This document shows, one piece after another, positions 1 to 64,000 of a stretch of DNA of 64,000 nucleotides (position 1 is the stretch's first letter; the number at the start of each line of letters is the position of its first letter). The stretch is from Xestospongia bergquistia (lineage: Eukaryota > Porifera > Demospongiae > Haplosclerida > Petrosiidae): NCBI GenBank assembly GCA_963965975.1, contig OZ014423.1, forward strand, positions 5,792,301-5,856,300, given 5' to 3'. The notes below the pieces were generated by a model, which did not search any database, was not told the DNA's origin, and worked only from the letters and a program-made list of their open reading frames with translations. The translations under genes and the position numbers were made by a program.

Positions 1-2676
1 GTTGGTAATGAAGGAATACCTTGGAGAATATGTGATTTGAATAAGAAATATGACCTCTGTGACACATATCCTTCAGTAGTAAGTTATTTCTTATAGAAGC
101 AGACACTTTCATCACCTGTAATTCTCTCTTTACTCTAGTTTGCAGTACCAGCTTCTTGTAATGATGAGTTAGTACAGGGTGTAGCTCAATTCAGAAGTAA
201 AGGAAGATTGCCTGTAAGTATTATTGTACAATGTGTCTTTGTATAACAATGCATGAACTCTTATGTAGGTACTCTCCTGGTTACATCCAGTAACTCATGC
301 GTCTATTACTCGTTGTAGTCAGCCTTTAGTTGGTACTATGACTAAACGAAGTAAAGAAGATGAGCAATATGTACAGGAGATACTTAAAGCTAATGACAAG
401 TCTAATAAACTTTATATCTTGGATGCTCGACCAAAAATGAATGCACTGGCCAATGTAGTAAGTCAATGAAACTGAAAATAACAATGTTAATTGAACTAGT
501 ACTGACTGAACTATGTAATACTGACTGAACTAGTATATGTAATACTGACTTAACTAGTATATGTAATACTGACTGAACTAGTATGTGTAATACTGACTGA
601 ACTAGTATATGTAATACTGACTGAACTAGTATATGTAATACTGACTGAACTAGTATATGTAATACTGACTGAACTATTATATGTAATACTGACTGAACTA
701 GTATGTGTAATACTGACTGAATTAGTATATGTAATACTGACTGAACTATTATATGTAATACTGACTGAACTATTATATGTAATACTGACTGAACTAGTAT
801 ATGTAATACTGACTGAACTATTATATGTAGATATTGTGTTTATAGTAATTTTAAAGTGTTATTATTAATATATGTGATTTAGGCAATGGGTGGTGGATAT
901 GAGTATGAAGATTGTTATGTGAATATTGACTTTAGTTTCCTTGATATTGGAAACATACATGTCATGAGAGAAAGGTAGATCATTATTGTTGTTATATTAT
1001 TGTTATATTATTGTTATTATACATGTATATATATTATGTTATTTAGTTTAAAGAAATTAAAGGAGATTTGTTATCCTGATGTTGATGATCAGAGATGGTT
1101 CTCAAATTTAGAGTCAACTCATTGGCTTGACCATATTAAAGTAAGAATAGTATGAAAGAATTGTAAATTTGCACCTTCTCTGTTCTTCTATGGTTATGTG
1201 GTTACTATATCTATTGACCAATATATAAGTCCCTTTATTACTGACACTATTTATTTCCTGTCATTGTTTGTAGTATATTTTATGTGGAGCAGTCAAAGTT
1301 GTGGAGGCTGTAGAACATCATAAGTCTTCTGTTATTGTACATTGTACTGATGGCTGGGATAGGACAGCTCAAATCACCTCCCTATCAATGATAATGATGG
1401 ATTCTTATTTCCGTACCATAAGAGGTTTTGAGGTAATTCAAAGGAGTTAACAAAGTGATTTATGATCTCTTTTAGGTACTTGTTGAGAAAGAATGGCTTT
1501 CCTTTGGTCACAAATTTTCTCAAGTAAATATCTCAGTTATCACACACATATACTATATTTGTTCTCTTATAGCGTATTGGTCATGGTGACAAGAATCATG
1601 GTGATGACCAGCGGGCTCCTATTTTTATTCAGTTCATTGATTGTGTCTGGCAATTAACTGAACAGTTTCCAACAGCTTTTGAGTTTAATGAACATTTCTT
1701 AATAACAATATTAGACCATCTGTACAGGTATCCATTGTTTTGTTTATTTGATAATATTTCTTTTGTTTCTCTCTCAGTTGTCTTTTTGGAACATTTCTCT
1801 ACAATTGTGAGAGAGCAAGAATGGAAGCTGTAAGTAAAATAATGGCTCCATTTTAATTTCATTACTCTTTTTTATGAAGCGTATTAAAGATAATACTGTA
1901 TCTCTCTGGAGTTTTGTTAATAGTCAGGTATTAGTAGAATATAATGCACTACACAACTTACAATATTTTTTTAGATTGATGTCTACAAGAATCCATTATA
2001 TGCAGAGCATATGAACAACAGAGTATGTCTTCTATCGATATATTTAGTTATTTATAAATGTATTTCACTTGCAGGTACTTCTTCCTCGAACCAGTATCAG
2101 GATGTTACAGTTATGGAATGGTTATTATCTGAGGTGGAATCCTCGCATGAAGCCACAGGTTACTACTAATGATGTTGTAATGTAATCCTGTTTGATAGCC
2201 AAATGTTTTACTATTAACAATTACTCCCTTTTATTATCATAGGAAAGCGAGTTTGAAAGATCAAGACAATTACAAATTCTTATCAAATTGGTAAGTACTG
2301 TTTGGTTTACATCTGTATTAAGTGTATGGTCAATATAAGGGGTTTTCCCAATGTGATCTTCCTAGTGTCTATTCTTACTCAGCAATAGTAGTTGATTTAG
2401 TCTATATCTATTGACAGATGTATGCTGATGTAGTATTTGTTCAGTTACTCACTATTTAGATTTGAAACATTCCAATGTATAGTTTTGAATTTCCTCTAAC
2501 TACTGAACTATGTTATATTACATATACATCTTTCCTATCATGTATGTGTAAAATAACTTTGTTAATTAGTTGGTAAGGTATGTGTCTTTTGTAGCTTAAG
2601 GAAAAATGTCAAGAGCTTTCAGATCAGCAGAGAAATATTCAACCAACAGAAGAAGTGGTAGTTCCAGCCAGTTAGT
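1..2676 (+). CDS. MTMR2: Myotubularin-family phosphoinositide 3-phosphatase (MTM1/MTMR1/MTMR2 class), 5'-partial, multi-exon
   Basis: Conceptual exons joined at GT-AG sites give a continuous match to the myotubularin phosphatase domain. The first visible exon encodes [19 protein letters not shown], which matches the start of that domain. The active-site loop [11 protein letters not shown] (about 1342-1375) keeps the catalytic Cys and Arg of the CX5R signature, so this should be an active enzyme removing the 3-phosphate from PI3P and PI(3,5)P2 on endosomal membranes. Downstream segments [26 protein letters not shown] and [12 protein letters not shown] are typical of the MTM1/MTMR1/MTMR2 subgroup rather than of MTMR6-8. 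A charged, coiled-coil-like tail ends at tag 2674-2676. The PH-GRAM part must lie before base 1. The vertebrate C-terminal PDZ ligand (VQTVV) is not preserved: this protein ends VVVPAS. Introns are mostly 45-70 bp; two longer ones carry a tandem array (about 492-832) or plain AT-rich sequence. Confidence 0.93.
492..832. repeat. 24-bp tandem satellite inside a myotubularin intron
   Basis: About 14 head-to-tail copies of a 24-bp unit whose core reads ctgaactagtatatgtaata; variants swap actagtat for actattat or tatgtgta. The array fills most of the intron between the exons ending near 457 and starting near 883. There are no unique spacers between copies. Confidence 0.95.
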
Positions 2677-3321
2677 TAAATTAACTGAGTTTTGTTCTTT
2701 GTATTTTTCTTCATCACAAAAATAATAAAAACAATTGTTACATTGTCTTGTCATTACAATTATTTATATATTAGTTTGTTACTGACCAAAATATCAATGT
2801 GAAATCAAGCAGGTTACATTACAATGGCACTAACAGTGCACACAGTAACAATTGATTGGTTTATATAACCAATATTATGGTTATATACTGGTCATATACA
2901 TAGATTGTTTGTGCATTGAAAGTAGTACTCATTTGATTTAGAATTGAACAATTTAAGTAGCTTAATAAAGGAGACTGATAAAGGAGGATATGTGTGTATT
3001 TTTTTTATCATAAATCCAGTAATGACAGCCAAAAGGTTTAACCTCCATTTGTTTAACTATAAGATGTTAAATAGAATCTTCATTGCTCAGACAATTAACT
3101 GCACGATTGTCAACTAGAATGTTATTTAAATAATAAAACAGTGTGATGTTTCCTATTTTCAGTAAATCATATATGTATCTTAATTGACAACAGATTGGTT
3201 AAGTCAATTAATATAATTTTATAGTGTGGATACTTGTCACAAAGCATTGTGGGTCAAAATGAGTCCATTGTGAATTTTATTTATTTAAAAATTGCATTCT
3301 AAAACACATACAAATAAAATG
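2677..3321. other. Intergenic 3' region between convergent genes
   Basis: AT-rich sequence between the myotubularin stop and the 3' end of the minus-strand death-fold gene. It holds a plausible polyadenylation signal aataaa at 2724-2729 for the myotubularin gene. I see no ORF or structured element in the rest. Confidence 0.6.
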
Positions 3322-4451
3322 CTAAGAATTGCCTATATGGTACATTAAGTCCTCATTAACTAGTATATAATCTTGGTCATCTACAGTCCCAGATACATTA
3401 ATATTAATTGTAATATTTGCCTTTAAGTCTTGCAGTACTCGGTCACCAGTTGATGTACTAGAACTTGATTGGACACGATGTGTGTGTCTTTGATATCTAT
3501 CAATGTTTTTTTCAAGTTGACGCAATAGTTTCTCTATGTCAACAAACTCATCATCTACTTTTTCAATTGTGGAGAGAGCTGTGGAATCGCCAATCTTTAA
3601 TTTGGAAACTGCTTTGTGTAAACTTTTTTGTAACTCTGTTGTTTTTTCAAGAAGCTCTTCAATATCTTTTCCATTAGCATCTTTGTGTCGGTCCATCCTT
3701 CGTTTATAGTCAGTTAATGTTTTTTTAGTATCCAGTTGTTCATTGCTAAGAGCTTCTTGTACTTGATGATGAAACAAGTCTACATTCCTTGCAGCTGTAT
3801 TATGTTCAACAGTAGTCGTTCTTTTCAATTTCTCTAAATATTCTAATTTTTTGTCTTCACTTATCAATGTTGGATGAGGCACTTGGGCATAACCTGGTGG
3901 ACTTTGTACACCTTCTGTCATATTATTAAAAATACAGTAGTAATCATCACCATCTAATTGTAGGTTGGGATGTGGCTTGTTAAGTGATTGCGATTTTGAT
4001 TTAACAGTTGTATCTTCTTCATCTATAGAAACAATAATGTAAGTTTAGATGTACATTTATCTATTTATCTGTCTATCTCTTATATACAAATCATATTACT
4101 ACTATATAAATATTTTTAGTATTATTAATTCATATCACCTTGCACAATATGTTCACGTTTTATAATTTCAGATGTCTTGATATCACCGCATTCTTTCAAT
4201 GCATCAACAATCATCAACCATTCTTTGCCTTCTTCACAGTTCTGTAGAAAGTACTCCAAAGCTTGAATAAAAGCCCAGTTATCGATCTCCGGGTTTGAAC
4301 GTTTAAACTCTTTTATTTTTCGTGGTTCTAATCGCAGACATACAAGAAAGACAAGACGATCCGCCGAGCTGTCTTTGACTGCCATGAAGATGTCGTGTGT
4401 GGTAGGCCCTTTTTTCTCACTCACAGCCATAGCAAAAAGTTTGGGTTTCAC
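3322..4451 (-). CDS. Death-fold-like plus coiled-coil protein, copy A (two exons)
   Basis: Exons 4451..4139 and 4022..3322 join with a phase-1 intron (donor caag|gtgata, acceptor ctatag|atgaa), giving 337 aa. Exon 1 encodes an all-helical segment of about 80 residues (RKIKEFKRSNPEIDNWAFI through WLMIVDALKECGDIKTSEII) whose pattern suggests a death-fold domain; this is inference from helical pattern and spacing, not a certain family match. Exon 2 begins DEEDTTVKSK and is a charged, heptad-like coiled coil (LKRTTTVEHNTAARNVDLFH onward), with a short hydrophobic tail containing ITININVSG. A second possible start lies at 4430 (MAVSEKKG). The donor is weak; read-through would stop after four residues. 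The start codon faces the B-box/NHL gene across about 150 bp, so the two probably share a promoter. I cannot name an orthologue. An adaptor role in death-fold signalling is speculative. Confidence 0.72.
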
Positions 4452-4601
4452 TTCTTTGGCTTCTAAACTGTATTACTAGTTTCTTTGAGGGGAGGGTCTG
4501 CCTATGCGAGACTAAGTATACACTACATAAAATTCCATACTGGAATCGTATGTCTTCTCAATTAGTGGTTGTCATACACTAAGCTCTTCTTACTAGTTAA
4601 T
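4452..4601. promoter_or_regulatory. Shared bidirectional promoter, module copy A
   Basis: The 150 bp between the divergent start codons of the death-fold/coiled-coil gene (-) and the B-box/NHL gene (+, taking ATG 4602). Both genes run outward from it, so it must carry both promoters. No TATA box is obvious. The matching interval in copy B is 9325-9482. Confidence 0.6.
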
Positions 4602-7559
4602 ATGGAGCCTAGTCTTGTGTTCGAGCAACAACTTTCTGAAGGATGTTCGAAACATCCAGGAGAGAGTATTCAAACTTACTGCAATACCTGTAACGAGTTG
4701 CTGTGCTCAAGATGTCTTATGAGGGGACACGATAATCACAAAATCTCCAGCTATTCGGACTATCTTATGCGCCGTCTAAAGCAGGCAGAAAAACATCTTC
4801 ACAGGTTGTCAGGTATTAAGCAGAGAGCAGAAAACTTAAAGTCTCGCCTATGTATTTATGGGAATGAGTTTGAGAAGTGCTATGATGATTCCTTAAAGAC
4901 GTTGAACAACTTTGAAAAGGTTCAGGTTGGTATGAAAGCGTGGAAAGAAAGCGTAACAGCAGAACTGGAACGAAAGAAAACTGTTCAACTACATCAAATT
5001 GATAAAGTTATTGACAGTAATGGTGACTTAGAAGGTTTGGTCATTAAATTGCCCAAAGTTTCGATTCACAAGCTCTTCAAAGAAACTCTGCCATTGAAAG
5101 TTAAGGAGCTTACACCAAATTCTGTAATAGCTCTGAAGAATACTTACTATCACGTGCGACGCTATAATTCTAGCCATTATGATAGATCTAGTATTGCAAG
5201 TAGTCAATCTGATATTTTAACAACAACATCACTGTGTGAAAGTTCTCGATGTGCCAGTAGTTTTACAGATCGTGATGAGGACTATGATTCAATGTCTTCA
5301 TATGTTACAGCATCAGATGGTCCAGATAGACTAGAGTCCAAGTTTAAAGATGTTCTATGTAATTCTTTAGAAGAAACAGAGAGTTATGATACATTTGTTG
5401 GATCTAACACTAATGAATTACTCATACAACCTGGACATAGTGTAGATGAAGAATATACATATGCACCTCACTTTGTATCGCAGACCACTCAATTTGGTCA
5501 TCCTTATCAGCAAGAAAGAGATCATTCCTCTTTACAGTCCCAGTCCTTGTCAAATAATCCACAGCAATGGGATGATCACAAAGATATACCACCACCTCTT
5601 CCATCTGGTCATCCTAATCAGCAAGAAAGGAAGCTTTCCTCTTTACAGTCCCAGACTTTGTCAAGTAATCCACAGCAATGGGATGATCACAAAGATATAC
5701 CACCACCTCTTCCATCTGGTCATCCTAATCAGCAAGAAAGGAAGCTTTCCTCTTTACAGTCCCAGTCCTTGTCAAGTAATCCACAACGATGGGAAGATCC
5801 CAAAAATATACCACCACCTCTTTCATCTGGTCATCCTAATCAGCAAGAAAAGAAGCTTTCCTCTTTACAGTCCCAGACTTTGTCAAGTAATCCACAGCAA
5901 TGGGATGATCACAAAGATATACCACCACCTCTTCCATCTGGTCATCCTAATCAGCAAGAAAGGGAACTTTCCTCTTTACAGTCCCAATCTCATGTTAGCA
6001 AAGATTCAACCAGCTGCAGGCAACAACAACCTTTTCCATTGTATATAAATATACAGGCTAAGGACAAAGAGTCTATTCCTTCAAGAATACGCTCAAAAAG
6101 TGAATACTCACATTTAGACTACTTTCGTATGGAACATCCTCCACCTTTACAAGGAGGTCATCATCCTATTCAAAAAACCAAGTCTGCTCCATTTTTTTCA
6201 AGATTGTCTTCATCCATCATTCCAGCTGTCTCCCCTATTCAAGAACAGCTTCCTTCTTCACCTGACCCTTATCTCCTACCTTGTCCATCTACTTCAGGTT
6301 CAATAGAATCCAGGAAACTAAATGCCACTAATGCCAGCGATAAAGATATTGTGCCACCACATTGTGACTATGATAGCTTGGAAAATGCAGAACGGGCAAC
6401 ACACATGAAATCTAATCTGTCACTTGAGGAACCCGAACATATCTTGCCTGATGAAGTCGTGTACGATGATCCTTTAACATTGATAGCATCTCAAAGTACC
6501 AATCAACCCTCTCAACCTACTCCATATCAACCCCTCTATTCAGCAAACAAAGTTCAGCCATATCATCCTCTAAACGTTACAAGTCAACTTTCTGGAACTT
6601 CAAACATGGATGCTAGCCATTTAATGAAGGATACAGAATATAAAGAAACAATTATTCGACCATCAAATATATTTGTAAACAGCTGTCTTGCTGAAAATCC
6701 TGGAGAATATGTTAGCCTGTATGATGTATGTGTAAATCAAGATGGTTCCATGATCTTTAGTGACCCCAAAAATTTGTGTTTGAGAATTTTACTGGGCACA
6801 ACTGAATCATCAAAACGAATGACCAAACGTTTCAAAAACAACATCCATGGCCAACCACAAGCAATTGCATATGATAAATTACACCGACGAATATTGGTAG
6901 CATCAGACGACTGCCTCACTCAAGTAGAGTATAGTGAAGAACTCAAAAAGTTCAAATCAAGGAAATTAATCAAAGGGTTTACACCATTGTCCATTACCTG
7001 TACTATGACTGGAAGTAGTTCATCATTATATGCAACTATATGGCCTAAAGTGGGAGAACCTTGTGTTCATCAATTAGATCATAATGGCCACTTTCAAAGC
7101 AAGTTGCATTCATCAGATATAGCAAAAAAGCCACAAGGAATTGATTATAAAAGATCATATTTAGTCGTTTCAACCCTAAAAGATGGATGCCTGATAAAGA
7201 TTTCACCTAGTGGTAATCCATTGTGGGAAAGTAACGTGGATGCTAGAACATCTGGAATTCTCCAGCAACCATTTGGTGTGGCTATTCTACCAAACGAATA
7301 TATTGCTGTTACAGAGTGTAGTGCTCATCGTGTATCAGTTTTTTCAAAAGATGGCAGGCTAGTGTTAAGATTTGGTGAGTTAGGCTCAGATCCAGGAAAA
7401 TTTAATACACCTCAGGGAATTGCTGTTCGTCTTAATAAAGAGTTGGTCGTGGTTGACTCTGGCAATGACAGGATACAAATATTCTCATTAGATTCTCTTG
7501 AGCTGCCACAGTCTTTACATGTAGAATTCAAAGGAAATTATGAATCCATACCATTTTGA
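4602..7559 (+). CDS. B-box / coiled-coil / proline-rich / NHL-propeller protein, copy A (RING-less TRIM-like)
   Basis: Single exon, 985 aa from ATG 4602; an in-frame ATG at 4569 would add 11 residues, but alignment to the paralogue (MDRFVFERQ) favours 4602. The N-terminus has a B-box2-type zinc site, C-x2-H-x8-C-x2-C-x4-C-x2-C-x4-H-x2-H (CSKHPGESIQTYCNTC, then LLCSRC and GHDNH), followed by a helical coiled coil to about residue 150. There is no RING, so E3 ligase activity is not expected from this chain alone. The middle is disordered and holds five copies of a 37-residue repeat ending in IPPPLP, a possible SH3/WW/EVH1 ligand. The C-terminal ~290 residues form an NHL-type beta-propeller (QQPFGVAILPNEYIAVTE; GKFNTPQGIAVRLNKELVVV). 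The domain order recalls TRIM2/3/71-like proteins, but no one-to-one orthologue is claimed. Confidence 0.85.
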   Translation: MEPSLVFEQQLSEGCSKHPGESIQTYCNTCNELLCSRCLMRGHDNHKISSYSDYLMRRLKQAEKHLHRLSGIKQRAENLKSRLCIYGNEFEKCYDDSLKTLNNFEKVQVGMKAWKESVTAELERKKTVQLHQIDKVIDSNGDLEGLVIKLPKVSIHKLFKETLPLKVKELTPNSVIALKNTYYHVRRYNSSHYDRSSIASSQSDILTTTSLCESSRCASSFTDRDEDYDSMSSYVTASDGPDRLESKFKDVLCNSLEETESYDTFVGSNTNELLIQPGHSVDEEYTYAPHFVSQTTQFGHPYQQERDHSSLQSQSLSNNPQQWDDHKDIPPPLPSGHPNQQERKLSSLQSQTLSSNPQQWDDHKDIPPPLPSGHPNQQERKLSSLQSQSLSSNPQRWEDPKNIPPPLSSGHPNQQEKKLSSLQSQTLSSNPQQWDDHKDIPPPLPSGHPNQQERELSSLQSQSHVSKDSTSCRQQQPFPLYINIQAKDKESIPSRIRSKSEYSHLDYFRMEHPPPLQGGHHPIQKTKSAPFFSRLSSSIIPAVSPIQEQLPSSPDPYLLPCPSTSGSIESRKLNATNASDKDIVPPHCDYDSLENAERATHMKSNLSLEEPEHILPDEVVYDDPLTLIASQSTNQPSQPTPYQPLYSANKVQPYHPLNVTSQLSGTSNMDASHLMKDTEYKETIIRPSNIFVNSCLAENPGEYVSLYDVCVNQDGSMIFSDPKNLCLRILLGTTESSKRMTKRFKNNIHGQPQAIAYDKLHRRILVASDDCLTQVEYSEELKKFKSRKLIKGFTPLSITCTMTGSSSSLYATIWPKVGEPCVHQLDHNGHFQSKLHSSDIAKKPQGIDYKRSYLVVSTLKDGCLIKISPSGNPLWESNVDARTSGILQQPFGVAILPNEYIAVTECSAHRVSVFSKDGRLVLRFGELGSDPGKFNTPQGIAVRLNKELVVVDSGNDRIQIFSLDSLELPQSLHVEFKGNYESIPF
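5494..5990 (+). repeat. In-frame 111-bp tandem repeat encoding a 37-aa proline-rich unit
   Basis: About 4.5 copies of a 111-bp unit encoding SGHPNQQER-KLSSLQSQ-...-QQWDDHKDIPPPLP. Adjacent units are nearly identical at DNA level (successive tctggtcatcctaatcagca starts near 5604 and 5715 are 111 bp apart). The paralogue in copy B carries only one partial unit (near 10490-10540). Because the unit is a multiple of 3, the +1 shadow frame is also open across the array. Confidence 0.95.
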
Positions 7560-8606
7560 AATCATGACTACATATATTTGACTTCTTTGCAATATAGTAT
7601 GAACAACAAAAATATAGATATCCTTTTTAAAATATGTGAATTGATTTATGAAAAGGGATCATTTTTGTTAATTTTTAAAAAAAAAAGTTACTGTGTACAC
7701 AACCATATATTTTCACTGTATATATTTACACTAAATTATATCCCATTTGAAAAACAATGGATAGCTTTAATACAAAATTTAATAAACATCAATCTTTTTA
7801 AAAAGAATTGCTTACATTCAAGTGTCTTTATATTAATATTTTGATAGAAATGGTCCCTTATATTGCTAATCAGGTCACAATACAAAGATTAATTATATTA
7901 ATTACTTGGCTGTTGTACAATTATACATTTTAAAAAAATTCTATATTGTAGTGTTTTATGAGTATTGTTTGTATCTGTAATTAATGTGAGTCTTCCAGAA
8001 TCTAGTTTATATTACTGAAGTTATTCTAAAACATAAACTACCTCATCAAAAAACAATTTTACCAGGTGGTATGCTTTTTAGATTACTTTAATGTGTTGCC
8101 TTTTGCCAAGATTTATAAAGTGTTGAATTTTTAGAATAACTACATGGCACTGTGTGTATATACAATTATACTAATGTCATTAGTATAGACAATAGCAAAG
8201 GAAATTATTTTGTCAGTTAGTACTAATAGACTTCCTATCATAGCTGCTATGAGTGTACACACACTCCCTCACATGATGTTGTGTAAATACCTTTAATACA
8301 TACCTTTATTATATACACATTTATTGTCTAATCTATGAAGGAGTATCCACCTACTATGTAGAGTTCATAGTGTTGATATGTTTCTTATCATAACTGACCT
8401 CATTACATCTATGATGATCATAGTATCTGCGTGTGATCTTTGCCAAGCAGACATCTAGTATGTCAAGAAATATTTAGTCCAAATATAGGGGAAATAACTT
8501 AATGTCAATTAGGAAACCAGATCAAGAATTGACATGTAATCACTTGTTGGTTAACAATATAATTAATGAATTTGTTACTTTAATTATCACTGACATAGGA
8601 TTATGA
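7560..8606. other. Intergenic region between module copies A and B
   Basis: About 1 kb of AT-rich, stop-rich sequence separating the 3' end of the copy A B-box/NHL gene from the 3' end of the copy B death-fold/coiled-coil gene. A short open frame (7578-7844) is lysine/isoleucine-rich with no recognisable domain and is probably 3' UTR. I see no repeat or RNA gene. Confidence 0.5.
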
Positions 8607-9324
8607 TTACATATGCATACAACTTTTATCAATAACTAGTTCATAAGTGTCCTCATTACCTGAAGCGCCAGACACGTTGATATTAATTTTGATGATTGTC
8701 TGTAGGTCTTGCATTACTCGGTCGCTAGTTGACATACTTGTGTACGAATGAACACGTTGTGTAAATCTCTGATACTTATCAACTTTTTTTTCCAGATGAC
8801 CAAACTGTTTCTCTAATTTAACAAACTCTTCATCTACTGTTCCCATGGAGAAGGCTGTGGAATCTCCAATCTTTAATTTGGCAATCACCTCTTGTAAATT
8901 CTTGTGTAATTTTGTTGTCCTTTCTAGAAGGTCTTCGAGATCTTTCTCATGATCATCTCCATGCTTGTCCATTTTTCGTTTATATTCAGTTAATGTCTTC
9001 TCAGTGCCTGTACGCTCATTACTAAGAGCTTCTTGTACTTGAAAGTGAAATGATTCAACATTCCTTGTTGCTGTGTTGTGTTCAATTATACTTGTCCTTT
9101 TTAAGTTGTCTAAATATTCTAATCTTTCATCTTCACTTCCAAATAATGTTGGATGAGGTATGTGTGAATAATTTTGTTCTGGTTCAAACTTACAATAGTA
9201 ATCATTGTCAGAGTTAGAATGCCTGCCAATTGGTTTTGTTTTAACAGTTTCAGATGCTTCATCTGTAATAATAGTTTTATAGTGATAAATTATAATTATA
9301 GTAATTTATCTTACCTTGCGCCAT
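8607..9324 (-). CDS. Coiled-coil protein, copy B: paralogue lacking the death-fold exon
   Basis: Exons 9324..9315 (only MAQ plus one base) and 9262..8607 join with the same phase-1 intron position as copy A (caag|gtaaga; ttacag|atgaa), giving 221 aa beginning MAQDEASETVKTKP. The coiled coil and tail align with copy A throughout (EYLDNLKRTSIIEHNTATRN; STSDRVMQDLQ; IKININVSG). Just upstream of this ATG, in a different frame, lies a remnant resembling copy A's N-terminus (AKEGPTVREISKVIEHG against SEKKGPTTHDIF and IIKREH). A stop codon two codons before the ATG, in its frame, rules out simple extension. The protein therefore appears to have lost about 100 residues including the whole death-fold region. 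The donor is stronger than in copy A. Confidence 0.72.
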
Positions 9325-9482
9325 GTTCTATAACTTTGGATATTTCACGCACTGTAGGTCCTTCTTTAGCCGTAAATGCTTCTATAAACAACGGAGGTTC
9401 AGCAAATTCCTCACCCAATTGCTCTATCTGCCCCCGTATGTCTATAATGTATTCGTAATAGATGAACGATAGGACACTGATG
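9325..9482. promoter_or_regulatory. Shared bidirectional promoter, module copy B, containing death-fold remnant
   Basis: The 158 bp between the divergent ATGs at 9324 (-) and 9483 (+). It contains, on the minus strand at about 9330-9410, a short out-of-frame stretch still similar to the first exon of copy A. The former coding exon has become promoter or 5' UTR sequence. Confidence 0.5.
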
Positions 9483-11693
9483 ATGGATCGTTTTGTCTTT
9501 GAGCGACAGCCTTTTGAAGGATGTTCGAAACATCCTGGAGAGAGCATTCAAACTTACTGCAGTACCTGTAACGAATTGTTGTGCCTGAATTGTCTTACTA
9601 AGGGTCATAGCAATCACGAAATCTCCAGCTACTCGGATTATCTTGGGCGTCGTCTAAAGCAGGCGGAGAAACAACTACGTAGATTGACAGGTATTAAGCA
9701 GAGAGCAAAAAATCTGAAATCTCGTCTCTCTTCTTATAGAAATGAGTTTGAGAGATGTTATGGCGAGTCTTTAAAGGCACTAAGCGCCTTTGAAAACGTT
9801 CAGATAGGCATGCGAGCATGGAAGGAAAGTCTTACAGCAGATCTTGAGAGAAAGAAAACTGCTCAATTACAACGTATTAGTGAGGTTACTGATAACAACA
9901 ACTTAGAAGGTTTGGTCATTAAATTCCCCAAAGTCTCCATTCACAAGCTCGCCAAAGAAACTCTGCCAAAGAAGGTTCAAGAACTTACGCCAAATTCTGT
10001 ACTATTTTATTTGACTGATTCTTACAGAAACATGCAACTCCGTTCAAGTACAATGAGTGATCGATGTAATACATTAACTGCATCACTAGAAGAAAGTCTT
10101 CAGTCTGACAGTAGTTATGATGATGATGATTTGGTTTCTATGTCTTCTTTTCGGATCCAACCAACAACAACATACGAAAAGATTCCAGCTGACTTATGGA
10201 GCATTCATGAAGATAAACCACCGCCTCTCCCATCACGTCCACCTATTGAAGATAGACCACCACCTCTCCCATTGCGTCACCCTGTACTGCATACTGATGA
10301 GACAAACAGTGAACAAAGAACACATGTAGTGCAGCCTGGTGAATATAATTCTTTGGAAGAAACAGGGATTTACGACAAAATAAAAGGATCTAATGATTCA
10401 CTCCTGGAACCTGGATATATCATAGATGAAGATATATATCATGATGAATACAAAATACCATCATTTCGCTCTATGTGTCAAACATCTGGTCATCCTAATC
10501 AGCAAAAAAGGGATCATTCTTCTATACAAGGTACACATGTAATGCAGTCTAATGAAAATGTTTTTTTACTTAAAAAAACAGATAAGCAAAATTTATATGA
10601 TGATGTGAAGACATCTCGGACTGCATATCAACCCCTTTATCAAGTAAGTGAAGTTCAACCATATCATCCTTTAAGTGTTGCAAGTCAACTTTCTGCAACT
10701 GCAATGACTTCAACCATGGTTACTTATGCAAGCCATTTATTGAATGATACAGAATGTAAAGAAACAATCATTCGACCATCAAATATAATTGTAAACAGCT
10801 GTCTTGCAGAAAGTCCTGGAGAATATGTTAGCTCATATGATGTATGTGTAAATCCAGTTGGTACCATGATCTTTAGCGACCGCAAGAATTTATGTTTGAG
10901 AATTTTACACAACACCACCGAATCATCGAAACGAATGACCAAACATTTCAAAACTGGTATCATTGGTCAACCACATGCAATAACATATGATCAAATAGGC
11001 CAACGAATATTAGTAGCATCAGATGGCTGCCTCAGTCAAGTAAAGTTTAGTGAAAAACTGAAGAAGCTCAAATCAAAGAAATTAATTAAGGAAGTTACAC
11101 CATTGTCCATTGCCTGTACTACAAGTGCAAGTAAGGGAGATAGTACATCAATATATGCAACTGTATGGCCTAAAGTAGGAGAACCTTGTATTTATCATTT
11201 AGATTGTAATGGTCGGTTTCGAAGTAAGATAGTTTCATTGGATATACAGAAAATGCCATGTGGAATTGACTACAAGAAAGGATATTTAGTTGTTTCAACT
11301 TTAAAAGATGGATGCCTGATAAAAATTTCACCTAGTGGTAATCCATTGTGGGAAAGTAATGTGGATGCTAGAACACCTGGAATTCTCCAGCAACCATTTG
11401 GTGTGGCTATTCTACCAAATGAATGCATTGCTGTTACAGAGTGTAGTGCTCATCGTGTATCAGTTTTTTCAAAGGACGGCAGACTAGTGTTAAGATTTGG
11501 TGAGTTAGGCTCAGACCCAGGGAAATTTAATGCACCTCAGGGAATTGCTGTTCGTCTTTTTAAAGAGCTGGTTGTGGTTGACTCTGGCAATGACAGAATG
11601 CAAATATTCTCATTAGATTCTCTTGAGTTGTCTTTGCATGGAGTAAGAGCTAGTCATTATTCCACACGGATTCAACCTTACACTAAAAAATAA
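9483..11693 (+). CDS. B-box / coiled-coil / NHL-propeller protein, copy B
   Basis: Single exon, 736 aa from ATG 9483; ATGs at 9462 and 9480 are alternatives, but 9483 aligns with copy A (MDRFVFERQPFEGCSKHPGE). It has the same B-box zinc ligands, the same coiled coil and the same C-terminal NHL-type propeller as copy A. The disordered middle is shorter: the 37-aa repeat array is reduced to one degenerate unit, plus two PPPLP stretches (KPPPLPSRPP, RPPPLPLRHP). The last ~110 residues of the propeller are nearly identical to copy A at both DNA and protein level (about 7190-7515 versus 11320-11635), while the middle has diverged. Divergently paired with the coiled-coil copy B gene, so the whole two-gene module was duplicated. 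Confidence 0.85.
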   Translation: MDRFVFERQPFEGCSKHPGESIQTYCSTCNELLCLNCLTKGHSNHEISSYSDYLGRRLKQAEKQLRRLTGIKQRAKNLKSRLSSYRNEFERCYGESLKALSAFENVQIGMRAWKESLTADLERKKTAQLQRISEVTDNNNLEGLVIKFPKVSIHKLAKETLPKKVQELTPNSVLFYLTDSYRNMQLRSSTMSDRCNTLTASLEESLQSDSSYDDDDLVSMSSFRIQPTTTYEKIPADLWSIHEDKPPPLPSRPPIEDRPPPLPLRHPVLHTDETNSEQRTHVVQPGEYNSLEETGIYDKIKGSNDSLLEPGYIIDEDIYHDEYKIPSFRSMCQTSGHPNQQKRDHSSIQGTHVMQSNENVFLLKKTDKQNLYDDVKTSRTAYQPLYQVSEVQPYHPLSVASQLSATAMTSTMVTYASHLLNDTECKETIIRPSNIIVNSCLAESPGEYVSSYDVCVNPVGTMIFSDRKNLCLRILHNTTESSKRMTKHFKTGIIGQPHAITYDQIGQRILVASDGCLSQVKFSEKLKKLKSKKLIKEVTPLSIACTTSASKGDSTSIYATVWPKVGEPCIYHLDCNGRFRSKIVSLDIQKMPCGIDYKKGYLVVSTLKDGCLIKISPSGNPLWESNVDARTPGILQQPFGVAILPNECIAVTECSAHRVSVFSKDGRLVLRFGELGSDPGKFNAPQGIAVRLFKELVVVDSGNDRMQIFSLDSLELSLHGVRASHYSTRIQPYTKK

Positions 11694-12037
11694 ACTGCCT
11701 GAAGTGGGTAATTTTGTTTACTATGTAGAGTGGTGTGTATAGCTCTAATTTTTATGATGTTTGTTCATATTTGTACATATTTGTAATAGTTTTGTAATGA
11801 GTAATGATATATTGTGCACATACCAATTGACTTAAGCAGGGTTCATGTTACTGTTTGTACCATATACTCTATAATCAATTGATTCTTTGGGGTATTAGCA
11901 AGTCTACTTATATTTCAAAACATTTTAATATATCCGGTATGACATGTAGATGTGTATAAATTAAAAGGTATAACAAATGCACATGACATAAGTGAAACTA
12001 CATATAAAAAGTAATGAATTTTTAATAAAATTAAGTA
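11694..12037. other. Intergenic region between convergent 3' ends
   Basis: AT-rich sequence between the copy B B-box/NHL stop and the giant receptor stop. An aataaa-like run (tttaataaaatt, near 12021) may serve as a 3' end signal for the plus-strand gene. Nothing else is seen. Confidence 0.5.
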
Positions 12038-15000
12038 TTATATTGATGTTGTTTTGTTTTTTAAATATGACCCCCTAATGAAAGAAGCACCACCTTTTTC
12101 CTAAATGAAAACATAATGAGACATGAGTGAACCACAATTTTTACATGTGAATACTTACATTTAAGTTGAAGTCATCATTTGGTTTGTACTTCTTTCTACA
12201 CCCGCGAATACAGCAGCAAGCACATACAATTACAAGGACTAGTAAAATACCACCAATGACTGAAGCAATGACAATTACAGCCAATTGAGCACCACTAAAT
12301 AAACAGTACAATAAAATACCAACTATTGAATAAATATTGCTTACGTTGTGAGAACACAATTACTGCTGCTCAGGTCATACACCTGCCACAATGGACATGT
12401 AGGTACACAAACTAGTTCACCTGTTGTTTGTCTTACAGAGTCCTCTAAACATAAGGAACAATTGAAACGTGAAGGCCCTGTACAACCACTACACTGAGGA
12501 TGACATGGTTGACATTTGTTCTGGTCATCAGTGTAAGAACCATAGGGACAGGTAGCTGTACATTCATTCACAGCACTATATGTGTTGTTGACATTCTTAC
12601 AATGTTTACATTGAGCATTAGTAGGCCCAGTGCATCCTATGCATTGACTATGGCATGGCAGACAGAAATAATCACCATTGATTTCAAGTTGATATTCATT
12701 GCTACCACATATTGGTACACAGACTGTTAGTCCTTGGGAATTAGTGGTTGATGACTGAAGACATGATATACAATCTGTATTGCTGGGACCACTACATCCA
12801 TTGCATTGTGAATGACAGTATTGGCAGTTCGAGCTGTTACCAACAGGACAACTTGTGAGACATTGTACTATTGCATTACCGCTCAAAACAAAAGCAGATT
12901 GGCATGATATACAAGAGTCACCTCCAGCATTATCACATGTAGCACATGTTGCATCACAAGGTCGACATAAGTTTCCATTACTTGTCAATCCTGAGAATTG
13001 CGTCTTTGTATCACTGTAGTATTTAGTTGGACATTGTGAGCCAGATGGCAAACAATTAATCTATTTGATGAGAATATGTAAATTTTAAACTAGTAGTCAA
13101 TAGTTTGTCTACAAAACTTTACCTGGTTGCCATTTGTGTCAAGTATAATAACATCACAGAGACTGCAACCTCCTTCTCCAGCTGTATTTCTAGAGCCAGT
13201 GCACCCTCCTACACACACTGATGAGCATGATTCACATGTTCCAAGTGTTGCATTATTATATGTATTGGCATCAAAACAAGTACGATCTATTGGAACAAAA
13301 ATATGAACATTTTGTCAATACGGTCTTTTAACTTACATAAGTTAGTCACTTTTTTGGTAACAGTAGCAATTGACTGTCCTTGTCCATTTTGTCCCCCACT
13401 ATAGTCATACACACCACCAGCAGTCATTGATATGTAAAGTGTGTCTGCTGTCTCTGCAATATCAGGATCAGAAAGCAATTGATTGGTGTGAGCACTGGAA
13501 AGAGAAATGCTAATTTCATCTAGTCCTGTCTTAATGACAGACTCGGTTGAGTCGAGTTGTATTGTAACTGTGGGATTAGTAAGTTTGTTCTGTAATCTTA
13601 TTGTACTCTGTAGCGACACAGTGTACTGAACTGCCTCAGAGAACTTCAAGACAGTCTTTCCACCTGATCTGATATCAAGATTAAAAGCTACCAACTCTGG
13701 CAGTGTAGTATCAGCTTGATATGCATTTGGTGTAATAGCTGACACATTAACAATATCATTCTGGCTTGTGTCCTGGAAGAGTTTTGAGCCAACATTAAGG
13801 AAAGTATCAGATGAATCAGTAGCCAATAAGGTTCTACTTTTAATTTCATTGAGGTCATTATAGTCAATGTTTAAAGTAATAACAGAGTCAGCCAGGGCAC
13901 CTTGAGTCTGTGGATTTAATGTTCCAGCTTTGAACTGATACATAGAACTAGGTGAGCTTACACTATTTTGTAAACTAAGTTCTGTTGGAGTGAAGGAACT
14001 GAGAAGAACTGACTCTGTATAAGTCATAATCATAACACCAGTATCAATATCAAGATTGTAAGAAGTAAGCATTGGAGCTGTAGTATCTGGTACATAGATA
14101 GCTACCATCTGAGCAATGGTATCAGGAACGCCAATGACATTCCGACCTTCAATATCTTCTGCCATTGTAGCTGGGAAAGAGACATAACTATCACTGGCTT
14201 GTGTTGCCAGTTGCAAGTTAGCTTTGATTTTATTGAGATCTGAGGTGTGAAGGTAAATGTACATCTCATCAGAGCTTTGACTGCTTGCAGTACTACTCGT
14301 AGAGATTGTGTATGTACTACTATCAATGCTAGTTGATTTGTTCTGAATGCTCACCAAGAAAGGTGACACTGATTGTGCATCTATAACATCATTAAATATC
14401 AGTTTCAGCTGGCCTTGGTTCATGTCAAGCTCAGCTGATGATAATTCAGCTAGTGATGTATCTGGTGTATAACCACCATTTGTTAGTCTGATGGCAGAAG
14501 AGATGGGGACAATAATATTAGTATTATTTGCTGTGTCCTTGACTGTTGACAAGTCCATAGCAATATAAGTGTTGCTTTCCTCTGTAGCTAAACCTGCTAA
14601 CAGTTTGATAGCCACACGATCATTTCTAGCCAATTCTATCATCACAGAAAGTCTATCTTCATTGACTGGTGCAGCAAAGCCTCCTGTTAGTCTGTATGTG
14701 ACAGGAGAGCCTGCAGTGCCACTTGTTAAGATGACTCCTGTCAGATTCATTACACTAGCTTGAACTGGCTCGTTAAAGGTGACAAAGAAACTACCATTAT
14801 CAATGTTAAAGGCATCAAATGATGATAATTGAGCTTGAGTTGTATCTTTGATGAAGTTAGATGCTTGGATAGCAGAACCATAAAGAATATCAATAAAAAC
14901 ATTGTTTGATACATCTGTCATATCTGTAATTAAAGAGAGGTAAGAATTCTGTACAGATGTGTATATATCTCTTGCTTTGATCCAATTCAAGTCTGCTACA

Positions 15001-18000
15001 GTGAGTTCTAAATATACGGCAGTACCTTGATTGATACGAGAGTATAATGTTTGATTGTTTAGCACTAAAGTTAAACTGCCAGAAACTGCATTCAATAGTG
15101 TTACATCTGAAGGCCTAAAATCTGCTTCATTTACCACTTCATTGAATGATAAAACCAATTGTCCTAAGTTCATATCTATACTAAAAGACTCTAATACTGG
15201 TGAAGTAGTGTCTAGTATAAACACAGTTGGCTGATGGTAGCTGGCAAAAGCACCAGGTTGGTAGTTGGAATGTAAGAATGGATTTGATCCAATATCACTG
15301 ACAAAGAAGGATGGCAGAGCAATCCAGCAATTTGTACGATCTGTACAGAGATTGAGGTTGTATTTTAAAGCATTTAAGTCATTGCGATGAAGCATAAAAT
15401 CAATTTCTACATGATCTGGAGATGTAAAACCTTCAGTCAGTGTCACAGTTTGACTTGGATTAGTTAGAGCATTTGAGAACTTCACTTGTGTGAAATCAGT
15501 GCTAGAACCATTGATAGGTTCAGAGAAAATGATAGTAAAGATTCCATTATCTAAATCAAAAATAGGAAAAGAAAGAAAGCGTGGTGGGGTCACATCCTCT
15601 ATGAGTGTGGTGACTTGAATAGGTGAAGTTGACACTGATGGCAGTTGAATGCTATTAATAGCTAAACCTTGATCAAATGTGGCATAGCAATTAGCACTTG
15701 TGTAACATACTGGTTGTCTTTTAACATTTATGATATCCTGGATGCTTAGTAATATACGGAAATTGCTTTGTTCTCCTTGTGCAATAACTGTTACATTTGA
15801 GAGTGTTACTAGCTGAGATGAGACAGTTATTGTACTTGTGTTAAGTAGAGTAATTCTGGATGGTATTAAGGTGCTGACATTGACAGGTGAACTGAAATGT
15901 AACGTCATCTGATCAGAATCAAGATCAAGATCAAATGAGGTCACTTGTGGATTTAATGGACCTGAGTAATCAGTTACTGAAGTTGCTTGAATGGCATTTG
16001 CTTGAGCTGGCAAGAAGTTGCCACTATAATCGACAGCAAAATTAGAATCAAGATACAAATATGTATTACTCACTGAACTGCCTAGTTCAGTGTTAGCAGC
16101 AATGGCAATCACATCTTGTGTTAAGAGATCTAATATTATAATGTTACCAGTAGCTCCCTCTTGGCTGGAGTAGAATGGGGAGGAGAGTGTTTTGCTTTGT
16201 GAAGGTGATGAGGCAGTGTTTTGTATTCTAACATTGCCAGGGATTAGATTAACAACAACTTGTTCTGAGAATGTCATTGTGAGTCTTGCTAGGTCAAGAT
16301 TGAGGTCAAAGGATGTAAGTTGTGGTGTCACTGGATCAGTAGCCATGCTAAAATAGTAGACTGGTGCAGCAGTTGCCATGACAGGGTTGTTGCTCAAATC
16401 TTTGACTGCATTTGAAGTAAGACTGACCCCTATGCTTCCAGAATAGTAAGCCTGTTGGTATTTTATCTGTAGTGACTCAAATTTTGTTACACTTATTGTA
16501 TATGTTAAATTGGTGGACACATCTGATGACACGGGTCCATCTGTAAAATCAATGAAAGTAGATAAACCAATGGTTGTATTCAAATATAATGTTAGACCAC
16601 CTCCATTCCAAGAAGTAGGTTGAACAAACTCATTAAAAGTCATCTGTAGAGTTCGTTGGGTTTGATCTCCTGCTTTAAGACTGACAAGCAAAGGAGATGT
16701 TGTGTCTGCCACCACTTGAGAACTAACAATGGGATTGCTGTTAGATATAGCAATGACAGGATTTGTGTTGGCATCATTGACTGTAGAACTGGTCATACTA
16801 AGGCGTGTTGTCAACATACCTTGAGGAACAATGAGGGCTTTGATGTTATTTAATGAGGAGAGTAACATAATATCAATGTTTGTTGCTAGCCCAGTACTGA
16901 GTAATGAAGAACCAGTGATTATCAAGCTATTGGATAAATTAGAGTTATAAATTCTGAGACCAGACAAGTCAAAATTGTCAGCATTGACAACTTCACTGAA
17001 TGAAAGAGAAAGGAGACCTGAATCTAGATCTAAACTGAAGCTATTTAGTATTGGAGATGTGGTATCAGAAATAAATGATGATGGTTGAATACTCTGTGAA
17101 GATGGCTGCAAATTATTTAAGCTGAGATCTTGGAAACTTTCAGAAGTAAAGAATAGATAAGTATTAGCAATTTCAGTTCCAACTGAAGTATCAGCTTTTA
17201 TTGTATTTAGTATTGATGATTGAATTGCAAGAGTTAATTGAGTGTTACTGATGCTGCTAAGAATTATTGCACTATTTGAGAGTGCAATTCCACTTGGCTG
17301 TGTATTAACGGTACCACTAAGCCATATTGCTGATGCATTGAAATAGGTATTTGTCATTGGTTCATCAAAAGTAATGACTATATTGCCAGTATCCATATCA
17401 AAACTATAACTGGTAACAGAAGGACTGGTTATGTCAGATATCACATTAGATATTGATAAAGATTGTGGATTATTACCCTCTCCCTCGGCACTGATAACAG
17501 TATTTGCATTTAATGAAACATTCCATGAAGTATTGGACGTGATAATGATATATTTGATAGCAATAGAATCACTTGAAGTGAACAGAATGCGGACAGCAGT
17601 ACCATTGCTGTTAGCTAGATTTACAGTGCTACTGGAGTCAAGAATGTGCTCCATAAGTCCATTTGTGAGCTTGATTGATGAAAGTACAGTCAGTGAAGGA
17701 TTCAGTGGTGTGTTAAAAGTGAGAGTAAGAGACCCTGTGTTGAAATCTAGAGTAGTAATATGTAGTATTGGTGGATTATCTGGTGTCAATGGTGTGATTA
17801 CATTGCTAGCCTGTACTACACTAGCTGCATTAAGCATATTGCCACTGTAATCAATAGCTAATGGCTCCATCACAAGAATAAATGTATCTGAGATCGTGTT
17901 AGCCAAGTTTGTGTTATTGAGTAACAGCTCGTTATCTTGTTGTTCTAATCTCACAGTTACTGATGTACCAAATAGTCCAGTTTGGTTGTTGTATGCATTT

Positions 18001-21000
18001 GAAAAGAGTGTATAGGTTATGGAAGGATTAGTGGCTGTGTTTTGAATTTGTATGTTTCCAGGAACTGTTAATAAAATGACTGGCTCAGAGAAACTTAGCA
18101 CAAGATTGCCAGTGTCTAAATCAATAACGAATAGCTGGAGAAATGGTTGAACATTATCTTGCTTGGTTGCTGTGTGAACAAAATCTGTGTTGGGAGCAAC
18201 AACGATATTGCCATAGAGATCAGTAGCAAAATTTGATCCAAAACTAACTCTTATGTCTCCAGCATTAGACGATAGAAGGTACAATACTCCAAAAAACATT
18301 TGTTGTGTATCTGACTGGCTGAATTGATATGTCACATTGTCATTTTGTGCAGCAGACCAAGAACCACCAGAGAAGCCACTGTGAGTTGCATTGCTTAGAG
18401 AGTTGTTAAGTGTTATCATCAAACTAGCCTCTGTTAGAGAGGAGAGTAGGACATACTCATTAAAAATGAATGTTATGGTTCCATCTTGAGGTGAGGTAGC
18501 ATCGGCTGAAAATTGAATGACCTGAGGTGGAACTGTATCACTGACAATAGTTATAGCCTTTTGACGATTTGCAGTGTCTATAGGAGCTATAGGATTATTG
18601 GCGACATCATTAATAAATGTTGAAGGTATTGTTATATAGGCACTGGAGCCAGAATACAAAGCCAGTTTGATTTCATTGAGATTACTTGCTATTGTCAAAG
18701 TTAAGATTGTATTCTGATTTGATGACCCAGTAAAGGTTCCCATGATATTAGCTGATGAGGACACTGGATTGGGAGGTGAGTCTTTTGTTAGCGTAGATCC
18801 AGTTGTGTCAAGACTGCTGGTATCAACTGGTTCATCAAATGTCATCGTCATAGAGCCTGAATTAAGATCAAGTTCATAGGATAAGAGATTAGGAAAGGTA
18901 TTGTCATTTACAAAGCTTGCTACTTGAGCACCATATGCAAGCAATAGATTGCCACTATAATCTTCAAGACTTCCTTGCAATAAGAAAAGGAAGGAGTCTT
19001 GCAAACGAGATGCTGTATTAGTGTCAGCTTTTATTTCATTTAATTTCTCAGCAAAAAGTGTTATTGTTATAATGTTACTAGCAGATGAATTAACAAAGGA
19101 ACCAGTAAGATTGTGAGCACTAGGGGGAGAATTAACCAATGTGTTTGTAATATAAATGTTCGACGCATCTAAAACATTTAGTAGTACAGGCTCTGTAAAG
19201 GTCAGAAAGAGTATACCCTCATCCATGTCAAGCAATGATGAAGAAAGCTCTGGAGAAGTGGTATCAGCAACGAAATCAAAACTTAGTGTCTGCATAACGT
19301 TTGTATTCCCTTGACTGCCTGTAAAAGTATTCTCAGCTATTGTGACCATCCATGTCTCAGAAACTCTTATACTTTTAAGGCTGTTAAGATCTGATGTGGT
19401 AATTGATATGTTCACTTTATTTCTAATACTTGGACTATAGAAAGTGACTCCATTATCTCCTGTCAAAGTCTGAGTGTGTGTTTCATTTGTGAATGCTATG
19501 TTATTGGACACTATGGTAGCATCTAATTGTACATTAGTTGATAGGGTTACTGTCAGCACTCCAACGTTCATATCAAGATAAACTTCAGTTATTGTCACTG
19601 GTACACTTGGACTGGGTGATGGACTAGATGATACCGAAGTAGTAGATGTGAGGATAAGGGAGGAGGAGAGTGATGTCAAGGTGGGAGATGGGGTTGTTAG
19701 AACAGAAGTTTCTTCACTAACAGAAGGTGATGGGGAGATAAAGATGGATGTTGATGTTATGACTACAGAACTGCTTGTATCCATAGCAAATGAGATAGTC
19801 ATACTTGTTGTCATGGCAACTGTAGAACTACTGGTAGTCATGATGGAACTACTGGTAGCCACAACAGATGTAGTTGTTTGTGTACTGGTTGATTCTTCTA
19901 TAACAGATGAGGAAATGGTGATTCCAGATGATAGTGCAGGTGTGTTAGTTGCTGTTGGTGATAATACAGTAGTACTTGATGGAGTGATCTGAGCGCTAGA
20001 AATGGTAACTGATACCACTGCAGGGACTATTACGTTGCTAGCCTGAACTGGTGTTGTGTTGTCAAGAAAATTGCCACTGAAATCAATCGCAAAGTTTTGA
20101 GAGATAGATAGAAAAGTGTTATCAGAGCCAGTAGCTATAGTGTTATCAGTTAATAAAGCATTTATATCAGATTGTTCAAGATTAATGAGAAATGATATAC
20201 CAGTCATGCCTACTAGTCCAGCATAACTGCTTGAATTCAAAGTATATAAATTGTTCAGTCCAACACTGTTAGTCAGAACAAGCCCATTACTTGAAAGCAA
20301 CATTAAAACATTTTCTGAGAAATTAAGTTGTAATGTGCCTTGAGGTAAGTCAAGACTGAAAGCCTGAAGATTAGGAGCTATTGGATCATTTTCAATTGAA
20401 GTGAACAACACTGGTGCAGGTGGTGATATAATAATGTTACCTCGTAAATCAGTGACAAACTCTGATCCAAATGTAATTGTCATATTACCAGAGTAATAAG
20501 CAATCTGGAATAACACAGGAAATGATCCAGTTAGATCTTCACTGCTAAAGTGATAAGTTAATGTCAGATAATCATTCATAGTTACAAGACCACCACGGAA
20601 AGTGTTAAAGGTGTTGCTACCAGTAACAGCACTTATAAGCACCAGAGTCAAACTACTAATATCAAATGACCCTGGATCAACATATTCACTGAATGTGAAA
20701 CTCATGGAATAGTTTTGAGGTGGACGTTGATTTGGAGCATAAGAAACTAAAGAAGGATGGCGCATATCTGGAGAAACTGATGCTGCAATTAATGGATCGT
20801 TTGAAGCAATCGGTTTTACATTATTGTTGCTGGTATCAGAACAAGTACCTGAAGTCATGAAGAGATACAAATCAGAAGAATTAGCATTGAAAATAACTAG
20901 TTTAAGATCATTCACTTGTTGTGTTGTCATTTCTAAGCTTACAATTGTTTGAAATGAACTGAAAGTTGTCATTAGTTGTCCTGTTAAGGTAACTGTGTTG

Positions 21001-22602
21001 CCTTGATTGTTACCTGTTAATGAAATGAAAGAGGGATTGAAGCTGGATTTGCGGATTGGTTCAGAGAACGTTAAATCAATTGTAGCAAAATCAAGTGAGA
21101 TTTGAAAGGAAGAAAGAAATGGTGGAACAGAGTCTTGTGTAAAGACATTTGGTGCTAGGGCACTTCCTGTATCTGCTATTAAATTATTGCTTAAATCAGT
21201 AAAACTCTCTGGTTGCAAATAAAGATAGGAACTAGAATTTATACTGGCAATGTATTCATCTGCTTTTAAACTCAAAACAGTTTCATTTGCTATAAAAATC
21301 ACAAACGAGAGCAAATCTGAATTCTGTGTGACTATTCCATCACTTAAACTATAGTTGCTCAAAAATGGTGCTGAGCTGGTGTTAGTAATGTAGACTACTC
21401 CAAGATTGTAAGTTAGTGGATCAATTGGCTCATCAAACATCAAGGTAATAGTGCCTGTGTTCATATCTAAAGTATATGTTAATATCATAGGTGATGTTAT
21501 ATCAGGATTAAAGCCATTTAAGCTTAGTAGCGTATCACCATTACTGATACCACTTCCAGTTTGTGCAGTACCAGCTGCTATTTCTACTTGCCATGTTGTA
21601 AAATTAATAGAGGAACCAAACTGCAGTTTTAAAGTATTCTGATCTGAAGCTAGCAAATTAATTATGACATTGTCTGTAGGAGTGATTGGGGTGTCTCCTT
21701 CTGCTCCAGAAAGTGTCAAGGAAAAGTTACCATTTTTCAGTGTGACTCCAGTAGGGTCAACTATAGACACATTCACATTGAATTGCAATGTAAGTTGACC
21801 AGAGTCAAGATCAAGGATAGCATCAATAGCAGATAAAGAGGCAATGTCAGGTTCAAAAAAAGTAGCAGCTAGTGGAGTTTCAATAGGTACATTTTGTACT
21901 CCGTTAGAATTTAGAATAAAAGACCCAAGTGTAACATAACTAGTGTTCAGTGATACTAAAAGACTATTATCATTTTTGATAGCTTGCCAATCTGCACTGG
22001 TCAATGATATTCCAACCTGTGCTAAATTATTAGGATCAAAAGAAGAGCAACTGCCACCAGTTGGTGTGTATGTAGATCCACCAACACTATCAGAGCTATG
22101 CAGTGTTATTGCTGTGATATCGCATGTATCAGGATCGACATTTTGATTAAATACCATTGCAAGTAGATTTTGCGCCAAATTAACACCAAATACACCAAGC
22201 ATTGGGCCATCACCTTGAGCTGTGATTATCAAAATAAAATATATGTAAAGCAAAGTGTTTAAACAAAATCCAAGCTATAATTATGAATAATGCTAACTGA
22301 ACTGTCCTTCAGTTCCAATTAGTATAATCTGTAAATATTACCAGATATAACCTAGTTTTTAATAAAATCAACAACAAAAAAGCAATTGTAATCTGGTATA
22401 GTTGCTCCAATGACCCATAAACGTATTAATTTAGAAAAGAAAACAACTATTAATTTTGTATGGAAAGGTTATGTAAATAGTAAATAATAGTAGTTCGATG
22501 TTTTAAACTTCAATACATTAACTAACCTTGTACATAAGGGCAAAGTGCACCAATACATAGTACAGTCAAGTAGAACAATTTGGAAATCGAACAATACTTC
22601 AT
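12038..22602 (-). CDS. Giant single-pass surface protein: about 23 SbsA-like Ig-like repeats, mucin-like linker, furin-like Cys-rich region, TM
   Basis: Six exons reconstruct one 3345-aa chain: 22602..22527 (signal peptide MKYCSISKLFYLTVLCIGAL), 22219..13337 (one exon of 8883 bp), 13286..13123, 13060..12345, 12294..12159, 12100..12038; all junctions are GT-AG and in phase. The large exon encodes about 23 units of ~125 residues, each opening with a pattern like DTTSPxLxSFxLDLDSGxLxLTFSEPV and ending near SDTYL...DxSGN. This resembles the bacterial SbsA/Big_5 Ig-like fold (inference). A Ser/Thr-rich mucin-like linker (19602-20000, about residues 765-897) separates units 6 and 7. Exons 3-4 encode furin-like Cys-rich repeats (CHPQCSGCTGPSRFNCSLC). 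Exon 5 holds the membrane helix (AVIVIASVIGGILLVLVIV) followed by CACCC. The cytoplasmic tail is about 40 residues and ends NKTTSI. A large adhesion protein or receptor is likely; I recognise no named orthologue. Confidence 0.85.
19602..20000 (-). other. Mucin-like Ser/Thr/Pro linker within the giant surface protein
   Basis: About 130 residues made almost entirely of Ser, Thr, Val and Pro (for example SSSPSPSPSVPVT, TSSSIMTTSSST), interrupting the Ig-like array between units 6 and 7. Such a stretch would be expected to be heavily O-glycosylated and extended. It sits exactly at a boundary of the five-unit super-repeat. Confidence 0.85.
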
Positions 22603-22669
22603 TCTAATGGAAGCAAAACTGATATTGATATTATATCAAGATATTGCTTGTGTCCATCAGATTTATAAT

Positions 22670-22757
22670 AGTACTAGTGAGCCCCACCCAATTTTATGCT
22701 TGCAGTCATCAAGTTTCATGGCTGCAAATATATAACTGGGTGGAGCTTACTAGTACT
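22670..22757. repeat. Imperfect palindrome / foldback element
   Basis: The left arm begins agtactagtgagccccaccc and the reverse complement of the right arm begins agtactagtaagctccaccc; pairing continues through ttgcag and cat to a small central loop (about 42-nt arms, roughly four-fifths identical). It could be a tiny non-autonomous foldback transposon or a hairpin regulatory element. I found no clear target-site duplication. Confidence 0.8.
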
Positions 22758-22921
22758 TTTAAGCACTTTTTATATTTCATATCACCCAATACAACCATGC
22801 AGGCGAACAGACTATCAGCATACTTACCTTCTTTTTCTCTCTGTTATGAAGTGCACTACTACAGACCACCTTAAGGCAAACAATTAAATAATACAACAAG
22901 GTTATGAATATCGTTTATATG

Positions 22922-22956
22922 CACTTAAAGGGTGGAACCAGAACCACCCTGAAGTG
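22922..22956. repeat. 35-bp hairpin in the divergent promoter
   Basis: cacttaaagggtgg and ccaccctgaagtg form 13-14 bp inverted arms (one mismatch plus a one-base difference) around aaccagaa. Its arms carry GGGTGG, similar to the CCACCC of the neighbouring palindrome. Confidence 0.7.
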
Positions 22957-23074
22957 AAGTCATACTTATCACGTGTTGGTCCCAAATCACAACAGTGCTG
23001 AGTTAGCAAAAAAATAACTCCTCCTATAAAATGGGTGTGATAATTTTGTAAGTGTGCTGAGAATCAAGAGTACT

Positions 23075-26000
23075 ATGAATTCTTCTATACGTGAGAAGTA
23101 CGTGACAGAGTTAAAGGACTTATTTCATGCTCAAGGTGATCATCATTAAATGTATTTTTCCTTTGAGAAATGTACCAAAAAGTTTTGAGGGAGTCATAGG
23201 GGTGTGTCACATGACAATGTGATCATTACCTTACAAAGAAAATTATGGCTATAATTAAAAGTCAATAAGTTTTAGGGTCTAGAATTATAAGATCAGGGTT
23301 CCAGGCACTATATCTGGTTTATATTGAAGTATTTGTAACCTATTATGTGTCTTGAACATGTAATATTAGTGTTAGTACAGTTCAATCAAGTACATAATCT
23401 TACCATATATGTATATAATAGGATACAAGCAGTATCTTAATATAATATTAATATTAGTTACTAAATTATTATAATACATTAATAATTATATGGTAAATTA
23501 AAAGAATCAAACTCTACTAGTATGTATAATAGTAATAATATTATGTATATTGTATTATATTGTATTGTTTTATGTATAGTATTGTTCTTCATCTTGCTAA
23601 CAACATTTTTATTGATATGATATGTAGACATAGAAACATGTGACAATATTAACAGCTATTGATACTTACTATAGAAACCATGGACAGATGGCTTGTTAAC
23701 AGTGAAAACAATGACAGATTTTTGTGTAGTAGATACAATATAGCTAGTTTTAGTGGAGATATCTGTAGTAAGAACAAAATAACAGTTCTAGTTTATTGAA
23801 TACTTAATTAATGATATCAGTTTCATGATCATCATATGACTGTCAAATTTATGTTATCTGTTCCAGGTGTCCAATTATATAGTGGGCAACACAGCCTCTG
23901 TCTGACCACAGCTTGCCTCCATTTTTTACAAAAGAAATTCACATCTCTACATGGTAAATGACAATAGTAACTCATTGTCTATTGTGTTTTACCATCATCC
24001 CTCCCTCATTTCCTCTCTCTTTTCTTCTTCCACTTCCTTCCTCCTTCAGATAATCCATCTAACAATACATCTTTACAGTTCTCTGATTTACAGTATATTC
24101 ATGATTGTTTATGTAAAATTATATCATTAAAAGTGAGTATTGATTTTTAAAATTACATCACAATTATTGTTATTAATTTTAGCTTATTTGTGATCGTAAG
24201 TACACAGTAGCTCCTTCGTTAGTGAACCTTGACCTCTCAACATTTAGAGCATTACAATCTTTAGTGGTCAGTTATCATTACACTTACTAAACAACATTAC
24301 AATTTTTATAGCTCAAGAGAGTACCAATTAGTTCATTGACTGGATTACAAAGACTAAGACAACAACTTAGAGTTTTAGTTATACAACGTTCAAACCTGAA
24401 TAGTTTAGAAGTAAGTTAATAATGAAAGATAATAAAATTTAATTTCATTGTTAGGATGTGTTAATAAAGTGTGGAGGAGATGAGGCAAGAGCATTTGCTT
24501 GGACCAATTTAAAAGAGCTAGATCTTAGTGTTAATACTATAAAAGAACTTGGAGAACCATTGGTAAGCTGGATAATTCAGATTGTAGTTGTATGATAGGT
24601 TTATAAAACCAATAGAATATTTTATTATTTTTAATGTTTATAGAGATATCTTCCTGAAGTTGAACAAGTAAATATTAGTAGTAATCAAATTGGTTCAGGT
24701 AGTTTGATTGAAAGTGGTAGTATTAGTAGTAGTATTAATAGTACTGATAGAGAGGAAGGTCTGTTAGCTGTCTCTGGCATACAGGTGAGGACACACATAT
24801 ACATATCATGTGGTTATGAGTACTCTGTCATAGTTTATTGATAAAGTGAAGAGGCTACATTTGGGCTTCAATCAATTGACCTGTGTACCTGAGTTTGCTG
24901 GGAGGGCAAAATACAATTTAACTGTCCTTGTACTTCGCAATAATATGCTTAGAGATGTTAGAGGTGAGAGAGAGAGAGAGAGAGTTATGTTATTACTCCA
25001 TGTTCTTTCCCATATACAGGTGTAGAGGTATTGGACAGTCTTGTTGAGTTAGATGTCTGTGAAAATCTTATCAGCAAACACTCAAATCTTGCTCCATTGC
25101 TAAATCTCCATCATCTCAATTTAGTAAGTAAACAGGACTCACATTATAACAATATGATATAAATTATTATATACTAATCTTTAGCTTTCTATAATGGGTA
25201 ATCCATTATGTTATGATGTCAAATATCGAGTGAAGACTGTACAGTGTTTGTCTAATTTAATCTCACCTACAACTGTAAGTTTTAAGCTTTAAATAGATCA
25301 TGAAATTCCTTCCTCTCTCTCTCTCTTCAAATAGTTTCTGTTAGATGGCAAGAAGTTATCAACTACAGAGAAAAAAGTAACACAATATGTCTGTTTTTAT
25401 TAATATAATAATTCATATTCTTTGTATTAGAATATCTCACATTCTCTTACCCATTATTCACCACCTGCTACAACTCATTCTACTCCATCACCTTCAACTT
25501 CTCCACTTCATTCTGTAAACCATTTGACCATACCTCAATTGACTGGGGGGCCAACAACGCCTGTACTGCTCTCTCCTATTAGAGCATTGTCAATACCCTC
25601 ACCAGATGTCAACATTGTTAAGCACAATGTCGGTGGAGACACTAATGACTTTGATGACATCTTAAAACCTCAAAGCTTACCTTCAAAGATATCTAAGTCA
25701 TCAAGGAGTTCTAAGGTATGATAATTATTGTTTGTCTTTACTTTTTTTATTTTTTTCAGCGTGGGAGTTTTAAGAAAAAGAGTAGGGTTGTTGCTTTTGA
25801 AGAAGATTCTCCATTCCATGCAGACTCATCTGAGGAGATGTCTAATTCATGTAAGACTCACATATAATCACATGACTTCAAGTTCACTCTTTATAGCTAC
25901 AAATATTCCACTTTTAAATGAAGAAAGAATGACAAAACATGAAGATTTAAGAATGTTGTTGCGAGAAAGTATGTCAATTGAATGTAGAAACAATGATTCT

Positions 26001-29000
26001 AATTTCATATGTAGATTGGCTTAGTACAGCTGAAAGTGGTAGCTATTCAGGAGGTAAGTTATAACTTGATTTTATTTAATACTAGTAATATGTTGAGTAG
26101 ATGGAATGGAGACATCTGGTGAGCGACAATCCTCCAAGCTAAAGCCATCTAAACACAAGTCTCAACTTCCACATACAGCTACTGAAATTAATAAGGATGA
26201 AGTCTCTGTGCCAGTTTCCTCCGGTCTGACTTCCATTCCTGTAATTAACAATGACAACCAGTCTGAGTCTATATCAAATGGTCCAGTAAATGATTTATTA
26301 TCAATTGCCACTGTCACTGTCAGCAAGGCTGATTCCCACTCTGTCGAGGACATGAGATTGAGTCCTATTAACATTTCTGATGGAAACGATGACAACAGTT
26401 CAATTGATGATAATGTCATCACTGACCAATCACATCATAGTCCAGTTGGTTTACCCAAAGAAGCATTGACATCATCAAGTCCTCAAGAACCTATGTTAAA
26501 AATTAAAGAAGCTCAAAATGATAATAAAATTGATATGTTTGCTATGGAACTAGATGAAGATAGCAGACCTTTGGACCAATCATCACCCGAGCCAAACAAA
26601 GGTTAAATATTTTGAGCTCCTTTACTTAAATACCTCATTCCTTCTTCTGCAGGACTGACCCCTCAAGTAACTGGAAGTATATTTGACGTGTCTGTTTTTG
26701 ATAGCGATACTGATGAAGAGAGACAGTCTGATCTTAGTGTCTGGATTTCAATTTCAGATAAATTTTTACAAGAAATATCATGTGAAGGCACTGTAAGATC
26801 ATTGTATTATAATAGCTATTTATTGTCGTTATTGTTAGGTTCAAGATCAATTGGATCTCCAGTGCTTGAAATCAGCTGAAATAGAAAAACGGCACTGCAA
26901 AGGAGAAGAAAAGTACATCATGTTATATTGGAGATTTATTATTGTTTATTTGTTTCTGTAGACAAGTATTAGTTCTTCATTTTTCTTATGATCGAAGAGA
27001 CAGAAGAAAGAGGGAATATGTACTTAATGACTCAACTGATCAAGTATGAAGTGAAAGATTATAAATAAAAATAAAATAAAAGTACTTATTATCTAACATG
27101 CTGTATCTACTTTTCTAGGAGAAAATGTTAGAGCAACTTAAACCAATTGTTGACATAAATGCCTCAGCTGTTTCCATAGCAGCTAAATTAGAAGTAAAAA
27201 GCTATGGTGTTCTAACATATTACTTTATTTTTTATTTAGTGTTTCAAATGTCAAACAGTTATTGATTGGTCTGAAGCTATTGATGCTCCTGGGGACTCAC
27301 CAGCTGCCGTAGGCTTCCATTCAACGCCCTTAGATATGAACAATAGATTGTCATCACTTGGAAAAGTGTGTCCTCGCTGCAATGGTTTCTTAATACAAAT
27401 CAGTGGTAGTGGAACCTCTAGTACATCAGTACCGCTACGATCATCCTATACGAATACATCTCCTCAATCTCTTAGAAGACCTTCAGCAGAGACTGCCATT
27501 AAATCACGGAGAGAGTTATCGACACTTAGCAATGATGATAGTGAAATTTCAGAATCTGGTCTATTCAGTCCTGGACATATTGATATCTCTGCTTTTGCTT
27601 CTTATCCTGATTCTCGGCAGAACTCAGGGGAATATCCTAATCCCTATACTCCCCTGGTACTAAGACTGAGCCCTGTTCCCCCTAGCCCAATTGATCCCTT
27701 GACAACTAGACTGAGTCCTGTCCCCCCTAGTCCATATCCGGACATGAGTCCTTTTCATACTCCATTAAAACCTCAACAAACTTCATTGAGAAGGGATGAA
27801 GACTTTGTTCTTGAAAATAGCCAGGGTTTTGAACAAGCCAATGGTGAAAATGAGGGGACTTATAACGAAACCGATAACAGAGGGTCTTTAACTACCAATA
27901 ATGAAATATCTGATGGCAATGCAGCTGCAGCAAGAACTAGTTACACAACCTTACCACTTGAGAATATCTCCTTGGTTACTGAAGATAATTACAGAGGTTT
28001 TGGAACAACCTCTGAACCAAATCAATTATCATTTCAACATGGTTTTCTGTCTACCAACCCTTTTGACATTGCTGATGATCCTGCATCTTCCAATCCATTT
28101 AATGATCAGGAATTATCTTCATCTTCTCAGAGCAGAGACAAAACATCCAGCACAAGCAATAGTACCAATCCTTTTGATGATCTAGTTTTGAAGTCTGGAT
28201 CTGAGTCTGATTCCCATACAAATAGAACTCAGTCTGAACCCAGTAAAGGAATGAACAAACAAGTCTCCAAGTCTTTATCTGGGACCTACTTGCATCCTGA
28301 TTCCAATACTGTGGAACAGGAACAAGTTGTAGTATCATCAACTGACAGAAAAGAAACTCACTTACAAACCAAAGCAAATAAACAACATTCTCAACCACTT
28401 GTAGTTCAGAAACAATCTAAATCAAAAACAGACCAAGATGAAATTCCTGTATCTGGCAGTGTTCCCTCTGAAAGTCGATTTAAGTCCTATTTTAATAATT
28501 TTATGGGCAAAGGAAAGAAAGAAGAAGACTCACCAAGTGGAAACAAAGCTAGTGGTCACACTCGTTCAAGAAGTCATGATTTTCGTGTTCCACCACTTCC
28601 TGATGCAATAAGAGAGCGTTCCATTGATCAGAAAACAAAGCAAAAGTTAAAAAGCAACAAAGAAAAGCAGAAGGGATCATCAGATACCTCTTCTACTGGT
28701 AGTCATCATTCATTTAAGACTGATTCAGAACAACATGCTGCCAGTTCTGGAGCTGAGAGAAAGTCTTCTGGTAGTGGTAGTGGTAGTGGAGGAGGTAGTC
28801 GATTTAGTCGTTTCTCTGTGACATCAATTGGTCGTAGTGGCAAAAGATCTTCAGCAAAACATCAAAGTTCTTCTGAAGCAGATGAAAGGAAAGCATTTGT
28901 TTCTCCAGTCTATCCCTATAAAGATGATGATCCTACGTATATTCATAATAACTTGACATTATACTTGGATATGAATGTCTTTGACACAGAGAAGCAAGAG

Positions 29001-30450
29001 CGGTTTGAACTGGCGCTAAAAGTAATGCACCTGCTAGATGTTGCATATGTACTGATATTAACTTCCTTTTTTCTTTTCAGTCTCCTGTAATTAAGTATGG
29101 AGATTGGAATGAGATTGAGTCTTTCTTAGTGGTCTCCAATCGAACTGCATATCTTTATCGCGTCACAGCTCCTGAGAGGTATTTTATTGACTCTGTTACA
29201 ATAATATAGTAGTATACACATTTTATAGCTTAACTCCTGAAAACTGGCTAGAATTGAAGGCTACCCTTTCTTTACGAGAACTGGTCTTTATTGAAATTGG
29301 AATTGGATATCAGGTAATTAGTAATTTAATTGATTTTGACATGTTAAGCTTTTTTAGTCGTTAAGAGTTGAGTTTGATAATCCAGCTCAGTGCTATACAT
29401 TCCTTATAAGGAATGAAGACAAATGTCGCAAGTTTTTTGATAAACTTTCTTGTAAGTGTTCAGAACTTTCTGTTCTGTTCATGTCATGATGTTCTTTTCT
29501 GTTTTTAGATGTGGTATCTGATGTCCCTAAATCAAACTTTAAGAGTGTTAGAATTAGTCAATTTTTCTTAACATATCTTAGGTGTGTGTGTGTGTGTGTG
29601 AGAGAGAGATGAAGATTTCACTATCATTATCTATTCTACAGGGATCCATATCGAGCTCTAAGGGAAACTCTTTTTGTGAGTTATATAATAATTATCATAA
29701 CAATTGACAAATCCTTTGCGATAATATTATTTTTTTATAGAAACATTATGATCAATTCCATACATCTAAAACATCTCCTGTAATGGAAGAACTTGAACAA
29801 GATGAGTCAGAATCAGAACATCTCAAATTATATCTTTTAGCTCACAAATATAATCCTAACAACGACCCAAGTATGGAGGAGACATTTAACACAGTTGATT
29901 ATATTGTACTGGTAATATTTCTTTTAGGTCTAGTTGCAGTGACTTTTGTTCTCTCAAATTTCCATATCTTTTTAGCATTGGATAATCCACAGTGGCCACT
30001 TCCTAAATTGCATCCTTTACCAGATCGTGATGACTTGCTACCTCCATACAGTGGAGTTATTAAAAAGGAAATAACTGATGTTGAAAAACTGGTATATAAA
30101 CTTGTTAGACCTGTATTGTGAGTATAATGATGTACTGTTCTCATTATAGATTTTGTATGATGATCAACATTGTCAATTTACTTTACAATTCTTTAAAGAA
30201 GTAAGTTAGATAGCTATAATGTGATCTAGTCATTTCTGTTGAGTCTGCCTGTAAAATGATACTAATACAACAACACATTAGCAGTTATAAAACATCTTTT
30301 ATCTTTTATCCATAGAGTTCTACTGAAATTGAGCCCTTGTCGTGGACAATTGTTCTGAAAACTTCTAAAGGTCTGCAAAAATTCATTAAAACACTTGAGG
30401 AGTTATGGTCTGAACAATTTCAACAAACACTTCATAAAGAGTTTAGATAA
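23075..30450 (+). CDS. STK11IP: STK11IP/LIP1 (LKB1-interacting protein) homologue, multi-exon
   Basis: Starts at ATG 23075 (MNSSIREKYVTELKDLFHAQ) and ends at taa 30448-30450. The N-terminal half has leucine-rich repeats: SLKLICDRKYTVAPSLVNLD and RVPISSLTGLQRLRQQLRVL follow the order of human STK11IP, then FAWTNLKELDLSVNTI and LPEVEQVNISSNQI. A CxxC...CxxC zinc-ribbon-like pair (CFKC at ~27241, VCPRC at ~27367) matches the same position in the human protein. Near 28960, LYLDMNVFDTEKQERFELAL matches the family block LFLDVEVFSDAQEEF. The C-terminal PH-like region ends with ...KTLEELWSEQFQQTLHKEFR. In mammals the protein binds LKB1 and acts at endolysosomal membranes. A large Ser-rich, NPF-containing disordered exon (27238-29030) is much longer than expected and holds a Gly-Ser run near 28770. 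The first intron is ~730 bp; most others are 45-80 bp. Confidence 0.85.
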
Positions 30451-30739
30451 CAATTTACACTTATAATATACTATATATATACTGGTATTTTTTAGTGTTA
30501 CATATAATCTCTATCAAATTGAGATGAATGTTGATATTTATTTTAATATAATAAATATATATGTGTGTATTGTTAATTCTTTATTTATTGAACATAAAAA
30601 TAATTTTTGAGATTACATCATTACACTTAAACTCTGGATTTGTGCAAAAAATTACATTTTTACTTGTAAAAGTAATAATTATATTAAAGAATTGTTGAAG
30701 TTTATAATTGACTTACTAAAACATTTCTTATGTAATTTG

Positions 30740-33700
30740 TCATTTAAGTGTTCTCGTGCTTAATGAACCAACAGCATTAAAAGATGGCTCTTCCTGTAGT
30801 TCTTGATAGAGCAAGGAGCCATATGATCCAGGTAGAGGACGATATCCAGTAGAAGATTTTGCTGAATTGCTTCGAAGATGTCTCAATCTATATGAACCAG
30901 TGAGATATTAGTAATAAAAACTTGGAATATATACCTTTTTCCTACATATTCAACTTCAGGTTCTTCCATACTGTACAAAAGGAAATAGCATTGTTTTTCA
31001 CATTACAATTAATATATAATACCTTGGAACATTAAAAGATAAGCCATACTGTGCTAACATATTTTCATCTTCCTAAAAAAATTTTAAAAAATAATTGTAA
31101 TACTTCTCTCATGTGATACGAACATTTCCCATTGATGACTGATTTGAAGGGTCTTCAATATCAGTGACTTTTAGTCTCATTCCTATACTTTCGATCACAT
31201 TCTCCTCTTGAACTTTCTGTTCATCATCTCCAATTACAGGAATTGTAAGAGGATCGAAAAGAACGTCTTTAGGAGCCAAAGGATGCTGATATGTAGCAGT
31301 ATTACCAATGTCCCAGAACTGCTTTTGACCAAATGTACCTTCAGACGAAACAAATACCTATTTTTGTTCTTATATTAACTTTTATCTTACCAATATAGTG
31401 TCCCTCTTGTGTCCAAACTCTGACGGAGCAATCACTGGAAGCAGTGACAAGAAGACTCCACTCTTCAATGAAGGACAAACTGAAGACAAAATGTAAATTA
31501 ATATTTTTATATTATTGTAATTAATTTTATTACCTATTAATAATACTAGTATGTGCCCTCCATTTTATAATACCTAAAACAAAATACAATAAAAAATATG
31601 GACAATTGAATGACAAATTAAATTGTGACAGATTTTCCTTACATTTTGGTCTGGTTAAACTGGTTTTATCTTTACAGAATAATCTGATGTCCCAACGACA
31701 TACAAAACCTTCAATATCTCCAGTGATCAGTTGTGTGTTTGCAGTATCAACAACCATATCAGTAATACATTTATGTGAAGACTACATACAAAGAATTTAC
31801 TGACTATATTATAACTCTCTAAAAAGTCTTACTGCTTGAAATAAACCCATTGGTTTCTTTGTGTCATGGATATTCCAGAAATGGACATAACCTGTATAAC
31901 AGGAATTGTATACAAGAGGAATAATGAATATTGTTTTACCAGCTGGTCCACTAGCCACAAGAGAAGCAGATGTTCTAGATCGTCTCGTCTCTAAATAGAG
32001 CAGTCTGTGGATGGCATAATCACCTTCATCTGAAATGTTAGAGATATTCAAATTATGAAAGAAATCAACATCATCATGAAATTATTTTTTAAATTTTATT
32101 TCTGTAGTAATGTTTCAGTTGAACAAACCTATGGACACTGATCTCAGATAATTTTGTGTAGTTGATACTTGAAGTCGTTGTATCATGTGACCAGATGTCA
32201 TACTCCAGAGAATAATCTAGACATAAAATATAAATTAGTGTATTGTACCTAGAGGACTTACTTCTCCATCAAAACTAGCTGTTGCTAATGTTGTAGGTAG
32301 ACAAAATGTTATACTTGTAATGTCTTCATGATGTACACATGTCTATCATATGAACATCACATGTACAATAGTTTCCATGGATTTAATGTACTCACTGATG
32401 ATTTATCCCATCCTTCAATTGGAAATATGGAAGATTGGACAGCTGCTGAATCAAGTAGATCCTAAAAGGAAAAATACAATATATTTAGCATAGACAAGGA
32501 AATAATGTCTTACAGAAAATACATTGAGTTTTCTGTCCCAACCAACAGCAACAATATATCTTAAGAGAGTAAGAATTAAAACTTGATGTTGACTGTTAAA
32601 TGATTATTAATTACCTTATTTGGTTAACTGAAACAAATTTAACATCAGCTACTTCTGCATCATTTCCTGAGATGAAAACCATCTTAATGATCTTGTACAA
32701 TAATTGTTAATCTTACCTTTATCTAGTGTCAACAAACAATGCCCATTATTAAAATTCCATAACTTAATTTCTCCATTTTCTCCTGCAGTTACCAATCTAT
32801 GTATGACAATAGCAATGTGTCATACATATTGTTCTGTTGTACCTTCTTCCTGACGAGTCTAGATCAATAGCAGTGATACGTGAGTTATCATGTACTGAAG
32901 CAAACTCAAAGACACATTCTCCAGTGATAATGTCCCAGACTTTAATGACCTAATAAAGTACTTAATTATCATTTCAAACATATTTAATTTCTTACAGACT
33001 CTTCACATGCAGTGATAACTAATCCAAAATTACAAGAATACGACATGGCGGACACTGGAAGACGATGTGTATGAACCATATCTGGCTTTGGTAATCCACC
33101 CAAAAGAGAGAGTTGAATAACATGAATTTGTTCTGTAGCTATGACCAGGTATTGTCGGATAATATTGAAGTGAAGTGCTAAAGAGAAAAAGAGAGAGAGA
33201 GAGAGAGAGAAGGTAGAGTGGATTATATCTGACAGTAAGGAGAGAGGGGAATATACCTTCTACTGTTTGATAGACTTTATGTGTAGCTGATGTTACAGTT
33301 GAGAGACAAGTCTGTTCAATTGAGTCCCATACTTTCAAAGTATTATCATTACCAATGCTATAAATCCTATTGTTTGTCGAGTCAATTCTCACACAGAAGA
33401 CAGGTGATCCTTGACCATATAGTGATCCAATGGATTTTGCTGTGACAAAGGGGTTCCAAATACGAATCACTTGGTCCATTCCTCCAGTTACTAAAATATT
33501 GTTCAGAGTGCAATAATCAAATGTAGTGATGCCTTTGTTAACAGAAAATATCTTCTGATCTCCGCTCATTCTAAGATAAACAGATTAAAAGTGTATAATT
33601 ATTATAACAAAATATTAACTCTACCTAGTTTTAGCAGGTATGATAGTTTTGGTCACTCCACGAATTGATAAACTTCCCATTTGATTTGCAGGCAAACTGC

Positions 33701-36344
33701 TCCTTATAGAATATGATCGAGAGTGTCTCTGTCCATGAAGAATGGCATCAACTGGTGTACTGCCAGAAGGAGTACCTGAACAAAGAGGACATCTTGTTAC
33801 ATTAATTTATCACTGTAACTTACCCATAACTAAGCTAGCCTTGGAGTCATTAGATGACGAGGCAAATAATCTCAATTCTCCAATATATTGAATATGAGAT
33901 ACCCAATTAGAATGCAGTTTCCATCTAATGCATTATTAACATATGTATTATTGTCAATTATATATGATCTACAATTTACTTGAATAGTTTGACTCCAGCT
34001 ACTGATTCACCTCGAATAAAACTATGACAGTTATAGTTAAATAATAATATAATAATATAATAATAATATAATAATAATAATAATAAAATAATATATATTA
34101 ATTACCCATCAATTGGAAATGTTGGTATACCATTCTTCTTCGGACCCAGTTTCATAATTCTGTAATATCAAAATTAATAATTGTAATATCAATTTGATTA
34201 ACTAAATAAAATTTAATTGTCTAATAATAAAAATATACAATAGCTTTTATCAATTATTTACTTGAATGCTTCAGGTATATGAGGAATAGAAAGAACAGTG
34301 ACACAACCCTAATAAAAGAAAGAACAAATTTGAAAGCTCTCTCTTTTCCTCTCCCTACCTGTTCATCTCCCACTAATAGTATACAGTCATTTTTATTCTC
34401 AGGGTTGCTCCTAGAGAGAGTAGAGTATAATAACACAGTATACATGTTTGTTAAACATACCAGAAATCTAATTTCAAAGGTGTACAATCTAAGTTAGTTA
34501 TTTGACAGTAAGGCTCAAAGTTAATCATCTCATAGAATTGAACTTCATTGTCACTGTAATCATAAAAACAATTTAAGCATTTAAATTTTTACTTTGTATC
34601 ACTTACCCTGTCGTCATTATAATTTTTCCATGGGCAGTTGCAAGTGACATATCTGATATCCACTTTGGTTTACCAAGTATTCCTGATTCAGTCTATTGGA
34701 TATAATATGAAATAAATGACAGTTTTATACAATTTACTTACTTTTCTAACTCGTTTTGGTTTCATATCATTTGTCCAAAAACACACAACTCCATCCTATA
34801 AAATTGTTATATAGTTTCTATCAATAATCTGCATGTTTCAAAATTGATTACATTATAAAACTTTATTAAACTATTTAATCAACTCATTAAATCATATTAA
34901 TGTATTAAAGTTAATGTTTTTTAGTATTATGCTTTTAATTTTGCTACAAACATTGTCAAAATAACCTACCAGATACTTACTTTGTTTAGTATATATGCAT
35001 ACATTATATTATATTATTATGTACATATATTATATTATTATGTACATATATTATATTATAATGTACATATATTATATTATTATGTACATATATTATATTA
35101 TTATGTACATATATTATATTATTATGTACATATATTATATTATTATGTACATATATTATATTATTATGTACATATATTATATTATAATGTACATATATTA
35201 TATTATAATGTACATATATTATATTATTATGTACATATATTATATTATAATGTACATATATTATATTATAATGTACATATATTATATTATAATGTACATA
35301 TATTATATTATTATGTACATATATTATATTATAATGTACATATATTATATGTATGTATTGAGCATGTGCTTTATATCTCACTTGACTACAGGTCACTAGA
35401 GGACCATCTTGAAGATTTAAAATACGACAGATAGAATCTTTATGAGGTCCTTGTATTGGAACAGATGGTAGCGAGAAAACCACCTAAAATACAATAACAA
35501 TTAATAAACAAATCCATTACAATAATATTATAATGAGATATTACCTCTTTAGCTTTACTTTGAGCATCCTCTTTCTCATACAATTCAAGATACATATATG
35601 TACAGAATTCATCCTATAATTACATAAACCTTATAATAATTACATATTAAGTACATACCCAATCAATTTCTCCTTTTGAGTAGCAATCAATTTTATCAAA
35701 GAAAACCTTAATTTCAGCATTACTCTAACAAGAATATATTACAATTATTTCTATTATCATAAATATTTATTGAAATACCTTTCCCTTTAGTTCCGGGAGA
35801 CTACGAAAGAACTCAATAAAACCATCTAAATTTAGTTTACCCTTAGTGTAACTAGGAAGATCCTAAAATTAATCTATTGGTCAAGTTGTATCATTATGAG
35901 AATAAATACTTGAAATCTTTGTTTCAGTTCCATTAAATGTTCTGGATAGAGGAACTCTTGCACCTAATGAATAATAAATAGCAGGTTATGTAGAGACCAT
36001 CTACTTACCTTCTTTCTGCCAGATTGGTGTGTTTTGGGGGATATTATGGGTGTACGAGATAGCTGTGGCGTGTCTGGAGGTGATTCCCAAGCCTGTTTCT
36101 GCTTCTTATAAGATTCTTTTGCTGCTTCTTGTTTAGCATCATCAAATCTGACTGCAGATTTGGTCAATTTCTCTGATCCATGTAATGTTAAAAGTGATCC
36201 AGCTGTACCTTCTGCTGCGGGACCACTTCCTGGTTTTGGTTTTAAGAGGGAAGCCTCAGCTGCTAGTCTTTGTGATGGCTGTGACATGTCTCTTGCTGAA
36301 CCTCTTCGGGCAGTTGCAGGACGTGAAGGAGATCGGAGTGACAT
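30740..36344 (-). CDS. EF-hand / WD40-repeat protein of the WDR49-WDR64-EFCAB8 group, multi-exon
   Basis: Probable start ATG 36344 (MSLRSPSRPATARRGS); the frame is open to 36362, so an upstream 5' exon is possible. Stop at 30742-30740. After a low-complexity head, exons near 35500-35950 encode two helix-loop-helix units; the loop DCYSKGEIDWDEF keeps D1, G6, D9 and E12 of an EF hand but has lost side-chain ligands at positions 3 and 5, so calcium binding is doubtful. Many short exons then encode WD repeats (VWDSIEQTC, VIKVWDIITGEC, GEIKLWNF, ILWSM, SVRVWTQEGHYIGTFGQ). The final block TFGQKQFWDIGNTATYQHP, with its C-terminal peptide, is characteristic of the EF-hand/WD40 group linked to cilia in other animals; the ciliary role is inference. 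One intron (about 34799-35390) is filled by a 21-bp tandem array. Confidence 0.78.
33184..33212. repeat. (GA)n microsatellite
   Basis: A gagaga run in an intron of the EF-hand/WD40 gene. Similar short runs occur in introns at about 24966-24984 (ga), 25310-25323 (tc), 29581-29600 (gt) and 56512-56531 (tc), often beside the splice acceptor. Confidence 0.8.
34035..34098. repeat. (TAA)n microsatellite
   Basis: A run of taa/aat trinucleotides with a few interruptions inside a short intron of the EF-hand/WD40 gene. Confidence 0.85.
35010..35350. repeat. 21-bp AT-rich tandem satellite in an intron of the EF-hand/WD40 gene
   Basis: About 16 copies of a 21-bp unit with core tacatatattatattattat; copies alternate between attattatg and attataatg endings. 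Because 21 is a multiple of 3 and the unit has no stop in several frames, long spurious tyrosine/isoleucine-rich open frames appear on both strands. The array lies between the exon ending ...GPLVTCSQ and the exon starting DGVVCFWTND. Confidence 0.95.
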
Positions 36345-36616
36345 TATGTCTCTTATAAACAATTTATGTTAGCAGCTGCAGCAGATCTGAAATCTGAGAA
36401 ACATCAATGAAGTATTTTGAAAGCAATTGAATATGATTCTTCTTTAGCACTAAATCACACCTACTACAGGTTTCTTCTAAAGTGCTAATAACTTTCTCTG
36501 CATTCAAAATTTTGCAGCTCTTTGCAGTCCAGCCACACCCATAATACTGAATATATAGGCGTGGTCTAGTTCATAAAACACACCCATCAAACACTGCAAG
36601 CGTTCTCACACGCAAG
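36345..36616. promoter_or_regulatory. Bidirectional promoter of the EF-hand/WD40 gene and AMPK beta
   Basis: 272 bp between divergent ATGs. On the minus strand at 36540-36531 it has gggtgtggct; a related ggcgtggt lies at about 36558-36565 and cacaccca-like sequence at 36578-36586. These match the motif seen upstream of other genes in the window. Confidence 0.6.
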
Positions 36617-37971
36617 ATGGGTACCTATCAGGGCAAAGCTTTGAAAAGTGAAGGAGTTGAGAACATAATTATCACTTCACCTTCTGACCAAGCTCCTCCA
36701 GTGTTTGGATCTCCTATAGACAGTAAATGTCGTGCTCTCTAATGATATTTAATTGCCTTAATTCTTTTAGCTGAGAGCTATCTGGCTAGCATTGCAAATA
36801 AAGTGGGAGTTCCTATATTAGGAGAGAGCCCTCGAAGTACTGACACAGAGACGCCAGAGCCTCCTTTAAAGCCAGTAGAAGATACTAATTCTTCTGGAGA
36901 GCAACTGCTTGAAGATAACCGTGTCTCTGATAAGCATGAAAAACAGGTAACAGAACAGGAAGACACTGGTGATAAAATGATACCAGTTGTTTTTCATTGG
37001 GATCATGGCGGTACTGAAGTATATGTGTGTGGTTCATTTAGCAATTGGGAGAAAATTCCAATGAATAAAAGGTATGTTAATTAGAGTAATATTAATTTGA
37101 TGTATAATATTTTATTTTAATAGTCGTGGCAACTTCACTACTATCATTGAGTTACCTGAAGGGAGGCATGAGTACAAGTTTTTTGCTGATGGAGAGTGGG
37201 TTCATGATCCTGGAGAGGTCAGCAATTGGAAATTAATGACTCTTATTTGTTATGATCACCTCTAAGATAATATAACATGTATTTCATGTTTGATTAATGT
37301 AGTGTTGTGTTTGTATTAAGTTACATACCAGCTGTTATTATTATTGATATCAATTTTTGTTGTAGGAGTGTCAAGATAATGGTCTTGGTACACAAAATAA
37401 TGTTGTCACTGTTACTCAAAAAGATTTCGATATCTTCAATGAAGTTATTGATTTATCATCATTACAAAAGGGCAAAGGTCTGTTTGAGAATACAGCTGGT
37501 TTGAAATATCTGTTGTACACATAGGTAGCATATCACCAGCTGGAAGCTATGGGCAACTCATACCATCTCGAAGTGCAACTACTGGTCTCCCTCCTTATCT
37601 ACCACCATTACTACAACAAACTGTCCTTAATCAAGAACCTCCTTCAGATGTAAGTTATAGGACACCACTACTCAGGGAATAAATACTGCAATGTAATGTG
37701 AAGTATACCTAGTATTATGAATGTTACCATAGAAACTTGTATCTATTGTTCACTTAGGAACACCCTACATTATTACCAGAGCCCAATCATGTCATCTTAA
37801 ACCATTTGTATGCTCTTTCTATTAAAGTAAGTTACATTATATTATTCTTTGTGTCGTGTAGTGAAATGACTAATCATTGTCTTTTAGGACGGAGTTCTTG
37901 TGATGGGTACAACAAACAGATATAGAGAAAAATACATTACAACATTAATGTATAAACCTGTCCATGTATAA
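36617..37971 (+). CDS. PRKAB: AMP-activated protein kinase beta subunit (CBM48 + AMPKBI)
   Basis: Exons from ATG 36617 (MGTYQGKALKSEGVENIII) to taa 37969-37971. The central glycogen-binding CBM48 module is clear: VFHWDHGGTEVYVCGSFSNW, then NFTTIIELPEGRHEYKFFAD and GEWVHDP. Both tryptophans used for sugar stacking are present, and a serine (MNKSRGNF) sits where human Ser108 lies. The C-terminal AMPKBI domain, which scaffolds alpha and gamma, is LPEPNHVILNHLYALSIKDG and ends ITTLMYKPVHV. Gly2 is present, but residue 6 is Gly instead of the Ser/Thr preferred for N-myristoylation, so lipidation is uncertain. The gene shares a divergent promoter with the EF-hand/WD40 gene. Confidence 0.95.
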
Positions 37972-38069
37972 AATAATTCTACTAATTCAATGTAGTGTTG
38001 AAAAATGACGGCATTTCTTTTCAACAACAATAACGATTTATTAATAGTTATTCATTTTGTTAGTTTAGA

Positions 38070-38078
38070 GGTGTGGCT
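38070..38078 (+). promoter_or_regulatory. GGTGTGGCT promoter motif
   Basis: Exact ggtgtggct, 53 bp upstream of ATG 38131 of the multi-membrane-span gene. It is one of several copies close to start codons in this window. Confidence 0.5.
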
Positions 38079-38130
38079 CTGAACTCTTCAAGTTCACGTG
38101 TTGAGGGGGAAGAAGAAGACGTGTGGTACG

Positions 38131-40662
38131 ATGGCCCACTCCATTTTGTTCTTCCTCTTGCTCTCTTTTCTAGCTAGAGGATTAACTTACGCTCCAACAG
38201 AAGAAGACTTTGATCTTAATAATCAATTCGTGGATGCTCTTAAAAATAACAGTTTTGCTCTCTTTACTCTTAGAGAGCTCTTCTTTCCATCTGTTGGTGT
38301 TTCTCCATTGTGTACTCCAATTATATATGAGATCACATGTGATAATTCTTCAACTCTTAACTTTAGTTTTCTCTGGACACAATATGATTCACAGTCCCTC
38401 GTTGGGCAGATCTTAATAAGTTCGGCTTACTATGGGATTGTTTTGAAAGGATTTGATTGGGAGAGCTCATGTTGGTTTTTTAAAAACACTACTCTACGTT
38501 TAAGTAAGGACGAATTCAACTGTGAAAGTGATGCATTACTTACGCAATTAAAGATATTTACAGCTACTGTAAGTGTTTGTCAAAACTTATTACATTTAGC
38601 AAGTTAAATTACTTACATTGTCATTATTCACTACATTGTTACCTCTCATCATGGGCATTACTTACGCAATTAAAGATATTTACAGCTACTGTGTTTGTCA
38701 AAACTTATTACATTTAGCAAGTTAAATTACTTACATTGTCATTATTCACTACATTGTTACCTCTCATCATGGGCTGGGCACAATCAATGATGTCACAGGC
38801 TTAAACATGTTTGGCAATAAAAAATGAGTGTTAATAATGTGTTTTGACTTTGTGATTATTAGTGTACTAGCTGGTAGCCCATCTTTTGTATAATGATGTA
38901 TTATTAGGTTCATAGGACCATAGGGGTAGGAAAAGTAGGGGCAGGAGGGGCTGAAGCCCCCCTGATTTGCACTCAAGACTATGTACACGAAGTACTATGA
39001 CCCAAGAGCAACTAAACCATGTCGTGCTGTTTTATACACATAAGGACCGTACTGATAAAAAACTTCTTAAAGAGTTTGTTTCCTTTAACAACAAACGAAT
39101 TAATTTTTTGGTCATTTTTGATGTTTAATAATATAACGCGACTAAATTATAAGGTCAGCCCCCCCCAACTCAAACTTCATTCCTACCCCTCTGCATAGGA
39201 CAAACTATTAAGAATGTACTAAGATGATTACAGTTTTCATAAATATTATACTGCTCTAGTATTGAGCTGACCTGTTTTGTCAAAATCTTAGCTCAGTAGT
39301 AGACAGGTGTAGTATGCAGTTTGTATTATGTGGGCAATTTATAATTATCTTACACTCCTGTGACCACCTTCCTCTGAAGTTTTTTCAGTATGTGTAATCA
39401 AACAAACTAAGACATCTGTTCTTTTCTGGTATTATAAATTCTTTGTTTTTTCATAGCTCAAAGCATATGCTGAAGGTGGTAGTGTTTCAGGAGAAACCAT
39501 TAATACTTATCGTGGTTATGCAGTGAATTGGGCAGAAGAAGATAAACACGAGTCCATATTTCATAATAGTTATATCATTCTGACTACTGTCATTGTCGTC
39601 ATTAACTGTTTCGTGTTGTTCTTTTCAATGGGAATATGCTTCAATGTATATGATGCTATTTACACTGATATTAAATGTAAAAAGAATCCTTATTATCCTC
39701 TGTTCTGGTCAGCAGTCGTCATCTCTGCTCTATGGAATATAGGACCTGCTTGGTACATCCTTGGTGCTCATATGATACATATCAAAATCACCCTAGGTAT
39801 CATGATACCAGTGCAGCTGCTGTTAGCAATTTTCATGAAGAAGTACGTCGATTTTCCTATCCCTTGCATGAATTGGAAGAAGTTGTCATTACATTGGCAA
39901 GGATATTTCCACCAACCTAAAAATAAAGGTAATGGTAGTAACGGAAAGAAACCAGGACATACCAAGATGCACAAATATTTTTTCTGGGAGATTTGTAAAT
40001 TAAGGTTCGTTGCTCGAACTGTAGTATCGTTTATTGTACAGACATTTGCTATATGGACTCTCTTAGTTTTATTCACATTTGTTGTTTTCTATGCTGTGAC
40101 TATAGCCATAGCTCTCTACTTGTCTCCTGTTCAAACGTTAGTCAAAGTTATTTTTGTTAAAGCTGTGGCATTATGTGCTGTCTTTGGTGTGGCCATTCTC
40201 TTTACTTCTAAGTCATTAGTGTTTGCCTGCAATAAGAAAGCAGTTATTATAAACATCACTAATGTTGCACAGTTTTTTGCTGTTCTTTCCTTCTTGCCAC
40301 TTCTTGCTTTCCTTGCTTATGTCATTGGTGGCGTTCTCTTCAATGCATCTATTAATCAACTTAATGGTGTACAAGGTGTGTTAGCTATACTGCCATCTGC
40401 GTTCCTTATTTTGATTGGTTGGTACAGCCGAGGAAGATTATTTCCAGAGGAACCAATTGTTCCAATTCATTCAGACCTAGATGAAGAATCTGGTACTGGT
40501 CATGAAACTAGTGGTTCCTCTGTAGGGACACATCGACCAACTCTTGCTGATAAAGTTAAAGCTTACATGGAGGGTGGCTATGGTTCAATGGACCCAAAAG
40601 CCAGCACTAGTACTAACAGTGATAAAACTGGTCTGGTAACAATTTCTTCTAAAGCTTTATAG
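38131..40662 (+). CDS. Signal-peptide, multi-span membrane protein of unknown family (two exons)
   Basis: Exons 38131..38568 and 39457..40662 join in phase 0 to give 547 aa. ATG 38131 is chosen over 38098 because it starts a good signal peptide (MAHSILFFLLLSFLARGLTY). The ectodomain of ~145 residues in exon 1 has several N-glycosylation sequons and cysteines. Exon 2 carries about 7 hydrophobic helices (IILTTVIVVINCFVLFFSMG; FWSAVVISALWNIGPAWYIL; IVQTFAIWTLLVLFTFVVFY; AVLSFLPLLAFLAYVIGGVL), then a Ser/Thr-rich cytoplasmic tail. I do not recognise the family. The 889-bp intron is unusually long for this window because it contains a 122-bp duplication of the exon 1 end and a 275-bp MITE. A signal aataaa is at 40784-40789. 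Confidence 0.75.
38534..38773 (+). repeat. 122-bp tandem duplication spanning an exon end and its splice donor
   Basis: 38534-38655 is repeated at 38656-38773 with essentially no differences except a 4-bp deletion in the second copy: cagctactgtaagtgtttg becomes cagctactgtgtttg. The deletion removes the gtaagt donor of exon 1 from the downstream copy, so only the upstream copy can splice. Confidence 0.95.
38919..39193. mobile_element. hAT-type MITE with 8-bp target-site duplication
   Basis: 275-bp element in an intron. The left end is cataggggtaggaa and the reverse complement of the right end is cagaggggtaggaa (13 of 14 identical); similarity continues inward with gaps to ggggctga. It is flanked by a perfect 8-bp direct repeat, cataggac, at 38911-38918 and 39194-39201. 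An 8-bp duplication with CAGRGG-type ends is typical of the hAT superfamily. The interior has no transposase coding, so it is non-autonomous. Confidence 0.88.
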
Positions 40663-40851
40663 ACCTGTACTACTCAATTGTGGTCATATTAATTATGATA
40701 TTATTTCTTTATGTTTTTTGAAATCAATTAATAATTTAAGACGTGTGTTATATATCTATTACACAATGTTCTTATATTATTATAATAAAAATTGTTGTCA
40801 TTGTTAAACCAATTGTGATTATTAAAAGTTGATACAAGTCATTCTGCGATA

Positions 40852-41935
<1,084 letters not shown>

Positions 41936-44900
41936 ATGACACATCAAAAATTGTCAAAATTATTCTTTAGTTTGACATTACAACTGCTAGTTTTACATAT
42001 AATACAATCTCAATCTCAATCTGGTGAGTTAGAAAGGACGATATTATAAACATACTAAGCAATCTAGCTAGCCCTATGCTTGTACATTTAAATTATGAAA
42101 TGATGTTTCTAATATTATAAGTCCTGCATCCACAGTACACGTGGATTTGTTGCAGTATTTGAACTTAGCAAATAACATTGGTAATGGAGTGGACAATGCT
42201 GTGGGACCTAATGGAGTTCAAGCCTTCAAGCTTTCTCAGTCATTTCAAAGTACCACGACAGAATCTTATTGGGATACTTTAAGTCAACAAGTTGGAACAT
42301 CCTTTGCTGCATATGTTCATCTTGACAGAAACTATACGGGCAATATTCTAGAATGGACATCCAATACTGGTAGTGCTACCCTTAGAATTGATATAATCAA
42401 AGATACTGATGATAGTAGATTGTTGAATATAGAGTTTTTCAATCAATCCAGTAAATTTCAATTGCTTTCTCCATCTGAAGATTTTCAAAATCTGAGTTTT
42501 ACTTTGAGAAGTGGAAATCTTCTCTCAGTATATGCTGATTGTCACCTGCTTCACTCAATAGATTTGTCTCAAAGTGTACCAGCTGGAGCTAACTCACAAA
42601 TGATACAAATATTTCAAGATGCATCCTTAACTAATATGCCAGTGGTATGTACGTACAATATAACAACATTAACAAAAAATTGTCATCTTATATTTAGGTT
42701 GCAAGACTGCAGCTGTCTACAATAATAAGAACAGCAACAGAAGGATGTCAGGTAAATTTTGACTGTTTCCATCTCATCAAATGCTCTCTCTTTTAAAACA
42801 GATGATCCAAGTGTTATTTCCACAAGGACCACCTGTAAGACTACCTCTCCCTTTACACTGTAAATTAACTGGCTATTCATGTAGGGAATGAAAGGACCTC
42901 CTGGTGACCCTGGTTTACGAGGCCGCCCTGGAAAAGATGTCTGAGATATTATGTAGTAGTAACATTGGTATAATTCTGTATTCTTTATAGGGAGTTGGAC
43001 CTCCTGGAGAGCCTGGAGAACCAGGAAAAAATGGTACCAATGGACGAAAAGGATTGCCTGGACCTCCTGTATGATAAGTTCTCTTTAAAGTATGATTTTA
43101 TTATCTATATTTCAGGGTAACAATGGATCTGTTGGTCTTCCTGGACCTCCAGGACGAAAAGGAATCCCAGGAACTGATGTATGTTGTTAATGCCTCTTTT
43201 AATAGTGTATTGTTTTGTTAGGGTGCACCAGGAATGAAAGGTGAACGTGGAAATGATGGACCTCCTGGTCGCAAAGGAGTACCAGGTGATCCAGTGAGTA
43301 TTTACTAGTAAAATATTGAGTACACTTTGATGTTAGTATGTATGACAAACCACAATTTTACATGATACTATTGATTTTAACCACAAGAAAGTATGTGTCA
43401 GACAAAGGAGAATGGGATGTAGCAAAAAAATTGACTATTTTCAAGTGTTAGCTTGATTATAAATATAAAACACTTTCTTGTCAGGGCAAACCTGGGGAAG
43501 ATGGTCAGCCAGGATTAAATGGTACTGATGGCCCTCCAGGACAAGAAGGCAAGGAAGTAAGTGTAATCTTTAAAACAGTTTATATAATACACATATTTCT
43601 TGTATCAGGGACCACCTGGACCTAAAGGAAACACTGGAATGACAGGAATGAAAGGACCTCCTGTAAATGATACAATATAGTATTATTAACTAATGACTCA
43701 ATTAACAATAATAGGGTCAAAATGGAACAGATGGTAGGCCTGGTGTAAATGGTTCTTCTGGTCCACCTGGTAGAAAAGGAAATCCTGTAAGTTCAACTAA
43801 TAAAATTTTATTATTTTAATGTCTCGTTTTTCATTAGGGTCCTCCTGGTCAAGTAGGACTAAAGGGAGACGAAGGACCACCAGGGCCTATGGGTATTAAT
43901 GGTACCGCTGGTGTTATGGGACCTCCTGGAATGAATGGCACTAAGGGTGAAGTAGGAGAAAGGGGAGCCCCTGGTAATACTGGACCAAAAGGAATGATGG
44001 GACACCCTGGTCAAAATGGTACTGATGGACGTCCAGGACCACCTGGTGCAAATGTGAGAATGACCACACTGGTTTGCTGTAGTAATAACTGAACTTTTAA
44101 TTAGGGTACTATTGGTCCACCTGGAATGAAAGGAATGGCTGGTCCTCCTGGAAGAGCTGGAAAACCAGGACCTCCTGTAAGTACCTGATTTTGTTATTGA
44201 AGCTAGTGATAATACATTACGTAGGGATTGCAAGGAGCTCCTGGTCTGAATGGTACGGATGGTAGTCCAGGGATGAAAGGAGACAATGGAACCAAGGTAG
44301 ACACAATATGCAAGACTATACATTATATAATTGAACATGTCTATTGATAGGGTGATAAGGGAAATGATGGAAGTCCAGGTCCACCTGGGAGAAATGGTAC
44401 AGATGGACAACCAGTAAGTAATAAATTTGAGGCAATTGATGTCTATTTTTTTTGATGTAGGGTACTAATGGAATGAATGGAATTAAAGGACAAAAAGGTA
44501 TGAAAGGTGATATAGGAGAAAAAGGAGCTAATGTGAGTGTAATATAGTAATGTCAATTTTTGTATCGTTTGGTCTATTGACTAGACCATCTGTTTGTTTA
44601 ATTCACATTAGGGATCTTCTGGTATTGATGGTATGAAAGGAGAGAAGGGTCTTCAAGGACTAAATGGAACTAAAGTTAGTTGTCTGTATGATTTTAGATA
44701 TGACTACCTTGGTATGACTAGGGAGACAAAGGTGATATAGGTCCATCTGGTAATGGAACAATTGGTCCTCCAGGAGCTAAGGTAGAGTGAAGATTTAGAA
44801 GGTAGTGTGCATGTGAAGTCAACATATATAGGGTACTAAAGGTGACCTTGGTCCTCCTGGACGTAACGGTACTGATGGTGTAATGGGACCTAAAGTAAAT

Positions 44901-47900
44901 TAACTAGTCTAACATGTTTTATTATTGTCATCATCATTGTTGTTAGGGTGATCAAGGAGTTAATGGTACTAAGGGTGAGAAGGGCAGTCCAGGATTTGAT
45001 GTACTTGAGATTACCATAAAGTTTAAATGTACTCTTCTCCACTATAGGGTCAAAAAGGAGAACCTGGTAATTGTACTTGTAATGGAACGGGTAATGGGAC
45101 TCCAGTATGTTATTAATTATTACATATTTCATGAATGAATGCTCCTCTATAGGGAAGCATAGGTCCTCCTGGAATGAGAGGTCTCACTGGAAAGCCGGTA
45201 TACTTGTTTCTCAGTGACTTTTAAGTGTACTTTTGTTCCTAATTTATTAGGGACCGCCTGGTATGAAAGGAGAGCCTTGTAATAATAGAACTGCTGGAGA
45301 AAAAGGAGACCAAGGAGTTCAGGGTCCACCAGGTCGTGCTGGAAAGCCTGGTCCACCAGGAATGAAAGGAGAAGTGGTAAGTATAATAGATTGTTGTAGC
45401 TTACTGTCACATTATTTTCTTAGGGTATGAAAGGTGGTCCTGGTATGAAAGGTGAGTCAGGTTCTCGTGGAATTCCAGGAAAAATGGTTAGTCCTATCCA
45501 TTGTGTGATGTCATTATGATGTAATCAGGGAGTTAATGGAGCTGATGGTCAACCTGGTCAACCTGGAGAACCAGGAAGGAGAGGTCCTCCAGGCAAAGAT
45601 GTAACTATCTCATTAATCATATCATGTTTTTAATATCCTATGTTCCTTTTATAGGGAATACCAGGTCAGCGAGGACCTCCTGGTAAACAAGGATTCTCTG
45701 GTCCCCGAGGACCACCGGGAAAAACAGTAAGAAATGACTCACATCATTTTTTGCCATTTTTTGTAATTGTTTAGGGAATGAAAGGAGAAATGGGAATGAA
45801 AGGTGATCTTGGAATGATTGGACCACCTGGACTCCCTGTGAGTGACAGTGTCATTAGTGTTAATATTGTTAAACACATTGTCTGTCACTCAGGGAAATAA
45901 TGGCACTATTGGCATAGATGGAAAACCTGGACCTCCAGGAGCGAGAGGTCCCCCTGGAAAAATGGTGAGAGGAAAATATCAATTTTCCAGTTTTATTTTG
46001 TTTACTTGTTAGGGTTTACAAGGAATCAAAGGAATGATTGGACCAATAGTATAAAATATTAATTGAGATATTTTATTATTGATACTACATTTTTAGGGAC
46101 CAAAAGGAATGATAGGGCCACCAGGAGGCCCTGGAATGGCAGGACCGAGGGGACCACCGGGTAAAATGGGACAAGAAGGACCTAGTGGACAACCAGGTCA
46201 AAATGGTACAAAGGGAGACAAAGGAGACAAAGGGGGTGATGTAAGAACATTTTGCAGTATGCAATCCTACACTTTGAATGAATGATTTCTTCAGGGTGAC
46301 CCTGGTACTCCAGGAAGCCGAGGACCACCTGGTAAACGTGGTAACCCTGGAGGACCAGGATCAAGAGGTCCACCAGGGAAGACTGGACAGCCTGGAGGTC
46401 CAGGAGATCCTGGTACCAGAGGTGTGTATATGTGTTGTTGTATTAAGTAAATAGCATTGATTAAAGTGTTTGTTAGGCCTTCCCGGAAAAGAAGGTCCAC
46501 CAGGTGATCCAGGATTGAGGGGTTTCCCAGGAAAAGATGGATTTCCAGGTCGTGCTGGACCTCCGGGTAAAAGTGGACAACCAGGCACGGACGGAACACC
46601 CGGACCTCCAGGAAATGATGTGGGTAGTAGACGACACTTTATATAATTGACTACCTCATGTATTTAATTGTTTTCTTAGTCTATGTGTTTACTAAATGGA
46701 GTAGTATTCAAACTTTGTTATTTGATAGGGGTTACATGGGGCAAGAGGACCTCCTGGTAAGATGGGTAAAGATGGTCAGCCAGGAGATCCTGGTGTTCCT
46801 GGAGTAAATGGCACTTCTGGAAAACCAGGATTACCTGGTAGAAATGGAACTGATGGAATGGATGGACGAAGAGGACCACCTGGAAAAACAGGTAGACCGG
46901 GAGCTCGAGGAGTACCTGGTAAAGCAGGAGTGCCTGGAGAAGAAGGTAGAACAGGATTACCAGGAAAAGGTTAGAATTTGGTAATTATTGCTCTTGATAT
47001 AAACTGCTTGTTTTGTAGATGGTAATCCTGGTCCTATGGGTGCCAAAGGTATGATAGGGCCCCCTGGACTAAATGGTTCAGATGGGATGAAAGGAGGAGA
47101 AGGACCACCTGGTCCAAAGGGAGCCACTGGTGATAGAGGTCAAAATGGTACACAAGGTGAAAAGGGAATGTTAGGACCACCTGGAGGACCTGGTCGTGTT
47201 GGGAAGCCTGGACCTGCTGTGAGGATATAATACAACTTGTGTTACTAAATATCTTTGTTGCTAGGGCCAAGATGGTACAAAAGGTACCAAAGGAAGCAAA
47301 GGAGAACCTGGAAAAGATATCAGTAAATTAAATTATATTAATTAAACAATGATTCTATTAATTAGATTATATTAAAGACTCTAAATTTCTTTTTCTTTAT
47401 CTTAGTTGTCCAAGGACCTCCAGGACCTCTTGGTCCTCCTGGTCGTAAGGGACCACCAGGTTTAATAGGTTCTGCTGGACCTAAGGGTTCATCAGGTCCA
47501 CCTGGGGTCATGGGTATGAAAGGTGATACAGGCAATGAAGGTATAGAGTTTTTCTTTTAGTGTGTGGTTATTAATAAGTTATTTTCAGGTCCAAAAGGAG
47601 AGAAAGGTATGTTGGGAGAACCAGGTATGAATGGAACTAGAGGAATGAAAGGAGATCCTGGTGGCCCACCTGGTCCCATGGGTCCTTCAGGTCCACCAGG
47701 TAAATTATCAGAACCTTATGAAGCACATAAATTTGTTGTTCATTTCCTTAGGTCGCAGAGGTCCTCCTGGTAAAAGTAGCAAAGGAGATAAAGGAGCAAA
47801 AGGAGATATGGGATTTATGGGAATTAAAGGAAGTACTGGAGATGAGGGAGCTAAAGGACAAAAGGGTAGTACAGGACAGCCTGGAGGAGCACTTGTGAGT

Positions 47901-48276
47901 TTATTACATCATGCAGAGAAAGGTCACTCATTTTCATGTTCTGTAGATTTTTACTAATACATCAGATTTAACAAGCAGTACATCATCTCATGGACAAATA
48001 GCATACAGTCTTGAAAGTGAAACCTTCTTTGTTTTTGTGGGTGGTGGTGTCGGATGGAAAGAACAAAAGTGTACTTGTACTAACAAGAGGAAACGAGACA
48101 TCAAAGAAGACACAAGAGAGACAGAGACCCACAAAACAGATACAATAAAACCAGAAAATGATATAAGAAAACTGGAAGCAAAAAGAGAAGATTCAACACT
48201 AACAAAGGTTTGGAGTAATGTTAAGAGTTGGTTAGGATTTGGAGAAGAAAGAGACCAATCTAAAAAGTCGAGATAA
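41936..48276 (+). CDS. Secreted collagen: TSPN-like head, long Gly-X-Y helix, multiplexin-like trimerisation tail
   Basis: Exon 1 (41936-42023) encodes a signal peptide ([20 protein letters not shown]). Exon 2 from 42136 encodes a ~180-residue domain ([54 protein letters not shown]) that looks like a TSPN/laminin-G-type head. More than 30 exons of Gly-X-Y follow, nearly all starting with a whole Gly codon and sized in 9-bp steps; for example the exon at about 42887 is 54 bp, and others are 63 and 72 bp. The helix has minor interruptions (a two-residue GV step near 42991) and many NGT/NGS sequons. After the helix, the last exon from about 47947 encodes [20 protein letters not shown], resembling the collagen XV/XVIII trimerisation domain (inference), then a KRKRD basic, furin-like site and a charged end. 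No endostatin and no fibrillar C-propeptide (COLF1) is present. Confidence 0.88.
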
Positions 48277-48617
48277 ATCAAGAACTTTCACAAACAGTAG
48301 TACGTAGTGTCTTTTAGTTTTCACATGTCAGTGCTATGTAATATAACATATCTTATTACTCAATTTTAGGCATTATATACCCATTATTGATATTTGTGTT
48401 GAAATAATTTAATTATTAATGAAACTTGGTTATCATTTTGTTTATATACAAGTACATAAACTTTCTAAAGAAATTATGAAATGTGGGAATGGCATTATAA
48501 ACAAGATTACTGTAGGAATAAAAACATTTAGTACTTATAGTGGCTACAAGTTTGAATGCTTGTATGAAGATGTATTCTTTAAGATTAAACTTCAAAGTAT
48601 TACATTCATTGTGATTA
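48277..48617. other. Convergent 3' region, collagen / nephrocystin-3
   Basis: 341 bp between the two stop codons. It is AT-rich; the short open frame that starts at 48419 runs into the 3' end of the neighbouring gene and shows no domain. Nothing else is seen. Confidence 0.5.
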
Positions 48618-51600
48618 TTATGGTCTGAGGTTGTCAGCTGCTAGTTGTCTGTTTGTAATGGTGTCATGTACTAAAGAGTGGTCACTGCCATAATGTTGTT
48701 TATAGATGTCAATAGCTTGATCATAATAGGGCACAGCATTATAGTAATCCTTCTATTGTCAATCAAAGAGAAGTAATCAAGACAAGTATGTTTACTGTAT
48801 TTACCTTGAAACAATAAAATACAGCTAAATTGTTGATTGCAGCTGCAACACTGGTATGTTGCGGTCCCAATTCTTTTTCCTTCAATTCAACTATATGTCT
48901 ACAAAAATAGAATGTAACAAGTGAGATTGTTTTGTTTCACACTAACTGTTGCAAAGCTATAGCATCGTCAAATCTATATTGGAAGGAATGAAAGCAAGAT
49001 AATGAGCTCAATATGTCATACTTGTTCATTTGAATGTATAAAGTTGTTAGATTCTTTAGAAGTAAAAGAGTAACTGAGTGATGTTCACCTAACACATGTT
49101 CACTGCTCTGTAAAGCAGTAAATAAATATTCTTCAGCTACACTATAATCAGACAGTAATTATTCAGTCATGTGATTTTAACTTACCTTTTGTCACCAAAT
49201 GATGCATGTATTAATGACCATTCATTCAATGCTAAAATATCTGATTGAGTTGGAATATGATTCTCTTCAAAACTTGTCAATAAATTCTCAAGTTCATCTG
49301 CTCTCCTCTTGAGCAAAGTTAGAGCCTACCACAAAAAAGAGAATAAGTGTCATAAATGAAATAACATTTTGTTTACATTAGGTTTAGAAAGATTTCTTTG
49401 TTCTCTGAGACTGTATAATCTTGTAGTCACTGTATCTAAGAGATCAGGTCTATGGGTTAATAAAAAAATATCAGTTATTGTTACACTTGTACCTTTTCAT
49501 GTATTCATAAAGTGTTGACAGTGAACTCAATACCTATTATAATATTAATACTCTAATTTATGATGACAGATTACAATAATAATACTACCTTTAAAGCCTG
49601 ATCTGAGTCTTCACCTTGAATGTGCTCATATACTTCAATAGCTTGTTTATAAAAACTCTCAGCAGCACTATAAAATGAAATATAAAATTAAATATTTTAG
49701 TATCTTCAGTGGGAGACTAATCACTATGTCTACATGCATTACCTGTAACGTTCTAAGTCACTATATAAGTTAGCTAACTCATACATAACTGTAGCAACTT
49801 CACTGCTATCAGGATCAGAATTACATTCATACAATTCCAAACTATGTTGAAGAAGAGGCTGTGACTAAAGGAAACAAACAGAACATGCTATCAGAATTTT
49901 ATCAGAGTATATCACTGACCTCTATTCCTAACCCTAGATTGTGTAGTATCTTTCCAACTGTACATAAGACCATTGCTATGTATAACAAACAGGATTGGTC
50001 AGTGGAGGCTAGATGTGATGAAAAGAAAGGTCGTTATTGTGAATAGTTTTAAATAAATAAAGAGACAATCAAAACTTCCTAGTTCAATCTAGGGGGATTT
50101 GAATACACGACCTTGTCAAATGCTCTGTCATCAGAACCATTGGTCCTGGATAAAGGGGGGCATCACATATACACACAATGCATATATGATTAGGTCAGAT
50201 AAATTCAGCTGGGTCTCTCTTTTCGTATTAAAATATAACCTTGTTCCTCCATTGTATACAATTCTTTATAATACTCATCAGCAATGTCACTAAAGTTGAC
50301 TCCAATTGTTCGCCAGAGCCTCAACAACAATGCACCCTCACCGCTAATAATAGTACATAGTTACATGACATCATCATGATGTTACTATATATAGTACCTG
50401 CAATACAGCTGTATAAGTATATCAACATTAAGAAGGACATTGATTAATTCTTGATGAAGATCTGCTCTTTTCAGTAACCATGGTAACTCACATGCACACC
50501 GAGCAAGAGGTAGACTAACAAAAAACATAACATTAATAATTACATAAATTATGTCTGTCAGAACAAACTTTGAAAGATCAGAGAAAAGAGTTAGTAGAGG
50601 TTGTATAAAATTTAACATGTGTTCAGATGTTAATTCAAAATCATATCTGATACAAACAAGTTCCTGAACCTGTCAAAGTAAACTCCACTCATTACTGGTA
50701 GTAGCATTGTAACAACATACAGATTCATTTGTAAATTGTAGTAGGCCAGCTATCTCCCATATGATATGTCTCTTCTCTAACTCAGATACCAAATATAATA
50801 AAACACCATAAGGAACTTGTAGTATCTAAAAAGATAGATAACATTTTAGTTACCACACTGTAACTATAATATTACTTTGTTTAGTTCAAAGAGAGACAAC
50901 CCATTTCTACTCCGATATAGTAATTGTAATATCTAAAAGCAAACAAGAGATTAATTATAATAATAAATAATAACAATACTTTATCAAGATATGGTGTAAG
51001 GAGAGTACATCGTGCATTCATATCATCAATCATAACTTTGGCCAATTCAGAAATATCCTAATAGAGAGTATAGCAATAACACCATTACATATAAATACCT
51101 CAAGTTGTTCCAGGGACTCGATCATTTCATCTACTTCAGACTCTTTCATACCAGTAGAACAACTAAATTGAAAAAAAAAAAACCAAAAATTATTACAGTA
51201 TGTCAAATTTTTATTAACCTGAGAACAAATTTTGCAGCTAGGACACACCAAAGTTGAGAAGAATTAGAAGGAGTTGATAGTGTCAGTGCTGTGCTCTGCA
51301 ATAGACTTAAAGATAATATTAAGAATAAAATGTTAGAGAAATGTACCTGATCTTCTGTAAGTACTCTTTGTTTAGGGCCATAATTAACACCACTGACGAC
51401 TTCTTGAAGATCAGTTGCCGTGGGAGATGGAAGAGTACATGTAGGTAGAGCCCTATTGAGATGGTTAAATGTACTTGGGTTATAATTAATACCTCCATGA
51501 GTCTGGATAAGAGGACAGTTCATTTGCCGTGAGAACAACACGTACATTTTGAGGAAGTGGTTTCAAAATCCAGCCAAAACTGTCGGCTTCCTATTATATT

Positions 51601-54355
51601 CAAATAAAAATAATATCTCTATTGTTGTTGTATCCTATTATATTCAAATAAAAATAATATCTCTATTGTTGTTGTATCCTATTATATTCAAATAAAAATA
51701 ATATCTCTATTGTTGTTGTATCATTCTTCCGTACCAAAAGTAGTTCTGCATTATCAATTAAAATAAATAGTAACTCATAACCAAGAGATTTCAAACGTGC
51801 CGAAGTCACATCAAGTAATTGAACAAAGCATTCTTCTAGTCTGTTAGGATCTGTTGGTACAGTGGAACCTCCTTCACCACAGAGATGAATTAACTAAGAG
51901 AAATTAATGTAAAGAGAAGGAAGAAAGGATCAATTCAGCCTACCTTGAAGATAAACCTACGATACATCAAACATGTTTCGGAAGATGAAGAACAAGCTTG
52001 TGATACAAAATGGTGCATAACTACCACTTCATCTACGTATTCCTCTTTGATATATTGACTCCTATATGATGCAATACCACACAAATAATCACATGAAAAT
52101 CACATGATATGCAATAAGAAATTACCATTTTGCCAAGAGAGTTGATTTTCCAGCTCCAGGTGGAGCTGTAATCAAGTATGGTGCTACACTGCTGTTGTCT
52201 TCCTTCATGTAAGCAATCAAATTGTCAAATGTCTAGAAATCAAAGAGAATAAGGTAATTTGATTAAAATGGCATTTTTTATATAGTCTAACCACGTCAAT
52301 GGCAGTTGGTTTGTTAGGGGAATTTAACAATACTGCCTTCATTAAGTTTAACTGTTCATACTCAACTCTCATATCAGAGAGGAGAGAAAGATGATCAAAC
52401 ATAACATCTTGGTCATTCTCATTACTTTCTACAACATCATAATACTAAAGAGAGAGCATGTGAGAATATATATCTAATTTGTATAGATAAAATCTTGACT
52501 TACATTTGTAAGAATGCACTTAACTTCATTAACTAATTGTATTTCAACTGTTTCATTAAATGAGTTGTCTTCAATTATCTATTGACATAGAGCATCCAGT
52601 ACATGATTTCACAGCTGCTAAATTTTAAAATCACCTTTGTTTTATCTGATATTTTCTTTACTCTCTGTTTTAATTTGATTACTTCAGAACTACTTCCAGA
52701 TCTACAAAAGTTTAGCACATGATACACATTGCTAGTACCCTACTTTGAATCAAGGAAAATAAAAATGGAGGGTCTTGCTGTGGGATTGTTGAGGAACCCA
52801 TGCTCAACCTCCAATTTTGTAATGCTAAATTTAAAAATAATCACAGAGTTTGAGAGCTAGAAACAACTAACGTGTGATGTGTGTCAGAATCTGCCTCCAA
52901 TATGCAGAGAAAGATGTCACATTTTGAGACATTGCTCAGACACAATTCCAACATGAGATCTTCATTCTAAGATGGAAAAAAATTTACACTGCTATGTACA
53001 ATGATAAAAACTAACCAGACCAATTCTCTCTGCATCATTTAAAGAAACATTCATCAAAGATAAAGAGCAACCACCTGCTCTACAAAATGCCTCTAATTCA
53101 GGCAAGACTGTCTGTGGTAAAAGACAAATAAAAACATTGTTAAAACATTGTTATTAATTGGTCTGTACATTTACATTGTACAGCTGGTTGTGTAGAGAGC
53201 CTGAGATGCAAATACGAAGATGAGGCTTCCATTTACAAGTCCATGGAGTACCAGGTTTCCAATGGACTTTCCCTAGAAACAACAATAGCCTCAATAATTA
53301 AGAGTTATATAGTTATATCAATTCTGACCTTGTTCCTCTTTAAGAAGATCATTAAATAATAAAACAGTTCCCTCCACTCCTTCCCACTTCTTTAAACTAT
53401 CAACAGCCTCTGTACAAGTTAACTGTGGACCTGAACTGTGAGACCACCAAGCTAAAATATATTGATAATAACAAGTATTCATTAATAACAATAATGAGAT
53501 ATATACTATACTATATTGGATACACAGTAGGTAGCAAGGATCTGTCAATACAATATTGCGAGATTCATGAGTGGCTAATAACAGATATTTATAAATACTT
53601 AATGAGAGATAGCTAAACTAAAAGTATCATTACAAATGAAATAACTTTGAATTTGAAAGTTAATGAACAAAGCTAACTCCTAAAACAATATTCTTTTTAA
53701 TGGCCAAAAATTATTAAAATTTATTCAATTTAAATGAACTAATAATCAATTCTAGTTTTTAATTACAAACTAGTTTTAATATATACATGTAACTAACCTT
53801 GACTTCTATTTAAAGAAAGATTCAATCTATTAGGAATATTAGCATATGATAATCCATTATCATCAATTTCTAATGCACTCTGAAGTCGGACCTAATGAAT
53901 AAAGAGTAAGTTGTGAATAATTTATCTATTATTAATCTGTCTGTTTGTCTATATATGTATTTATTTCATCTTAATACATAATATTAAGGATTGTAATTAT
54001 AGCAATAATATGATAATATGACTATTAACCAATTAAATATGTTCTAATTAATTTTACCTGTAAATCACATTTAATCTTCAATAATTCGTCATAATCTTTT
54101 TCTTTGGTTTCTCGATATTCTGAGAACAGTCTTTCTTTCATCTCTAAGTCTCCATGGAGTTTTTTAATCTGCTCATGAGCTTTACCAAGATCCTGTAAAT
54201 GTTGTTAAAGAAAATGCATTAATTCACATTAACTCAATTATCAGAACCTTTTTCAGTTCATCTTTTTCTTTTTGAAGTTTATTGTAAGCCATTTTATTTG
54301 CTCTAAGTTCTGATTTAAGTCGAAACACTTCTGCTTTCAAATTTTCCAACTCCAT
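48618..54355 (-). CDS. NPHP3: Nephrocystin-3 homologue: coiled coil, NACHT-like P-loop, TPR repeats
   Basis: ATG 54355 (MELENLKAEVFRLKSELRAN), stop 48620-48618, about 30 small exons. The N-terminal coiled coil contains FSEYRETKEKDYDELLKIK, matching human FKIFRETKENEIQDLLRAK. A P-loop ATPase follows: Walker A TAPPGAGKSTLLAKW (~52160) and a Walker B-like LLFILIDNAELLLV (~51750). The segment LKPLPQNVRVVLTAN matches human IDPLPVNVRVIVSVN, and CELPWLLKRADLHQELINVL matches the human [20 protein letters not shown]. C-terminal TPRs end DYYNAVPYYDQAIDIYKQHY...NLRP. In vertebrates NPHP3 acts at the ciliary inversin compartment. The sponge start lacks the MGxxxS myristoylation signal used for ciliary delivery, and UBA3 begins 51 bp upstream, leaving little room for another coding exon. 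Confidence 0.85.
50075..50165 (-). mobile_element. Degenerate tRNA-derived SINE-like fragment
   Basis: On the minus strand an A-box-like ATGGTTCTGATGACAGAGC is followed by a B-box-like GTATTCAAATCC about 30 bp later, with TTTGACAAGGTCGTG between; this matches the body of a tRNA read 5' to 3'. The acceptor stem does not close, so it is not a working tRNA gene. It lies in a ~260-bp intron of the nephrocystin-3 gene and probably marks an old SINE insertion. Confidence 0.45.
51589..51720. repeat. Three perfect 44-bp tandem copies in a nephrocystin-3 intron
   Basis: Unit starts tcctattatattcaaataaa and ends ctattgttgttgta, repeated three times with no differences, implying a very recent duplication or copy-number polymorphism. 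Confidence 0.95.
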
Positions 54356-54406
54356 TGCTCACAGCCCTCCCCTAAACCACACCTAGTTGAAATTGCTATA
54401 TAATAC
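54356..54406. promoter_or_regulatory. 51-bp bidirectional promoter/5' UTR of NPHP3 and UBA3
   Basis: Only 51 bp separate the two divergent ATGs. The interval contains accacacc at 54376-54383 (ggtgtggt on the minus strand), a one-base variant of the recurrent motif. Transcripts of the two genes probably overlap or have extremely short leaders. Confidence 0.65.
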
Positions 54407-56960
54407 ATGGATACAATGGAGACAGACCGTGTTCAGGAGATTCCAGGAAGATGGGCAAGCATTCAGAAACTTCTAACTCGTGGTAGTCCTTTAGCACACC
54501 CAGAATTTGAACCTAGTGATGAGGTAATAATATTAACAAATAAGACTTATTGTTAATATACAATATACTCTCCCTTTAGACCTTACAATTCATGAGAGAT
54601 ATTTGTAAAGTCTTAGTCATTGGAGCCGGAGGCTTGGGATGTGAACTATTGAAAGATTTAGTGCGTTAATTATTAATAACATTACTAATTGAAGGAACAA
54701 GTTATTAATTTTTATTATAATTATCCATCTAGGCTTTAATGGGTTTTACTCATTTGGAGTGTATCGATATGGACACAATTGATTTATCTAATTTAAATCG
54801 TCAGTTTCTTTTTAGGTTTGCCAATAAGTTTAATTACATAATTTTGAATAACAATTTTATCTTATAGATCTAAAGATATTGGAAAACCTAAGGCTGAAGT
54901 AGCAGCTGCATTTATCAATCAACGCATACCAGGAGCTCATGTTGTACCGTATGTTCATATGTAGTGGGAAATTTGATGAGAGATTTAATTTGAATTTGTT
55001 TTTTTTTCAAATTCTAAATTGTCCAAATTTTAACTTGATATTAATACATAATATTATAATACTTTAAAACAATGCTAATTTACTAACAATTCATAATATT
55101 TTAATATAATTTACTAGACATTACGCTAAAATTCAAGACTTCCCTCCTGATTTCTACAAAGGTGGCAGCTGGTATACATAATTTACAGCTTTCAAATTTT
55201 GTTTTATTTAGATTTTCATATTATTGTATGTGGATTAGACTCTGTTGCTGCTAGAAGATGGATAAATGGCATGATTGTAAGTTAATTACAATTATGACAT
55301 TATGATTTATCTTGTAATAGCTAAGTTTGCTACGATATGATGATAACGATCACCTTGATCAGTCATCCATTGTTCCCTTAGTTGATGGAGGTACTGAAGG
55401 GTTCAAAGGTCATGCTAGAGTCATTTTACCAGGCATTACAGCTTGTATGGATTGTACGATGGATCTCTATCCACCTCAGGTCTCCTAGCAACTAACTAAT
55501 AATAAAATAATAATGCAATGATTTCCAGGTTAATTTCCCGCTTTGTACAATAGCTTCCAAACCACGATTACCCGAACATTGCGTAGAATATTCTAGAATT
55601 CTTCTATGGCCAAAAGAGAAGCCATTTGGTGGTAAGTATTTTTAGATATTTATTGGTAATACATTTCATATTGTGTTTCTATAGAAGATGTACCTATTGA
55701 TGGTGATAATCCTGATCATATAATGTGGTTGTTTGAAAAGTCTCAGCAAAGAGCTGATGAATATGGTATTCAAGGTGTCTCTTATCGTCTAACACAAGGT
55801 ACGCATGTAAAGTACTGCATAGAATCTAAGCCAAAGAAAACTGTTACTATTAAAGCTAAAGTGTGCATGTATGAAGAAAGGCTTATAGTATAACATGTCT
55901 TTATCCCATTAATTAAAGGAGTTGTAAAACGCATCATTCCAGCTGTAGCATCTACTAATGCAGTGATAGCAGGTATAATTAAATACTCTCTTTATGAAAA
56001 TGAATCTAATTTTACAGCTGCTTGCTCTACAGAAGTCTTTAAATTGGCAACAAGGTTAGTGATGCAGTTTGTTTGTGATAAAATTAAAATATATGGTGTG
56101 TTTGTATCAGTTGCAGCAAACCAATGCAAAATTATATGGTTTTCAATGATGTGGAAGGAATATATACTTTCACTTTTGAATACGAAAGAAAGGTATAGAT
56201 TACAGTGCATGTATTAACATGATTGTTGATCTTTCACAATTAAATAATGTTTGTAGGAGGATTGTCCTGCTTGTTCTACAAGACCCATTCCGATATCTTT
56301 TCATGAGGACACAACATTACAAGAACTTTACAACTACTTATGTGAAAATGAGCCTTTGTAAATATAGTAATTGATATAATAACTTAATTTATCTTGATTT
56401 TGTCTAGTATGATGAAAGGTCCTAGTCTGACTACAGTCATTGATGGGAAAAATAAGACATTGTATATGCCTGTATGTTAAAGATTAACTCTTTTTCTTTC
56501 TCTATTATTCTCTCTCTCTCTCTCTCTCTCAGACTGTCCCAATGATAGAACAGGCCACAAAGGGAAACTTAAAAATGAAACTAACAGGTAAGAAACAGTA
56601 CAGAAAGGTACCCCCTACAATTAAGTTAAAATACCCTTCTTGTACATATCAAAACCGCTTGTTTATAATTACTTTCCATTTGTTTGTTTTGCATACTTGG
56701 GACTTACTTGGCCAACTTTTAGTTATTTCTATTATATTAGAGTATATTTGTGGTCTGCCACAATTACAAAACAAATAACTTTAAATCTATCAATGTACAT
56801 ACATAGTAATAGTTTAGGGACTTATCATAACTTGACTATTATGATTAACTGTTTATAACTAGAATTAGGAATTGTTGATGGTCATGAAGTTACAGTTGCT
56901 GATCAAACTACTCCCAAGTCTATTCTTATCAAAATCAAGTTTACTTTCAGTATGGAATAA
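54407..56960 (+). CDS. UBA3: NEDD8-activating enzyme E1 catalytic subunit UBA3
   Basis: Exons from ATG 54407 (or 54416, [13 protein letters not shown]) to taa 56958-56960. The adenylation domain is intact: [17 protein letters not shown] nucleotide loop, [33 protein letters not shown] and [20 protein letters not shown]. The catalytic cysteine lies in [17 protein letters not shown]. Structural zinc cysteines are CMDC and CPAC. The C-terminal ubiquitin-like fold that recruits the E2 ([20 protein letters not shown]) closes the protein at ...FTFSME. Length and exon order match animal UBA3 throughout. It works with NAE1 to charge NEDD8 for cullin neddylation. Introns are short; one near 56587-56862 is longer and AT-rich, and one has a (tc)n run before the acceptor. 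Confidence 0.97.
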
Positions 56961-57110
56961 TGCTTGTATTGATGATTCAATGAAAACTGATTTGTTGTGT
57001 TTTGTTGAGTAATAACAGTTATTTCTAGTAATTGATGGAAAAATGCAATGTTACAATGTTATATTCAATATTACAGTACAATTATAGTAAAACTGTCTTG
57101 AAAACCTTTG

Positions 57111-59090
57111 TTATGAAGTATTTGGACTCCTTGTAATGTCCACAATATTTTGCAAATATCTGGGGTGTTGGGTAGAAAATGCTCGGAGACCTTGGCTACG
57201 ATTTGTCAATATGTTATCAGTAGTTCGATCAGTAGATCTGTTATCCGTTGTATTAGTGTTAGTAGTGGTGTTGTCAGTTGTAGTTGTATTGTTAGTACCA
57301 GTTGGTGTATCATAATACTCCAAATAATCACCCGATAATTCTATTTCACTATCAGATCTCTCACGATTCAATAATCCTTCTATGTCATCTAGCTGAGAGT
57401 TACCTTGAAGACTTTGGACAGTTTGAATGACTCGACCAATAGGAGTATTAGCTCTTCCTTCTTCGTTGACTGATATATGAACATTCTTAATGTACAAATC
57501 GTGAATTTTCTTTAAAACCCAAATTGATGTGTAAATTGCCATATAAAGGGCAGGTATAAAGAAAAGAAAATAGAAAATTATTTGAAAAGCAAGAGAAGGT
57601 TTGTTGGTGTATATTATTAGTATATTGTTATGTATGGCTGTTGAAATGACGAGGGAGAAAAGAAGATACATAATTGGATCAAATTTGTTGAAAAATTCTC
57701 TTTTGTATGGTTTAAAAGTGATAACTAATACAATCCAGATTAAAATAAGAATGTGTATGAAGTAGTAAAGAATGAAGTAGTTTGCAACAAAGGCATACAA
57801 ACCAAATACGAGGATTCGAAACAAGAAATGTATGCCAGAAAAAAATCGGCAATCTTTAGTACCTTCACTTCCATCCTTATAATCAGATTGAAAAGCGTTG
57901 ACAAATACATTTAATGCATGACTGTTCAAACGACAATAGTGCAGCATTATTTGAAACCATCTTTTGTTGTAGAAAAAGAGAAGAATAGGAAGAGGAACAG
58001 CAAAAATTAATAAAAAAATGATAGCTAATGTGCCATAATATCTGTGTTGGTCTTTAAAATAATCGATATTGCCATCATAAAGTAGTACTAATGTACAGCT
58101 GCCATAAACATCACATGATGGAGTAGGTGCTAATAGAATCATTGATATATGTACAAATTTTGTATATGAAAGAGAAATAAAGGTGGCAAATGCATCAATA
58201 ATTGTTATCTTGGGATCAATACGGCGTCGAAATCGTATACAACAGTTGCGAAATAATGCCCATACTAAAGTAACCAGTTTACAATTACGTTCATACAACT
58301 TGATTGTAATGTAAATTATAACTATTAAAAATAACGGAAAACTGGCTGTTGCGTATTTTACAGCAAATGCTTCCAATGAAGTAGTAGTTTCACTTGGACA
58401 CATTTGATATACGATACCTGATGGAACATTTAAGCTCCAGATGCCATAAATAATTTCAATAATCCAGGCCAAGTATAATCCAGCTTTATTTTCTGTACTA
58501 AGGACAGCATCCCAATCACGTTGAATAGTTAAAACATTAATTGGTAATGTTATTATCTGTGCAAAGAGAATGAAGGCACTGGCGCTGTCAGAAGTTGCTC
58601 TGATATTAAAGATAATAACTATTAGACAAAAAACTGTCAACACAGTATACTCCACAATAAAATAAACTGCCCACATATATGAGTGACAACTTGATCCTGA
58701 TATGCATTCAAGACCAAATGTATTAATAGCCAGACCAGCCCCTTCTTGGCAATTACCACATAGTTTGCCACCTCTTTTAGCAGCTCCGCAAACATCTTTG
58801 GTAAGATTTGAAATATTCTGTACTAGTTGACGCTTTTCTACATTATGACCAGTAAAAGGGCACTCACCAGCTCTGATTGTACCGTTACTATTGGTAACAC
58901 ACATCAAAGGTCCAATATGTGCAACATTATACTCACAAGTTACAATACCATTAAAAAGACGGTTAATTCCAGATTGACAAAAACATACACTAGTATTGCC
59001 ATCATTTTCTATGCAGCTCTGAAGGTTCCCAGTTGCTTCAGTCAGAGAGCAGAAGAACAGGACAATGACACAACCAGCAACAACTCCCAT
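57111..59090 (-). CDS. Single-exon multi-span surface protein with Cys-rich ectodomain, family unnamed
   Basis: 659 aa, coding in one exon, ATG 59090. A signal peptide (MGVVAGCVIVLFFCSLTEAT) leads a Cys-rich, N-glycosylatable ectodomain whose end, KLCGNCQEGAGLAINTFGLE, resembles an EGF-like/GCC-type knot. It is followed by about nine hydrophobic helices (WAVYFIVEYTVLTVFCLIVI; FPLFLIVIIYITIKLY; YGTLAIIFLLIFAVPLPILL; FILYYFIHILILIWIVLVI). The internal segment DAFATFISLSYTKF looks like a conserved family motif. The cytoplasmic tail is Asn/Thr-rich (NTNTTDNRSTDRTTDN). The architecture suggests a member of a family of large intron-poor sponge surface proteins, but I cannot name it or its ligand. 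A 5' UTR intron (about 59101-59154) is suggested by ctgtag before the ATG and gtaagt upstream. Confidence 0.72.
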   Translation of the reverse strand: MGVVAGCVIVLFFCSLTEATGNLQSCIENDGNTSVCFCQSGINRLFNGIVTCEYNVAHIGPLMCVTNSNGTIRAGECPFTGHNVEKRQLVQNISNLTKDVCGAAKRGGKLCGNCQEGAGLAINTFGLECISGSSCHSYMWAVYFIVEYTVLTVFCLIVIIFNIRATSDSASAFILFAQIITLPINVLTIQRDWDAVLSTENKAGLYLAWIIEIIYGIWSLNVPSGIVYQMCPSETTTSLEAFAVKYATASFPLFLIVIIYITIKLYERNCKLVTLVWALFRNCCIRFRRRIDPKITIIDAFATFISLSYTKFVHISMILLAPTPSCDVYGSCTLVLLYDGNIDYFKDQHRYYGTLAIIFLLIFAVPLPILLFFYNKRWFQIMLHYCRLNSHALNVFVNAFQSDYKDGSEGTKDCRFFSGIHFLFRILVFGLYAFVANYFILYYFIHILILIWIVLVITFKPYKREFFNKFDPIMYLLFSLVISTAIHNNILIIYTNKPSLAFQIIFYFLFFIPALYMAIYTSIWVLKKIHDLYIKNVHISVNEEGRANTPIGRVIQTVQSLQGNSQLDDIEGLLNRERSDSEIELSGDYLEYYDTPTGTNNTTTTDNTTTNTNTTDNRSTDRTTDNILTNRSQGLRAFSTQHPRYLQNIVDITRSPNTS

Positions 59091-59156
59091 AGCAGTTTTC
59101 TACAGGAGTGAATAAAGTAGCTAACAATTAATACAAAGACATTAAAGCTACTTACA

Positions 59157-59240
59157 TCTATCTTCTTTAGTTTCTCCTTAAGTGTTATTGTTGAAAATTC
59201 TATCTTCTTTAGTTTCTCCTTAAGTGTTATTGTTGAAAAT
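59157..59240. repeat. Two perfect 42-bp tandem copies in the 5' UTR/promoter of the multi-span gene
   Basis: Unit tctatcttctttagtttctc...ttattgttgaaaat occurs at 59157-59198 and again at 59199-59240 without differences. The downstream copy (with respect to the minus-strand gene) abuts a candidate gtaagt donor. Confidence 0.95.
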
Positions 59241-59373
59241 TGTTGAAAGAGAAAACAACATTATTTAGATACTTTTGCAATCATGTGACCTAGCTAATTC
59301 AAAATTGTAAATCATCATTAGAAATTTAGAATAATATCATCAATACCACACAAAAAACAAAATTAAATTTAAT

Positions 59374-60197
59374 TCAATACACATAAGGTATTAGTCTATA
59401 GCTGGAACTCATGTACTCCATAAACTGAGGATTATCTTTCCAACGCTTCAGAGCACGTCGTTCCAAAAAAGGAATGCCAGACAACTTAGCAAGTAGCCAT
59501 GTTACAAAGATTGGAGACAAAATGGAGAGGTGTTCTATACCTTGGAACGTAGAGGAGGCTGAGATGTATAAACCAAACCACATAATAATTTCTCCAAGAT
59601 AATTTGGATGCCGTACAATAGACCATAATCCACTTGTTATCCACTTATTGTTATTAGCTGGATCACTTTTAAAGATATACTTTTGATAATCAGAAACAGC
59701 CTCAATAACAAATCCCACAGTCCACATCAACCAACCAATGTAATCACGAGTTGTAAGTGCTTGATCTCTTTGCTTTGTATTGAGTATCAAAGTAGGATAA
59801 AGGGTTAAAAATGCCCAGAGTGCTACAAAGGAAGTACCCATTCAATGTATGCGTACAAGTATGTGTTATAAGGCTTACCCTGTACAAGCCAAAATACAAG
59901 GAATAGTCTTGGATTACCACGGACTTTATCAAATCGTCCATCTTTTCCATCACGTAAAATCCTTGTCACGAGAAACAGTCCCAGCCTCACAGCCCACACA
60001 CTAACCAAGCTGGATTGAATAACTTGTCTAGGAAAGAAGTGGCCGTTGCTTAGCAACGACTGGATAATTAAAATTATAAAAGTGGATGTTCCGGTGGCAT
60101 CAAAAAATTTCTCTGTCTGCAATCTGGAGGCAATAAACCAACCCACTAGCTGGATTCCCACATCAAGAACAGCTGCTTTAGTAAGATTATTTCCCAT
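59374..60197 (-). CDS. DUF1295 / steroid 5-alpha-reductase-like membrane protein
   Basis: Exons 60197..59879 and 59822..59374 join in phase 1 (donor caggg|taagc region, acceptor ttgtag|cactc) to give 255 aa. Hydrophobic helices fill the chain (FIILIIQSLL; LVSVWAVRLGLFLVTRIL; VQ-ALWAFLTLYPTLIL; WLMWTVGFVIEAVSDYQKY). The signature SGLWSIVRHPNYLGEIIMW is the NADPH-binding RHPNYxGE motif of DUF1295 and isoprenylcysteine-methyltransferase-like proteins, and ERRALKRWKD...YRLIPYVY is the usual end. Substrate is unknown for most DUF1295 proteins. Start at 60197 faces hyccin, 81 bp away. Confidence 0.9.
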
Positions 60198-60278
60198 TTT
60201 TGGAAATTAATTAATTAGATGTGTGTGGCTTGTTATTATAAAGGGTGTGGCTGAGCTAATAGTAAGAGGAAGTGTAGT
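60198..60278. promoter_or_regulatory. 81-bp bidirectional promoter with two GTGTGGCT copies
   Basis: Between the DUF1295 and hyccin start codons lie gtgtggct at 60223-60230 and gggtgtggct at 60243-60252, both on the plus strand and 20 bp apart, 26-55 bp before the hyccin ATG. Confidence 0.65.
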
Positions 60279-62322
60279 ATGGAGAAGGCAGGTGAGTTTG
60301 TAACAAGCTTTGAAATAAATTTTGCGTATTTGTTCTATTTAGTTCCCGATATCAGTGTAATAGTGGAAGAATTTCAAGTAATTTGTTATGTATGGATTGT
60401 AAATTTTTATAGTAATATCAATAGAAGAGAAAAAAGACTAGTATTAGAGAAGCAGAGAATTATCTATTTGATAATGAGACAGCAGTCAAAAGCACGAGAC
60501 AAGCATTAGAAGATCAGATCAAAGAAGTATGTATGATAAAGACACAAATTCATAGATGGATAGATGGAGACATGACTACATGGATGGATGATCATTGAGT
60601 AACAATATGTTAATGAGATAGTTAACAGGTTTGCATTCTTCATTAGTTATCACCCAGTGTGTTTCAATGGCTATATAACTGTGCTAGAGCTACTAGAGAG
60701 AGCAAAAAATTCCTTTACTTCGTTGTCCAATTCATCCCTGATCTTATTTACCTTTATCTACATTGTAATGCTGAGAACCTAAGAGAAGTAATCATTCATT
60801 ATAATGATATCTTCATGTGTTAGTTTTCTGCCTTTTTAGCTCAAAGCATCAACAGAAGCTCTCCTACTGGGAATTATTAAAGAAGCAGAGAGAGATAAAC
60901 CTCCTCCTATACAAGTACCTCTTTTGTCTCGTCCTTCAATCTATCACCAGGTATGAGGAAGAATGGAACATAACCCTTGATTATAAGCATCATTACTTTA
61001 TTGCTTTCTGTAGACCACATCAACTGTATCTCCACTCAGTTTAACTGAAGCTGTATTAAATCGTCATAATCAAACAGAAATTCCTCGCTCTAGGCCTGTC
61101 TTTTCTAGCAGTGAAGTCAATGTTGCTAACAGGTCTCTTTATTAACATATAATACATTATAAAAATAATATTTCCATAATGTTAGGTTGCTCTTTTTGAC
61201 AAATGTTAGTATGGCTTGCACTGACAATATGACCACTTTCTCTGATTCTTCACAGGCATTTTTTTGTCAGACTTGTACCAAGTAAGTAGATGGACTTAAT
61301 TTTGCATTTTTTGTTTGTCTAATATTGTCTCTCAGACTTGCTGTTAGAGGCATGCCCAATCAATTTTTATCACAGCTAAAAGACTGTAGTTCTACCAATG
61401 ACTGTGTTTCAATGGATGACTTGATAGCTCTCAGCAAAGAGAAACGATTCACTGTTGATGATGATCTGTTCATTTCTTTATTGCAGGGAGTTAGGCTTTG
61501 TTTGTAAGTTATATATATGTTCAAAATATTTACCCTCTGTTTGGGTAGGTGTCAACCATGTCATTTTGCAGCTAAACAAGCATTACAAGCTCTAAAGTCA
61601 AGAGCTGAGTATGAACTGTTACCTTTAGCAGTACAAGTAGGAGAAACAAAGTTTAAAATGTGTACATCACTTTTGTCTCTTTCTAAACAGATTAGTTCCA
61701 CTCTGGAGCGATTCAGTTCTGAGATGCATCCATTGCGACTGCCTTTTGATCCTGAGAGCCACAAGACATACTCTTCAAGGGGTAAAAGTAATTTTTTGAA
61801 TTTGAGCTGAACTTTGTTTCTTTCTTAGATAAGACACATTGGCCTTCTAGACCAACAACAGTCCTACGTACCTTTACAGGTCAAGTACTCCAGCACCACC
61901 TATTTCCATCTTCGTCCACTGTTCTTCAAGACCAGCTGTATGATCCTAGTGAAGATAGACTCAGTTGTGATGCTGAGCACTATATTTCGGAATCATTTGC
62001 AGAGTACGGGAATCAGTCTTTACAACCACCCACAATGAGAGAGCGTGAGGCTGTGTCTACAGACAGATCTGAGAATGAGTCTTTAGACAGTGGTGGATTA
62101 CTAGATACCTCTCACATGGACAATGAAGAAAATGCAGAGGTAGAAGAAAGCAATATATCACCTGCTCAAGTTGTCATAACAATATCTAGTCCACAACCAT
62201 CTACATCTCCTGTTAATGAAAATGATGCTTTAGAAATTATGTCATCAAAGCCATCTCTGCAGACTAAAAATACAGATGACCTACTTGTTACATCTAGTTC
62301 ATTTAAAACGACAGCATTGTAA
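60279..62322 (+). CDS. FAM126: Hyccin/FAM126 homologue (PI4KA complex subunit)
   Basis: Exon 1 at ATG 60279 is tiny (MEKA); following exons at about 60341, 60425-60526, 60647-60787 and 60840 on give MEKAVPDISVIVEEFQ, KRKKTSIREAENYLFDNETA, LSPSVFQWLYNCARATRESK and KFLYFVVQFIPDLIYLYLHC. These follow human hyccin (VVEEWLSEF; LLQFTLQFLPELIWCYL). ASTEALLLGIIKEAERDKPP, LSRPSIYHQTTSTVSPLSLT and FFCQTCTKLAVRGMPNQ also align (EALLLGVY; LSKPSVYHEPSS; LCQICSRICVCGYPRQ). The C-terminal ~200 residues are disordered and Ser-rich, as in the family. In other eukaryotes hyccin joins TTC7 and EFR3 to hold PI4KA at the plasma membrane. The exon 4 acceptor is the cattag at 60646, since a nearer ag would bring a stop. 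Confidence 0.85.
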
Positions 62323-62451
62323 TATTTCAATAACTATTATATTAATATCAAATAATATTCAGGTATTGCATGTATAATGTTGTCGTGACAACTGTGTTAC
62401 AGTCATTTTAAGACCGTGACCAATTCTGTATTGCATGAAAGTAGATGCCAT

Positions 62452-63669
62452 TTATTCTACATACACTCCAAAGCTTCCACTCCAAGTTTCTCCATCACTA
62501 AGAACAATCAAACCATCATGATTATTATAAGCATCTGCCATTCCAGACATTGGTTCCATAGCAACAGAGTCTTCATGGAACATGGAGGATGACCCTGTAA
62601 AAATATGAACATAATGAAAAGCACCATTGTACCAGAGAACAACTGCTTGGTTAGTAGCAGTATCAAAAAGTTTAGCATGTCCATTTTCACAAGAGAGAGG
62701 TCCTGTCAAAGGCTTATATTCATCATCATAAAAGGTAGGGTCTGTTTCATTACCACCAATCATTATCGAACCATTAAACATTTTTGTTTTCTGAGTTATA
62801 CCTGTTGGATTCATATTATCGTTCAGTTGGACATGTGCCCATTTTTGACATGGATCTAATGTCACATATGATGTATAGGCTGTACATTTGAAGTATGGAT
62901 GCCAACCCATATAAAATGGTAAAGGCATGCCATTACCATTAGTATTAGTAGCATTAACTGTTATACTAAAGCCATATTTATTTAATGTATATGTGATGGC
63001 TACATCAAGAGAGAACGGGTATCCAGGCTCATTAATAATCTGTGTTAAAGCAACAAATGAGCCATGATCATTATTCCATTCTGTGTCAATAACTTTAAGA
63101 ATCTTTCCAGCCATAAAACCATGTAAAGAGTTTTTCCGAGGTGGATCGTTAAGGGAAAGGACATAAGTACTATTGAAAAAGGAGTATCGACCCTAAAGTA
63201 ATTAGAGAAATAAAGCATAAATCACACACATATATAGTATTTACTTACATAGGCAATACGATTTGCCCATGGTAGTAACAACATGCCTCGCCAATATTGA
63301 TTCTCAACTATGGAACTGCTGTTACCATGGTGACCTAACAGAACATCCCTTGTAACACCAGTAGTTCGTGAATTGAGGACAAGTTTTTCTACACGTCCAC
63401 CAAAATCAGTTACAATTTCAACCATTTCATCTAGTAAAAAATGGCTTATCAATTGCTTTTTATTGAAAAGGATTGATTTAGTAAGTAACATACAGTTAGT
63501 TGTACATACTAGTTAGAACATTTGAAATAACCATTGTCTTCAAATCTCCAATACTGCCTTCATTAACATTGTATGCTGATGTCATTGGCTTTTTGTATGC
63601 AGAAATTGGTATTATTAACACCACCACGACAAAGACAATCTTAGTAGATAACCTTCTTAAAGGAGCCAT
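62452..63669 (-). CDS. Secreted or membrane-anchored aldose 1-epimerase-like (galactose mutarotase family) protein
   Basis: Three exons from ATG 63669: exon 1 has a basic/hydrophobic N-terminus (RRLSTKIVFVVVVLIIPISA) that should act as a signal peptide or anchor. Exon 2 has EIVTDFGGRVEKLVLNS and a YWRGMLLLPWANRIAY block. Exon 3 begins GRYSF and has NDPPRKNSLHG, the PxxNSLHG sugar-binding signature, then GWHPYF with the family histidine and VAMEPMSGMADAYNNHDGL with a likely catalytic Glu. The fold fits an aldose-1-epimerase-like beta-sandwich; the substrate is unknown. Several NGT/NGS sequons fit passage through the secretory pathway. Most animal galactose mutarotases are cytosolic, so the leader is notable. 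Convergent with hyccin (130 bp between stops). Confidence 0.85.
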
Positions 63670-63685
63670 GACTCAACCGACTTTA

Positions 63686-63694
63686 AGCCACACC
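63686..63694 (-). promoter_or_regulatory. GGTGTGGCT promoter motif upstream of the epimerase-like gene
   Basis: agccacacc on the plus strand equals ggtgtggct on the minus strand, 17 bp upstream of ATG 63669 in the direction of transcription. Confidence 0.5.
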
Positions 63695-63736
63695 TTCAAC
63701 ATTATTAACTATGATAATAATAATATAATGTAGTTA

Positions 63737-64000
63737 TTATTTGTGCTCAGATACATGGTAACTTAATAACTGTACTAATCTCCTTGAACTATCTAGTAGT
63801 AGGTTACTAAGAGTTGCTTGAGGTATTGTTAAAGTTGTTAATAGCTGTTGTTGTAGGCCAATCTTTTCTGGTAAGTTGGCATATTTATGAAGACCCCGAG
63901 GAGTTAGTAAACCTTCCTCTACCAGACCTCCCAAGAGATGAAGTTTTGGCTCTAATTTTGTGACTGATAGCAGTTTTGAAAGATTGGGTTTTTGAGAATA
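63737..64000 (-). CDS. 3' end of an unrecognised gene (window edge)
   Basis: An open frame from the window edge to taa 63739-63737 encodes about 87 residues, including LEPKLHLLGGLVEEGLLTPR, LHKYANLPEKIGLQQQLLTT and LVQLLSYHVSEHK. It is Leu-rich and probably helical. There is no in-frame stop or clear acceptor within the window, so it is the last exon of a gene beginning outside. I do not recognise the family. Confidence 0.6.
   Translation of the reverse strand, partial: YSQKPNLSKLLSVTKLEPKLHLLGGLVEEGLLTPRGLHKYANLPEKIGLQQQLLTTLTIPQATLSNLLLDSSRRLVQLLSYHVSEHK

Follow-up and report, generated by a model that had tools for sequence, protein, structure and literature searches.

This locus of the sponge Xestospongia bergquistia raises the question of what protein is encoded by one exon of 8883 bp, and whether that exon came from bacteria. 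The window, the whole stretch of 64,000 nucleotides that was analysed, gave no matches in Rfam and tRNA scans. The transcript was inferred from sequence only, and the bounds of the big exon (13337-22219) were taken from the earlier sequence-only reading. The resulting model places the gene on the minus strand at 22602-12038, with six coding exons, a CDS of 10038 nt with a single terminal stop and a product of 3345 aa. All five introns were GT-AG, the exons other than the big one having been picked by eye at AG/GT sites.

The order of the encoded protein is signal peptide, 23-unit array, Cys-rich furin-like region, one TM helix and a tail of 41 aa, and all exons are given here on the minus strand. 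By frame and hydropathy, coding exon 1 (22527..22602) contains the ATG and the signal peptide, and ends in phase 1; its VQA residues presumably precede the cleavage site. Coding exon 2, the big exon (13337..22219), is symmetric, phase 1-1, and was defined by its open frame and by unit HMMs. In the gene model the Cys-rich region begins in coding exon 3 (13123..13286), and coding exon 4 (12345..13060) carries furin-like/growth-factor-receptor domain IV repeats. This region passed the Pfam cut-offs for PF14843 (E 3.7e-16, 59.5 bits, cut-off 29.5) and PF00757 (E 1e-6, 29.1 bits, cut-off 26.8). Coding exon 5 (12159..12294) encodes the helix (aa 3286-3304, about 12222-12278, supported by hydropathy) and a basic stop-transfer segment, and coding exon 6 (12038..12100) encodes the remainder of the tail and the stop. 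A possible 5' non-coding exon was read by eye at 22826..22880, with an AAGAAG end before gtaagta and a guessed start.

Two expectations of the earlier reading were borne out by this model. The frame at 13287-22274 (minus strand) is open across 2995 codons and the unit HMMs returned 23 units, agreeing with one 8883-bp exon of about 23 tandem units; and five GT-AG introns, all in frame, join the units to the furin-like repeats, the TM helix and the short tail in a normal-looking manner. A long intron-free ORF is, however, not peculiar to this gene: the plus strand nearby carries two of them, both B-box ORFs (743 and 997 aa).

HMMs built from the units resolved the 23 units, of about 120 aa each, end to end. 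The first, U01, lies at 21858..22205 on the minus strand, as computed from protein bounds. An extra weak unit-HMM match (bits -7.8 and -7.5) proved to be a Ser/Thr-rich linker, a mucin-like stretch of 134 aa (54% Ser/Thr) at 19623..20024 on the same strand. The big-exon protein (2961 aa) is acidic, with 249 D/E vs 79 K/R, and contains 40 N-glycosylation sequons and seven Cys. Mean unit identity was 20.6-27.1% at every spacing from 1 to 15, and Tandem Repeats Finder found no array inside the big exon.

These values bear on whether the exon is an artefact of assembly or of gene prediction. Its unusual size and a model built from letters alone would fit such an error, which we nevertheless regard as highly improbable in view of the 2995-codon open frame, the diverged units, the lack of near-identical tandem DNA and the confident fold of one unit. 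Since the units are diverged (20.6-27.1%) and no tandem array was reported, expansion of near-identical repeats during assembly was rejected.

The array nevertheless has an internal order. Units U02-U16 showed a period of five units, making three old copies that are about 30-33% identical; the lag-5 mean was reached by 0 of 20000 permutations, and the maximum over lags 1-11 by 1 of 20000. On the minus strand the copies were cut, from period statistics, tree and block alignment, as U02-U06 (20025..21857), U07-U11 (17784..19622) and U12-U16 (15966..17783), these borders being a choice and the period alone being shown. As cut, U07 starts with the tail end of the Ser/Thr-rich stretch. The tree grouped U05/U10/U15 (100/98), U06/U11/U16/U17 (97/91), U03/U13 (99/89) and U02/U07/U12 (83/84); U04, U09 and U14 were left ungrouped, and U08 fell outside U03/U13. 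In whole-block alignments the mean score was highest at offset 5 (609), followed by offset 10 (466) and offset 6 (419), whereas by mean identity offsets 5 (31.0%) and 6 (31.1%) could not be told apart. Block boundaries are not fixed, because the best single pair was U04-08 with U09-13. By unit HMMs and period statistics, the period was absent from U17-U23 (13341..15965, minus strand), and it was also absent from U01. The amplification proposed earlier thus takes a more specific form, supported by permutations, tree and block alignments, and the five-unit period over U02-U16 is new in this analysis. The array would have grown within one exon through old duplications, which probably included the copying of a five-unit block two more times.

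To which fold the units belong was addressed with models and profiles. The structure prediction of one unit that had been called for gave a confident Ig-like AlphaFold model (pLDDT 95.9, pTM 0.87). SbsC chains (4uic, 2ra1, 4uj6) were ranks 1-3 against the PDB, with E of 5.7e-4 to 2.9e-3 and TMq of 0.56-0.58; rank 1 alone had an E below 0.001, and the next ranks went to sialic acid esterases, titin and antibody domains. Alignment of the unit profile with a bacterial Big_5 set by hhalign gave a probability of 91.3 and E 9.4e-7 over 85 columns, vs E 0.066 for the best of 20 shuffles and 0.1 for the reversed control. That set of 31 domains was gathered with Pfam's own model and is an independent test, one domain (L021) also matching the unit profile weakly (E 0.97). 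Against single units, Big_5 (PF13205) matched 8 of 20 at E up to 10, with a best E of 8.5e-4 and no match for member 1. The cut-off of 23.6 bits was not reached; a hand-typed consensus (E 1.8e-4) scored better than any unit, yet at 22.6 bits. A Pfam scan of the whole exon gave a sub-threshold HMA match only, Big_5 being absent, and an NCBIfam scan gave five scattered matches (best E 0.038). PDB sequence searches with the unit profile and the big-exon protein produced no useful match.

The Big_5-type affinity suggested at the outset is therefore upheld by the hhalign result, the sub-threshold Pfam matches and the SbsC ranks, and the modelled fold of the units is a diverged Big_5/S-layer-type Ig-like fold. 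No known metazoan family without bacterial affinity was seen in the Pfam, PDB and bacterial searches. The D-x-T-x-P opening, the F-x-E motif and the D-x-x-N ending aligned with Big_5 in hhalign. However, in the window's units an LDLDSG turn takes the place of a longer P-x-(D/N)-x-A segment of bacterial Big_5, unit-by-unit matches are weak, and the fusion partners here are animal-type. SbsC, a secreted bacterial lattice protein, is likewise a surface protein with Ig-like domains, whereas the window's protein combines such domains with furin-like repeats and a TM helix. A two-unit model (pLDDT 89.5, pTM 0.80) was consistent with a defined junction between successive units. One alignment of neighbouring unit pairs was out of register and was not used for the structure model.

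The unit profile also recovered 17 bacterial places, representing 14 distinct ORFs: Big_5 was over its cut-off in 11, below it in one (L014) and absent from two (L006, L017). The best Big_5 stretch overlapped the unit-profile match (E <0.1) in 7 of the 11 (L005, L007, L008, L009, L010, L011 and L018); in L001, L012, L013 and L015 it lay in another part of the ORF, which for L012 coincided with a unit-profile match of E 0.18. The count of 19 of 132 ORFs includes overlapping loci and is not independent, the loci having mostly been fetched by the profile of this same gene. In L017, an FG-GAP protein, the matched domain has no name in Pfam; the tree put L017 beside U20, as a weak group with a long branch. 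Of the 23 bacterial units, sampled from one phylum, 22 stood together on a long branch, apart from the window's units. A pattern-based scan of a bacterial genome collection gave one partial relative, the 49% match being to the hand-typed consensus and not to a real unit. Four pattern-based scans of viral contigs gave no confirmed match, and tblastn gave no match in phages and one unconvincing match in plasmids (E 0.06), over an arsenite-transporter annotation.

A recent acquisition from bacteria, which a fold of bacterial type in a block without introns might suggest, is very improbable. Codon use of the big exon correlated with that of two neighbouring ORFs at 0.84 and 0.87, less closely than these ORFs, which resemble each other, correlated together (0.96), and its correlation with the gene's own short furin-like exon was only 0.69; these values would favour it. 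However, GC3 of the two neighbours was 0.269 and 0.284, and that of the big exon 0.272. A recent transfer is unsupported because GC3 and codon use are neighbour-like, the flanks look spliced and in frame, and no donor was found: the phages, the single plasmid match, the one partial relative and the bacterial units apart in the tree supply none. It was rejected on the closeness of GC3 and codon use to those of the two neighbouring ORFs, and the lateral origin offered by the sequence-only reading is not supported in this recent form.

An ancient transfer, in which a bacterial Big_5 unit entered a forebear of the present lineage and was then amplified in one exon, appears possible, if rather doubtful. 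The best family affinity is to bacterial Big_5, the array has no internal introns, and a symmetric phase 1-1 exon could have gone in as a block. Against this, no donor clade emerged from the tree of bacterial units, which sampled one phylum, and green algae have a giant surface protein of similar fold; eukaryotes may therefore have had the fold for a long time. An ancient transfer is neither favoured nor disfavoured by the host-like codon use.

That algal protein, the Chlamydomonas coat protein FMG1B, is the closest architectural analogue found. Its description (PMC12021028) reports 34 Ig-like units of about 110 aa, about 22% identical in pairwise comparison, together with a Cys-rich domain, N-glycans and a membrane anchor. 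Both proteins are membrane-anchored chains of many low-identity Ig-like units with a Cys-rich domain. However, each FMG1B unit has a conserved disulfide whereas the window's units are almost Cys-free, and FMG1B has a multi-helix TM domain downstream of a disordered linker where the window's protein has a single TM helix. FMG1B (9gos) was the best PDB match of the two-unit model (E 5.5e-6); the geometry is not globally shared, because the TM-score was 0.33 and the rmsd 10.2 A, and most remaining matches listed were antibody fragments, i.e., generic tandem Ig. FMG1B was absent from PDB sequence matches of the unit profile and the big-exon protein at E up to 10. Among animals, proteins with furin-like/growth-factor-receptor-IV repeats and one TM helix form a class that shares the Cys-rich stem and TM. 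The 41-aa tail here, however, leaves no space for cytoplasmic domains such as a kinase.

On balance, the predicted product is a giant type I glycoprotein of the cell surface that spans the membrane once and would act as an anchored rod for coating or adhesion. Its 23 units would form a long semi-rigid rod off the membrane, at about 4 nm per unit and up to about 90 nm in length. Acids are conserved close to unit ends (D1, D13, E25 and a DxSGN motif), and from this conservation they may make the junctions stiffer by binding Ca2+. Sap, a beta-sandwich S-layer protein, assembles without calcium (PMC8056022), a case that counts against the putative Ca2+ stiffening. The N-sequons and the Ser/Thr-rich linker suggest N- and O-glycans that would make a mucin-like coat, and such a coat may keep surfaces or particles at a distance from the cell and control adhesion, by analogy with FMG1B.

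It is also possible, though we think it rather unlikely, that the protein is an adhesion receptor instead of a coat. Its outer units would engage either matrix or a copy of the protein on another cell, the array would be a Ca2+-stiffened stalk as in cadherins and bacterial adhesins, and the tail would signal or dock to a scaffold. The type I layout, the furin-like stem and the conserved acidic residues at unit ends fit this reading, as do a biofilm-associated protein region that ranks eighth among the PDB matches of the two-unit model and the C-terminus ...KTTSI, which we take to match the class I PDZ-ligand pattern. However, no terminal binding domain could be distinguished: Pfam names none and U01 is an ordinary unit by HMM. 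Furthermore, loss of FMG1B raised adhesion, according to PMC12021028.

No published account of this gene was found in a search lying mostly outside subscription journals and without supplements. In the main texts of PMC4784904, PMC7971027 and PMC13342648, Ig-like and immunoglobulin each occurred 0 times, and none of the papers retrieved for PF13205 concerned animal proteins by title. The design itself is known, a giant Ig-array coat protein having been solved in a green alga; what is found here is apparently an animal version, whose units profile comparison links to bacterial Big_5. We advance, as a rather unlikely possibility, that green algae and animals (if not all animals, then this lineage) build coats from giant membrane-anchored S-layer-type Ig arrays, either as an ancient overlooked class or by repeated independent recruitment. 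Such an ancient class would be overlooked because its units share little sequence; the authors of PMC12021028 raise a whole class possibly missed since units lack sequence repetition. The gene offers an example of a repeat array with a five-unit period within one symmetric exon. It is also a concrete sequence model for asking whether the cell coats of animals and algae descend from a common ancestor or each took up the same fold of bacterial type.

The big exon (13337-22219), coding exon 2 of a six-exon minus-strand gene (22602-12038), lies in a minus-strand frame uninterrupted for 2995 codons (13287-22274). With its bounds taken from the sequence-only reading and the remaining exons read from the sequence, the joined CDS of 10038 nt encoded 3345 aa with a single, terminal stop, and the introns, of 307, 50, 62, 50 and 58 bp, were GT-AG in all five cases. 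The exon is 8883 bp long and symmetric (phase 1-1). A unit HMM, built from nine clear units and then from all 23, placed 23 Ig-like units of about 120 aa (U01-U23) end to end in it; one extra weak match was the Ser/Thr-rich stretch (-7.8 bits, then -7.5 bits with the rebuilt HMM). No tandem array was found inside the exon by TRF. Because the frame is open, the gene model closes, 23 units are recognized and TRF reports no array, the proposed giant exon is confirmed, and a repeat-assembly artefact was rejected. The exon stands out less than first described: two similar single-ORF B-box genes on the plus strand (4566-7559 and 9462-11693) are uninterrupted over 997 and 743 aa, respectively. The ORF at 4566-7559 also matched an NHL repeat (TRIM-like) and contains a 111-bp tandem repeat (5495-5986). 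Skipping the 8.9-kb exon, with 22527-22602 joined to 13123-13286 (minus strand), keeps the frame from phase 1 to phase 1, and from these phases a short furin-like/TM isoform is possible.

The bacterial Ig-like domain Big_5 (PF13205) was not matched in Pfam with the whole exon as query. Scanned one by one, eight of 20 units (U03-U06 and U08-U23) matched Big_5 with E no higher than 10, the lowest value being 8.5e-4, and a typed, hand-written consensus scored 22.6 bits, below the cut-off of 23.6. In profile-profile comparison with 31 Big_5 domains (30 distinct), collected with Pfam's own model, the units matched over 85 columns with a probability of 91.3 and E 9.4e-7; the reversed control gave E 0.1 and the lowest of 20 column shuffles 0.066. 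Thirty of these loci came from a search of 61 genomes, 59 of which had Big_5 at E up to 1e-8, and one from elsewhere. The genomes belong to the phylum of a Bacteroidales MAG that held the one partial relative found in the genome collection by a pattern-based scan (a 49% match with the typed consensus, spanning about 51 residues). In that phylum, a 20-unit profile had matches at E up to 1e-4 in 12 of 296 genomes (best 4.8e-8). Big_5 exceeded its cut-off in 11 of the 14 distinct ORFs behind these matches, and its best stretch overlapped a unit-profile match in seven of the 11. With a 23-unit profile, 19 of 132 ORFs fell under 1e-3 (loci pre-selected, overlapping loci counted); on identical loci, neither reversed ORFs nor 20 column-shuffled profiles gave anything under 1e-3. 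One bacterial locus, L017, encodes an FG-GAP protein whose full-length unit-profile match lies in a domain without a Pfam name.

The AlphaFold2 model of U08 (20-unit alignment) had a pLDDT of 95.9 and a pTM of 0.87. Its first three PDB matches in Foldseek were the bacterial S-layer protein SbsC (4uic, 2ra1 and 4uj6, with E 5.7e-4, 1.1e-3 and 2.9e-3, respectively; TMq 0.56-0.58). Sialic acid esterases, the first tying with 4uj6 at E 2.9e-3, amylase, PcoC, titin and antibody domains followed at similar to weaker E. A two-unit model, U13-U14 (12 alignment rows; pLDDT 89.5, pTM 0.80), matched best the Chlamydomonas flagella membrane glycoprotein FMG1B (9gos, E 5.5e-6), but with TMq 0.33 and rmsd 10.2 A; SbsC ranked second and third and a Bap region eighth, the remaining rows being mostly antibody fragments. 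In BFVD, four matches fell under 1e-3, three of them from phages according to the listed organisms.

Mean identity between units was 20.6-22.8% at lags 1-15 other than lag 5, where it was 27.1%. None of 20000 permutations of unit order reached the lag-5 value, and one of 20000 did when any lag from 1 to 11 was allowed. The unit tree grouped U05/U10/U15 (100/98), U17 with U06/U11/U16 (97/91), and U03 with U13 (99/89). Its support for U02/U07/U12 was weaker (83/84; U07 and U12 drew a long-branch warning), and U04/U09/U14 did not group together. A Trp at about position 86-90 is common to U02, U07 and U12 and also occurs in U18. Blocks U02-06, U07-11 and U12-16 were 29.7-33.1% identical across 594-599 aligned residues; the best mean score of the block alignments was at offset 5, offsets 5 and 6 being inseparable by mean identity alone. 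The five-unit period was absent from U17-U23. We read this as a five-unit stretch probably copied twice, long ago, from start points that are not fixed.

The GC3 of the exon was 0.272, and that of two neighbouring ORFs 0.269 and 0.284. Its codon use correlated with theirs at 0.84 and 0.87 (0.96 between the neighbours) and with that of the short furin-like exon at 0.69. A tree was built from the 23 units of the window and 23 from bacteria, the latter being full-length unit-profile matches from a single phylum (E up to 0.05, duplicates dropped). In it, 22 of the bacterial units clustered together on a long branch (100/98), and L017 paired weakly with U20 through long branches. No convincing relatives were found in plasmids, phages or viral contigs. 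The host-like GC3 and codon use, the separate bacterial units and this lack of convincing mobile relatives give no support to a recent date for the lateral acquisition raised earlier; ancient transfer of a bacterial unit into the lineage is possible, though less likely than not.

Elsewhere in the window, minus-strand ORFs matched WD40 (33030-33584), DUF1295 (59374-59841) and aldose-1-epimerase (62452-63192), and an uninterrupted one (40852-41472) carried a deaminase domain of the cytidine/guanine type (MafB19-deam E 3.1e-23, dCMP_cyt_deam_1 E 4.9e-22). Short GGACC/AAAGGAG-type tandem repeats with raised GC at about 46141-47808 suggest a candidate collagen-like gene. Together with the B-box/NHL ORFs and the very short introns, these repeats point to an animal host, plausibly a sponge like Amphimedon. 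Clean minisatellites were present at 512-829 (24-bp unit, 13.2 copies) and 35000-35350 (AT-rich 21-bp unit, 16.7 copies).

The 2961 aa of the exon contain 40 N-sequons, 249 acidic and 79 basic residues, and seven Cys. Ser and Thr make up 54% of the Ser/Thr-rich linker, the Cys-rich part matched GF_recep_IV and Furin-like in Pfam, and a TM helix (aa 3286-3304) is followed by 41 aa. Across the 23 units, D1, P5, D13, F23 and E25 were conserved in 19, 19, 18, 21 and 17, respectively, and the D and N of the DxSGN motif in 18 each. Acids near the unit ends suggest that Ca2+ may be bound at unit junctions; the S-layer protein Sap is described as assembling without calcium (PMC8056022). According to PMC12021028, FMG1B is membrane-anchored and carries a Cys-rich domain besides 34 Ig-like units, each roughly 110 aa long, that share about 22% identity; it forms a protective coat whose loss raises adhesion. 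Membrane anchoring, a Cys-rich domain and an Ig-like array are common to both proteins, whereas the window's units differ in sequence and lack the per-unit disulfide of FMG1B. An adhesion receptor is the main rival explanation; the FMG1B-like design, despite the differences in sequence and disulfides, favours a putative coat or adhesion-regulating rod as the most likely role of the product.
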